Assembly: GCA_948567375.1 (NCBI GenBank)
Contig: OX419759.1
Coordinates: 8,462,744-8,526,743 of the forward strand
Source of the DNA: Lunularia cruciata
Taxonomy: Eukaryota > Streptophyta > Marchantiopsida > Lunulariales > Lunulariaceae
Direction of reading: 5' to 3'
DNA: 64,000 bases
The position numbers and the translations under genes were made by a program. This document shows positions 1 through 64,000 of this stretch, in pieces. Below the pieces are notes generated by a model. It searched no databases and was not told the origin of the DNA. It saw nothing but the letters and a program-made list of their open reading frames with translations. Each line of letters opens with the position of its first letter. Position 1 is the stretch's first letter.

Positions 1-1849
1 GTAGCAAGTTGTTAGAGGAGACGAAAAAAAGTAAGAGTTGGTCGATTGTTAGATTCAAATACGTCTAACAATTATCTCAGATGTTCTAGTATTGCTTGAC
101 ATTTCTCTACACCCTTTCCAATAAAGAAAAATAATCGGCACTATCAAATTAATATGAAAGTGATTTCCATAGATATTATTTATTGATGGCAAATATATTA
201 GTCTTCCTCTAGGGCGAAGGATCTAAATGTCTAAGGAAGTAAAGCCAGATTGAAATATATGATTAATATGTACACAAGTTTGAGATGTAGCTGCTGGATT
301 ATTATCCAACAATCTTAATAAGTATATTATTTTAGGAAGTTCTTTATCTAGGTTGACAAATGTGGATTTCCAAAAGCTTCATTTTTCAAACTGTTATGCG
401 GATGACCCTTCTTTTGAAAATTGAGTAAAAAAATTTATTTTATATATATATATGGAAAATTCTAGATATAACAATTTAGACTAAAATCCCATTGTCAACA
501 TGGAATACTGCATATGTATCAAGCCTTTATAAGTAGGTTGGCCGGCATACCACTAGAGGCATCTCATGAGACAGGGTTGTCTATATTTAAGGTTATTTAT
601 ATTGTTTTTCATATACAGTTATATTTATATGTAATAAAATTCGATTATTTCAAGCTCAATTCAATCCACTGAAGTAAGCAAGAGATTGAAAAAGGGGCTA
701 CAATCAAGAGGGGTTACTTCTTGTAAAGATGAATTAATTTAACAGGGAAATAATACAAATGAAAAATTAAACAATTTTTTGAAAAGTAAACAAGAAATAG
801 GTGTATTAAGTATTATATCAATTTCATTAATAATTTTAGATTCTATTTCTAGCTGTGTAATGTTACTTATTACTGTTTGGATTTCATAATTGATGTGATA
901 GTATATACCTTTGTCAAAGTCCTTGGTCCTTAATTTTTTCTCAAATAAATCTTTTGGTATTTTTTTTCCATGAACTTCGCTTGAATTAATGGAAAATATC
1001 TTCATGTCTGAACTCTTAGCTCTAGAGGATAATAAAATAAGATAAATATTCGAGCATATTTTCTATTCAAAAGTTAACCTAATGATAATTTCAAAACTGA
1101 AGAGAGTTTGCAATAAAATCTTGCCGACATGTACTGTCACTCGTAAATGTAACAAAAGTATGATAAATGCTGTTATACACCTCGTTTCTTGCGAGTCCAT
1201 GATCTCAATTTCAGCATTGGAACTTTAGGTCAGAGTAAATAGAACCTTCAAACCATAGAAAATAGATATATAGGTGACCTAAGTGAGAGCATAAAAGATT
1301 ATTCAGTCTTAATTCATCATTCCAAGTACCTCTTGATAGTAGTGCATTTGATACAAATATTAAAAGTACATAAGTATCTATTATAGTATAAATTGGTATT
1401 TTATTTGAGGATTCTATATTTTGAAAAGATCCATTAATCTCAAGTGCTTCTTAATTTTCCATTATTCTCATTCCCTTAATAAGTAATAAAAGTTCAAATA
1501 AAGATTTAACAATAATGCTTTCAATATTACCACTTCATAAGCACTTTCAGATTTCATCTTAAGATTTCAGATATTCATATATATATAATTTTATTTTTTG
1601 AGTTCAGAGATGGAAGCCATGGAGTCATTCTAAAGATTTGAGTCATCGTAACCTTGGGGCACATGGTTGCGCTGAAGGGTCTGGCGCCAATACTGCACAG
1701 GTCGCAGCTCTGCCTCTTTACAATAAAATAAAATTTGAACTTGATGCTTTTAGAAGCATTACAGAAGAAATCCTATGTAATTAAGTGTAAATAAGAACTA
1801 TTTGATATTTTTATTTTGTATTTATATTATAAAAATTTAAAATTTAATA
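1..1849. other. AT-rich intergenic sequence, no gene recognised
   Basis: The stretch is AT-rich with frequent stops in all frames. The only open frame of note is an 88-codon minus-strand frame at 739-1005. It is lysine- and isoleucine-rich, matches no family I know and is what AT-rich DNA gives by chance. No LTR end, RNA gene or promoter could be supported. Confidence 0.5.
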
Positions 1850-4800
1850 AATTCTTCTAATCATATGCAAAAAATTATCATTAATAATTAATTCTTGATA
1901 TTTATTATATATTAATTACTCTAGAGTGTTGCATAAAACCTAATTTTTATTTCATTCTAATTGGTTAGTCTTTTATTAAAGGAAGATAGTTTTGCAGTAC
2001 ACCAAATGAAGGAGAATTTCCATATTGTATGGAGTTGAGTATTAATAGCTTAGTTTATTTTGGAAGCTATATATACAAGCTAGAAAATATTTATTTTCAA
2101 ATTTAGATACTTCTAAAATGACAAAGTTCTATTACCAAGGCAAATCTAAGTGCATACCTCAAAAGTTGATGAATTTTACCAAAGTATTTGAAGGCGCTTT
2201 CTTGTATATATGTAGAGTATTATTTGAGAATATATTTTCCAAATAATATCATTATGATAGTACTCCTCAATTATATATAGGATGATTAATATTCCAATAT
2301 GAATGATAATTATGACTTTAAAAAAATGATTTTACAGAAAAATACAAAGAGGTTTAACCACAGCATAATATATCAAACTAAGATTTTTCCTTAAAAGTTT
2401 TAAACCAAAATAAAAGAAACTGAACACTAATTTTTAGGATCTTAAAATTAATTTATATTACAATTTAAAATTCCACTAAGAACTATGAATTTTCTTTACA
2501 TATTGATCATACCAATTTATGAAGATTAGGATATTTTTAAATCTGTATCCTTACACATATCAATAACCTAAACCCATGAAACTATATAAAGAAATGCTAA
2601 TAACTATCCAAATAATAATAAATAGTGATAACCCCAACTAAAAGATGGATAAAGAAAGAGATCAATGAAAATCCAACTTATATTATAGTCATTTTTAGTT
2701 AAAAAATATTATCAGTATGTATTAATAATAAATTTTGACTTAATAATTACATACATAATAATTACTACATATATTTAATTTTTTAATATTCACAAAAATT
2801 TCAAATAATTACTTAAATTTATTGATGATAATATTTTGATATTATTTCAGTCCTTGGTTGTAGAAAATAATAATGTAGATTGATTTTTTTAAGGAAAATA
2901 TAAGAGGAATTTTATTTGGAATTTGGTGGAATAATTATAAGAATGGCTTAGGAATGCATAAATATTAACCTTTTAAAGGTTTTCTATTGTGCTATTGAAC
3001 ATAATTTTTAAATATATAAAGGTAAAAGATGTAGATTAAAAAAATTAATAAGAATGGAAAATTTCACAAAAATAATTTGGATTTATTTTTTTATTTATAT
3101 ATTACGTTTTGGATTTATTTTTTTATTTATATATTACGTTTTGTATTTATATATATTATATTTACATATTAGTAATATATTATATCTTACTATATTATTT
3201 CTTATTCAGCTTGTACTCTATAAAGTTGCAAGGCTTGTCTAATTTATTCCTTGACAAGTTCATTATTTCCTAAGGCTTATAAGTTAAAATATAATTGAGT
3301 TTTACATCAATATCTTTGGATCCTTCAACTATCAAATAAATGTTTTATCATGTTATCAACTTAGTATATGAGTATTAACTAATGCCCATGCTCAAAGAAA
3401 TGCATCTCTTAACTCTCATGTTTTTAAAGTATAATTATGGTAATTCAATGTCTACCAAAACATGGTATAATAGCAAGAAATAAGTTGTTCTCTTGAGAAT
3501 ATGGGTTGGAAATTGGTAAATTTGAAGAGGAATGTCACAAATTGCATTTCTTTATTATTACCTATTTAACCTCTTTGGCAGGAACTACTCCCCAAAGAAG
3601 GTAGTATCAGCTCACTATGGCACACTATGACCAATAGAAAACTAAAAGATCACTTTAAATAAGAATAAGTTCCAACTATTTCTTGAAGGTAATGATTCTA
3701 AACTCCAAAAGGGCTACTTCACTATAAAGAATGTGATATACCCCTCTTAGAAGACACAACTCCAAAGGCACTTTGCATTGGTAGTAGGACTTTGCTTTTT
3801 GATTTCATGGTACTTTCAACACTATAGCTCAATTAAGATCAGTCCAGGCATTGCTTTGCTCTTTTAGAACTACCAATCCCAATCCTAGCCCCGAGTAAGA
3901 ATCATCACTCCCACTCAATCACTCAGGTTCTTGCTAAGAAGATTCTGCACCATATTCACCAAAGACATACAACCAATACTCAGAATTTAAGCTAAAGTGA
4001 TGAAATTTTTTTGGCACTATTTCTTTATTCATGTTCAAAAGATTGAATGAAGTATTTACTTGGCTAAATTTTTATATACTCTTTCTAATCTTTTTATATA
4101 CTCTTTCTTTGAGAGAAAAACTAAATCTACCGATTGAGGAAACCCAAATATCTTCTTTGCTCATCCCATTATACATTGATAATTGTTTCTTTGTTTTATC
4201 TTATCTACTCACATGTAGGTAATTAGGCACCTTACACATGTCAAGGAAGGTATCAATTCTTCTCCAAAGATAACTTATAATTTTGTCTCCTTTTGTCTTA
4301 CTACTCCAAAGCTTATATCTACAATGGTCTTACAACTAAGAAGAACTTCTTCAATAAAGGGACTTTGGAATAAAGTAATATTGTGAAGAACTACCTTTGC
4401 CACCATAGACACTAACAAGGAGCTCGGTGCTCTCCTTGTAATTGCTATTCCTAAGAAATAGATGTCATATGTTTCAGTCAATTTTCTATCAATATGCTCT
4501 TGAAGCTTAATTGCTAATTCTTCCATCTTCGCAGCCTTTTATTTTTCCCCTCTAGCTTCTAAACCTAAAACTTCAGCTCATGTAACTTCAACTTCATCAT
4601 TTTACCTAGATTTACCCCACCATAATTTCCAACAAATGATCCCAAACTTCTTCCAATTGATTGAGGATCTTTGCCTTCTCTTCTTTTGAGTTGCTATTCA
4701 AGGCTTGCACTTCCTTTGTCACCTCCTCCAACATTTGAGGTCAATTTGTTGCCTCTTACTCCTTCTCTTTCTTTGCTTCTTTGGCCACCACTTCAAGTTG

Positions 4801-4975
4801 TACGGCAAACCCTTCTTATACTCAAGCATATGCACTCTCAAGATGACTACTCTTACCTTGGTAGTCTCCAACTCTCCCGAAATCCTAACTTTGTACACTT
4901 ACTATTTCTACTTGTGTTCAAATCAAAGTGCTTTCAAGCCTCCTTGTAGCCTCTTAAATATCTTCTTCTAATTCA
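1850..4975. repeat. Unit 1 of a direct tandem duplication of about 3 kb
   Basis: Long blocks recur in the same order and orientation about 2.9-3.1 kb downstream. For example the block at 1,920-2,225 matches 5,045-5,345, the block at 3,360-3,420 matches 6,255-6,320, and the block at 4,640-4,950 matches 7,530-7,860. Similarity is high but clearly diverged, with many substitutions and indels. The left edge lies near 1,850 and the junction near 4,975, where an AT-rich stretch starts again. The right half (about 4,270-4,975) reads on the minus strand like a decayed Glu/Lys-rich coiled coil with several stops. No LTR, transposase or reverse transcriptase is visible in it. Confidence 0.75.
3079..3142. 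repeat. Perfect 32-bp tandem duplication
   Basis: A 32-bp AT-rich unit starting GGATTTATTT and ending ACGTTTT occurs at 3,079-3,110 and immediately again at 3,111-3,142 without visible change. It produces the hydrophobic repeat in a short open frame at 3,054-3,242, which I do not consider a gene. It is absent from duplication unit 2 as far as I can see. Confidence 0.85.
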
Positions 4976-7900
4976 TGTAACAATAAATATTAATCATAAT
5001 GAATAATAATTTATTATATGAATATTTATTCAATTTATATATATAACCCTAGAGTGTTGTGTAAAACCTAATTTTTTATTTCATTCTAATTGGTTCTTAA
5101 AAGAAGATCGTTTTGCAATACAACAAATGAAGGAGAATTTCCATATTGTATGGAGTTTCTTATTAATAACTTATCTTATTTGGAGGCTTTATATACAAGC
5201 TAGAAAATATTTATTTTCAAATTTAGATATTTCTACAGATTACAAAGTTCTATTACCAACGCAAAATTTAAGTTCATACCTCAAAAGTTGATTATTTTAC
5301 CACAGTATTTGAAGGCACTTTCTTGTACATATGTAGAGTACTATTTTAGAATTCTAAACAATATCATTTATGATAGTACTCCTCAATTATATGTAAGATG
5401 ATTCAAATATTCTGCTATGAGTGATAATTATCACTGTACAAAATATGATTTTAGAGAAAAATATAAAGAGGTTTAACCATAGCATAATATATCAAACTAA
5501 TAATTTTCAATAAAATTTGTAAATCAAACTTTAAGATACTGAAGAATAAATTTTAGGATCTTAAAATTAATTTTTAATATAATTTAAACCTCCACTAAAA
5601 AGTATCATTTTTCTTTACATTTGATAATACAATTTTATGAAGATTAGGATATTTTAGAAAATGTATAGTTACACACATAGAAAACCTAAACACATGAGAG
5701 TATATAAAGAAATGCTAATAATATCCAAATAATAATAAATAGTGATAACCCGGTTAAAAGATGGATAAAGAAAGAGAATGTAAACTCAACCTACATTATA
5801 ATGATTTTAGTTAAAAATATATTATCAATAACTATATAGATACTATTTTTAATTTAATAACTATATAAATTATTTCATAGATTTAAAATGAAATATAAAT
5901 ATTAATATAAAAATTAAATAATTACTCATTTTATTTATAATAATAATTTGAAATTATTTCAGTCCTTGGTTGTAGAAAATCATAATATAGATTGATTTAC
6001 TTAAGAGAAATCAACCTTTAATTATATATATAATTTTTAAATAATTCTAGTGTTTTATTGAAAATATTTTTTTAAATATTTAAAAATTAAACATGTAGAT
6101 TTGGAAATTAACAAAAATAGATAAATTCACAAAAAAAAATTAAAATTGTTTATTATTGATATATTATCATATTATTATATTTCATAAATTATATTATTAT
6201 ATTACCATAGTAATATATTATATAAATATAATATTATTTATTATTTAATCATGTTATAATCTTAGTATAAGACTAGTAACTAGTGCTTATGCTCAAAGAA
6301 ATACATCTTTTAACTCTCATGTTTTTAAAGTATAATTGTGGTAATTCAATGTCTACCAAAACATTGGATACCAGTAACAAATAGGTTGTTCCCATGAGAA
6401 TATGGGTTGGAAATGGTTAGATTTCAAAAGGAATGTCACTAATTGCAATTCTTTATTATTACCTATTAAACCTCTTGCGTAGGAACTACTCTCCAAAGAA
6501 GGTAGTATCACTCCCTATGGCACACTATGTCCAATGGGAGACTAAAACATCACTTTCACAAAGAATAAATTCCAACTATATTTCCTAAAGGTAATGATTC
6601 AATAAACTACAAAAGGGTTACTTCACTACAAAGAATGTGTTTTACACTTCATAGAAGGCACAACCATAAAGGCACTTTGCATTGGTAGTAGGACTTTACC
6701 TTTTGATTTTGTGGTACTTTCAACACTATAGCTCACTTAAGACCCTGTCAAGGCATTGCTTTGCTTTCTTAGAACTACCAAGGATCCCAACCCTAGCCTC
6801 AAGTAAGAATCATCACTCCTACTCAATCACTCGGGTTCTTGCTAAGAAAATTCCTCACCATATTCACCAAAGACATACAGCCAATACTCAGAATTCAAGC
6901 AAAAGTGATGAAGGAATTTTGGCTCTATTTCTTTATTCATGTTCAAAAGATTGAATGAATTATTTACTTGGCCAAAGTTTTATATACTTTTTCTACTCTA
7001 AGAGAACTAAATCTAACGGTTGAGGAAGCCAAAATATCTTCTTGGCTCATCCTATTATACATTGATGATTTTATCTTTGTCTTATCTTATCTACTCACAT
7101 GCAGGTAATTATGCACCTTATATATATCAAGGAAGGTATCGATTCTTCTTGAAAGATAACTTATAATTTTTTCTCCTTTGGAGTTACTACTCCAAAGATT
7201 AAATCTATAATGCTCTTACAACTAAGAAGAATATCTACAACTACAAAGAACTTCTTCAATGAATGGACCTTGGAATAAAGTAATATTGTGAAGAACTACC
7301 TTTGCCACTGTAGACACTAACAAGGAGCTTGGTGCTCTCCTTGTAATTTTCTGTTCCTAAGAGGTAGATGTTATATGTTTCAGTCAATTTTCTATCGATA
7401 TGCCCATGAAGCTTATTTGCTAATTAAGTCCATCTTCTCATCCTTGCATTTTCCCTTCCATCTTTTAAACCTAAAACTTCAACTCATGTAACTTCAACTT
7501 CATTATTTTACCTAGATTTACATCCACCATAATTTCCACCAACTGATCCCAAACTTCTTCCAATTGCTTGAGGATCTTTGCCTTCTTTTCTTTCGAGTTG
7601 CTATGCAAGGCTTGCACTTCCTTTGTTACCTCCTCCAAAATTTGAGGTCAATCTGATGCCTTCTACTCCTTCTCTTTCTTCAATTTTTAGCCACCACTTC
7701 AAGTTCTATGGCCAACTCCTTCTTATACTCAAACATATGCATTCTAAAGATGACTACTCTTATCTTGGCAGTCTTCAACTCTCCCCAAATACTAACTACT
7801 TCTTTGTGCAATTATAATTTCTACTTGTGTTCAAATCAAAGGGCTTTCAAGCCTCCTTGCCTCTTAGTATCTTCTTCATATTGCTTTTGGTTTGCAACAA
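4976..7900. repeat. Unit 2 of the direct tandem duplication of about 3 kb
   Basis: This is the second copy of the block at 1,850-4,975. Its left end (4,976-5,060) corresponds to about 1,850-1,925, and it ends where unit 1 ends, near the homologue of 4,960. The sequence then continues past 7,900 into DNA present only once. Unit 2 is slightly shorter than unit 1 and has small indels throughout. The two units probably arose by unequal exchange or a local duplication and then drifted. Confidence 0.7.
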
Positions 7901-9300
7901 GAGAACTATTATATTGCTCTGGTTTCACATTGTAATTTTCTTGCACAAGTGTGTTTGCCTTTTATCACTCTTCCTTGTTTTGGCTCTTGTCCATCTTTTC
8001 CTTCCACTTGTCCTACTTCATCTTCCTAGTTTACATGGTCTTGTGTAGCCTTTAAACAAGAGAGGTGTAATCTATCTTATTTGGATAAACTTCTTGGTAC
8101 TTGGGTAGAATTGTCCTCATAAGCTACAAGGCAAAACCTACCAAATGTGTAATAAAATTTGCACCTTCAATGACTTGCATTCTTCTTTTTGGTGGCCTTT
8201 CCTCTCACTTGGGTCTGGAGTCCACTTCAAGGGATATACATTGGACTCAATCTCCACCATCCCTTTAGGTTCTTCTTTTGGTTTCTCCTTGACCTCTTGA
8301 TGTTCTCCTTTAAGTACCTTTGCTTCCTGGGCGGGGCTAAGGGGTTCTTTGGCCCCAATTTGAGTTTCTTCTTATTATTCTTTGGCCTTGTCTTCTTGGT
8401 CTGAACATTGTTCTTTTGGGTTTGGGTTAAAGTATGCATATTTTTATTATTCCTACCCCTCAAATTTGGATCTTGACCCCTAAAAGATGAGAGAGTTGTC
8501 CTCTTATTGTTGTTCTTCCACCATCTCTTGTAATTCATCCTCCAAAGAAACGTCAATTACTTGTGGGTTCTTCAGTCTTGGTCTATTTCTTGGGTTTTAA
8601 GATCATGAGAGTGCCAATATCTTCTTCTTCATCATCTTGGTGGTTCCTTCTTCATCTACCAATGCAAACTTATCAATCATTGCAAACTCCACATTTGCAT
8701 CTTGGTACTTTTGAATGATGGCTCTCCCTTTAGATTGCAAGATGCAATACCCCATTGGGTAATAGTAAATGGGGAATTTCTTTCTCTCCTCTTTTTTGAG
8801 AAGGTTCAATCTCATATAGAACTGTATCATAAAAAGAGTTAGGTATGTTGCTCTACCATCTTCCTCAAACTCCCTAAGCATGCTCCTTGCTTGCAAATAG
8901 AATATATGTGCCTAGTTGACCAACTCCACTTGATCCATATAGTCAAAGAAGATGGCATGGCTATTGTTGATGTAGGTCATCCTCTTTTGTCAAAATAGTT
9001 TCATCATTGCTTCCATAACCGCCCTAGGTCTTTGTTACTACCACCCTCTAGCCATTGTTGGTGAACCTCTTCTCTCCAAAGGACTCCACTATTTGGGTGT
9101 TCATTTCCTCGTCTACATGCTCAAATTCAATGCCAAGAGTCATTCCTCCAAGTTGAGCTACATCCAATCCAAGGACATTTGTCCGTTTCTCCTCTATTTA
9201 GGTAAAGAGGTTTTTCTCTAAGATCACCTATCTCTGTCTCCCTACTTTGTTCCCTTCATCTCATGGATGATCCCAAACTCACTAAGCTCCAATTTTAGAG
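7901..9300 (-). pseudogene. Decayed minus-strand coding-like sequence of unknown family
   Basis: On the minus strand the region keeps open stretches with protein-like composition. One (8,603-8,896) is a 97-codon frame rich in charged residues, with a central segment carrying tyrosines, a proline-methionine-glycine step and a cysteine. A second (8,227-8,556) is basic and asparagine-rich. They continue the coiled-coil-like sequence of the duplicated unit upstream. No start, splice pattern or complete frame was found, and I do not recognise the family. The mix of stops and residual coding bias suggests a dead transposable-element or gene-derived sequence. A similar character is seen downstream of the integrase of element C at 19,200-20,760. 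Confidence 0.35.
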
Positions 9301-10204
9301 CAAGAAGGAGAGATGTATGCTCTAGACAAACTCATATAATAGATGACCATTTATTTATTGTTGTGGCACAAAGAGTTGCCTCAAGGATTTTCCTCATGTA
9401 AACACAATATTTTCTATCAAGTACAAAGGACTAATGCAAACAATTACAAAGGACTATGAAAGACTACAAGGATGTACAAAGGTCTAGGAGTATTGCTTGG
9501 TTCAAGACTAGAATTTGCTGGTAGAAAGTGAAATTAATCCATGTGCACTTGATTTTATAGCTAAGGTTTTTCAATCAATAGGTAAGTAGTCATTCTCCAC
9601 ACATGTGAGCCCTTCGTGGATACAAATAGTCTTTGGTGGTAGTTCTTATCTAGGTGATGGTGTATTCAAATTAATGTATGATCTTTGGGTCCAAAGGACC
9701 TTTCTAATTGAGTTTTCTGCCTTTGACCACTCTTTGGACTTTACACCTTTAGGATTTATTGGAGTGTATTGGCTTTGTACTTGTCCTCTTTGTACCCTTG
9801 CATGTATAGAGACAACTCTAAAGAAATCTCCACTAAGAGGTTTACTTTCTTGAAAAAGTACCATACCCTTGTAGAAAAGAGGAAAAAAAAGACTTTTGAA
9901 CTACCACAATGATGATATTTTATTCTATATATTATTATATGTTTTTTAACTTTGAATTTGTGAGCTAAGCACTTGATTTAGGTTTATATATAATTTACAT
10001 AATGTTTTTAGTCTAGATAAAATTGAAATAGATGATTTATGCATGCTAATCCAAATTTTTTATTAAAATATATAGTAATTTATCAGTTAATTTCTTCACT
10101 TAGCATAATCAAGGGTTGTAAAGGTATATATGCTATAAAGTAGAAGCAATACCTTACCAATAAAGGTTAATATTCTATTTTATTATTTATTATTATTTTA
10201 ATCC

Positions 10205-10239
<35 letters not shown>

Positions 10240-13020
10240 GTATCTACAAAATATTTAGTTAAATATGAATAAATAAGTTAACATGACATTCTGTCTTGTT
10301 ACCAATGGAATAATTCAAATATTCAACTAAGTAATCAAAATGTTGAGATTCTAGAAACATAACGAGTATGTCTATGTTAGTGAATTAACAGAAAACTTCC
10401 CTTTATATTGTATGGAAGAAGTAGTAATAAAATTAAAGTTAAAAAGGGAAAATTATAACTTAAAGTTAATTTTCATATAGTAACTAATGATGTAAAATAT
10501 AATTGATAAGTTAAGTAAATTTAATATTTTTTCATCTTATAGTATAATCTGAAGTTATTTATATCATGCATTTTTTGATTAGATATTCATTATGATTTCA
10601 ATCTATAAAATAAAAAATAAGCTTTTAATAATTGTATTCAATATATAACATAATAAATTTATAAAACAAAAAATTTACATTGAAAATATAGTACAGATCT
10701 AGTAATTAAGTTCTACTCAAGATGACATATAACCTTTCTATAACTTTAGTCTATTGTATGCATTTATCTCATAATAACACCCATATTCAAAATCTTATAT
10801 TGAAATGTAGATAACTCTAAAAACTATAAATACTAGATCTATTTAATAATCTAATATTTTATATTTTTATGTCAATAATGCCACTGATTTCCTACATCTT
10901 GATGATAACATTGTAATAAATTTTTAATTCAATTGTAAAATTAAATATATGTTTCAAGAGAGATAGGATGTATTCCTAAATTCGAATAATTTTATTTTGA
11001 TATGACTATATTGTAGAGTTTTTTAAATGTAAGATAGAGAAATATTGAGTGACTTAATGAGCAGAGTATCTCTTATTATATATACCATAAGAGAGTGTTT
11101 CAATTACGTGCTTTTCACTATTTGTAAAAATTCCATAAAAAAATTACCAATAGTTACGGGTCACAATTTTGGTGACATGTAGCTTTTTACATGGTTTTAT
11201 GTAATTCCTAATGAATTCATAAACTTTAATTAGAACATTAAAGTGCCTAATTTGGATTTGAATTGAGTGTACACATGTCACTATAAAGAGTTATTGGTAC
11301 AAATCTTTATAGAGAAAGAGTTCTCTACTTTCACACCTAGAGAGATATACAAGAAGAGCATTAGATCATATTTGTTTTTTTAATCTACATTTATTGGAAA
11401 GACGTATTTTAAATCAAATTGACTAATGCATTGTTGTAGTACACACAAACTACTTTGTGATGGAAGATAGAAATGTATGCAAAAATGGATTTTAGAGATG
11501 GATTGTAAATGTGACAATGAAGATGACATCATTGATTGGGGATTCCACATATTGGATTAGTGCAGTTTGGGATACAACAAGAATGAACTAAACCAAGCAA
11601 AAATTGAAATAATCATGAGATTGTGGGACTTCCACACTCCCACAAATATTTGGTGGACAGAAGTCAATCTCATCACAATATAGAATTTGTGCATCAATTA
11701 TTTAGAGGTCTTGATCTCCCTATATTTAAACAGTTAGTGCAGATCTACATTGCATCTTTTTTAGTCTTTATTCGAGTTGATTAGAGAGTATGAAGTGTTA
11801 AAAATAATGACTCAAGAAATTCTTGCCTTTGATATATATCATATTGATTAATAACAAGCACACTTTTCACCTATAGTACCCAAGAACTCACTAATCTAAC
11901 CTCTAAACCTTCCTCACATATAAACTCCATAGGGAAACTAAAATGGCCCACAAACTCAATCAAAACACATAAAAAAGTTTTTGATGTTTCATTTTGAAGC
12001 AACTAATTTTTTATGAGTAACAAGAGAATCTTTGATGGGCAAATTTTGCAATTTAAACCTCCCAATTTTGCAACAACTTGATAGTGGAAGTAAAAGAAAA
12101 TTTAGCAAATCATCCAATTTGAACATTAGATGAGACCAAGTTTGGTGCCTTTTGGTGGTAAGTAAATTAATTTTGAAAGAAGATCTAGCAATGGAATTTT
12201 ATTCAAATAGTATCTTTTTTATATCAGAATTTTTTTTTGGTTATCATTATGTTTTTACTACAAGAATACACTAATTAGGATTGATTGAGCTAGTCAATAA
12301 TTCTTATTTTTGATAGAATTTTGAAATGAATAATACATATAATAGTTATTGCAAGTGTTTTTTTTGTTATTATTGTTGAATGTATTATAATGACTTAGTG
12401 TTGACTCACTATAGGATAATTGGTAAGAATAGGTCATTTTGTTGAGGATACAAGTTGGAAATGGCTTAAACAAGAAAGATAGGGTCATAATGAAGACAAT
12501 CCATTAGTACATATATTATTAACCTCTTGGGCAAGATTATGCCCAAAAAAGTGTAGTGTCACCAAAACAAGTGATACTACAATGCTAAGCCATCTATCCT
12601 TCTATGTGCTAAAGGGTCAAATCCAGGGGATTCTTAAGAGAGGATGGTCATTTGGAATGAAGGTCACTTCATTTTGGAGCCTCTTTGTTCACCAAAGTCT
12701 ATATGAGCATCAAACTACCACAAAAATGGTTGTAGTAGCCACAATTTGTATAGTATTCCTACCATAAGCCATACAAAATGCAACCACCACCACATTGCAT
12801 GAATGAAGCCTGATAACTTCATGAACTAAATTGGGTAGAAGAGATTTCAGAATTTACATCACTCTAAAGACTACAACTATGATGCCATCTTCTACCCTTC
12901 CAAGAAGGCATGAGGTAACGGGAATCAAAAACATTTCATGTTACTCAATCTTATCTAAGAGTGTTACTTGATGAGATATTGAGGCCATACAGACTTGGAT
13001 CTATATAATTCATGAATTGG
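9301..13020. other. AT-rich intergenic DNA, nothing recognised
   Basis: The sequence has very low GC and short open frames only. Apart from the TTA microsatellite near 10,205 I see no coding domain, LTR or terminal inverted repeat. Frames at 9,605-9,853 and 12,582-12,767 are short and have no recognisable content. The segment ends at the target site of element A. Confidence 0.5.
10205..10239. repeat. TTA trinucleotide microsatellite
   Basis: An uninterrupted run of about eleven to twelve TTA/ATT triplets in AT-rich intergenic DNA. It is likely to be length-variable between individuals. Confidence 0.9.
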
Positions 13021-13025
13021 GTCAG
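13021..13025. repeat. Target-site duplication of element A, left (GTCAG)
   Basis: GTCAG lies immediately before the TGTAAC start of the left LTR and recurs exactly at 18,649-18,653 after the right LTR. A 5-bp duplication is the expected product of Ty3/gypsy integrase and fixes the ends of the element. Confidence 0.95.
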
Positions 13026-13095
13026 TGTAACAATATGGAGTTTAGTGACGAAGTTAGTCGGGCTTACGAAGTAGAGAATAAGACAAAATAGCCTA

Positions 13096-13317
13096 GAATA
13101 TTCTAGAAGCATCTAAGAAGCTTCTTAGGAAGCTTCCCAACTAGTTAACTTGCGCCTTAAGCAGGTAGCTTCTAGAAGGAAGCTTCTAGAAGCTTCTAAC
13201 TAGCTTAGCTTGCACGCCAAGTAGGCGGCTTCTAGAAGGAAGCTTCTTGAGAAGCTTCCTAGTTAACTTGGCTTGCACTCCAAGAAAGCGGCTCAAGGAA
13301 ACTTCTTGAGAAGCTTC
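13096..13317 (+). promoter_or_regulatory. Cluster of heat-shock elements in the LTR promoter
   Basis: Nine exact GAAnnTTC blocks start at 13,096, 13,117, 13,129, 13,179, 13,189, 13,239, 13,251, 13,298 and 13,310. Three TTCTAGAA blocks link or precede them. Two stretches meet the classical heat-shock-factor rule of at least three alternating units at 5-bp steps: 13,096-13,108 (three units) and 13,179-13,196 (four units). The last block ends about 20 bp before the TATA box. Heat-shock factor binding to such arrays is established in eukaryotes, and the Arabidopsis copia element ONSEN is heat-activated through LTR heat-shock elements. Heat induction of this element is inferred. Confidence 0.75.
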
Positions 13318-13336
13318 AAGGGTCTTGTATGCTACC

Positions 13337-13344
13337 TATAAATA
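13337..13344 (+). promoter_or_regulatory. TATA box of the 5' LTR
   Basis: TATAAATA sits about 20 bp after the last heat-shock block and about 110 bp before the LTR end. That leaves room for R and U5. The same box is kept in the other LTRs of the family. Confidence 0.8.
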
Positions 13345-13449
13345 CCAAGGCCGAAGCTCATGCTAGGCATTCAGAGTTTTCCCTCATTCAAGTGTCCCAA
13401 TGTGAGCTTCCATTCTCCTATTTCTCTCCTCGGTTTTGGTCTTTTACAT

Positions 13450-13461
13450 TGGTATCAGAGC
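13450..13461 (+). other. Primer-binding site, initiator tRNA-Met
   Basis: TGGTATCAGAGC begins two bases after the 5' LTR. It is complementary to the 3' end of plant initiator methionine tRNA, the usual primer of plant copia elements and chromoviruses. Copy B has the same sequence on the minus strand at 38,480-38,491. Copy F has a version with a small insertion. Confidence 0.9.
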
Positions 13462-13719
13462 AGGAATGGGATGGATGGAATTTATGGACCACCAAATCCA
13501 CTTCCGCCAAACCATTGGGACTTTCATGTCCAGATATTACCAAAGCATCATTTCACACAATTCATCACCTCACGCTTTGGGCAGGATTTTCTACATATGA
13601 TCACCGTGTTAGAGGAACCCTTGATACTTCCAGTTGTAACTTATGGAGAACGGTGGACGTGTTGTATCTACGTGTTAATCAACTAGATAAATTGCAGGTA
13701 GTGGAATAGAGTAGTAGCG

Positions 13720-14619
13720 ATGGCGGCAATACCGGATGTTATCCTTGCAATGCAACAACAAATCGAGCATCTTACTCGATTGTTGGATGAACGAGACCAG
13801 CAACGACGAGAACAGATAGACAGAGCGCCAGTTCGAGATGGAGAAGATCGCATTCGATTTCCAAAACCCAAGGTGTTTGAAGGCAAGAATCTTCCAGGCA
13901 CAGTGGAGAATTTTGTGTTTGACTATGAACGTTACTTTGAAGCCACCAATCTTCAAGACGAGCGAAAACAAATTCTCTTGGCTTCTAGCCAATTGGATGG
14001 AGTGGCAAAACTTTGGTGGCGATTCCGAGTAGAAAGAGCTGAATGACAAATTGTTACACCAATTTTTACATGGGCAGAATTCAAGGATGCAATACTTGGT
14101 CGATTTCAGACTATAAATGCCACCCGAGCTGCACGGGATAAATTGGCAGAGTTGAGGCAGATTGGCTCAGTGAGAAGCTACATCACACAATTTCAGAATA
14201 TCATCATGCAAATTCCAGATATCCAAGAAGGTGAAGTTCTGGATCGATTTGTGCGAGGATTGAAGTCATGAACCAGATTGGAGGTGATCATGCGAGAGCC
14301 ACAGAATGTAGAACAAGCCATGCAATTGGCTGAGCGTTTTGATTCCTTAGTTGTGACAACTTGGTCTCGACCTCGACCTACACAAAACCCACCAGTACCA
14401 CGAGTGGAAGAACCGGTACCAATGGAGATTGATGCTATCCAACGAAGACCACTTGGCACAGCAGATAGAGAAAGATTACGACAAAATGGAGGTTGTTTTT
14501 ATTGTCGCCAGTTGGGGCATCGCATTGCTGAATGTCCACTCAAGAATGGACGACCTCGACAAGTTGCCCAAGTGGAGGTTGTGGAGCGGAATGATCAGGG
14601 AAATGAGGAATCCCAGTAG
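13720..14619 (+). pseudogene. gag: gag of element A, interrupted by two TGA codons
   Basis: Gag forms the virus-like particle and packages element RNA. The frame starts at ATG 13,720 and, ignoring two internal stops, runs about 300 codons to TAG at 14,617-14,619. The middle part has the usual retrotransposon Gag character (tryptophan-rich WWRF-like step, then the LDRFVRGLKS region). A CCHC zinc knuckle (CX2CX4HX4C) lies at 14,494-14,535. Internal TGA codons lie at 14,044 and 14,269 in the same frame. Copy F has CGA (Arg) at the first site, and copies B and F have AGA (Arg) at the second. The first stop therefore looks like a C-to-T change in a CpG. The terminal TAG is shared by copies A, B and F, so it is probably the genuine end of Gag. 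Confidence 0.85.
14494..14535 (+). other. CCHC zinc knuckle of Gag (copy A)
   Basis: Fourteen codons give C-F-Y-C, four residues, H, four residues, C, which is exactly the nucleocapsid CX2CX4HX4C pattern. All four metal ligands are intact. Confidence 0.9.
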
Positions 14620-15369
14620 GAGATTTCGAGCCGCCTACTGGGAGCTTGATTCGTTCCAATGGGATTGAAGGCTCGACCTATGCAAGTTTGCTTCACTTGC
14701 AAGTTATGATATCTAATCGGGGTTGTAGAATTTTGATTGATTCTAGAAGTTCAGAGAATTGCATGTCTATGCAAGTAGCAAAGGAATTGGGTATTCCTAT
14801 CAAGCCAGTGATTGGAAGTAGTTTGATGATGGCGGATGGTAGAAAGGGTTCTGCATTCCGCACCTCGCATCCTGTTACCTTCAAGATTGGGAAGGAGTAT
14901 TTGGAGTGTATGAGGTTTGTAGTGGCACCTCTACACTATGATATCATTCTGGGTCTACCTTGGCTTGAATGTCATAAGGTTCAATTTGATTGGACCCGAC
15001 ACCAAATTCAAGTACAACACCAAGGTAGGAATTTCCGATTAGGTTGTTTGGCACCTCTGAGTAAGACACCTAAGAATAGTCAGTCCCAAGATGGGAAGTT
15101 TGTCGAGAAGGTAGCCATAGAGCAAATCTGGAAGGGAGATGAGTCCCAAGATGGGAAGTTTGCCAGGAAGGCAACCATGGAGCAAGCTCGGAAGAGAGAT
15201 GAGTCCCTAGAAGGGAAGTTTGTTAATGAAGCAGCCATAGAGCAAGCTTTGGAGCAAGATAAGTCTGTATTTGCAATGTGGATCAAGCCGATTGCACAAG
15301 AACAATCTAAGGAGGGCCAAGTGCCGCATCAAGCGACGGTTGATCGGATAGTTCAAGAGTTTGCAGATG

Positions 15370-15960
15370 TGTTTCCGGATGATCTGCCAAAGGGATTACC
15401 CTCTGATCGAGGTATGCCCTTCAAGATCGAGTTATTGCCAGGGAGTACTCCAATGAGTAGACCAATCTATCGGCTCTCACCAAAGGAGTTGGAGGAGTTG
15501 CGAACAACACTTACAGAGTTGTTGGATAAGGATTTCATACGACATAGTACCTCTCCTTGGGGAGCACCGGTACTATTTGTTCCAAAGAAGGATGGAGGAC
15601 TTTGTTTTTGTATTGATTACCCAGGGCTCAATAAGCAAACCGTGAAGAATGCATATCCCTTGCCTCGGATCGATGACTTGCTTGATCAATTAAGTGGAGC
15701 ACGATACTTTTCCAAGCTAGATCTTCGTAGCGGCTATTGGCAAATTCCTATTGAAGGAGAGGACGTGAAAAAGACTGCCTTTCGTACAAGGTATGGACAT
15801 TTTGAGTGGAGAGTTCTACCTTTCGGACTCACTAATGCTCCAGCAGTCTTCATGGATCAGATGCATCGAGTGTTGGAGGGGCTATTGGATCAGTATGTGG
15901 TAGTGTTCTTAGATGATATCTTAATCTATAGTAGGACTAAGGCAGAACACATGAATCATG
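15370..15960 (+). other. Reverse transcriptase domain of copy A
   Basis: All the usual RT blocks are in order: the entry block with [10 protein letters not shown], the fingers block with FVPKKDGG, the palm [10 protein letters not shown], the [10 protein letters not shown] block and the catalytic FLDD at 15,906. The catalytic aspartates are intact and the frame is open throughout. This domain could be active if the protein around it were made. Confidence 0.93.
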
Positions 15961-17109
15961 TGCGAGAAGTCCTAAGACGACTACGACAGTGGAAATTTTA
16001 CTGCAAGAAGTCAAAGTGTGCTTTTTGGCAAAAGGAGGTTACCTTCTTGGGTCATAAGATCTCATCAGAGGGGATCAAGATGGAAGAAGAGAAGATCAAG
16101 GCCATTACTGATTGGCCTACCCCAAAGGATGCTACTGAAGTACGAGCGTTCAACGGATTGGCCAGTTTTTACCGACGGTTCATCCACTATTATGCTCACG
16201 TGGCTGCACCATTGACTGACCTCTTGGGAAAGAACTCGAGCTTCCAATGGACCACCAAGCATGAAGAAGCATTCCAAAAGTTAAAGCATATGGTGTCTTC
16301 AAGACCCATTCTTCAACCATATGATCCTCAACTACCTTGTGTGGTTGATTTTGATGCTTCTAACTTTGCAATTGGAGCTGTGTTGCAACAAGAATTTCCA
16401 GATGGACTACATCCTATTGCCTTTGTGTCTCGCTGAACAACTTGCAATGGTATATGGAACAACTTGCAATGGTATATGCCACCAAGGTATGGAGGCATTA
16501 TCTCTTGGGGAAACAAGTGATCATGCGAACTGATCACAAGCCATTGTTGCAGACCTTACACCTAGAGCACATGAAGAGTCGACATCATCGATGGGAAGAG
16601 CAACTCCAATTGTTCGACATCAAACTTGAGTACAAACCAGGTCGGTTCCATGTCATCCCTGATGCTCTATCACGACGACCTGATTTGAAGTCTCTTCCTC
16701 TCATCGCGGCAGCAATTACGACGGTGTCAATTGATCCCAAGATTCATAACAAGTTTCGGTTAGCCCTACAACAAGATCCCTTCTTCCAAATGGTACACGG
16801 TCGTCGAACAGCACGCGACAAGGAGTACAACACCTTCTCCTTCAAGGAAGGCCTTTTATTCCATGCAGACCAGATCTATGTTCCAACCAAAGGTGATCTT
16901 CGACTTGTGCGCCTTCAAGAAGCCCATGATTTACCAATAGCTGGTCACATGGGAGTGGACAAGACCTTGGGCACCCTCCAACGCCAATGGTGGTGGCCCA
17001 ACATGACACGAGATGTTTGAGACTTTGTCCGATCATGTGAGAGTTGCCAACGGAACAAGGCCAGCAACCAGAAGCCGAGTGGACTCCTTCAACCACTCGC
17101 CATTCCATC

Positions 17110-17977
17110 CGCTCGTTGGGAGCATGTGAGCTTGGATCTCATCACATCCTTGCCAAAGACAAAACAAGGACACACCGCAATTGTGGTGTTTGTGGATAAG
17201 CTTAGTAAGCAAATCCACTTGGCACCAACCTGTGATACCGTGGATGCTCCAACCTTAGCGCAAATCTACTTCGACAATGTCTTCAAGCATCATGGGATGC
17301 CACGTGTACTCATCTCCGACCGTGATCCTCAGTTTACCGGGAAGTTTTGGCAAGCACTCTTCCAGATACTCGGCACCAAGCTTGCTTTGTCCACGGCCTA
17401 TCATCCTCAAACTGATGGACAAACCAAACGCGCTAATCGTACATTGGAGGATATGTTGCGGGCCTTTGTCAATGTCCACCATACCAACTGGGATGAATGT
17501 CTTGCAGCTGCAAAATTTGCCTACAACAATTCCAAACAGGCAAGCACTGGATTTTCTCCCTTCTTTCTCAATTTTGGCCAAGATCCGCTTGTTCCAGATT
17601 CTCTTCTTGCTTCCCCTCCCTCTCAGGTTCCTCATACTTCTACATTCTTGACCACTATATCCCAATCTCTCCAACAAGCCAAATCTCACCTCCTTGTTGC
17701 TCAGAATCGCCAAAAACAATATGCAGACCATCATCGTCGTGATCTCACCTTTGAAGTTGGTGATAAAGTCATGCTATCCTCTAGTAACCTCCATCTCCCA
17801 CTTGATACCCAAGTTTGTAAACTTGCTCCTAATTGGATAGGACCCTTTGATATCACCCACATTATCTCTCCTGTTGCTTATCGTCTTGCCTTACCTTGTC
17901 ACATGCGTATCCATCCTGTCTTTCACATTTCCAAGTTGAAACCCTTTGTTCCTAACCCTTCTTCCTTTTCCTCTTGA
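17110..17977 (+). other. Integrase core and C-terminal region of copy A, catalytic Glu replaced by Lys
   Basis: The core fold is recognisable, with the first Asp at 17,135, the ISDRD block at 17,312 and the HPQTDGQT block before 17,426. The residue 35 positions after the second Asp is Lys (AAA, 17,426-17,428) where Ty3/gypsy integrases have Glu. Copy B keeps GAA at the equivalent site. The change fits loss of a CpG (CCGAA to CCAAA). The C-terminal GPF/Y-like segment (WIGPFDI) follows near 17,836. Confidence 0.88.
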
Positions 17978-18225
17978 GTCCAACCTCCCCCTCTTCCTGT
18001 CCCTATCAATGATCATGAGGAGTACAAAGTTGATCGTATCCTTGCGCGTCGCCATATTCAACGAGGCCGTCACCAACATACGGAGTACAAGGTCCTTTGG
18101 AAAGGGTATCCCCTTCATGATGCTACATGGAACCTCTTTCTCACCTCCAGAATGCACAGATGGCCATCAAGGAATTCGAAGCTTCACTGGCGACGAGGAC
18201 GTCACCAACTAGCGGCGGAGGAATA
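17978..18225 (+). pseudogene. Chromodomain of element A, frameshifted
   Basis: After the integrase comes a chromodomain with the pattern Y-x-V-D-R-I-L, then Y-K-V-L-W-K-G-Y and D-A-T-W. These are the usual beta-strand and aromatic-cage blocks. Chromodomains of chromoviruses direct integration towards modified histones. A TGA at 17,975 separates it from integrase (copy F has CGA there). Just after D-A-T-W one base is missing compared with copy B, so the last helix is read out of frame. Confidence 0.85.
18211..18225 (+). other. Polypurine tract of element A
   Basis: A purine-rich run (AGCGGCGGAGGAATA) abuts the 3' LTR and is the expected primer site for plus-strand DNA. It lies within the coding frame for the Pol C-terminus. 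Confidence 0.75.
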
Positions 18226-18648
18226 TGTAACAATATGGAGTTTAGTGACGAAGTTAGTCGGGCTTACAAAGTAGAGAATAAGACAAAATAGCCTAGAATA
18301 TTCTAGAAGCATCTAAGAAGCTTCTTAGGAAGCTTCCCAACTAGTTAACTTGCGCCCTAAGCAGGTAGCTTCTAGAAGGAAGCTTCTAGAAGCTTCTAAC
18401 TAGCTTAGCTTGCACGCCAAGTAGGCGGCTTCTAGAAGGAAGCTTCTTGAGAAGCTTCCTAGTTAACTTGGCTTGCACTCCAAGAAAGCGGCTCAAGGAA
18501 ACTTCTTGAGAAGCTTCAAGGGTCTTGTATGCTACCTATAAATACCAAGGCCGATGCTCATGCTAGGCATTCGGAGTTTTCCCTCATTCAAGTGTCCCAA
18601 TGTGAGTTTCCATTCTCCTATTTCTCTCCTCGGTTTTGGTCTTTTACA
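18226..18648 (+). repeat. 3' LTR of element A
   Basis: 423 bp with the same ends as the 5' LTR, differing at five positions by eye (about 1.2%). The heat-shock blocks and TATA box are all retained. The ancestral pol frame runs 66 nt into it, to TAG at 18,289-18,291. Confidence 0.95.
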
Positions 18649-18653
18649 GTCAG
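18649..18653. repeat. Target-site duplication of element A, right (GTCAG)
   Basis: Exact repeat of 13,021-13,025, directly after the terminal CA of the 3' LTR. Confidence 0.95.
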
Positions 18654-19199
18654 ACTCCTAGAGAGTTATGCTCTAGTTTTGCATGAATACATCATCACAC
18701 TCTAGTGCTTGGATTTGTATCTTAGGATTTGTCACTCCTAAATAAGTTGAACATGCAATCATTCAAGGGAGTGCAGCCTAATACACATCCATCAACTCAT
18801 GAGTCTTGATGGTATCAACTTTGTATTTACCTACAAAAGAAGAATGCATTGAATGGACCCGATGAACATCGGACCTAAACCTTCTATACATATCTTACTT
18901 GGCTGTGGAAAGATCTAATGGCTACAATGGATGGAAATTTCCTAAGTACATCTAAACTGCTCAATCTTGATCATATCTTCTCCTAACACTAAACCTAATG
19001 GTAGGTAGCCATGGTTGTAATCAACCCAATCACAATAGTTTAACTCTAATAGACTAATACTACATATCAATCCAACCAGGTACCTATATACAAATTATAT
19101 CCATCTACAAACTTCCTAGGGCTACAAAAAAAGATGCAAGAAATATGTATCAAATTTCTCCTTATTAGACAAAAAAGAAAACCATTGCTATCTTTGTAA
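18654..19199. other. Sequence between element A and element C, nothing recognised
   Basis: About 550 bp of moderately AT-rich DNA continuing the target of element A. I found no open frame of interest, LTR terminus or RNA gene. It may be the decayed 3' end of element C, but no matching LTR was found. Confidence 0.4.
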
Positions 19200-20760
19200 G
19201 AGAAGGCTCCAATCATTGATCCTTGGTAGGAGGGGCCAGTGGCGCTTGGGCCAAGCTCTTAGCTTCCTTGCACATGTGAACAAGGTCTAAGAGCTCCTTT
19301 CAAGAGCCTTCCACAATTTGTTCAAAGCTAGACTAAGTCTCGTCAAACTTGACATGCATGCGGCTCTAGAGTTTCATAGATAATAATTTGAGTTGCTTGT
19401 TTGAATATGTCTTCCTCTCTAGCGCGCATCAATTTGAGTGCATAAATCCTTTGCTTTGTTAATTGGAAGGTCTCATTGGCCATGTGTTCCAACTGAATAA
19501 GTAGTTAGGTGGTCATATGACCAATAGTCGTGAGCAACCCTAATTGTTTTTTTCTAGTTTGGTTCATTTGGTGCTCAATTCATTGGTCATCTCCTTATGA
19601 ATTTGCTTGTCTTGCTCCGACAACTTCTCTTAATATTGTTGAGGTTGGTAGATAGGTTGGACATATGGAGGTCATTCAGCTACTTCAAGTTGTCATATTA
19701 GGTCTCTATTGCCTTTGCCTTACTTGGGCCATTTCTAGCTTGCTTCATAACACTACAAGTTCATCTTCCCAATTTTGTATCTCCTCCTCATGTTGAGTTC
19801 TTTGGTGGAAGACATGTATGCTATAGTCATCAACCTCCTTCTTTAAGCCTTGGATCAGCTTATCATACTCCTCCTACCATTTTAGTTCCTCCCTTTGGAA
19901 CTCCTCCATGTACTTCTGACTTTCCTTGTCCTTCTAGTTCATTTGGGTTTTGACCAGGTGATGTAAGTGGTGGATGAGAGCCACCGGTTCCTTTATCTTT
20001 GGATCCAGCTTTTGGTATATTGGAAAAATTTCATCCAATGCTTTCATCACCAGCATCATGGTTTGAATAGTGTAGGCTGCAATTAGCAAAGGCAAAGAAT
20101 CACCATCCTTGTCCAATTGTCTTCATAAGGCCTTCTTTGTTTTAGGTGTGGGATTCTCATTGTGGCCCAAAATGGTCATCTCCTTTGCTTTGTGAGATCG
20201 GGCCACTTCCTCATTCTTGCCCACCTTGTTATCATTAGTTGGAGGTGTGGCATTGGTGATGACATCTTACCAATCCACTTGTCCTTCATGTATTGGGGAC
20301 AATAGGGTTTATCTCATGAGTTTTGTCAAACTTTGGTAGGATGTCCTTGCCTTGTTGCTGTTAGTGCCCTTGACAACATCTACCATCAGATGGGTTAATT
20401 TTGTCCTTCATTTCATTTTGTAGCATGGAGATTCACCTCATTAAAGACCAAAGTGAAGAGTGGTGCCACAATTGGGAGATTGGATTCCACAACTGACTAC
20501 TTCTCCTTGTTTATTGGATGCATTTTGTTTTGTTAGGTAGGGGTGACAATTGTGCCTCATTGTTTGGTCATACTTTGTTTTTTTTCCACTATAAGAGAGG
20601 AGATTTGAGTGAAAGACTACTCCTCACTCTATGACTTCATACTTTGAGTAGCTTTGACAACTTGTTTGTGAGCCACGTCTTGTCCTTGCAATGGACATCC
20701 CTCTTGAGTCAACTTGTACAATGTGGTTTTACTCTAACTATCCTTTGATGAAGATTCTAG
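19200..20760 (-). pseudogene. Decayed coiled-coil coding region downstream of the integrase of element C
   Basis: Read on the minus strand, the region keeps long Glu/Lys/Gln-rich stretches separated by stops, for example around 19,640-19,930 and the 60-codon open frame at 19,934-20,116. The composition suggests extended coiled coil. It follows the integrase of element C in the same orientation, which is where some plant gypsy lineages carry an extra 3' frame. No membrane segment or known domain is recognised, so an envelope-like role is speculation. The minus-strand sequences at 4,270-4,975 and 7,100-9,300 have the same character. Confidence 0.35.
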
Positions 20761-20769
20761 CTCTTGAGG

Positions 20770-23665
20770 TCATTTTGTTTCTTGGAAGCTTGAACTTTCA
20801 CACAAGCTATCAATGTCTTTTGTCAAATTGCAATGGAGTTTTTTATTTCTACTAGTTGCACAAACTTCCCAACAAATTCCACCAGTGGAAGTAAGGTACC
20901 ATTCTTGTTCCTCTAAAGTGAAGCCCCAACTCATGTCCTTGATAGTGCAATTGGCTTGCTTTGTTTGTCTATTGGTTTGTGGATAGTATGCCATGGACAT
21001 GGCAAGTTTTGTTTTGAAGAGGCCAAAAAGTGTTTTCCAAAATAAACTAGTGAATTGAATGATGAGCCCTTGAGATAATCCATGGTGAGAAAAGACCTCA
21101 ACTAACTACAATTCAACTAATTGTGCAGCAATCACTTCCTTGGTCATAGGATGAATCATTTTGCTAAGTTGGTCTACAAAGACTACAATGGAATCAATAC
21201 CTGAGGTGGTCTTGGGGAATTCACAAACTAGATCCATGCTAACCTACTCCCAATGTTATATACAAGTAGGGAGAGTTGAATTAGTTTTGTAGGAGCTTGA
21301 CTAGAGGCTTTATTTTGCTAACAAAGTATGCAACTTCAAGTGTACTCCATCACATTGTTGCTCATCTTGTGCCAATAGTAATAGTGTTTGACTGCATCTA
21401 AGGTCTTGCCCCCTCCAACATGACCTGCAATGATGGAATCATAACATCTTGCTAAGATGGTGATTCTTAGGTCTAAAGAGCATCCAATATCCATAACTTA
21501 CCATCACAAAGGTGATTCCTTGGGTATTGGTTATGCCTTTGGATGATTGAGCTCCTACAATTTTTGGGTTAGCCTTCATAGTAGTAAGAGTCTCTGACCA
21601 GAAATCTAGGTTCATCTTGACCTTCATAACCAAATTGTTTACCATAAGCATTTGGGTGAATGCATCTGCAAGTTGCATCTTGCTCTCTATATATGTGATT
21701 GTTATGTTGAACCATTGTCTCCACTTTACCCAAAAATCTATTGATGAGATAGATCTTTCTATGTCTCAAAGTAGACTAGTGGTTTGTGTTCTATCCCCAC
21801 TACAAATGCCTTCTTGCCAAGATAATTCTTCTAATTCTTGGTCATAAGTACAATAGCCAATTCTTCTCATTTGGTGATATGATAGTTACATTATGCTAGT
21901 AGCAACTTTCAAGAGAAATATGCAATGTATGCCATCCATCACTCCATTCTTAATGTAGGAATACTCCTATCAAAAGGATTGATGCATCTTTAGCTAGCTT
22001 GATTAGATGTGTTGGATCATACCATTTCATTATTGATGCATGTAGTAATGCATCTTTTAGTTCCTAAAAAGTTTTTTTACGGTTCCCCACATCTATTTCT
22101 TTCTCTTGCCAATTAGTGTTGTTAGGGGTTATGTAACCTTGGAGGAGTCCTTGACAAATTAACAATAGAACCCAATCAACCCCAAGAAATTCTTGAGTTG
22201 AGTCTGATCTTCTAGAGCACTCCAATTTTGAATGATATTTGTTTTATTCGTTAAAAATTGGATACCTTCTCCACTTACCCTATACCCAAGTAATCTACTT
22301 TAGACTTGCCAAAATCACACTTTGAGACTTTGGCATACAACTAGTTTGTCATAGAACCTAGAGGGATTCTTATAGATGTTGCTTGTGCTCTTTCATTGTA
22401 CTATTGTAGACTATGATATCATCAAGGAAAATGATAACATACTTATCCAAGTATAGACAAAATATGTTATTCATCAAACTCATGAAAGTGATTGGTGTAT
22501 TGGTGAAGCAAAACTGCATCACTAAGTACTCAAAGTGACAATACCTTGTTTAAAAGGCAATTTTGTGTATATCATCCTCCATAATCCTGATTTGGTTATA
22601 ATTGCTCTATAAATCAAGTTTAGTGAAGTGTTTTTCCATTGAGTTGATGAAATAGGTCATCCATGCAAGGTAATGGTTTTATTCTTTATTATTTGTTGAT
22701 TAGGCTTTGATCGTCAATGCACATTCATATTATACCATCCTTCTTCTTCACAAACAAGACAATAACCATATATAGTGATACACTGGGTTGGATAAACCCT
22801 TTCTATACCATATCCTTGATCTGAACCTTGCACTCCTCCAACTCATGAGGTGATAGTCAACATGGAAACTTACAAGGAGATATATTCCCAAGAAGTATCT
22901 TGATTTTATAATCTACTCTCCATTTTGGTGGTAATCTTGAGGGTTATGACTTTTTGAAACTCATTGACCACATCTTTCAAATTCTCAAGAATTTATCCAT
23001 CAAGTTGTGCACTCTAGACTTCTCTTATTAGATCCATGAAATATCTTTTTGTCTTACTAATAATTGTTATTGCTATGACATAGAGATGTAATTCTTGCCT
23101 TTGGGATCTTTTCCTATTCTCAATTATCTTCCATTGGCTAGTTCTCCTTATTTCTCTTCTCCAATCTATTGTGAGGTTTTAGTGCTCCATCCATGGCATG
23201 CCTAAGATCACATCATAATGAGCTACCCATATCACTCGCAATTCAATTTCTTCTTGATACTCTCTATAAAGAGTGTTATCTTTTTAGGTAACTACTCAAT
23301 CCTCTCCATCTAACCATTAAGTAACTTTAATTCTTCATTCTCATCCTCTTCTAGTTCCATCTCCAACCTTATTGGAATATAGCAAGACAAAGAAGTTTTC
23401 TATTGCTCCAAGGTCAATAAATACTCTCACTTGATTGCCTTCTAGGACTCCATTTACAACAATCAATTATGCATTTTCTTCCTCAACCTTTGCACATTTT
23501 CCCTCTTCTTCCCCTTGCTTTTACTCCTCTCTATTGAGCAAATAAGGCCATGGGATACATTTACTAGCAATCTTCATTTTTTGATGTGATTTAGCATCCT
23601 CCTCTTTGATTGTATGACGGCCAAGGCCCCTAGGAAGATAAGCACAACAATTGATGGCTATGTAT
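20770..23665 (-). pseudogene. pol: pol of element C (protease, RT, RNase H, integrase), heavily decayed
   Basis: Minus-strand order from high to low coordinate. Second half of the gag zinc knuckle at about 23,630-23,665. Protease-like block around 23,380-23,430 with Asp-Leu-Gly in the active-site position. Reverse transcriptase about 22,050-22,900 with FLDD at 22,418-22,429. RNase H about 21,750-22,000. Integrase about 20,770-21,440, including a YPQTN-RQTK block with Lys (20,959-20,961) where the catalytic Glu is expected. Every domain is broken by stops and indels. The family is Ty3/gypsy, but the lineage is uncertain. The element is interrupted by D at 23,665/31,247. Confidence 0.75.
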
Positions 23666-24341
23666 TGTGAGCCGGCCTGTCTCTCACTAAGGATGAACCT
23701 CTGATGGCTATTATGGTAGTGCACCATGGACTAAGAAGGCAAGGAACCCCAACTCCATCATACTCCTCCAAGGCTAACACTCCAAGACTCAAGACATTGC
23801 TCACTAGAGAACTCAAAGAGAGAGAGATAGTTGCAAATGAAAGGATGATGAGTACCTCCTCATCCCTTGTTTATATATTGTGAAATAGTTATGCACCAAA
23901 GTTACTATTACTGGAGTAACTCAAGTTACTAGGCTAAAAGTCAAGTAAAGTCAAAAAGTAGAAAGGAATATCCATTCACATGGGCATATTCCCCTAAGCA
24001 TGTGGTCTTATCTTGACCCAAGGATTCTTTCACATGGGCTATCCTTAGAATAAAGAAGAATCCAAAAAAAAGGCTTGCGGGCCCAAGAGTTCTCAACTCT
24101 TTCCTGAAAGCCAAACACCTAGGAATAATACCAAGACAACACACTAAAATCCAAAATAGTGGTGCTCATCTTTTCTAGTTCCTCTAAAGTAAGGTCCCCT
24201 CTATCTTAGCTATGACTAATTTCAGCTAACCATGACTAATATAGAACCATCATTTATCTCTATATAAATAATATGTCTTAAGTACTTGTAATACCAAGCT
24301 TAATATCACAATACCACACACATGCACAAATAGGTGTTACA
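23666..24341 (-). repeat. 3' LTR of element D
   Basis: The LTR reads TGTAAC...CTCACA on the minus strand. It matches 30,566-31,246 over its whole length with about two dozen differences and a 4-bp GA-repeat length change. A TATA-like TATATAAA lies at 23,870-23,877 on the minus strand. Confidence 0.93.
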
Positions 24342-24354
24342 TTTACCCCCAAAC
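24342..24354 (-). other. Polypurine tract of element D
   Basis: On the minus strand GTTTGGGGGTAAA abuts the 3' LTR. The run of five G is the likely primer core. Confidence 0.7.
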
Positions 24355-24389
24355 TAAGTTTTCACTTTGTCCTCAAAGTGAAGGTCTCT

Positions 24390-25448
24390 CTACCTTCTAT
24401 GGTATATCTTCAACTTATCATGGTTAATCAGATCAAAGTGTCTTCCTCCCAACTCCTTGAGATCATAGGTGTAATTGCCCCACACCTTCTCCACTATGAA
24501 AGGTCCAAAGTACTTAGACAAAAACTTCTTTTGCACTCTCTTGAATTGAATGGAATCAAACAACATTACCCAATCACCTTCTTTGAAAGGCTCCACTTTC
24601 TTCTTTCCTTGCCTCTTGTCATAGCTCTCCTTTTGTTTCCTTTGGGCTTGCTCTACTCAAACAATAGCAACTGCTCTTGCCTCTTCCAACTCCATGAGTT
24701 GTTCCTTCCTTGACTTCTCTACATCACCTCCTTGTGCTTTCTTCAATCTCCTATGAATGCTTTGGAAGGTAGGAAGATCAAAGTGAATAGGTAAGGTAGA
24801 CTCAATACCATATACCAATTGAAATGTAGAATACCCAATGGAAGTCTTCATGGTTGTCCTGTACTCCCACAAAACTGCATGAATCCTCTTGTCCCAATGA
24901 TGTTTAGCCCCCTCCATTTTTGCATCTTTGGCCAACATCATGCACAAGGTCTGATTGGTTCTCTCTGCCAAGCCATTGGAATTTGGCTTATAGGATGTAG
25001 TTACTCTATGTGTGATAGAGAAATGTTGTAGCATGGCTGTAGTAATGCTTCCTGTAAACTCTCCTCCTCTATTAGAAACCAACTCCAAAGGGCATCCACA
25101 TCTAGTGATAATGCATTCATAAAGAAATCTACCAACTTCATCTTCATTCTTGTCCCTCAATGGTCTAGCCTCAACCCACTTGGTAAGGTAATCAGTAACT
25201 ATCACAATGTTCCGATTGTTCCTCGGGGTTCTATTGAGAGGACCTACAAAATCAATTCTCCACTTCTCAAAAGGTCCTAGCAATGGAATTGATCTAAGTG
25301 GCGGAGTGGATGTAGACTTTCTAGCAAAAGCTTGACAAACATGACAAGTTTTGCAATAATCAAGACAATCCTTGAAATCACTCTCCAATGGTAACCTACA
25401 TCTAGAATCTTGAAAGCAGTCACCTTTCATGCAACGTGTCCTCCACAC
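24390..25448 (-). pseudogene. Integrase of element D with catalytic Asp-to-Asn change
   Basis: The zinc region (C-x2-C near 25,345) is followed by the core: WRIDFVGP with the first Asp, then VSNRGGEF where the second catalytic Asp is replaced by Asn (codon at 25,071-25,073), then LAERTN keeping the Glu. A stop near 24,657 splits off the C-terminal part (24,390-24,596), which has the GPF/Y-like KYFGPF segment. No chromodomain follows before the polypurine tract. An Asp-to-Asn change in this triad normally abolishes strand transfer, so this copy would be integrase-dead even without the stop. Confidence 0.85.
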
Positions 25449-25507
25449 ACTAAACCTTCATGAAACTCCTTTATGAGTGAGATAGACTCTTCCTTACCCA
25501 CTGCTCC

Positions 25508-27583
25508 TCAAAGTAGACCATCTGCTCCTTGGTGAAAAAGAATATCCTCCACCATTGTGTAAGGTCTAGATCTTGCTGCAAGGGCCTTCCTTTCCCTAGC
25601 ATGCATCCCTTCTGGATAGTTACCTCTTGTCACAAAATCCACAATCTCCTTGTACTCCATTGGAACCTCTTGAGTGACTGAGATTGTCATGAGCTCCTCA
25701 TCCGGGAAGGAATCATCCACTGGCTCATCTCCATCATGATCATAGGCCCTAGATAACAAATCAGTATTTGCATGTTTTTTTCCTGGCCTATCCTTAATGG
25801 TATAGTCATACTCAAACAAGAGTATTATCCACCTTGCTAATCTCCCTTCAACATTAGGCTTGTTGAAGATGTACTTCAAAGCCTTGTGATCCGTGACAAT
25901 GGTGGATTTCCCTCCAATCAAGTTGTGTCTAAAATTCTTGAGACCAAAGATCATTGCCAACCCTTCTCTCTCCATGACAGAGTAGTTCTTCTCTATTGAA
26001 ACCATCTGCCTACTAGCATAAGCTATTGGATGATGATGCCCATCTTGGTCTAGTTGACTAAGAGTGCATCCTATAGCTACATTAGAAGCATCAATGTAGA
26101 GGATGAAAGGCTTACTCCAATCAAGTTTAGCAAGAATTGGAGCTACAACAAGGGATTGCTTGAGCTCCTCAAAAGCCTTGAGAGCCTCCTTGTCTTCCAA
26201 AATCACCATGTAATCTACACCCTTCTTCATGTAGATGGTCAATGCATAAGCCTTGTTGGAAAATGAGAAGATGAACTTCCTATAGTACCCAACCATCCCC
26301 AAGAATGTCGTAACTTTGTCAAGCTAGAAGGGAATGGAAGGTCTGAGATTTTCCTCACCTTCTCAGGATCAACTACCATCCTTGGAGATGATATGCCCCA
26401 AAAGTAGACCTTCTTCACATCCAAAAATGCACTTCTCTAGGTTGAGTCATGCATTTGCCTCATCCAAGCATTGCAAGACCTTGATTAGGTGCTCAAAGTG
26501 CTCCTCCTTGCTCCTATAGACACAAAAGTCATCAATGAAGTCTCTCACAATTTTCCCAATGAAAGGTTAAAATACCTTGTTCATGAACCATTGGAATGTG
26601 GTGGGAGCATTGCAAAGCCCAAAAGGCATGACCTTGAAAGCTTAAGTTCCCCAAGGTGTGGTCAATGTGGTGAGTTGTTGATGCTCTGGTGCAATCTTGA
26701 TTTGGTTATATCCACTATAACCATCTCCAAAACTGTACCTCTCATGACTTGCAACCTCCTCCAAGATCTCATCAATGAATGGCAATGGGTAGAAGTCCTT
26801 CTTGGTAACAACATTGAGCTTCTTGTAATCCACACAGACCTGAAGCTTGCCATTCTTTTTCTTCAGAATGACAATTGGAGACACCCATTCTGAATTCTCC
26901 ACCTCAAAGATAAATCTAGCCTCCTTGAGCTTATCAATCTCCTCCTTCACAACCAAAGATATTGGTGGGCTAATGCAATGTTGTTTTTGGCAGATTGGTC
27001 TTGCATGTGACTCTACCTCTATCTTATGCTCCTCCAAGGTGACTTCCTTCAAAACCTTGTAACTAAAAGCAAACACATGGATGAACTTGCGGAAAATCTC
27101 CTCAAATCTCACCTTCTCCTTCTTGGTAACATTTGGACCATACTTGAGCGTAGATAACCTTCTCTCTACCTCCTCAAGTATCAAGGGTGATTTATCTGGG
27201 TCCTTCAAAACCTCTGGCTTAGGTGAAGAATCCATAGCACACAAATGATACACATCTGAATCAGATTCAGATTCATCCTCCTCCGTGGAAGTCTCCTCTT
27301 CCATGCTTGTGTCCACACCTGAAGCTCCTTCTTTAGAATCTGATTCCCAATAATCAGAAGATGGTGTATCTGAATGTGAAGTGTTGGTGGTGTTAGTCAT
27401 AGGAACTGTGACTCTATGGTTTGATGGCCCAATCCTCAAGTACCCTTTGTGCCATCGATCAGTTGTGCTTGCTGCTCTCAACCATGGCCTCCCAAGAAGT
27501 AAGTCATAGCTTGAATCCTTCAAGATTTGGAAAGTCATGAGATTTTGAACTCCCATAACTGAAACTACCACTTTATCCATCAC
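25508..27583 (-). pseudogene. pol: Reverse transcriptase and RNase H of element D
   Basis: RT blocks run from about 27,050 down to 26,300, with YKKLN, GYNQIKIAP, FGLCNAP and the catalytic FIDD at 26,528-26,539. RNase H (26,150-25,750) has the LYIDAS block and TDHKAL. Stops or frame changes near 26,642, 26,550 and 26,310 split it into several pieces. The RNase H to linker part (25,508-26,302) is open for 264 codons. An acidic Glu/Asp/Ser-rich linker (about 27,220-27,400) separates protease from RT. Confidence 0.85.
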
Positions 27584-27800
27584 CCCTACTGGTCAAACTT
27601 GTTGCTTGTTTGCCATGCTCACCACAAATGTTGAAGGTCTTGAGGGTATCATACCCAACTTCTTCATCTACCTTTTTGACATGGCATTTATTGCTGATCC
27701 TCTATCAACCAATGCATCCTTGATGTTGTGACCATTCATTCTCACATCAATCTTGAAGGTATATTCACAAGCCTCTCATGGTGCTGGTTTGGCATCCACC
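27584..27800 (-). pseudogene. Aspartic protease region of element D
   Basis: On the minus strand an ALVDRGSAIN block at about 27,685-27,715 marks the active site. Arg stands between Asp and Gly where Ser or Thr is usual. Downstream VVSMAN and, in the next open segment, LLLGRPWL match the flap and C-terminal blocks of retroelement proteases. Stops near 27,670 and 27,593 interrupt the frame. Confidence 0.7.
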
Positions 27801-28321
27801 ACCCCCATTGATACTAGAGCTTTTACCTTCTTCTTCCTCTTGCTCCTTGTAGAACTCAAACCACCTCTAAGCTCCTTTCTTAAGGTAGGGTTCAAAGCAA
27901 TCAACTGGCCCACTGTGATGTTAGCCTTGTGACTACCAACACCCTCCAACACATTGTAGTTCCATTGTTGCTTTGAAATCAAGAAATCCTCCATCCCCAA
28001 CTTCTACCTTGGAGTCTTTGTTGTCAATGGTGTTGAGGTGCAAGTTCTCTTAGTAGACATAAGAGTATCCTTGCTTGGAGTAAATCCTTGAGAAGAGTGA
28101 ACATCCACTCCAAAACGAGCTCTCTTCTTCTCTTGTGCCAAAAGCTCCAAATTAAGACCCTTGGAGTTTGAGCACTCTCTCTTCTCATAATTGCTCTCAA
28201 CCACATCTATGGATGCTATCCCCTTATCTTTGTTTGGATTAGGAGCCACTTGGGTTTCACTACCTCCCTCTTTCCCTCTATTGGCTCCCTCATAACCCCT
28301 TCCTCCATGGTAAGTGGAATT

Positions 28322-28370
28322 TGGGCAATTCCTTTAGATATGGCCTCTTCTTCCACAACCAAAACAATTT
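28322..28370 (-). other. CCHC zinc knuckle of element D Gag
   Basis: Minus-strand codons give C-F-G-C-G-R-R-G-H, and after an in-frame stop the sequence continues to N-C-P. This reconstructs a CX2CX4HX4C knuckle just after the Gag core and before the protease. Confidence 0.8.
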
Positions 28371-28427
28371 CTATCATTGAAATTGTTGGCTGGTTGGCTT
28401 CCTCTATATGGATAGTTTCCATAACTC

Positions 28428-29063
28428 CTAGGCCCTCTCCCTACATTCTGATCCACCTCTCTCTTCTCCCATAGTTGCATCACATTGATCTTGAGATCCA
28501 TAAGTTGTTTTGTGATGGGTTTGATGTGGATCCTTTGGTGGAGGTGCAAGAACTGGAGCAACTTCTACTTGTGGTGCAACCCTTGCCACCAAAGTATCAG
28601 AAGTTCCACCATACTTGTAACCTTGAGGAGGATGCACAACAACCTTCACCAAATCACTCTCATCCCCTTCCAAACTCTCCTCCATACGAATTGCAATCTT
28701 GATAGCTTCAACCTTGGAAGAAGGTTTCTCATATCTCACCTTGCTTCTTATTTGTGGTCTCAATCCTCCCACAAAATTATTGGTGAGCATGGCCCCTATG
28801 CCAATCATAATAGTTTCCACATCATCCCAACCCTTCCTCAACACTATGCAAAATTTGGACTGTAACTTTTCTACTCTTTCCACATAGACTCTCACTTTCT
28901 CTCCATCTCCTTGTTTGAGAAAGATAACCTCACTCATCAATCTCTCATAACTCTCATCTGGGAGAAAGTTCTCAATGAGTGCTGAAGTCAAACTCTTCTT
29001 TCCCATCTCTCCTCTCTCTCTTTTGGTATTCTCACTCATACCATGTAAGTGCTGATGCAGCAC
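28428..29063 (-). pseudogene. gag: gag core of element D
   Basis: A 211-codon open stretch contains the typical Gag pattern. An ALIENFLPDESYERL block is followed by FLKQGDGEKVRVYVERVEKL, then a GLRPQIRSKVRYEKP block and the helix before the knuckle. The open frame begins inside a perfect 19-bp hairpin (29,036-29,076), so the apparent ATG is not a reliable start. Upstream Gag sequence continues in other frames to about 29,300. Confidence 0.8.
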
Positions 29064-29076
29064 TTACATGGTATGA
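29036..29076. repeat. Perfect hairpin with 19-bp arms inside gag of D
   Basis: Left arm 29,036-29,054 and right arm 29,058-29,076 are exact reverse complements with a 3-nt ATG spacer. It lies where the gag frame begins to be open and is not a known part of gag. Confidence 0.9.
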
Positions 29077-29299
29077 TCCTCCAAGAAATTACCTCCAAGA
29101 AATCTGGTAATAATGAGGCCCACTCATTCTTCCTCCTCTCATTGTTTCCTATGCAAGCTCTTGAAGTCTCTCACAAAGACCTCCACATCTTCTCCATCCT
29201 TGCCAAAGAAAACCGGAAGTTTCTCCATCTTAACCTCTCACTATCTTTCTTTCTCTCAAATTTTTTTCTCTTTTCTTTTCTCTCACTCTATAACTAATA

Positions 29300-30540
29300 G
29301 AGTATGCACATGACTAACACCATTTGAAATTAATCCACTCTAGGGAATACAAAAGGCTTAGGTTGCTCCAAGATTTCTATAGCAACATCAAATCCTAGAG
29401 TGCATATTAACCAAACCCTCATAGTTTATCCATAAGTTGAAAGATTATCTCCATCATTAATCTTGACAACTAGCTGATGAAGGTGGTAGTATTTATGTAG
29501 CTATACTAAGACTCTCTCTAAGATCCTTCACCAAAGTCTCTAGAAGTGCTTTTACTCCACTACACTCATGTCTTTTGGAAGTCCTTCCACTCACAAACCT
29601 CATACAACTCCTTGGTCTTAGATCTTCTCCCTCCTAATCTTGGTGAAGAAGGTACAACATGCAAACCCAAGTCAAGTAAGCCTCTCCTTTCCCTCAATCT
29701 CTTGCTCTCAAAGGTCAATGGACATGAACTTGCCTTATGTCCCTTCTCTCCACATAGAAAGCACTTAGACTCACTCTTTCCTCCAAGTGGTGTACGTTTT
29801 TGGATCCTCTCAACCCCTTCCTCACAATTTCACTCAAATTTGTCAACTTGTATGTGACAGTCCTCTGAAATTTTTCCCACTTGATCACAACTTTAGGGCG
29901 TCACTCCTTTCATCAAGCCATTTGACCTAGACACTTTTCTATTCAGCACACATATTTTAGATTTGGTCTGAAAACCACCCCCTCACTTCAAAAACTCATT
30001 ACTCCTTGCTTAAGAATGATCTCTCTCTAATTTTGTGTCATCAGGTAGGATATAAAATACTGAATTTTCTTGGAAAGTTTTAGAACAATCCACTAAATTG
30101 AAGAAATGGCAGACTCTGTAAAATTTTCCAGAGAGCATGTAGTTGCATGAGCACTTTACCCTATCAACTTTCAAAAATTCAAGCCCAATGCACATAATAA
30201 GTCTCAAAATAATTCCAAGTGTGCTAACTAAAGGACAATGCAAGCTATCATGTGTAGAAATTTCAAGTTCAGATCTCAAACTTGAGATTTTGCCCAAAAT
30301 CACCTTAATCCCCAAAATTTGCAATCCACCTCACACAATCTCTCCAAATCCTCTCATGTGTATAAGATGTAACAAATCACCTCAAAGACATCATAATGAA
30401 CTATAGGGTATACAAATAGATCTTGGTTCTCTAACATAAGTTTAGCCCTCTCCTCTCCTAATGTTCTCTCTAATTGAGCTCTCATAGTCTCATTCTACCT
30501 AATGTAGAATTGAACATGGAACATTATCTTGCCTTCTAGA
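29300..30540 (-). other. Leader of element D with an extra CCHC knuckle
   Basis: About 1.2 kb lies between the 5' LTR and the recognisable gag. Most is without domains. At 29,722-29,763 the minus strand encodes a complete CX2CX4HX4C knuckle (C-F-L-C ... H ... C), preceded by a Lys/Ser-rich linker. It sits upstream of the normal Gag core, so it is either a second Gag remnant, a rearranged piece or a captured sequence. Confidence 0.6.
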
Positions 30541-30561
30541 GATGTCCTGGCAACAGAACCA
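30541..30561 (-). other. Candidate primer-binding site of element D
   Basis: On the minus strand, a few bases after the 5' LTR, the sequence begins TGGTTCTGTTGCCAGG. It starts with TGG and resembles in spacing the elongator-tRNA primer sites used by Athila/Tat-type elements. It is not the tRNA-Met site. The exact tRNA could not be assigned. Confidence 0.5.
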
Positions 30562-30565
30562 AAAA

Positions 30566-31246
30566 TATGAGCCAGCCTGTCTCTCACTAAGGATGAACCT
30601 CTGATGGCTATTACGGTAGTGCACCATGGACTAAGAAGGCAAGGAACCCCAACTCCATCATACTCCTCCAAGGCTAACACTCCAAGACTCAAGACATTGC
30701 TCACTAGAGAACTCAAAGAGAGAGAGAGAGATAGTTGCAAATGAAAGGATGATGAGTACCTCCTCATCTCTTGTTTATATATTGTGAAATAGTTACGCAC
30801 CAAAGTTACTATTACTGGAGTAACTCAAGTTACTAGGCTAAAAGTCAAGTAAAGTCAAAAAGTATAAAAAAATATCCATTCACATGGGCATATTCCCCTA
30901 AGCATGTGGTCTTATCTTGACCCAAGGATTCTTTCACATGGGCTATCCTTGGACTAAAGAAGAATAAAAAAAAAAAGGCTTGCGGGCCAAAGAGTTCTCA
31001 ACTCTTTCTTGAAAGCCAAACACCTAAGAATAATACCAAGTCAACACACTAGAATCCAAAATAGTGGTGCTCATCTTTTCTAGTTCCCCTAAAGTAAGGT
31101 CCCCTCTATCTTAGCTATGACTAATTTCAGCTAACCATGACTAATATATAACCATCCTTTATCTCTATATAAATAATATCTCTTAAGTACTTGTAATACC
31201 AAGCTAAATATCACAATACCACACACATGCACAAATGGGTGTTACA
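30566..31246 (-). repeat. 5' LTR of element D
   Basis: Full-length match to 23,666-24,341. A TATATAAA-type box lies at 30,774-30,781 on the minus strand. A solo copy of the same LTR lies in element B (34,149-34,838). Confidence 0.93.
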
Positions 31247-32231
31247 GTACCCAACTCGGCTACAATTATAACAATGTTGTTGTTTTTCTTGAGCCCTTTC
31301 TCCTCATGAAACTCCATCTCTCCTTTCTTCAACCCATCCTCATTCTATTTGGAATGGTTGTGCTCCTTAGTCTCCTTAGTTGTGCTCCTTAGTCTCCTTA
31401 GTTTTCCAATTTCATAGAACTGGTCCAACAAAGTGCGGTGTTTCAACCCAATAGTCTTGTGTCAAAACTACCCCTTCATCTCCTCCACGTGCTTTGGCTT
31501 TTCTTTGAGCACATGCAATGGCTTCAAAAATGGTGCAAGGATTTTGTACAATTATCTCTTGGCAAATTTGCTCTTTTAACTCCCTTTTGAACTTTTCAAG
31601 AGCTTTTTCTAGGTTGATATCAATTATTGCAACTCGTAGATCAAGCAATGCCTCCATGTATTCTTGTATGTTGCTCTTTTGCCTCAACTCGTATAGTCGG
31701 GCTCAAACCATATACACAAAATTTAACAATTGGAAGTTCCTCAATCCTTATTGCATATCATCCAAGTGATCTCTCTTCCTTCCACCAACATTGATTGTTC
31801 CTCAGCATCATACCCTGTGAGGGATTTATTGGTCAACTACCTACATGAAAACATGCGTGGAGAATGATTGGTAATCTAGATTATGAATAACTAAAAGTAT
31901 CAGTTCATTCTTGAAATTCAATTTTCCTTTATTCTCATGTACAATTATCACTTGTTAGGCTTGGTGTTGCATTTCTACTTCATTTTCAATAATAATATGA
32001 CTCCATTGTTGATTGGGATCTATGTCATCGGCATGAGTGACACTTTAGGTACTTTGGCATTATTACTAAATTTAGGGATGATTCCACTTCTTGCATTACA
32101 TGATTGTTCTTAAAGGTATGTACTTGAATTTGTAATGCCTCTATTGTCATCTTGACCTCTTGAAACTTGTTCAACATCCCATACATTCCTTGTGTCAAAT
32201 TTGCTATTATAGTTCCATGATTCATACACAT
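31247..32231 (-). pseudogene. gag: gag of element C, cut by D in its zinc knuckle
   Basis: On the minus strand, 32,231 to about 32,025 is an N-terminal helical stretch. 31,412-31,730 is a Gag core with the ELKEQICQEIIVQNP block, and 31,247-31,290 gives the first half of a knuckle (C-Y-N-C-S-R-V-G-Y). The second half (I-A-I-N-C) continues at 23,665 on the other side of D. The metal-binding His is now Tyr. No LTR or primer site for C was found beyond 32,231. Confidence 0.75.
31358..31401. repeat. 22-bp perfect tandem duplication
   Basis: The unit beginning TTGTGCTCCTTAG occurs twice head to tail within the decayed gag of C. Confidence 0.85.
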
Positions 32232-32811
32232 GGCAGATGCTCAATTGATACTTTTAACTTTAATAGAGAGTTAATATGATCACTCAAGAGGGGGAACAAA
32301 CTATTACGACTACCATTGGGACCTAAGAGGCTATCACTCATTAATAATATTCATCACCAAATTTATGGACTACAAAATCCCTAACCATCACTTTTGATAT
32401 AACTACTTAATGGATTTCTACTTGAATGTTGAAAGGGAAGGGACTTGGAATATTTACATACATTGCATCATAACAAAATATAAATTTTCAAATCCCACTC
32501 TCTATAGTATATCCATTGGTAGAATCACAAGGTTTGGCAAATTCATTACTACATCCATGAACTCCGTTCTAAAATGGTAAATGAGATATATTCTCACTTT
32601 CTCATGTTGGATGTATATAATCTTAATGTGGAGTAGATCCAAGAAAGGAAAGTGAGGTTTAGGAAAGCCCACCAAGAGAATCCATTCCATCCTCTCTCTC
32701 AATCTATTGATTGGACTACTTTTCTCCTCTCAAAATTACTCACTCTTAGTAGTAGCCCATGTTCTTCCAAGAGGGATGATCCACTCAGTTGGATTAAAAC
32801 ACATGATCTAA

Positions 32812-32874
32812 TACCAAATATTCCAAGGATAAGAGAAAACCCAAAGAGAAACATAAGGAACCTCAAGGTACTCC
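32812..32874 (+). repeat. Left part of an E-type repeat, split by element B
   Basis: The sequence CCAAGGATAAGAGAAAACC and what follows matches the start of the E-type LTRs at 41,328 and 54,712. The match continues after element B at 38,911, so B inserted into an existing E copy. The outer boundary is diffuse. Confidence 0.65.
32870..32874. repeat. Target-site duplication of element B, left (ACTCC)
   Basis: ACTCC directly precedes the low-coordinate LTR and recurs at 38,906-38,910. Confidence 0.9.
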
Positions 32875-33234
32875 TATAAAAGATAGACCAAGGAGAGAAA
32901 TAGGAGAATAGAAACTCACATTAGGACACTTGAATAAGGGAAAATTCCAAATACCTAGCATGAGCTTTGGCTTTGGTATTTATAAGTAGCATACAAGGCC
33001 CTTGAGAAGCTTCTCAAGAAGCTTCATTGACCCGCTTTCTTAGAATGCAAGCCAAGTTAACTAGGAAGCTTCTCAAGAAACTTCCAGAAGATACTTGCTT
33101 GGAGTGCAAGATAAGCTAGTCGGGAAGCTTCCCAAGAAGCTTCCTAGATGTTTCTGGAATATTTTAGGCTAATTTGGCTTATTCTCTACTTTGTTAACCT
33201 TACTAATTACGTTGTTAAACTCCATATTGTTACA
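32875..33234 (-). repeat. 3' LTR of element B
   Basis: 360 bp, shortened by internal deletions in the GAAGCTTC-rich part. Its outer end has TA instead of TG. The TATA box and part of the heat-shock-like array remain. Confidence 0.9.
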
Positions 33235-36200
33235 TATTCCCCCACCGCTAGTTGGTGACGTCTTCATTGCCATTGAAGCTTCAAACTCTTGGATGGCCAT
33301 ATGTGCATTCTGGAGGTGAGAAAGAGGTCCCCATTTGGCATCATGAAGGGGATACCTTTTCCAAAGGACCTTGTACTCCAAATGTTGTCAACATTCTTGT
33401 TGAATGTGGCGATGTGCAAGGATACGATCAACTTCGTACTCCTCATGATCATTGATAGGGATGGGAGGAGGAGGAGGTTGGACACAAGAGGAAAAAGAAG
33501 ATAGGTTAGGAACAAAGGGTTTCAACTTGGAAATGTGAAAGACAAGGTGGAAACACATATGACAAGGTAAGGCAAGTCGATAAGCAACAAGAGAGATGAT
33601 GTGGGTGACATCAAAGAGTTGTATCCAACTAGGGGTAAGTTTACAAACTTGGGTATCAAGTGGGAGAGGTAGGTTACTAAAGGATAGCATGACTTTATCA
33701 CCAACTTCAAAGGTGAGATCATGACAATGGTGGTCCGCATATTGTTTCTAACAATTCTAAGTAACAAGGAGATGAGATTTGGCTTGTTGGAGAGATTGAG
33801 ATGTGGTGGTCAAGAAGGTTGAAGCATGAACGACCGGAGATGGAGGAGGAGCAAGAAGAGAATCTACAACAAGCAGATCTTGGCCAAAATTGAGAAAGAA
33901 AGGAGAAAATCCGGTGCTTGCATGTTTGGAATTGTTGTAGGCAAATTTTGCAATTGCAAGACATTCATCCTAATTTGTATGGTGGACATTGACAAAAGCA
34001 CACAATATATCCTCCAAGGTATGATTTTCAAATTCGGTTTGTCCATTAGTTTGAGGATGATAGGCCGTGGACAAAGCAAGCTTGGTGTCAAGTATTTGGA
34101 AGAGTGCTTCCTAAAACTTCCCGGTGAATCAAGGATCATGGTCGGATATATAACACCCGTTTATGCATGTGTGTGGTATTGTGATATTTAGCTTGGTATT
34201 ACAAGTACTTGAGAGATATTATTATACAGAGATAAAGGATGATTCCACATTAGTCATGATTAGATAAAGTTAGTCATAGCTAAGATAGAGAGGACCTTAC
34301 TTTAGAGGAACTGGAAAAGATGAGCATCACTATTTTGGATTCTAGTGTGTTGACTTGGTATTATTCCTAGGTGTTTGGCTTTCAAGAAAGAGTTGAAACT
34401 CTCGGGCCCACAAGCCTTTTTGTTTTGGATTCTTCTTTAGTCCAAGGATAGCCCATGTGAAGGAATCCTTGACTTAGTGGTTGGGTCAAGATAAGACCAC
34501 ATGCTTAGGGGAATATGCCCATGTGAATAGATATTCCTTTCTACTTTTTGACTTTACTTGACTTTTAGCCTAATAACGTGAGTTACTCACGTAATTAGTA
34601 ACTTTGGTGCATAACTATTTCACAAGTATATAAACAAGGGATGAGGAGGTACTCATCATCTTTTCATTTGCAACTATCTTTCTCTCATTGAGTTCTCCAG
34701 TGAGCAATGTCTTGAGTCTTGGAGTGTTAGCCTTGGAGGAGTATGATGGAGTTGGGGTTCCTTGCCTTCTTTGTCCATGGTGCGTAACCATAATAGCCAT
34801 CAGAGGTTCATCCTGAATGAGAGATAGACTGGCTCATAGATATGAGTACATGTGGCATCCCATGATGCTTGAAGACATTATCAAAGTAGATTTGTGCTAA
34901 GGTTGGAGTATCCATGATATCAAAGGTTGGTGCCAAGTAGATTTGCTTTTACTTAGCTTATCCACAAACACCACGATTATTGTGTGTCCTTGCTTTGTCT
35001 TGGGCAAGGATGTGATGAGATCCAAGCTCACATGTTCCCATCAAGCGGATGGAATGGGGAGTGGTTGAAGGAGTCCACTCAATTTTTGGTTGCTAGCCTT
35101 GTTACATTGGCAGCTCTCGCACAATCAGAAAAACTCTTGAACATCTTGTGTCATGTTGGGCCACCACCATTGGCATTGGAGGGTACCTAAGGTCTTGTCC
35201 ACATCTATGTGAGTAGTTATTGGTAAATCATGGGCTTCTTGAAGATGCACAAGTCAGAGATTACCATTGGCTAGAACATAGATCCGGTCCTCATGGAATA
35301 GAAGGCCTTCCTTGAGGAGAAGGTGTTGTACTCCTTTTCACATGTTGTAAGACGACCATGTACCATTTGGAAGATGGGATATTGTTGTAGAATTGATCAA
35401 AACTTGTGTTGGACCTTTGAGTCAATTGATACTTTCATAATTGTTGCTATGATGAGAGGAAGAGACCTCAAATTAGGTCATCATGATAGAGAATCAAGGA
35501 TGACTTGGAACGAACCTAGTTTGTACTCAATTTTGATGTCAAACAATTGGAGTTGTTCTTCTTATGGATGATGTCAACTCTTCATGTGTTCCAAGTGTAA
35601 GGTCTGCAACAATGGTTTGTGATTAGTTTACATGATCACTTGTTTCCCCAAGAGATAATGCCTCTATACCTTGGTCGCATATACCATTGCAAGTTGTTCT
35701 TGATCTTGAGCAGAGTAATTTCTTTCAGCCGTATTTAGTTGGCAAGACACAAAGGCAATGGGATGTAGTTCATTTGGGAATTCCTGTTGCAACATGGCTC
35801 CAATTGCAAAGTTAGAAGCATCAAAATCAACCACATAGGGTAGTTGAAGATCATATGGTTGAAGAATAGGCCTTGAAGACACCATATGTTTCAACTTCTG
35901 GAATGGTTCTTCATGCTTCGTGGTCCATTGGAAGCTCAAGTTCTTCTCCAAGAGGTCAGTCAATGGTGCAGCCAAATGAGCATAATAATGGATGAACCAT
36001 TGGTAAAAACTAGCAAATCCATTAAATGCCCATAATTTTGTAGCATCCTTTGGAGTAGACTAATCAATAATGGCCTTGATTTTCTCTTCTTCCATCTTGT
36101 TCCCCTCTGATGAGATCTTATGACCAAAGAAGGTAACTTCCTTCTACCAAAAGACACTTTGAGTTCTTATAGTAAAATTTCCATTGTCATCTTAGGACTT

Positions 36201-37342
36201 CTCACACATGATTCATGTGGCCTGCCTTTGTCTTGCTGTAGATTAAGATATCATCCAAGAACACCACCACGTATCAATCCAATAGTCCATCCAACACCCA
36301 ATGCATCTGATCCATGAAGACTATTGGAGCATTAGTGAGCCCGAAAGGTAAAACTCTCCACTTGAAATGCCCATACCTTGTGCAAAAGGTAGTCTTTTGC
36401 ACATCCTCCTTATCAATGGGGATTTGCCAATAGTTGCTATGAAGATCTAACTTTGAAATTATCATGCTCCACTTGATTGATCAAGCAAGTCATTGATGTG
36501 AGGCAAGGGATATGCATTCTTCACTATTTTCTTATTGAGCCCACATCAATCAATACTGAAACAAAGTCCTCCATCCTTCTTTGGAACAAATAGTACCAGT
36601 GCTGTCCAAGGAGAGGTATTGTGTCATATGAAATCCTTCTCCAACAACTTCATAAATGTTGTTTGCAACTCATCCACTCCTTTGGTGAGAGTCAATAGAT
36701 TGGTCTACTCACTAGAGTACTCCTTGGTAATAACTCAATCTTGAAGGGCATACCACAATCGGAGTGTAATCCCTTTGGCAGATCATTCGGAAACATGTCC
36801 GTAAACTCCTGAAGTATCTGATCAACCATTGCTTGATGAGGTTCTTGGCACTCCTCAGATTGTCCTTGTGCAATTGGCTTGATCCATACCGCAAAAATAG
36901 ACTTATCTTCTTCCAAAGCTCGCTTCACTAAGAAACTTCCTATCTAGGGAATCATCTTTCTTCAAAGCTTGCTCCATGACTGCTTTCCTAGTAAACTTCC
37001 CATCTTGGGACTCACCCCCCTTCGAGGCTTGCTCTATGGCTACCTTCTTGATAAACTTCCCATCCTAAGACTGACTATTTTTAGGTATCTTACTCAGGGG
37101 TGCCAAATAACCTAATTTCTACCTTAATGTTGTACTTGAATTTGTCGTTGGGTTCAATCAAATTGAACCTTATGATATTCAAGCCAAGGTAGTCATAGAA
37201 TAACATCACAATATAGAGGTGCCACTATAAAACTCATACACTCCAAATACTCATTCCCAATCTTGAAGGTAACAGGATGCAAGGTACAGAATGCAGATGC
37301 CTTTCTACCATCTTGGCTCAAAATCTCCTATTGGGATTCCTT
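33169..37342 (-). pseudogene. pol: pol of element B
   Basis: Collinear with pol of copy A. From high to low coordinate: a pol start overlapping gag, a deletion removing the protease active site (between about 37,300 and 37,316), RT (about 36,270-36,930), RNase H (35,664-35,990), integrase (split at 34,149-34,838 by a solo LTR) and chromodomain. The chromodomain is the best preserved of the three copies (33,169-33,381, open through L-W-K and W-G-P-L-S-H-L), and the frame ends in the LTR at 33,169-33,171. The integrase Glu is still GAA (34,033-34,035), unlike in A and F. Confidence 0.85.
34149..34838 (+). repeat. Solo LTR of the D family inside the integrase of B
   Basis: The plus strand reads TATAACACC... 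to ...GGCTCAT and matches the D LTRs over their whole length, in the opposite orientation to D. A TATA-type TATATAAA lies near 34,627. The interrupted integrase sequence continues on both sides. The flanks fit a mutated 5-bp duplication (GGATA before, AGATA after; the uninterrupted relative reads GGAGA). Solo LTRs arise by recombination between the LTRs of a full element. Confidence 0.88.
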
Positions 37343-38221
37343 GTTTCCCTAATCATTCCGCTCCACAAAATCCATCTAGGCAACTTGTTGAGGTCGCACA
37401 TTCTTGAGTGGACATTCAGCAATGTGATGTCCCAATTGGTGATAATGAAACAACCACCATTTTGTCATAATTTCTCTCTATTTACAATGCCAAGTGGTCT
37501 CCGTTGAATGGCATCAATCTCCAATAGTGCCGGCTCCTCCACCCGTGTGTAGTGTATTGGTAGGTTTTGTGGAGGTCAAGGTCAAGATCAAGTTGTTGCA
37601 ACCAAGGAATCAAAACATTTGGCCAACCACATGGCTTCCTCCAAGTGTTGTGGCTCTTGCATGGTTACCTTTAATTTGGTTCTTGACTTCAAGCCCCTCA
37701 CAAATTGATCTTGAGATTCACCTTCCAATATATATGGAATTTGCATGATGGTGTTTTGGAATTGTGTGATGTAACTTCTTATATAGTCAACTCTGCCAAC
37801 CTATCCCGTGCAACTTGTGTGGTATTTATAGCTTGGAACCAACTAATTATTGCACTCTTGAATTTTTCACACGTCAAGATTGGTGTAACAATTTTTTGTT
37901 AAGCTTGCTCTGCTCAGAATCTCCACCATAGCTTTGCTACTCCATCCAATTGACTAGAAACCAAGAGTATCTTTTTTTTCTCATTTTGTAGATTAGTAGT
38001 TTCAAAATAACGTTCACAGTCAAACACAAAATTCTCCATTGCACCCAAGAGATTCTTGCCTTTAAATACCTTGGGTTTAGGAAATCGGATTTGATCTTCT
38101 CCTTCTCGAATTGGTACTCTCTCTATGTGATCTTGTCATTGAAGATCTCATTCATCCAACAATCAAGTAAGGTGCTTGATTTGTTGTTGCATAGCAAGGC
38201 TAACATCAGCATTGCCACCAA
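37328..38221 (-). pseudogene. gag: gag of element B
   Basis: Collinear with gag of A, with the same TAG end (37,328-37,330). The position of the start ATG now reads TTG (38,219-38,221) and a small deletion follows. The zinc-knuckle region (about 37,420-37,465) and the arginine-rich linker are still recognisable. Several stops and indels are present. Confidence 0.8.
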
Positions 38222-38479
38222 GGTTGATACTCTATCATGCCACCCCTAATCTATCTAATTAATTAACACATAGAAGAAACACATCCACCATTCTGCAAAG
38301 GCTACAATCGGAAGCACCAAGGGTTCCTTAGATATGGTGATCATAAGCAAAATATCTTGTCCAAAGTGTGAGGTGATGAATTGGGTGAAACGATGCTTGG
38401 GTAGTACTTGGACGCAGAAATACCAATGGTTTGGTGGAAGTGGATTTGGTGTTCCATAAATTCCATCCATCCCATTCAT

Positions 38480-38491
38480 GCTCTGATACCA
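38480..38491 (-). other. Primer-binding site of element B, tRNA-Met
   Basis: The minus strand reads TGGTATCAGAGC, identical to that of copy A, one base from the LTR. Confidence 0.9.
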
Positions 38492-38492
38492 A

Positions 38493-38905
38493 TGTAAAAG
38501 ACTGAGATCAAGTAGAGAAATAGGAGAATGGAAGCTCACATTGGGACTCTTGAATGAGCAAAAACTCTGAATACCTAACATGAGCTTTGGCTTTGGTATT
38601 TATAGGTAGTATACAAGGCCCTTGAGAAATTTCTCAAGAAGTTTCCTTGAGTTGTTTTCTTAGAGTGCAAGCCAAGTTACCCAGGAAGCTTCTCAAGAAG
38701 CTTCATTCTAGAAGCCACCTACTTGGCATGCAAGCTAAGCTTGTTGGAAGCTTCTAGAAGCTACCTGCTCAGGGTGCAAGTTAAGTTAGTCAAGAAGTTT
38801 CCCAAAAAGCTTCCTAGATACTTTTAGAATATTTTGGGGCTAATTTGGCTTATTCTCTACTTTGTTAGCCTAATTAACTACATTGTTAAACTACATATTG
38901 TTACA
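38493..38905 (-). repeat. 5' LTR of element B
   Basis: 413 bp with TGT...ACA ends. The GAAGCTTC array is present but many blocks carry substitutions compared with copy A. Confidence 0.92.
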
Positions 38906-39300
38906 ACTCCAATATACTCAATACTCCTATAAACTCAAGCCCCAAACTACTCAATACTCCAATGCCCAAAGCAGCACCTTGTCTTTATTATATAGCAAAG
39001 AGAATTCACTCAAAGGGAGCTACATCCTTGGACCAAATACATGGATTGGTTAATAAACACCAATCCATGTTAGCAAGCTCCACCCTTAAATTAGCTACAT
39101 GGGTTGATGATAAGTTGATCCTTGTCTTTTTGGTTGGTCAAACAAGTTTGACCAAAGGGGATCTTTGGGAGATCTTCCTATAAGAAGCTCAAAACACCAT
39201 GGAGAAGGTACCATTGGAAAGATCTCAAGGAGACAAAAAAGTGGGGGAGGAGGAGAGGAGGGCAGAGAAGGAAATGACTTTTCTCCCCTAGAGGGAGAGG
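38906..39300 (+). repeat. Right part of the E-type repeat interrupted by B
   Basis: It starts with the second ACTCC. It then follows the E consensus seen at 41,328 and 54,712, with the CTTGTCTTTATTATATAG block, the TTGGTCAAACAAGTTTGACC block and the GGTACCATTGGAAAG block. Similarity fades near 39,300 and no terminal GTTACA was found, so this copy looks truncated. Confidence 0.7.
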
Positions 39301-39963
39301 AATTTCTCCATCCATATTGTGGGACATCCTCATAAGGACTCCCTACTCATATTCTTGATGTTGTTGCAACTTTCCTACAACATGGATCCATCCACAAGAC
39401 TCCAATCCCATAGCAAGAATTCCATTTTCCTTTTTTGGATATAGTCAATTGGGCAATATAATCCACACTTGGAAATCTTAAGAGGTTTGCTCAAGATTTT
39501 GACCTCCTTGCCTCTTTTTACTTTGATTCCACTCTCAAGAGTTTGTTCCTACTTAATTGAATATTCAATTTTGTATGATAATGCAATTCCAACTCCATTT
39601 TACAATTTGCAACTTGAGCTCTTGATAGTGTCAACAAAATTTGGCAGTGATGGAAAGTGCTTGCATGGCATCATAGGAGATGGTGGTCAAGGATAGAGAA
39701 ATGAAAGAGGTAGAAAAGTAAAAGTGAAATGTAGAAATATTCACCTCAAATGTGAAGTTGGCCTTTTTTTAGCCCTAACAAGGCAAGGTCTATCCTTCTT
39801 CCATCATAGCAATTGGTGAAGGATTGTGATTGTATGTTGCACACATGAGACCAGGCGCAAAACAATTATTGATGGCTCTTTGGCCGCACATGCATCTTTT
39901 TGCATGATCTTAAGAGAAGGCAAAAATTGGTGGAGTTTTGTATTTGTTAGAAAGTAGTCACGA
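39301..39963. other. Gap between the E remnant and element F, nothing recognised
   Basis: About 660 bp without coding domain or repeat match in the window. It ends with CACGA, which is the left flank of element F. Confidence 0.4.
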
Positions 39964-40389
39964 TGTAAAAGACCAAATCCGACGAGAGAAATAGGAGAAT
40001 GGAAACTCACATTAGGACACTTGAATGAGGGAAAACTCTAAATGCCTAGCATGAGCTTTGGCTTTGGTATTTATAGGTAGCATACAAGGCCTTTGAGAAG
40101 CTTCTCAAGAAGCTTCCTCAAGCCACTTTCTTAGAGTGCAAGCCAAGTTAACTAGGAAGCTTCTCAAGAAGCTTCCTTCTAGAAGCCGCCTACTTGGCGT
40201 GCAAGCTAAGCTAGTTGGAAGCTTCTAGAAGCTTCCTTCTAGAAGCTACTTACTTGAGATGCAAGCTAAGCTAGCCGAGAAGCTTTCCAAGAAGCGTCAT
40301 AGGTACTTCTGGAATATTCTAGGCTAATTTTTCTTATGCGCTATTTCGTAAGCCCGACTAACTTTGTCACTAAACTCCATATTGTTACA
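39964..40389 (-). repeat. 3' LTR of element F
   Basis: 426 bp. It retains the tandem GAAGCTTC/TTCTAGAA array, including the four-unit heat-shock-type block near 40,210-40,230, and the TATA box near 40,066. Confidence 0.93.
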
Positions 40390-43300
40390 TATTCCCCACC
40401 GCTAGTTGGTGACGTCCTCATTGCCAATGAAGCTTTGAATTCCTAGATGGCCATCTGTGCATTTTGGAGGTGAGAAAGAGGTTCCTATGTGGCATCATGA
40501 AGGAGATACCCTTTCCAAAGGACCTTGTACTTTGTATGTTGGCGACGGCCTTGTTGAATATAGCAATCCGCAAGGATAAGATCAAATTTGTACTCCCCAT
40601 GATCATTGATAGGGATAGGAAGAGGGAGAGGTTGGACACGAGAGGAAAAGGAATAGCGATTAGGAACAAAGGGTTTCAACTTGGAAACATGAAAGACAAG
40701 ATGGATATGCATGTGACAAGGCAAGGCAAGTCGATAAGCAACAGGAGAGACAATTTGGGTGATATCAAAGGGTCCTATCCAATTAGGGGCAAGTTTACAA
40801 ACTTGGGTTTCAAGTAGGAGAAGGAGGTTACCAGAGGATAGCATGACTTTATCATTGATTTCAAAGGTGAGATCACGACGATGGTGGTCCGCATTATTGT
40901 TTTTGGCAATTCTGAGCAACAAGGAGGTGAGACTTGGCTTGTTGGAGAGATTGGGATATAGTGGTCAAGAATGTGGAAGTATGAGGAAACTAAGATGGAG
41001 GGGGGGAGCAAGAAGAGAATATGGAACAAGCGGATCTTGGCCAAAATTGAGAAAGAAAGGAGAAAATCCGATGCTTGCCTATTTGGAATTGTTGTAGGCA
41101 AATTCTGCTACTGCAAGACATTTATCCTAATTGGCATGGTGGACATTGACAAAGGCACACAACATATCTTCCAATGTACAATTTTCACGTTTGGTTTGTC
41201 TATCATTTTGAGGATGATAGGCCGTGGACAAAGCAAGCTTGGTGCCGAGTATCTGGAAAAGTGCTTGCCAAAACTTCTCGGTAAATTGAGGATCACGGTC
41301 GGAGATGAGTACACATGGCATCCTATGTGTAATACTCCAAGGACAAGAGAAGAGAGAGAAAAACAACTTACACACTCAACATTCGGTGCCCCAAAGGAGC
41401 ATCTTCTCTTTATTATATAGACAAAGAGGATTTCCTCCAAGGAAGCTCCACCATAGGATTAGGCACACAGATAGGTGACCTGTCAGAAAGCTCCACCCTT
41501 GGATTATTTACTTGGATGGGTGACATGTCATTTTAGGTCCTATCTGGTTGGTCAAACAAGCTTTGACCTTAGGGAATCTTTTAGGGAATCTTCCTATAGG
41601 AGTCTCAGAATCACGTAAGGTACCATTGGAAAGCTCTTGACAAGAAAAACCAAGGGGGAGGGAAGGCCCTACTTTTTCCCATTTGAGGGAGGGGATTAAG
41701 CACGTTTTTGAGGCCTAATTTATCCGTTTAGGCCTCCAAAATTGCCTTCAAAGATTTCAGGCATATTTTGGTTCCTACTCGATTAGTAGAAGTCCCCTTT
41801 TGGTGATACCTCTTTTTGATCTGTTTAGTCCATCATGTGTAACATCCTTCTAGATGTTACTAAACCAATTCTCACCTTTAAATCATATGTCTAACTATTG
41901 GTTCTAAGGTTCTCAAGTCTATTTCGGTTTCTGCTCTATTAGTAGAAGTACTCTTTTGGTAATACTTCTATCTGATCTACTTTGACCATCATGTATAACA
42001 TCATTCTAGATTTTACCAAAACAAATTTCACATCTAGATCATATGGCTAGCTCTTGGTGTTACACTATGATGTTTGAAAACATTGTTGAAGTAGATTTGT
42101 GCTAAGGTTGGAGCATCCATGGTATCACAGGTTGGTGCCAAGTGGATTTGCTTATTAAGCTTATCCAAAAACACCACAATTGCAGCGTGTCCTTGTTTTG
42201 TCTTTGGCAAGGATGTGATAAGATCCAAGCTCACATGCTCCCAGCGAGCAGATGGAACACTCGGCTTTTGGTTGAAGGAGTCCACTTGGCTTTTGGTTGC
42301 TGGCCTTGTTACGTTGGCAGCTCTCACACAATCAGACAAATTCTTGAACATCTTGTGTCATGTTGGGCAAACACCATTGATGTTGGAGGGTACCCAAGGT
42401 CTTGTCCACACCCATGTGACCAGCAATGGGTAAATCATGGGCTTCTTGAAGGTGCACAAGTCGAAGATCACCTTTAGTTGGAACATAGATCCGTTCCTCA
42501 TGGAATAAATGACACTCCTTGATGGAGAAGGTGTTGTTCTCCTTATCACATGCTGTAAGGCAACCATGTACCATTTAGAAGAAGGAATCTTGGTGTAGAG
42601 TTGACTAAAACTTGTTTTGGACCTTAGAGTCAACTAACACTGTTGAAATTCCCATTGTGATGAGAGGAAAAGACTTCAAATCAGGTCATTGTGATAAAGC
42701 ATCAAGGATGACATGGAACCGACCTGGTTTGTACTCAAGTTTGATGTCATATAGTTGAAGTTGTTCCTCCCATCAATGATGTCGACTCTTCATGTGCTCC
42801 AAGTGTAAGGTCTGCAACAATGGTTTGTGATCAATTTGCATGATCACTTGTTTCCCCAAGAGGTAATGCCTCCATACCTTGGTGGCGTATACCATTGCAA
42901 GTTGTTCTCAATCTCAAGCAGAGTAGTTTTTTTTAGCCATATTGAGTTGTCAAGACACAAAGGCAATGGGATGGAGTCCATCTCGGAATTCTTGTTGCAG
43001 CACGGCTCCAATTGCAAAGTTAGAAGCATCAAAATCAACCACACAGGGTAGTTGAGGATCATATGGTTGAAGAATGGGTCTTGAAGACACCATATGATTT
43101 AACTTCTAGAATGCTTCTTCATGCTTGGTGGTCCACTGCATGCTCAAGTTCTTTCCCAAGAGGTTAGTCAATGGTGCATCCACATGAGCATAATGAACCG
43201 TGAACCGTTGGTAAAAACTGGCCAATCCATTGAATGCCCGTACTTTTGTAGCATCCTTCGGGGTAGGCCAATCAATAATGGCCTTGATTTTCTCTTCTTC

Positions 43301-44764
43301 CATCTTGATCCCCTCTGATGAGATCTTATGACCCAAGAAGGTAACCTCCTTCTACCAAAAGGTACACTTTGACTTCTTGTAGTAAAATTTCCATTGTCGT
43401 AGTCATCTTAGAACTTCTCGCACATGATTCACGTGTTTCGCCTTTGTCTTGCTATAGATTAAGTTATCATCCAAGAACACCACCATGGACCAATCCAATA
43501 GTCTATCCAACACCCGATGCATATGATCCATGAAGACTGCTAGAGCATTAGTGAGTCCGAAAGGTAGAACTCTCCACTCAAAATGCCCATACCTTGTGCA
43601 AAAGGTAGTCTTTTGCACATCCTCTCTATCAATAGAAATTTGCCAATAGCCGTTACAAAGATCCAGCTTGGAAAAATAGCATGTTCCACTTAGTTGATCA
43701 AGCAAGTCATTGATCCGAGGCAAGGGATATGCATTCTTCATGGTTTGCTTATTGAGCCCATGATAATCAATACGGAAATGAAGTTCTCCATCCTTCTTTG
43801 GAACAAATAATACTAGTGCTCCCCAAGGAGAGGTACTATGTTGTATGAAGTCCTTCTCCAACAACTCTATAAGTTCTTTTTGCAACTCCTCCAACTCCTT
43901 TGGTGAGAGCCGATAGATCAGTCTACTCACTAGAGTACTCCTTGGCAATAGCTCGATCTTGAAGGGCATACCTTGATCGGAGGGTAATCCCTTTCGCAGA
44001 TCATCCAGTAACATGTCCGCAAACTCCTTAACTATCTGATCAACCATTGCTTGATGAGGCTCTTGGCCCTCCATAGATTGTTCTTGTGCAATCTGCTTGA
44101 TCCACACCGTGAATATAGACTTATCTTCCTCCAAAGCTTGCTCTATGGCTGCTTTACTAATAAACTTCCCTTCTAGAGACTCATCTCTCTTCCAAGCTTA
44201 CTCATTGGTTGCCTTCTTGGCAAACTTCCCATCTTGGGACTCATCTCACTGCCAGGTTTGCTCTATGGCTACCTTCTCAACAAACTTCCCATCTTAGGAG
44301 TGATGATTCTTAGATGTCTTACTCAGAGGTGCCAGACAACCTAATCGGAAATTCTTACCTTGGTGTTGTACTTGAATTTGGCATCGGGTCCAATCAAATT
44401 GAACCTTATGATATTCAAGCCAAGGTAGACCAGTGTAGAGGTGCCACTACAAACCTCATACACTCCAAATACTCCTTCTCAATCTTGAAGGTAACAGGAT
44501 GCAAGGTGCGGAATGTAGAACCCTTTCTACCATCTGCCATCATCAAACTACTTCCAATCACTTGCTTGATAGGAATACCCAATTCCTTTGCTACTTGCAT
44601 AGACATGCAATTCCCTAAACTTCTAGAATCAACCAAAATCCTACAACCCCGATTAAATATCGTACTTTGCAAGTGAAACAACCTTGCATAGGTTGAGCCT
44701 TCAATCCCATTGGAACTAATCAAGCTCCCAATAGGCGGCTCAAAATCTCCTATTGGGATTCTTC
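40324..44764 (-). pseudogene. pol: pol of element F
   Basis: From high to low coordinate. Protease with the same Asp-Ser-Arg active site as copy A (about 44,625-44,635). RT (43,403-44,134 open for 243 codons) with a catalytic box reading FLDDNLIYS, an Ile-to-Asn change beside the aspartates. RNase H (about 42,830-43,250). H2C2 region (42,332-42,574). Integrase (42,034-42,351, then 41,108-41,327 after the nested LTR) with Lys at 41,190-41,192 in place of the catalytic Glu. Chromodomain about 40,409-40,610. The frame ends in the LTR at TAG 40,324-40,326. Many stops interrupt it. Confidence 0.87.
41328..42064 (+). repeat. Solo E-type LTR inside the integrase of F, target site CTATG
   Basis: 737 bp beginning TGTAATACTCC and ending GGTGTTACA, flanked by exact CTATG at 41,323-41,327 and 42,065-42,069. 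Removing the insert and one CTATG rejoins the integrase sequence as in copy A. TG...CA ends with a 5-bp duplication and no internal coding region indicate a solo LTR. The parent element is not in the window, and neither copia nor gypsy origin can be decided. Confidence 0.88.
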
Positions 44765-45655
44765 ATTTCCCTGATGATTCCGCTCCACAACCTCCACCTA
44801 GGCAACTTGTCGAGGTTGTCCATTCTTGAGTGGACATTCAGCAATGCAATGCCCCAATTGGCGACAATAAAAACAACCACCATTTTGTCATAGTTTCTCT
44901 TTGTTTCCCATGCCAAGTGGTCTTCATTGAATGTTATCAATCTCCATTGGTGTTGGCTCCTCCACTTGTGTGTAGTGTATTGGTAGGCTATGTGGAGGTC
45001 GAGGTTGAGGCCAAGTTGTTGCCACCAAGGAATCAAAACGTTGAGCCAACCGCATAGCTTCCTCCAAGTGTTGTGGCTCTTGCATGGTTACCTCTAATTT
45101 GGTTCTCGCCTTCAAACCCCTCACGAATCAATCTAGAGCTTCACCTTCCAATATATCTAGAATTTGCATGATAGTGTTTTTGAACTGCATGATGTAACTT
45201 CTTACAAAGCCAATTTATTTCAACTCTGCCAACTTATCCGGTGCAACTCATGTGGCATTTATAGCTTGGAACCGACTAATTATTGTGCTCTTGAATTCTG
45301 TCCATGTCAAGATTGGTGCAACCATTTGTCGTTCAGCTTGCTCCACTCAAAATCTCCACCATAGCTTTGCTACTCCATCCAATTGGCTAGAAGCCAAGAG
45401 AATCTATTTTTGCTCATCTTGTAGATTGGTAGCTTCAAAATAACGTTCACAATCAAACACAAAATTCTCCATTGCACTCATAAGATTCTTGCCTTCAAAT
45501 ACCTTGGGTTTAGGGAATCTGATCCAATCTTCTCCTTCTCAAATTGGTACACTCTCCACCTGCTCTTGTCGTTGAAGATCTCGTTCATCCAACAATCAAG
45601 TAAGGTGCTCAATTTGTTGTTGCATAGCAAGGATAACATCGAGTATTGCCGCCAT
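44750..45655 (-). pseudogene. gag: gag of element F
   Basis: About 302 codons collinear with gag of copy A, from ATG (45,653-45,655) to the shared TAG (44,750-44,752). It has CGA where A has the first TGA, but its own TGA a few codons earlier. The CCHC region at about 44,845-44,885 reads in pieces. Other stops and frameshifts are present. Confidence 0.82.
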
Positions 45656-45929
45656 GGTTGCTATTCTATCACACCACTCTTAATCTATCTAATTAACTAA
45701 CACATAGAAATAGCACGTCCACCATTCTCCATAAGTTACAACCGGAAGCACCAAGGGTTCCTCAGATATGGTGATCATATGCAAAAAATCTTGTCCAAAG
45801 TGTGAGGCGACAAATTTTGTGAAAGAATGCTTGGGTAGTATTTGGATGCAAAAATCCCAATGGTTTGGTGGAAGTGGATTTGGTGGTCCATAAATTCCAT
45901 CCATCCCATTCCTGCTCTATGGATACCAA

Positions 45930-46333
45930 TGTAAAAGACCGAATCCGAGGAGAAAAATAGGAGAATGGAAACTCACATTGTGACACTTGATTGAGGGAAA
46001 ACTCCAAATACCTAGCATGAGCTTTGGCTTTGGTATTTATAGGTAGCATACAAGGCCTTTGAGAAGCTTCCTCAAGCGGCTTTCTTAGAGTGCAAGCCAA
46101 GTTAACTAGGAAGCTTCTCAAGTAGCTTCCTTCTAGAAGTCGTCTACTTGGCGTGCAAGCTAAGCTAGCTGGAAGCTTCCTTCTAGAAGCTACTTACTTG
46201 AGGTGCAAGCTAAGCTAGCCGGGAAGCTTTCCAAGAAGCTTCATAGATACTTCCGGAATATTCTAGGCTAATTTTTCTTATGTGCTACTTTGTAAGCCCA
46301 ACTAACTTTGTCGTTAAACTCCATATTGTTACA
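45930..46333 (-). repeat. 5' LTR of element F
   Basis: 404 bp. Compared with the 3' LTR it lacks one GAAGCTTC pair in the array and about 10 bp near 46,070. The adjoining tRNA-Met primer site has a small insertion. Confidence 0.93.
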
Positions 46334-46338
46334 TACGG

Positions 46339-49300
46339 CCCCATTGTCCCATAGAATATTGTGAAGTTGGGGTTTTCTTGTTGTGTAGTGGTTTGTTTTG
46401 TTATGCAAGCCTTTTGTAAGCCCTATGGAATGGAGACAAAATGGATATGACTACAAAATGAGTCTAGTTCCACTCTTGTCAAGCTTCCATGGGGGCCCAT
46501 TTTGTTTTAGTACCCCACACGTCCATATTTTTGGGTTACCTACTAATCAATGATTCCTACAAATTGCCTTGTTTGGACTATTTACATACAGAAAAAAATA
46601 CAAAAAGCAATGAAAACCGATCCTTATAACAAAGTGGATTGTGACATGCATCTAATGGTCTATAAAGAAAGTTTTGCCAAGAAGAAGAAAAGATATGGTT
46701 GCATTGTAGATCTTATTATTATGTGAAGATCATATTAGTGAAAGGAGTATAATGTACAAAGGGTAAATATCTATAGATCTATCAAATTTCCACAAAATAG
46801 AATAATATTGCATGGTACTTAGTACTCAATTTGGAGGGAATTTTATGTTCAATAAATTCTTGGACATCCAACTAGTATTGTATTGCTAGCACACACAAAA
46901 AACTAAGTTGATACTAAAAATGGATAATATCTTTATTTCACAATTATATAAATTGTTGTTTGAGATGTAGGATTTGTTTCTTGGAGGAAGGATATGGACA
47001 TTCCCTATGTGGAGTGGACTTGCTTCATTTTATTCATTCATTGAATTAAAATTTATAAATGATTTTTTCTCAACTATAGGATGATAACTTAAATTGGAAT
47101 TGTATTTCTTTTCTTATTTTTTATTCTCTTTTAATACTTCTTATACAAAGTTGATGTTTTGTATAGTGATTGTCTAGTGATTCTATTATATTGTATAGGT
47201 GTTCATACTTCAGATTACAAGTCAAGATTTGATTGATCCAGATTATATTAAGAATTATAAATGTGTTTTGAATGTGGAATAACTTTTATTGATGTTGAAT
47301 TTTCAATGAGAAAATTAAACCCAAATGTTATTAAAAAAATGTGCATAATGATTCTTAGAGTACCTTGACACATCTAATATTATATACCAACTTAGTAGTA
47401 GTTTAATATAGTTCTTTAGAAATATGTTTCTAAATATTTTATAATATAAATACCAAATCTAATAAGTTGAAGTGTATATATAAGCATAATATATCCATTC
47501 ATTCTAACTTGAAATATGGATATTAAAAAAATAATTTTATAGTATATTTATCATATTAGAGAGTAAACTGATAAAAGTCTTTAAATTTTTTTTATCTTTC
47601 AGTATTATTCCCAGCTATATATTGCCAATTTCAATATCAAAACTTTTCCTAAACGGAATAGATTAGAATGTGATTAGATTCATGAGATTAGAATGAGACT
47701 ATTTAGTTTTCTTTTTGTTAGATCATATATGTATAAAATTGCAAAGAACTAGGAGATTAGTGATATTATATTAAGATAATGAGAGTTGAGTCAAGTAGAC
47801 ATAAGCAAAATTATAATTCCCAAAATTAAGGAAATCAAGATGAGGCAAATGTTAAGCCACCAATTTTCATTAATATGTACTTATATTAATCTTATCTATA
47901 TGTTGCATACTTAGTCTTATTTTCCCATTGCAAAATAATAATAAGCACCAAGTTTTTACGATAAATTAGGATATGCTCATGACAATGCTCATTAGAATGA
48001 TCAGGTTATGATTCATTTATATGTAAGATGATAAACTGAGTACTCTAATTTGATCAAACCTCTCTACATGAAAATACATCTAAATATAATTCTTGCTTTG
48101 TTAGCATAGGTTTATATTAAAATGAAAACTTAATCACACTGTATTTTAGAGTTACAATTTTTTTACTAAAGTTCTGTTAAGTATCTCTAAAAATTAGTAG
48201 AAAAATAAAGATAATATTTAGAACTTTACTTCTATCTGAAAACCTAATTTTTATATTAGTAATTTTAATTGATGCATATTAAAAAAATTTGGATAAATAT
48301 TAAAACATTTGGAATGTTTAATATATTTAGTTATCATATGTGGAGATAAACTTATTTTCTTTTTCAAATAATTCTCAATGATGTAGGGTAATAAAAATAT
48401 TTAACAATTATACCTTGATCAAAAGGGTTGATCAATTTTTTTTATTAATATTACATATTCTGAATTCCATATATAATGGATGAAACTTTTATTTGGATTG
48501 AGATGATCAAGAGTAAGTACCAGAGATTCATAAACTACATCAATGATCTGAAACCACATATATATTAAAGGGCGGTATTCCAAGTCCTACAGTTATATAT
48601 AATAATTTTATAGTTCTTTGCAATAATAACTTAAAATACTAAAACTATGTAACTCATAATCTAAACAAATTTAACATTGAATTTTATTGAAAATATTGAA
48701 CAAATAAATATTCATTCTCATATATTATACCATGGAATAAAATGCAGTTATTATCAAAATTATTTTTTCAATATAATATTTTTATGTCCATATAATATTC
48801 ACAAGTGAAAATTGAGATTGCACATCTTGATATACCATCTAATATCTGATCATATGTATTTATTTGAATTAATTGTTAATAAGAGTCTAGGTATTAAGCA
48901 CCAAGAATCTTTAACTAAAGTTAACCTAGTAAGATGTAAAACTATGAAAATTAAAGAATATACAAAATCCTAAAATATTCATAGACTTTAAAACTCCTTA
49001 TAGTAATTATATCCATATCATTAGTATTATCTATCAGAATAAAAATAAGATAAAAGATATCAATAGATACTGAAATAAAGTCTGTATCTTCCTAATATGG
49101 ACTTACCCGTTCTGCACTTTCTAGTATCTTAAATAGAAATTCTTTATTATAACCTCCCATCACTGAATTGTACATACTTTCAATTTAATTTCATTACCAG
49201 ATTAAATGTGACTGAATGAAGTAGTTAAGAAGATATATGACTTTCATTTTAATACGTTTAGAAATACTTCTCTAATGACGAAAAAAATAATTTTCCAGGA
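46339..49300. other. AT-rich intergenic DNA, nothing recognised
   Basis: About 3 kb with very low GC and no open frame over 60 codons. No domain, repeat match or RNA gene could be supported. It ends at a clear shift to higher GC near 49,300. Confidence 0.5.
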
Positions 49301-49586
49301 GGTTTTTTGGATAGTCCCAAGGTAAAGAGACACTACACCTCATGTAGTGCATTGGCACCTAACTAAGTGTAATTCGAGCGAAATCATGATGCAGAAGTTG
49401 CGGGTCCCTTCTCTTCTACCGATGTGAAATTAATCTTTGGGAGTGGCTGATAAAGGTGGTCTTGTCAGCGTGTTAGCGTGACTCTGTACAACTGACGTAC
49501 AAAATGGAGGACACGTGTCCGCCACCTCTTCGTTAATGGCGCCGCAAGTGTTTGACTAGAGTAAGCGGCTTCACGTATCTGATGAC

Positions 49587-49840
49587 ATGGAGCGAGATGG
49601 ACTTGATGGAAATGAGCTGTGAGGACCAGCTCAACTGGAGATCAGATGTTATTGAATAGATTAGCAAGTTTGTTGATAAGTGCCTATCCACTGTACATGG
49701 AAGTAGACTGGCATGGAAGCGAAATGGACTGGACCGAGATGAGTTGTGCGGACCAGCTCAAATGGAGGATCACATGTTACTGAATGGATTACCAAGTTTT
49801 CTGATGAGTGCCTATCCACACTACTTGGAAGTAGAGTGGC
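49587..49840. repeat. Tandem duplication of a 126-bp unit
   Basis: Units at 49,587-49,712 and 49,713-49,840 share the order ATGGA-GCGA-ATGGA, GGACCAGCTCAA, TGAATNGATTA and AGTGCCTATCCA, ending AGTGGCA. They differ at roughly one in seven positions. The unit contains no long open frame in either copy. Confidence 0.85.
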
Positions 49841-50235
49841 AGTTACGATAGAATTTGTGTAGACTAGATAACCGGTTCTGTTTACAGTTGTTGGGCAGTC
49901 GTCAGTCTAAATCGTAAGAGAGCGTGGTGTGTGCCGGGGCTTAACTACGGATAAAATCACCCATTGTGTTATGAAAAAAATTAACCACCAAAGGCTGGAT
50001 TAGCGGTAAGACGAACGCGTGGTTAGTCAATGTCACCGTCGTTTGACTAGCCGCTGCAGTTTTTCTTTCTCATCCGTACTGCAGTGGTGAACGAGTCAAG
50101 TTCACGAACGCTTGTCCTGTTTATTAACAACACGGAGACAGACAGAACGCAAGAATCGGATTTCTCCTGTTTTCTGGGCCTAAAAGAAGGTCAGCGAACT
50201 CTCTAGTTTAGTAGGAGTCGTAGCAGCGAAAAGAG

Positions 50236-50316
50236 ATGTCCAGATTTTCATCAAGTATGTCAAAGGATGCAAAACTGCTTTTGCATCGTGATCGAAAGTT
50301 GGATTATGCATTATGG
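50236..50316 (+). CDS. Possible first coding exon of an unidentified gene
   Basis: An ATG at 50,236 in a purine-rich context (AAAAGAG before ATG) opens a short Ser/Lys/Asp/Leu-rich stretch of 27 codons. The sequence then reads G|GTAAGA at 50,317, a good plant donor site. The upstream 80 bp have the look of a 5' leader. No matching next exon was identified. The frame continues open to 50,451, so it may also be unspliced or chance. If real, the gene would be orphaned or cut by the repeats and copia element downstream. Confidence 0.25.
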
Positions 50317-50717
50317 GTAAGAAAGAAGGCGACCGCACTTGTTGCATCATGTTGCTGCAGGTCTTGCCCGTTTCTTTTCATAGATTTCTACACAGAGGCC
50401 TTGTTGTGTATTGACTTGCACGGTGAGCATCTTTCGACTCATTTGAAGTAGTAATTGCTGAGGTTTCGGGCTACGTGTCTCAATTTCAAGCTACAATTGT
50501 CGGTAATTATGAATTCCCATGTCTATAATCTCTGGGAAATTTTCTAAACTATCACATTTAAAAAGTTCTTCTCCAAAATACCCCATTTTCATTTGAAATG
50601 TTCACTCCCACACTTTGTTCCTTTCTCTTCACTTGTCCCTCTCGGAAAGAGGAATTTCGCCCTTCACCCTGTTCTACGTGTAATGGCCCTTCACCTTGTA
50701 ATTTCGCTCTTCACCCT

Positions 50718-50785
50718 GTTCTACGTGGTCGCCTTTCACCCTTCACCCTGTAATGTGTGAAGGGTGAAAGGCGACCACGTAGAAC
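50718..50785. repeat. Perfect hairpin with 29-bp arms
   Basis: Arms 50,718-50,746 and 50,757-50,785 are exact reverse complements with a 10-nt spacer. The arms carry CTACGTGGTCGCC, a motif that recurs in the dispersed repeat at 51,363 and 63,455 and, inverted, near 56,100. Partial direct copies of the left arm (CTTCACCCTGTTCTACGTG) lie just upstream, near 50,660. Confidence 0.93.
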
Positions 50786-50880
50786 ACATGAATGATGGAA
50801 AGACCCCATCAAGTGAAGGGGAAAGAAAAGAGGTAAAATGAGGCTAGACCCAATAATATCGATCTAAGATCAGTTTGAAA
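50764..50880 (+). repeat. Dispersed repeat G, copy 1
   Basis: Shares with 51,363 and 63,455 the order GGCGACCNCGTAG, GATGGNAAGACCCCATCAAG, a purine-rich AAAGNAGAGA stretch and GGCTANNCCCAATA. It is about 110 bp long and begins in the right arm of the hairpin. No coding content. Class unknown. Confidence 0.75.
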
Positions 50881-51362
50881 AATCTGTCTCTATCACCTAA
50901 GATATCCAAGTTATACAAATTGTAAGATATTCCAAAATGCAAATAAATTTAGATCATTGTATCTCACCGCATGTGAAAATCGTGCATGAGGTCAAAATGC
51001 TCCGCCAGGTTAAGCTTGACACTCCGTTTACTCCGTTTGTCAATGTGGGGAAAATCTTTGTAGCGCTGGTGCGTGAGTTGAAGTTGTGAAACGAGGAGAG
51101 GATGCCGGCAATAACTTTGGTTGCATGGGGCATTTTGGAGAATATTACTTTTTTAAGTAGGGTATTTTGGAAAATTCCCTATAATCTTTTCTGTGTTTAA
51201 TCCGTTTGGAAAGGTTTGCCGTAGAGGTAGAAACCCTGTCTTCGTCCTGAATTGCATAAGTAAGCTCGCAAAATTTGGTGGTTAGCTTCTATTATCTCCC
51301 TCATATTTGGAAATATTGGTCACATCCTACTTCAGTCTAACCTAAAGCTTGCTTTATATAGA

Positions 51363-51480
51363 GAGAGGCGACCGCGTAGGAAAAAGTAACGATGGGAAGA
51401 CCCCATCAAGCCGTACAAGGGAGAGACAAAAAAAGTAACATGGGTTAAGCCCCAATAGAGTCTATATGAGAAATCTGCCT
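51363..51480 (+). repeat. Dispersed repeat G, copy 2
   Basis: The best central copy: GGCGACCGCGTAGG, GATGGGAAGACCCCATCAAG and TTAAGCCCCAATA in the same order and spacing as the other two. The GACCCCATC block is partly self-complementary with GATGGG. Confidence 0.78.
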
Positions 51481-52717
51481 TACCGCACCTAACTTTGCTT
51501 TATACATGAAGTTAGATAATAGAAATTTGGAGACACTCTTCCTTAGAAGAGGTGAGGTCAGTGAATGGCTTCTCAAATCCATGTTTAAAGGACGGATCCA
51601 CAAACGAAGATGGTCTTACAGTTAATCTGTTAAGCTCCTAATCTAAGTATCTTTGTGTGGGATTTTAACTTACTTAAGGTTGAGTTTACAACGAAAACAC
51701 ATATCCAAACGTGGTATTGTGAAGAAATGTGTGACAAAATAGCAGAATTTCATAAGCTGGTAAGAGTCATGATTGAAATTTTGTTGTATAAAAGCTCAAC
51801 AACCTTCATTACATTGATTGATGACGAATTGATGAAAAACATACTTTTGACAAATTGTTGATCTTAGAGATAAATATATCAAAGTTTGAAGGGAAATGAG
51901 CAAACGAAGCATAGCCTTTCTTGTGCTTAATGTATTGTAAAATGATAAAGTCCTTTGTATAATCAGACTCTAGAAAATGGGATGAGGTACGAAATATACG
52001 ATAAGATCTATATGCTTTGGAGATGAGACATAGAGCAAAAAGAGAACTAATTCTCCAATTTCTGTTCTGACTATGAATAAGATTGAGAAAAAACCCAAGA
52101 GGAAATTATTTTTGAATCATGGGAAGAAAAAACCAAAGATCTACAAGTCCAAACGCACTTCCAGAGCTTGTAGGAAAAAGAGACACTAGAAGGGACATCC
52201 AAAATGTTTTATGCCAAATTGCAATAGTGCAAGTGTTGTTGGTCCTGTGTCATCTGCTCAAAAAGCTGGTCATACATCACAAGTAATCATTACATTGCTG
52301 ACTCAAACAATGGAGTATATTTGTATTGATTGTGCTACCAATATTCACATCTAAAGAGATAGAAACAACATTCTCAACTTTGAAAAGAATGTATCTATTC
52401 AACTCCAAAGCTATGATGGAAATATAAGTAGATAATGACATTCAAGTGATATATATAGAATCTCAAAAGAGAATGCATTCCTCTAGTCATCAAGTACATG
52501 TATTGAGTTCTTGGAGAATGTGATATCATTTTTCTACAACAATTTTGCAAGAATTGCTACAAGTTCAACTTGGATAGAACCACTCTTAAATTGATTCTTC
52601 CATATGCAGATGTACTCACATGCAGCAAAATCATTTGTAAACTTACTTTATGCTTTGTGAGATTGAATAAATTATAACCATAGCAAGTACACACAGTTTT
52701 AGTCATACACTCATAAA

Positions 52718-53089
52718 ATGGCATCAATCATCATATTGTTGTGTACACTAATGCATGAAGCATTAGTGTACACAACAATATGTATGATACACTTCAAAAA
52801 ATGTTTAGGTCTTGTTTATGGATTGAACATCAAAAAAAAGAAAGAGAAAGAGAAGATGCTCACTTATGTGTCTTGTATTGTTGGTAAGATACATAGACTA
52901 AATTCTGTAGACAAACATGAGCATGTAGATTGCATTGTAGATGTATTGGTATTGGACCTTGTATACCTTGATATGGCTAGTTTGGGTGGCACCAAATGGT
53001 TAGTTGTGTGGATTGATAAGCACTTTGGTTATACTAGTCTAGTTTTCTTGCAAACCAAAGACTACTTTCAAATTTCATACAAAACTTAG
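52718..53089 (+). pseudogene. Integrase fragment of the copia element
   Basis: A 123-codon open stretch. Its first 20 codons come from a hairpin (52,732-52,782) and are not copia sequence. The rest holds the pre-integrase linker and the start of the integrase core, with LDLVYLD and a GGTKWLVVWIDKHFGYT block. The second Asp and Glu of the triad are not in this fragment. Confidence 0.75.
52732..52782. repeat. Perfect hairpin with 23-bp arms
   Basis: Arms 52,732-52,754 and 52,760-52,782 are exact reverse complements with a 5-nt spacer. With a 1-nt gap the pairing extends a few bases outward. It lies in the decayed copia pol region. Confidence 0.93.
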
Positions 53090-53843
53090 GAAGTTGAGGT
53101 GCATAGATCAAGTGGAAGAGAGGTTAAAAAATTTCCTTACATATCAAGGAACAAATGTTGTCTCTCTTGATGTTGATCCAAATTACATTTGCTAGATCTT
53201 TATCAAGAGATGGAAAATAGAGGGTTAGTTCAATGATGTTGTAAGATTTCAATTTAAAAACTCAAGGATAAGACATCAATCAGAGGGTGAGAGCCACACA
53301 TCCATGTAGGAGTAGAGTATGAAGAACTCAATATGGATTCAAATTTAATAATAACATATATGGAAAGAAACATTGTTCAACAAAGGCAAGTGAAAGAGCT
53401 CTCTCAAGAAACAAATTTCAACACCTCAATACAATTGTTGTTGATTTGGCAAACATCATAGAAGGTAGAAGAAAATTTTATATGCTATGGGAAGGAGATG
53501 ATGAGTTTATGCAAGAAGATTTTGATCTTACAATTGAGATTATAGATGCTATTCATGCTAACTAACATACACATGTTGAATTTGATTTGAAAATCATTAC
53601 AACAAGCTATGAGCTCATCCTTTAGCAAAGAATGGAAGCTTGCCATGGAAGAGGAGCTTAGTTCCCTAAAAGAAATTGGTATATGGGAACTTGGAGATTT
53701 TATTCAAGGATCAAAGAGCCATTGATTGATTGCAAATGGTAAAAGCTTGCTAGTAATAGATCTATTGATCAATTCGAGGTACACTTAATGGCAAAAGGTT
53801 ATTTTCAGGTGGAATGTATTGATTATCACAAAAAATTGTACTT

Positions 53844-54068
53844 GTGGCTTGTTTTGTAGCAATTTTTATATTTTTTGTAATTTTTGTTGCACTTGAATGG
53901 ATTGCACTACAAATTTATATTGTTTCAACTTATTTGAACGGTGAACTAAAGGAGGAGAACATTTACATGAAGGTTCTCAAGGATTTGGATATTCCATCTG
54001 AATACAAGGCCAAGGTGTTGTGGCTTTTGAAGATTCTACATGGTTTGAAACAAGCCAATAGAAGATGA
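53844..54068 (+). pseudogene. Reverse transcriptase fragment of the copia element
   Basis: A 74-codon open stretch with the copia RT wording for the segment before the catalytic YVDD: YLNGELKEE, then IYMKVLKDL, then KVLWLLKILHGLKQANR. The YVDD region itself follows near 54,165 in a broken frame. Confidence 0.8.
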
Positions 54069-54711
54069 GATGAATATTTAGATGCTTCTTGTCTAGATCT
54101 TGGCTAAGACTTTTCTCAATTTGATCCTTAATACCCATTGATAACTTAATACTAGCACTCATCATTGTATATGTTGATTTATGATAATTTAGGTAAATTT
54201 TTTGATATTCTTATAATATACAAGGAGGAGTTGCAAAAATATTACAAGATGAAGGACCGTAGTGAACTCAAGCTTAACCTTTCTACAAGCTAGAGAAGTT
54301 GGTATTATATTGTTAACTCAAATGAAAAATATTTCACAAAGGATAAAGGAATTTGAGATAGAGAAGGTAAACTAAATTTCAACATCAAAAGAGTAAAGGT
54401 TATCTTGATGAGAAACCATGTGAAAAACCGTTGGATGCAAATGAATTTAAAAGATATATCAAGAAGTTATGTGGATCTTTATTGTACTTTGCAAATAATA
54501 CAAAATGTGATATTGTATTTGCTTGCCAACACTTTACTCAATATATAGTGTATCCATATAGTTCTTATTGGCAAAGAATCAAGCAAGCATTTTGTTACTT
54601 GTGTTGAACATAAGATTTGGTGTTGAATGATGGCAAAAAGGATGCAAGTTTGGATCTTGTGGGTTATACCAATATAGATGGGAGCTCAATTGGTTATTTT
54701 GCATTCATAAC

Positions 54712-55292
54712 TATTATTCTCCAAGGACAAGAGAAACCTCAAGAGAAACAATAGGTTTAATTCTTCAATACTCAGATATCTCAAAGGAGCATCTTGTCTT
54801 TATTATATAGCAAAGATTATATCCTCAAAGTGAAGTACACCCTTAGATTAGATACATGGATTGGTTACATATCAAACAAGCTACACCCTTAGATTAACTG
54901 CATAGACAAGGATTGTTGACATATCAATCCTTGTCCTATTTGATTGGCCAAACAAGTTTGACCAAAAGAATATTTGGGGAATATTCCTATAAGAATCTCA
55001 AAACAACATGTGCAAGGTACTGTTGGAAAGATATTGATGAGAAAATCAAGGGGGAATAAAACACTTTTTCATCCAAGAGGGAGATTCTATTATCTGAGGT
55101 CTTATTCTTTCTTTTAGACCTCTAAAATTGACTCAAAATATTTGGGGTGTTTTTGGTGTTTGCTTTAGTAGTGAAAGTACTTTTTTGGTGACACCTCTAT
55201 CTGATTTTATTTAGATAATATATATATTATCCCTAAAGATATTACAAGTCAATTTTCCACTCTAGATAATTTATCTAGCTAATAGTATTACA
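54712..55292 (+). repeat. E-type solo LTR inside the copia RNase H
   Basis: 581 bp matching the 41,328 copy in its first half (CCAAGGACAAGAGAAA, CTTTATTATATAGNAAAG, GGTACNNTTGGAAAG) and ending GTATTACA. Flanks are ATAAC (54,707-54,711) and ATAAT (55,293-55,297), a near-perfect duplication. The RNase H sequence continues on both sides. It is shorter and more diverged than the copy at 41,328. Confidence 0.82.
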
Positions 55293-55520
55293 ATAATAGA
55301 TGGCACGATTGTTACTTGGTAAAATGAAAACTAACTAGAAGCAAAGCGGAGCATGCTGTTGTAATTATTGTTATAAAGGAAGCTCTATGCCTACAAAAGG
55401 CATTGAAAGTATACCAAATAGAGCAACCAAATGTATTCTTATCCATGAAGAACCCATTGTGAATTAAGAGCGCTAAAAATGCTATGTATTGTAGTCATAC
55501 TAAACTCTACAACATTCAAC

Positions 55521-56299
55521 ATCATTCATTTCATCATGTCTTGTATAGAGATCTTGAACCAATCTTGAGTTCTATATGAGTCTGAGTATCTATGAGTATG
55601 AGTTCATGAGCATGTCATCATGACAAATGACGATTAAGTGCCAAACCTCAACTAATATGCAAGCTCTTCGTATCAAATGAAAAGATACCAATTTTGGCTA
55701 AAGTAAGCATCGAGACGAACACCATGAGAACCTAAGCCTTTGTGTATGGACATAAGCCCCATAGGAAGCAATGCCATGGCGATGAACCAATGTCTCTCAA
55801 ATTTGACATGCACGCTAGATGGTCGAGCTCCATCCAAATTTGGCACCCCTCGTAACCTGTGCAACCGGAACAATCATCCATACACCAAGTCTACTTGGTT
55901 AATGTGTTAATGTGTTACCATCCCTTGAGTTGAGATATTATGCTAATAAGTACATAACAGTATAAAAATATACAAAACCACTTGCTAAAGGTAAGTTCAT
56001 TACTTCTAGAAAAATGTTACTGCTTGTCCCTAGAGATACTGTTGTCTCCCTTGTTGTGGAAGAGTGTTAAACCTATAATCTAAGTACCCATCCTTCGTTT
56101 CTTCTACGCGGTCGCCGTCCCCCATCCTGTATTACGTAGGACGTCAACTTAGTTACATCTTTGTAACAGTGCTTGAGTTCTCTCTCCATATTCAGCGTAT
56201 AAGAACATTGTCGGAAGGATCAGGCTAGGGATATGTCTACAATCTACTGGTAAGCGAGCTTTTTCTTCGTGAATCTCGGGAACTTTGAAGGTATTTCTG
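55521..56299. other. Intergenic sequence between the copia remnant and the repeat cluster
   Basis: No domain recognised. An inverted copy of the repeat-G edge (CTACGCGGTCGCC) lies near 56,103-56,115. The 66-codon minus-strand frame at 55,673-55,873 has no recognisable features. Confidence 0.45.
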
Positions 56300-56302
56300 C
56301 AT

Positions 56303-56378
56303 AACAATATTGTTTTTTATATATTCATGATGAGGCATAACATGCCTCATCACGAATATAATATAAAACAATATTTTG
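56303..56378. repeat. Imperfect hairpin with arms of about 36 bp
   Basis: The centre GAGGCAT-AAC-ATGCCTC is perfect. The arms extend outward through ATTC(A/G)TGAT and AAAACAATATT blocks with a few mismatches. AT-rich outside, GC-rich at the tip, so it may be a small fold-back element. Confidence 0.8.
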
Positions 56379-56630
56379 TAGTTGATCTAGTTGTTCCATT
56401 TTCACAACATTGTCCTCACAAAACCGTTTAGTGTAAGTGAGGTTAACGAACTTTGCCACTAGGTCAATCAGGTCTTGACAGTTTACTTCGCTCTTGCTTC
56501 TGACAGTCCCAGTGGAAGACAGGAGTGATCAGTGTAGATAAGGATATGATCCTATCGGGCGATGGATTCAGTTTATCAGTTCAGTCGCCACTCTGCTCCA
56601 TGCACCTCGTCAAAGTAACTTGTCAACTCT

Positions 56631-56776
56631 CACTTCTGATCAATTTTTTTACATATCTTCTTAACGGAATATCAAGAGAACAAACAACTTAATGTTGAAC
56701 TTAAATGTGTTCAACATAAGGGTGTTTGTTCCATTAACATTGAGTTAGAAGATATGCAAGACATTGATTAGAAGTG
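56631..56776. repeat. Inverted pair of the 57-kb minisatellite unit
   Basis: The sequence 56,631-56,699, reverse-complemented, matches 56,710-56,776 at roughly three positions in four (TTCAACAT, GTGTTTGTTC, TAAGAAGATATG, ATTGATNAGAAGTG). The unit thus starts as a head-to-head pair before becoming a direct array. Confidence 0.75.
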
Positions 56777-56798
56777 CGTTGGAATGCGTTATTAAGTT

Positions 56799-57125
56799 TC
56801 AGCATTAAGGTGTTTGTTCTCTTGGTATTCTCGGAAGAAGTTTTGTAAGAAATTGATCTGCAGTGCATCGAACGCGTTCGCACACATGGTATTCCGTTAA
56901 GAAGATATGTTAGAAATTGATCAGAAGTGCATCGAACACATGGTATTCCGCTAAGAAGATATTTAAGAAATTCATAAGAATGCATCGAACACGTGGTATT
57001 CCGTTAAGAAGATGTATAAGAAATTGACCAGAAATGTATCGAACGCGTTCGCACACATGGTACTTCGTGAAAAGAATATGTAAGAAATTGATCAGAAGTG
57101 CGTCAAACGCGTTCTCGCACACCGG
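56799..57125. repeat. Minisatellite array with variable units
   Basis: Five direct units, each starting GGTATTC (or GGTACTTC) and containing (A/G)AGAAGAT-TAAGAAATTGATC and GTGCATCGAAC. They begin near 56,823, 56,888, 56,942, 56,995 and 57,059. Lengths are about 65, 54, 53, 64 and 67 bp. The longer ones carry an extra GCGTTCGCACAC insert. The first unit is preceded at 56,799 by the TTCAGCATTAAGG-type leader seen in the inverted pair. Confidence 0.85.
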
Positions 57126-57199
57126 ATAATTTACCTTTCGCACCCTAAGCTTTACCTTCCGCACAATCACAATAAAAGTAGCAGCAACCATGACTGGCT

Positions 57200-58672
57200 A
57201 AAAGATTTAGTTTGAAGTTTTATGGGAAGGGACAACTTCTTCAAAAGAATCGGTGGGATGGACTGCCAACTCGGAAGAAAGATAATCTATATGTGAGAAG
57301 CATCAGTTGCAAAAACTGCAGCTAAATTCCAAATTAACATTGAGGAAGATCGGTAGCCTAAGTTGGCCAAAGCTTGACGTGGACCGACGTGGCAGCCAAT
57401 CAATCATCTAGTTGGCAACGAATGTGCTGGTTAAAAGTCGTAGTGTTTTTATATTGAATTGAATTACTACATAGTTCTCTAGATATGTGATTTACGGAAC
57501 CATTCAATCGCGTAACTGCACAGATGACGCAGTTCGGGGGCAGTTCCCATGATGACCTCCCCGGACGTTCGGGCGAACTTCGGAGGAGTTCGTTGAGGGA
57601 GTTCCCGGAAGTTCGTTGAATGCTTGGACAATTTCTGCTTGTGGAAGTCCGTGCAGTTCATAGGCTCAATAAACAGCGTTAAACAACGTCGTTCAGCTGG
57701 ATGAACACGTTCAGCCTTCACAGAAACTCAATTAGATATGGAGAAACGACAGGACCGTTTGTCGTCAGCCTTGTTAAATCCTACTCAACCTTTGATAGCC
57801 CTCCATGAAGTTCATTTCGAGAGTAGAGAATCGACATCTTTGATAGAAGGAGCTAGAGAACGGGTGAAATTTTTTCTGACGATAAGAGTATGATGGAAAG
57901 GACACTGATGCTGGAGCGGGGTACTAGTGACGTGAGGAATGGAGTGAGTGCCTCGAAGGAAGATATCCGATTTCCTGAGGACGCATGTCCGGATGTCGAT
58001 GCTGCGCCAGTCCAGTCTATCACGTCGTGGTCCCCGATCGCATACCCTTCTCTGCTGGATATGCTTAAATAGTAAAACATTTCTCCATGAGTTCATAGAC
58101 GACAATTCGAGGAAACGACAATTCGAGGAAAGGACAATGCATGTACCACAGTTCTGAAATTCTAATTTATCATCACATGCGAATGTAACACAGATCCAAA
58201 ATCAAAGTTTCCTCTAGTCAAGCTAGAAATCTAATCGTGGAGCATGGATAGTGTGGTACACTTCCCAATGAACTTCTAAAGAAACCAGGGTTCCTTGTAA
58301 TACCATATTGTTCATTATGCGCACTAAGAAATCAGGAGGTTTAGCGTCTGCTGCGATTCTATTTTCCCCGTTTCGCTCCTGTGCCTTCGATAAAGTGAAG
58401 GAGGTGGTTGACCCAAAACTACGATGATTTACACTGAATTTATTCCTCTGCATTATAGTGAACGATACAAGAACAAAGGCTAGCTGCTCCAAAATGTTAG
58501 TGCCAACGCGGACTGACTAAGCCACCATCAAGCGTCGGGGTACCGTGAAGTCTTTTGGCTAACTTAGGGTATTGTTAAGTCCATCTGTATCAAATTTCTT
58601 AACGAAAATTTCCACTTTTGTCCATCTAATAAGGATTTCCTGCCTCTCTCTGACTATCTCTTCATTGGATTT
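57200..58672. other. Gene-like composition, no gene supported
   Basis: GC is higher than in the repeat regions and open frames occur on both strands (for example 57,812-58,105 minus and 57,890-58,072 plus). None has a recognisable domain, and overlapping frames on both strands argue for chance. A 16-bp direct repeat (GACAATTCGAGGAAAC) lies at 58,101-58,132. Confidence 0.4.
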
Positions 58673-59544
58673 ATGCAGGTGAAGACAGAAGTACTACTAC
58701 TTGCTCAGTACCGGTCTGTACGCAACTTAGCTCGTACGTTCATCGGAGGAAGACCTATCCCGCGTCCTTTGAAGCTCACTCTACTCCCTGCACTCATTGC
58801 TTGACAGTATTCCTGCTGTATGGAGAGCGCAGAGGATTCTTACCTCGCGAAAGGTGGTCCTGTACTTGGAGACCTCGTAACGGTTGTCGTCATAATATCC
58901 CAGATGGCGCTCAAGTGTTGCGGACGCGCGCTTTAAAATTGTACACTCTGGAACTAGGAAAGAGACTGGTTAGAGACGGGATTCGCTATTGTGAAGGGTG
59001 AAAGGCATCTAGGAGGCAGGGACAGAATGTGCAAGGAGGTTCTGTGCGGAGCAGTAGATTCAATGACGAGCAGAGCATTCACTTATGGTGTGAAAGTCAG
59101 CATGCCTTAATTTCATACATGTTCTCGCTGTTGTGATTGGACACAGAGAAATTGTTAGCTTACATGGTGGTGTCCAGTGACGGTGGGCTGGAAGTGATGA
59201 CTGCAGAGGAATAAGCCGTTCCCTCCTGTATGATCCGTATCAAACACACGTGGGACACTGCACTCAGAGATGGCGGATGGAAGATGATCTGGTTCACAGC
59301 CACCGCCCTTGGACAGAAGTAGAAGAACAAAGCTAGTTAGCGTAGCGTTGAAGTAGTGGCGTAAAGGAAGCAGCTGGGGGTTCACTTCCTGGGGAGCTGA
59401 ATATTGCGATGCTGCAAGTATCACGACACTCAGCGAGCGCTTGCGGAACAGCGATCCAAGGCTCTGGGGCACTGAGGGATCTGTACCAGTGTCATTTTTG
59501 GTGTACTAGGACCGCAGTGCCAAGAGGCAGCTAGTATCCAGAAG
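58673..59544 (+). promoter_or_regulatory. Upstream region of the F-box gene
   Basis: Contains an acceptor-like TTTATGCAG|GT ending at 58,679, which could end an intron in the 5' leader. I could not fix a transcription start or TATA box. A short plus-strand frame at 58,801-59,001 would act as an upstream frame if this part is transcribed. The leader just before ATG 59,545 is purine-rich. Confidence 0.3.
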
Positions 59545-60870
59545 ATGGGGCAACATTTGATGGTGCAGCAAGACCTACGGCTTTGGGACGATCAAGTTCA
59601 GTTTGTTAGCCACAGGTTTAACAGCAATATTGGAGCTCAAGAACGCAGAGAAGGAGGATGCGGTGAGGGTGCCATCCTGGATTCTAGGTTGTGGAGAAGC
59701 TTGCCCAATGAGCTTCTTGAGAGAGTTTTCTGCAAGCTCCCCTTTGCAAGCCTGGTGAAGTTCCGCGTTGTATGCAAGAAATGGAATGCTATGATTATTT
59801 CCCCCAGGTTAGCTCCTCGTAGTCCTAAACCAAAATCTGTGCTCCTGTATTCTCGTGATTGTTACGAAGGGAACTTCTCATTCACACTAAACTGTGCCAC
59901 AAGCTCTGTGTCCATTCTTAACTCGAAGACCAACAAGTGGGTGGATCGGACTCTTCCCTGGTCATGGTACTCATATCGCCTTGTGGCTTCCGATGGAGGG
60001 CTACTCTGCTTTAGCGGAAACGAGAACAGCGAGGATTTTGTCGTCTGCAACGTGCTGACGAAGCAGCAGAAGTTTTTGAAGTTGCCCGCCCGGCTATTGC
60101 CTGCACTCCCACAGGGTGCTTGGTTTTCACGTCCGCACGAGTACTTGTTAACGGGGATGGTTGTTAATGAAGACACAGGGCACTATAAACTTGTGGTAGC
60201 AGGAATGCACGTTGCCGGACCACGGACGACTCTTCTATATGACTCCCAGACCAGATCTTGGAAATCATCAGCACCTGTCCCTCGACTAAGAAGCCAGATA
60301 GAAGGGGGACACTGGGTGGGTGCTGAGAGGAGCGTCGTTTGCAATGGGAATTTGTATTGGTACGTAGCTGAGGTAAATGGTGGCTACACTATTGTGAAGG
60401 CTGTGTTGCAATTTGATGTGGAAAAGGAGGAATGGAGAAAGGCGCAAGAAGGCCGGGAAGCTTACTGTATGTGGCACTTCCAAATTGCGCTGTATGATAA
60501 GGCTATAATGCTTGTGCACCTCAACCATGATGATGATTGGCCTTTGTCCTGCGAGGAGTGGCCAGGCAAATCCGATTTACTAGGGCTAGGACCTGAGATG
60601 CGGTTACTGCCTCCGGAGTGGTTCAGAGTAATTAAGGAGAAACAGAGGGCTAATGGGCGGGGATATTGTGGGGAGTACTATGGGATTGGTCACGGAGACT
60701 TTTTCTATCACGTTATGAGGGGATGTCGGCGAGGACTAAGAATTGCCGTTCAGGACTTGGAAACGAACATCTGTACCTTGTTACCATTTTGGGAGGATTG
60801 CTCGACGTCATTGAGCAGGTCAGAGAGGGAAATTTGGGCCTTTTCTCCATCTCTCAGAGCTTTCGTTTAA
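59545..60870 (+). CDS. F-box protein, F-box/kelch type, single exon
   Basis: A 441-codon uninterrupted frame and the only gene in the window that looks intact. Residues about 48-90 form an F-box (LWRSLPNELLERVFCKLPFA, then VKFRVVCKKWNAMI), the segment that binds Skp1 in SCF ubiquitin ligases. The rest is a substrate-recognition-type region with repeating beta-strand blocks: a W-V-D-R-T-L step, GGLLCFSG, V-C-N-V-L-T-K-Q, LYDSQTRSWKSS, VVCNGNLYWYV, and F-D-V-E-K-E-E-W. These suggest a degenerate kelch or F-box-associated propeller. There is no signal peptide or membrane segment, so it is probably cytosolic or nuclear. ATG at 59,545 is the first in frame and leaves a 47-residue leader, and the stop is TAA. 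The substrate is unknown. Intronless F-box/kelch genes are common in plants. Confidence 0.87.
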   Translation: MGQHLMVQQDLRLWDDQVQFVSHRFNSNIGAQERREGGCGEGAILDSRLWRSLPNELLERVFCKLPFASLVKFRVVCKKWNAMIISPRLAPRSPKPKSVLLYSRDCYEGNFSFTLNCATSSVSILNSKTNKWVDRTLPWSWYSYRLVASDGGLLCFSGNENSEDFVVCNVLTKQQKFLKLPARLLPALPQGAWFSRPHEYLLTGMVVNEDTGHYKLVVAGMHVAGPRTTLLYDSQTRSWKSSAPVPRLRSQIEGGHWVGAERSVVCNGNLYWYVAEVNGGYTIVKAVLQFDVEKEEWRKAQEGREAYCMWHFQIALYDKAIMLVHLNHDDDWPLSCEEWPGKSDLLGLGPEMRLLPPEWFRVIKEKQRANGRGYCGEYYGIGHGDFFYHVMRGCRRGLRIAVQDLETNICTLLPFWEDCSTSLSRSEREIWAFSPSLRAFV

Positions 60871-63454
60871 GCAACTTCAGAACCTAATTCGACTCAGAGG
60901 CTGCCACAAACCGCCATAAGGTGGAAACGTTTTGGTTTCCCGAGTTGTTTATGACATCAATCGGTTCTCTGGATGCTTACCCGATCGAATAGCTAAGCAC
61001 TTAGTGGTTGTGTGGACACATCACATAATGTTGGTTTTGAGGCCCGCACACAACCTGTATACATTCTTTGCAAGTTTTGAGCCGTCACAATAGTGGAGTC
61101 TTCAATAGAGTTTACTAGGATACTCAAAACAGCTAGCATCAGATCGAAGATATTAGTTATAGAAGGCGAGATAGTCTGTAAGTGAGGGAGAGGGTAGGGT
61201 GCTTTTTAGCTAGGTGTATTCTGAAGTAGTAATCCGGAAAGTCATGTTTTGACATTCGGTTGTCACAACTGTTTAGGAGTTGCTGTAGGGAAGGATCGCT
61301 GGAGTAGGTCTGCCGATGGGGAGTCGCTTGAGTAGTCGTTTAATCTCTTGGATCAGACTGAGTGTAAATTTTACCGGTGATTGAAGATTGATGCAATTAT
61401 TTACTAGTGTATCTATTCAGCCACCCAAGGCAGCAATCTCGTGTCTTTTCATAAACGATCGAAGGGGTAACATGTACCCGCTATTGCATCACTGCTTTCG
61501 TGGTAACGGAATCGCTCTCAATTTCTCTAAAGCTCAACACATGACTTTCCGGATTATTACCCCAGCTTTCCAGAATAGAAGATGAGAGCCCCTTACAGCT
61601 GACAAGTTTACAGACACACTCCTTTATTAATCTCACAATGTCAATGTCTTGATTTTGTTGAGTAATTTTTGTATGGCCACTTGTGGACGTTACTTCTTGT
61701 TGCCGCTACAGCGGCTTCTACATCCCACGTTGGCAAAATGCTCCCGTCATCTTCCAGATGGAGTTACCCCATCGCGCTCATAGTTGTCGTTGCTCTTTTG
61801 GTATTTAACTCTTTCTATTTCTGCAAGCTTTCACAGCAGGAGCTGTTTCTGTGCCTTATGGTGTGTGGTGAACGCTGGACTCCGTGCCAAGTATACTGAT
61901 GGCGAGTTGATAACTCAGAACTCAAGATCCTCGTTATTGAGAATACGAAGAATGCTTCTTTCGACATTTCTATCCAATCCCCCAAGGTGCTCGTGGTAGA
62001 GGCTCCGCAAAGCTGTCAGGAAAATGTGCCTGGGTAAATTCAACTAGTCTACCCGGCGTGGTGTATTTTTACGCCGGGTGGTAAAAGTAATTTGATTATA
62101 AACGCTAAACAAGAGTAGATTTAGATACCCACGAATAAGTTGGAACAAGCGAAATTGGCTCCGGTATAAATTTTCTAGAATTAGTACTCCTTCCTTTGTT
62201 GATGTATGAATAGGTTTTGCAAAATAACATGACATCTTTGCACTTGGCGCAATGACGCAGTTAGTGAGGTGAAACCGAGACGCGTCAATTGCTGGTTGAA
62301 AACTATTTCCATAAGGAAAATACAAGATATAGGAGAGATTTAGCTAGAGACTACAAAATGATGTTTGTCTTGCCCTGCGTTAAATAATTAATTTTACACA
62401 TTTTTCCCAGAAACTTTTGTGTCCTTGCATGTGCGACGTACCCTCTAAATACTATACATAGTTTAGCATAAATGGATTAACGCTAACAAGATGAGCTAAC
62501 AAGATTTATAGGCTTTTTTTAAAGTTTGTAAAATTTATAAAATTGCTCATTCTAAATGTATACCAGTCTATATTCTTTAGGAACTTAGTTATATTTGAGA
62601 CTAAGAGCCTCTACCAACTAGCTATTTTATTTATCTTAAGATATAATTGTGAAGTAATCTTTAGTAAAAAGCTCCTCTAGAAATAACGATCACTGATCAA
62701 ACCTTAAGAATACCCTCAGGAGAAAATTTCCTAATATGTAATCCGTCTGGAATACCTTTAACATGCTCGTTTGCGAATGTAGAGTTCCAAAGTCAGAAGT
62801 CAAAGTCCCATTACAATGCATTGTACTGCTCCTCTTGTTAAATTCATATACATAAAACCACATGTTAAAGTTTTCACGTTACAACTTGTCATACTTTTCA
62901 GGAAAGTAGTTATCTTCATTGTGTTTCACAAAATTTAAAAAAATAAAAAATAACGAAAAAAAAAATATACTCAGATAAAATATAGTGGAAAAAGAATCTA
63001 ACAAGACCAAGTATATTCCCTTATTCCTTGCATGATTTCTTCATCTGACTGGCAACAGGACACGATCTCTGCAAAGAACTGTAGACAATTATAGTAGTGA
63101 CTGGTGGAATATCTTCTCGACTGCTGGACACTGCAAGCTACAAGATTCCCAAGCGGAAGTGAACCCCACCAGAACCCCACCAGTCAGAACTCACTAGCAC
63201 CGAAAACTGGAGAATGGCTCAGTCGACCTTAAACTTAAAGAGGATCGAACGTTCACTAAGGCTCGGATGCCAAACCTATGTGGATGCTATAAGCGAAATC
63301 CAGGCGTATCACTAGGGGGTGTCAAGAATAACTTTTGGGTTCCCGTGAAATTTGTTACGGGAAATCTACGGTAAGTCCCCAACTTTTTATGGGGCGCTGG
63401 GGTAGGTATGTAGATTTCATGGGATTTAGTACTCTAACCATATAAGAATTCAGT
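60871..63454. other. Downstream of the F-box gene, no further gene supported
   Basis: This includes the 3' flank of the F-box gene. Open frames are short (for example 61,388-61,585 plus, 61,669-61,899 plus with a hydrophobic stretch, 62,044-62,325 minus) and lack domains. A small GC-rich hairpin lies at 62,051-62,079. A-rich runs lie near 62,935-62,970. Confidence 0.4.
62051..62079. repeat. Short hairpin, 9-bp GC-rich arms
   Basis: ACCCGGCGT (62,051-62,059) and ACGCCGGGT (62,071-62,079) pair around an 11-nt loop in otherwise average DNA. Confidence 0.75.
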
Positions 63455-63565
63455 AAAAGATGACCGCGTAGGAAAAATGAAAGATGGGAAGACCCCATCA
63501 AGCCAGTACAAAGAAGAGACGAAAAGGGTAACGTGGGGCTAAGCCTCAATACAAGAATTTGAGAG
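63455..63565 (+). repeat. Dispersed repeat G, copy 3
   Basis: Same order of blocks as at 51,363: GACCGCGTAGGAAAAA, GATGGGAAGACCCCATCAAG, CAGTACAA, GAGACGAAAA and GGGGCTAAGCCTCAATA. It lies in non-coding DNA more than 12 kb from the other copies. Confidence 0.78.
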
Positions 63566-64000
63566 TTACATCGTTTTAAATTCCGTCCGAAACCAGATTC
63601 CCCCAAAACTTATTCAAAACCAAAAAGATTTCCGGAAATGTTGAATTAGATTTGAGTTACCACACGAATAATGATGGTAGCTTTTCGGTAATGGCCTATG
63701 TCCCGTGGGGTTCCAGTCAAACTTCTAACCCTCTATTATGTTCGACCGGGAAGTTCAGTTCTTGCGTTGCAGGCTGGTGAAAGGGTCTTACACTCAAACC
63801 CTTGTTGAATCAAGTTGCGATATTTACTTCTACCTGCGTGAAAAGAGCATTATAATTTTATTTATTTAAAAAGATTTGTAGTCTACTATAATAGTTATGT
63901 AGTTCTCACCTCCGATCTATGTATGGGACGAAAATTAAATATATTTTTGTTGGTTTTTTCTAATCCATGCATGATGCATAGTGCTTACTCTATAATTTAA
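63566..64000. other. End of window, nothing recognised
   Basis: Non-coding, AT-rich towards the end. No feature could be supported. Confidence 0.4.

Follow-up and report, generated by a model that had tools for sequence, protein, structure and literature searches.

The liverwort Lunularia cruciata carries, on contig OX419759.1, an LTR retrotransposon whose promoter region is dense with heat-shock elements (HSEs). The question raised by this locus is whether these motifs form a promoter that answers to the host heat-shock factors (HSFs) or have another origin. The analysis covered 64,000 nucleotides of the contig (the window), and coordinates are counted from its first base.

Structure and coding capacity of element A

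The HSE-bearing retrotransposon, here element A, is a 5.6-kb Ty3/gypsy chromovirus at 13026-18648 (+) with the following parts:

13021-13025 (+), right copy 18649-18653: target-site duplication (TSD) GTCAG, the same five bases on both flanks
13026-13448 (+): 5' LTR (TGTAAC...TTTACA), 423 bp, pairing with 18226-18648
13337-13344 (+): TATA box TATAAATA, invariant across the six LTRs of the family in the window
13450-13461 (+): primer binding site TGGTATCAGAGC, recognized by sequence inspection
13702-14619 (+): gag region, capsid and CCHC zinc knuckle in a single frame (Retrotrans_gag E 8.5e-13, zf-CCHC E 8e-5)
14607-16436 (+): protease, reverse transcriptase and first part of RNase H (gag-asp_proteas 1.9e-6, RVT_1 1.9e-36, RT_RNaseH_2 6.4e-19)
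16364-17977 (+): remainder of RNase H, integrase H2C2, core and SH3_Tf2-1, in two frames (Pfam E values: RT_RNaseH 1.6e-10, Integrase_H2C2 1.2e-11, rve 3.7e-8, SH3_Tf2-1 7.3e-19)
17978-18226 (+): chromodomain (Pfam Chromo E 3.2e-9), with a same-frame stop at 17975-17977 directly upstream
18226-18648 (+): 3' LTR with the same nine GAAnnTTC blocks, a three-unit array at 18296 and a four-unit array at 18379

The primer binding site is one that we take to be of the initiator-Met tRNA type. The LTRs are of the TG..CA form with a TSD, and the Pfam domains run in the order PR-RT-RNaseH-INT. This Ty3/gypsy order places the element outside ONSEN/COPIA78, which belongs to the Ty1/copia superfamily. An earlier note on this DNA, made from the sequence alone, had described a chromodomain Ty3/gypsy element with nearly identical LTRs. 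Both statements were borne out, the first by the set of Pfam matches from gag to Chromo in Ty3/gypsy order and the second by identity at 418 of 423 bp (5 mismatches, 13026-13448 against 18226-18648).

The coding region of element A is broken. Two in-frame stops interrupt gag (14044-14046 and 14269-14271), the PR-RT frame ends in a 22-bp tandem duplication (16435-16478), and the chromodomain follows the stop noted above. All three elements of the family in the window also carry a 60-bp tandem repeat (20 codons, 2.3-3.0 copies) in the linker that joins protease to reverse transcriptase (15082-15248, 36923-37064 and 44117-44294).

In an alignment to CDYL chromodomains, with which its EYKVDRIL and LWKGYP stretches line up, the chromodomain of element A retains the Y, W and Y aromatic positions. 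The first and third conserved aromatic residues that characterize group I chromodomains are both present, where the number borne by each residue in element A is our assumption. Retention of the three aromatic residues makes targeting to methylated histones plausible. According to the available text of PMC3350952, group II chromodomains lack Y24 and usually Y48, and the group I chromodomain of MAGGY binds H3K9me2/3. The same source places plant group I chromodomains in non-seed plants, in chromoviruses of the Tcn1-like and SM-Galahad types, which resemble element A in this respect, and also in green algae; its available text describes no promoter for these chromoviruses. Among the relatives of element A described below, the Pfam Chromo match in element B covers the second part of the domain only (E 1.1e-6, in a separate stretch); in element C a Pfam Chromo search up to E 0.1 returned no match, and the motif is visible by eye in the integrase frame. 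Given the group I residues, an integrase directed to heterochromatin is plausible for the family, excluding the broken copy A. The proposal in the earlier note that the element combines stress-timed transcription with chromodomain-directed integration does not hold for copy A itself, because a stop precedes its chromodomain and further coding parts are disrupted.

Heat-shock elements in the U3 region

The nine perfect GAAnnTTC blocks reported for the 5' LTR were all found, with starts at 13096, 13117, 13129, 13179, 13189, 13239, 13251, 13298 and 13310, together with four TTCnnGAA blocks. The last GAAnnTTC block ends at 13317, leaving 19 bp to the TATA box TATAAATA at 13337, close to the 20 bp that had been estimated. 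The blocks are arranged as follows:

13096-13108 (+): perfect three-unit HSE (3P) GAATATTCTAGAA, 5' of the 60-bp repeats
13117-13317 (+): 60-bp tandem repeat, about 3.3 copies (Tandem Repeats Finder and unit alignments), containing eight of the nine GAAnnTTC blocks
13117-13136 (+): GAAnnTTC pair, 12 bp apart, outside the 5-bp register
13170-13196 (+): TTCtaGAA, then a perfect four-unit HSE (4P) GAAGCTTCTAGAAGCTTC at 13179-13196
13230-13258 (+): TTCtaGAA and two GAAnnTTC, irregularly spaced
13298-13317 (+): GAAnnTTC pair, 12 bp apart, ending 19 bp 5' of the TATA box

The claim of canonical arrays stands for 13096-13108 (three units) and 13179-13196 (four units); the other blocks are pairs off the 5-bp register, that is, irregularly spaced sites and not canonical arrays. 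A 14-bp repeat unit at 13163-13192 overlaps the 4P region. Because eight of the nine blocks lie within the 60-bp tandem repeat, they are partly copies of one another, and this rules out counting them as nine independent sites. The repeat, which inflates the GAAnnTTC count, was absent from the earlier note, as were two diverged copies of the element and the liverwort identity of the host. A second recurring motif, CTTGCA..CCAAG, occurs in the 60-bp units (13143-13322); variants of it are present in every one of the six LTRs, and it is a possible regulatory site.

Even with a single repeat unit, the HSE arrays in the U3 of element A are far above chance. In 5000 dinucleotide shuffles of the 5' LTR, nine blocks were never reached (mean 0.21), and three 3-unit starts and one 4-unit array were each equaled once. 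When one repeat unit was kept (13026-13202 joined to 13318-13448; 20000 shuffles), neither the five remaining blocks nor the three 3-unit starts were matched, and one 4-unit array appeared in 1/20000. With the third repeat unit alone kept, the corresponding figures were 4/20000 for three blocks and 127/20000 for one 3-unit start. The 3P upstream of the repeat was matched in 17/20000 shuffles of 13026-13116.

Across the whole 64 kb, the three-unit starts number 12, in nine distinct arrays, and the four-unit arrays 3; all of them lie within the six LTRs of this family. The remaining 61,542 bases of the window contained no three-unit start (mean 1.3 in 30 shuffles), 25 GAAnnTTC against 25.5 expected and 29 TTCnnGAA against 25.7 expected. 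A control LTR family (matched parts 23817-24341 and 30721-31246, ends undefined) had no GAAnnTTC and no three-unit array in those parts and one TTCnnGAA per matched part, a thin comparison with a single family.

Among other features of the window, the second LTR retrotransposon to which these matched parts belong, at 23817-31246 (-), has its repeats 6.9 kb apart and contains pieces of gag, RT, RNase H and integrase. Direct repeats at 3343-7240, 86-90% identical and 2.9 kb apart, lie in the left part of the window, which is AT-rich. At 59545-60870 lies an F-box ORF with 82% identity to M. polymorpha MPTK1_6g17030; in each of two Riccia species, its identity to the top-matching protein is 66-73%. 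These identities fit a marchantioid liverwort as host.

Diverged relatives and half-site conservation

Two diverged relatives of element A are present in the window, both older by LTR divergence, and the element B pair is the most diverged:

32875-38905 (-): element B, LTRs B5 at 38493-38905 and B3 from about 33234; LTR identity 84.5%; TSD GGAGT
38747 (B5) and 33077 (B3) (-): 3P arrays of element B, one per LTR
39964-46333 (-): element C, LTRs C5 at 45930-46333 and C3 at 39964-40389; LTR identity 93.8%; no clear TSD in its flanks
46251 (C5) and 40307 (C3) (-): 3P arrays of element C; 40218 (C3) (-): 4P array, the same one as in element A

Element B is interrupted at 34150-34838 by a segment whose pieces match the control LTR family (23.7-24.3 kb and 30.6-31.2 kb); the flanking element B coordinates overlap by 5 bases, and the segment resembles a solo LTR inserted into B. 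Element C contains a tandem duplication at 41764-42058 (156-bp unit, 1.9 copies).

At least one perfect three-unit array is present in each of the six LTRs, despite differences of 9-17% between elements. The two LTRs of element A (A5 and A3) and C3 each have one 3P and one 4P; C5, B5 and B3 each have one 3P. At least one perfect 3P or 4P, as expected of an HSE-driven LTR promoter of the ONSEN type, thus occurs in 6/6 LTRs. GAAnnTTC counts were 9 in A5, 9 in A3, 7 in C3, 5 in C5, 6 in B5 and 7 in B3, with one of the seven in B3 lying 3' of the TATA box. At the 4P site, B5 has three units, and element A and C3 show a fourth unit and 14 extra bases; in the alignment C5 is without 10 of these 14 columns and B3 has a larger gap. 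Because B5 has three units only at this site, a local 14-bp duplication is a likely source of the four-unit array, the alternative being loss in B5.

Searches beyond the window yielded no relatives in IMG/VR. The PR-RT piece of element A found none there. A 16-base U3 pattern occurred in 23 IMG/VR contigs, and blastn of the element A LTR against these 23 loci (224,076 bases) found nothing at E values up to 1e-3. With the cutoff raised to E 10, the ten matches listed were 17-21-base stretches around the pattern; the contigs were therefore taken as chance matches and rejected as relatives. A 978-residue chromovirus-type pol (P0123; RT, RNase H, integrase, Chromo) is filed under a Blastococcus metagenome bin, possibly as eukaryotic contamination.

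Conservation of the HSE half-sites was compared in eight between-element LTR pairs, with A3 left out. Half-site columns differed in 24 of 446 compared cells (5.4%), the nn spacers in 26 of 167 (15.6%) and the other U3 positions in 270 of 1607 (16.8%). None of the half-site columns is a CG or CHG position. After control for CG, CHG and CHH context, 6 half-site changes were counted against 18.6 expected, and 10 spacer changes against 7.9 expected. Before insertion, there were 2 half-site changes against 8.0 expected, a deficit reached in 3/1000 neutral simulations; after insertion there were 4 against 9.6 (55/1000), and the two deficits jointly were reached in 0/1000, where the simulations themselves average 0.86 of the half-site expectation, a small method bias. 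Spacer changes numbered 1 against 2.9 expected before insertion and 8 against 4.6 after it.

A version of the half-site test with cores defined in one partner of each pair is biased and was set aside. It was replaced by third-party and union core definitions, the spacer comparison, the context control and the neutral simulation. With union cores, 1-20 of 314 circular shifts did as well for the 12 between-element pairs and B5-B3; for C5-C3 the figure was 68 and for A5-A3 174. Restricted to bases common to both LTRs of each element, the values were 2/314 (A-C), 16/314 (A-B) and 49/314 (C-B), and third-LTR-defined cores gave 1-73/314 in 11 comparisons. The weak cases were A5-C3 with B3-defined cores (61/314), C5-C3 with A5-defined cores (73/314) and the shared bases of C versus B (49/314).

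All of these statistics rest on three elements, small counts and non-independent pairs, and within that frame the half-sites appear to be under constraint in the transposing lineage. Conserved half-sites around freely changing spacers are what recognition by HSFs would predict. The pre-insertion deficit matches selection for a working promoter, and the post-insertion deficit is borderline. Since selection for transposition cannot act after insertion, the conservation at that stage means that part of the signal may reflect mutational bias or concerted evolution of the repeats.

A putative heat-shock-factor promoter and its alternatives

We consider it rather likely that the U3 of this Lunularia chromovirus is an HSF-responsive promoter; the putative promoter is probably functional, and a response to heat is its likely outcome. 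A dense row of HSEs kept in three copies of different age suggests an element switched on by the heat or stress response. The earlier note had read the family as HSF-driven, and arrays above chance, their recurrence in each of the six LTRs of the three elements and the greater conservation of half-sites than of spacers speak for that part of its reading; the heat response itself stands as a prediction. Trimers of host HSFs would bind the perfect three- and four-unit arrays and, by cooperation, probably also the irregular pairs between the arrays and the TATA box. RNA polymerase II would then transcribe the element under heat or another HSF-activating condition, from a start predicted below the TATA box at 13337. 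Growth of the 60-bp repeat in U3 would have multiplied the sites, and the 14-bp duplication is a likely origin of the 4P. Along with HSF binding and heat induction, we infer that heat-induced transcription helped the family to amplify.

Against the HSF-responsive promoter count the weak points of the conservation statistics given above, among them the scarcity of spacer changes, too, before insertion, and two further observations. HSFs give no account of the CTTGCA..CCAAG motif in the 60-bp repeat, and a chromodomain element of a moss behaves in the opposite way. Physcomitrium RLG1 and RLG2 are, like element A, bryophyte Ty3/gypsy elements; RLG2 responds to heat and ABA with strong induction, and RLG1, the one with a chromodomain, is repressed by heat shock (PMC7466625). 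The available text of that paper describes no HSE arrays in either element, and its main text is without the word "motif".

A sub-case of HSF control, which we regard as possible but doubtful, is that the sites serve mainly non-heat cues that act through HSFs, such as desiccation, ABA, oxidative stress or development. The response of RLG2 to ABA and heat alike fits this, as does the ranking of dehydration and, to some extent, heat among the frequent stresses of the moss by the RLG2 authors (available text of PMC7466625). M. polymorpha has only 3 Hsf genes (available text of PMC6563006), from which each Hsf may serve several cues. The Brassicaceae 3P and 4P arrays, however, track heat induction (available text of PMC5059998).

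It is improbable that the blocks are a by-product of tandem-repeat growth in U3 combined with slow change of A/T and CHH-context bases and have no present HSF function. About 3.3 copies of a 60-bp repeat, half-site columns free of CG and CHG and some post-insertion conservation would be expected on that account, but the 13096-13108 array lies outside the repeat, the spacers within these blocks and repeats keep pace with the background in their changes, and the half-site deficit survives the context control. Slightly less probable still is that the 60-bp units work as an enhancer for a different factor, which would read AAGCTT or CTTGCAnnnCCAAG palindromes and leave the HSE match incidental. 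Such a factor could draw on the recurrence of CTTGCA..CCAAG in the units and on the 24 AAGCTT and 15 AAGnnnCTT in U3 across the four counted LTRs. Many of these AAGCTT, however, are the inner part of GAAGCTTC, and GAAnnTTC tops the 384 gapped three-base palindromes counted (28 occurrences in A5, C3, B5 and B3). The inner two bases, moreover, vary across blocks and LTRs (GAAACTTC, GAAATTTC, GAAGTTTC, GAATATTC, TTCCGGAA), which a reader of AAGCTT would not tolerate. A bZIP (TGACG) reading was rejected, with TGACG/CGTCA found in 3/6 LTRs only and at no common repeat position.

The HSF-responsive promoter favored here has counterparts in known systems. HSEs in LTRs are already known from ONSEN, COPIA37 and TERESTRA, and putative HSEs in a Ty3/gypsy element from the fungal TCN3. 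ONSEN/COPIA78, COPIA37, TERESTRA and ROMANIAT5 resemble element A in having perfect three- or four-unit nGAAn arrays in the LTR promoter. In the available text of PMC5059998, 3P arrays of Brassicaceae COPIA elements are associated with up to about 100-fold and 4P arrays with up to about 1000-fold heat induction, 4P binds two HSFA2 trimers and 3P one, and the 4P of ONSEN arose by duplication of a proto-element, a local duplication like the one that is the likely origin of the four-unit form in the liverwort element. The Brassicaceae families are Ty1/copia elements of angiosperms whose heat induction was measured, whereas element A is a liverwort Ty3/gypsy chromovirus known here from its sequence, and it differs from them in having several arrays inside a 60-bp U3 repeat. 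Cryptococcus TCN3 shares the Ty3/gypsy type with element A; it was observed to transpose at 37 C only, and its LTR has two putative HSEs (available text of PMC12810828). TCN3 differs in its fungal host (as does TCN12) and in having two putative HSEs where element A has arrays in tandem repeats, and the word "chromodomain" is absent from the main text of the TCN3 paper. Heat-related Ty3/gypsy transcription is also listed for Scots pine, Cryptomeria and others (available text of PMC9780303). Among the open-licence PMC matches listed, as far as their text was available, the documented HSE-driven plant retrotransposons with mapped arrays are angiosperm copia elements; those matches included no report of HSE arrays from the LTR of any plant chromovirus, nor one of a liverwort retrotransposon that responds to heat.

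We propose tentatively that, in this liverwort chromovirus lineage, an unusually dense HSF array, built up through U3 repeat growth and local duplication, and a chromodomain that would read H3K9me couple stress-timed transcription to steered integration. If so, pulses of activity could track episodes of heat or drought in the host, and HSF-responsive enhancers could be carried into or near heterochromatin. Bursts of Ty3/gypsy elements are reported in Lunularia (available text of PMC9985172), and a liverwort would offer a simple, haploid and transformable setting in which to test stress-driven bursts of this kind. HSEs would then have been captured independently by LTR elements of a second superfamily and in a bryophyte lineage, and an HSF-driven liverwort chromovirus would be a case of convergence on the host switch that angiosperm copia elements use.
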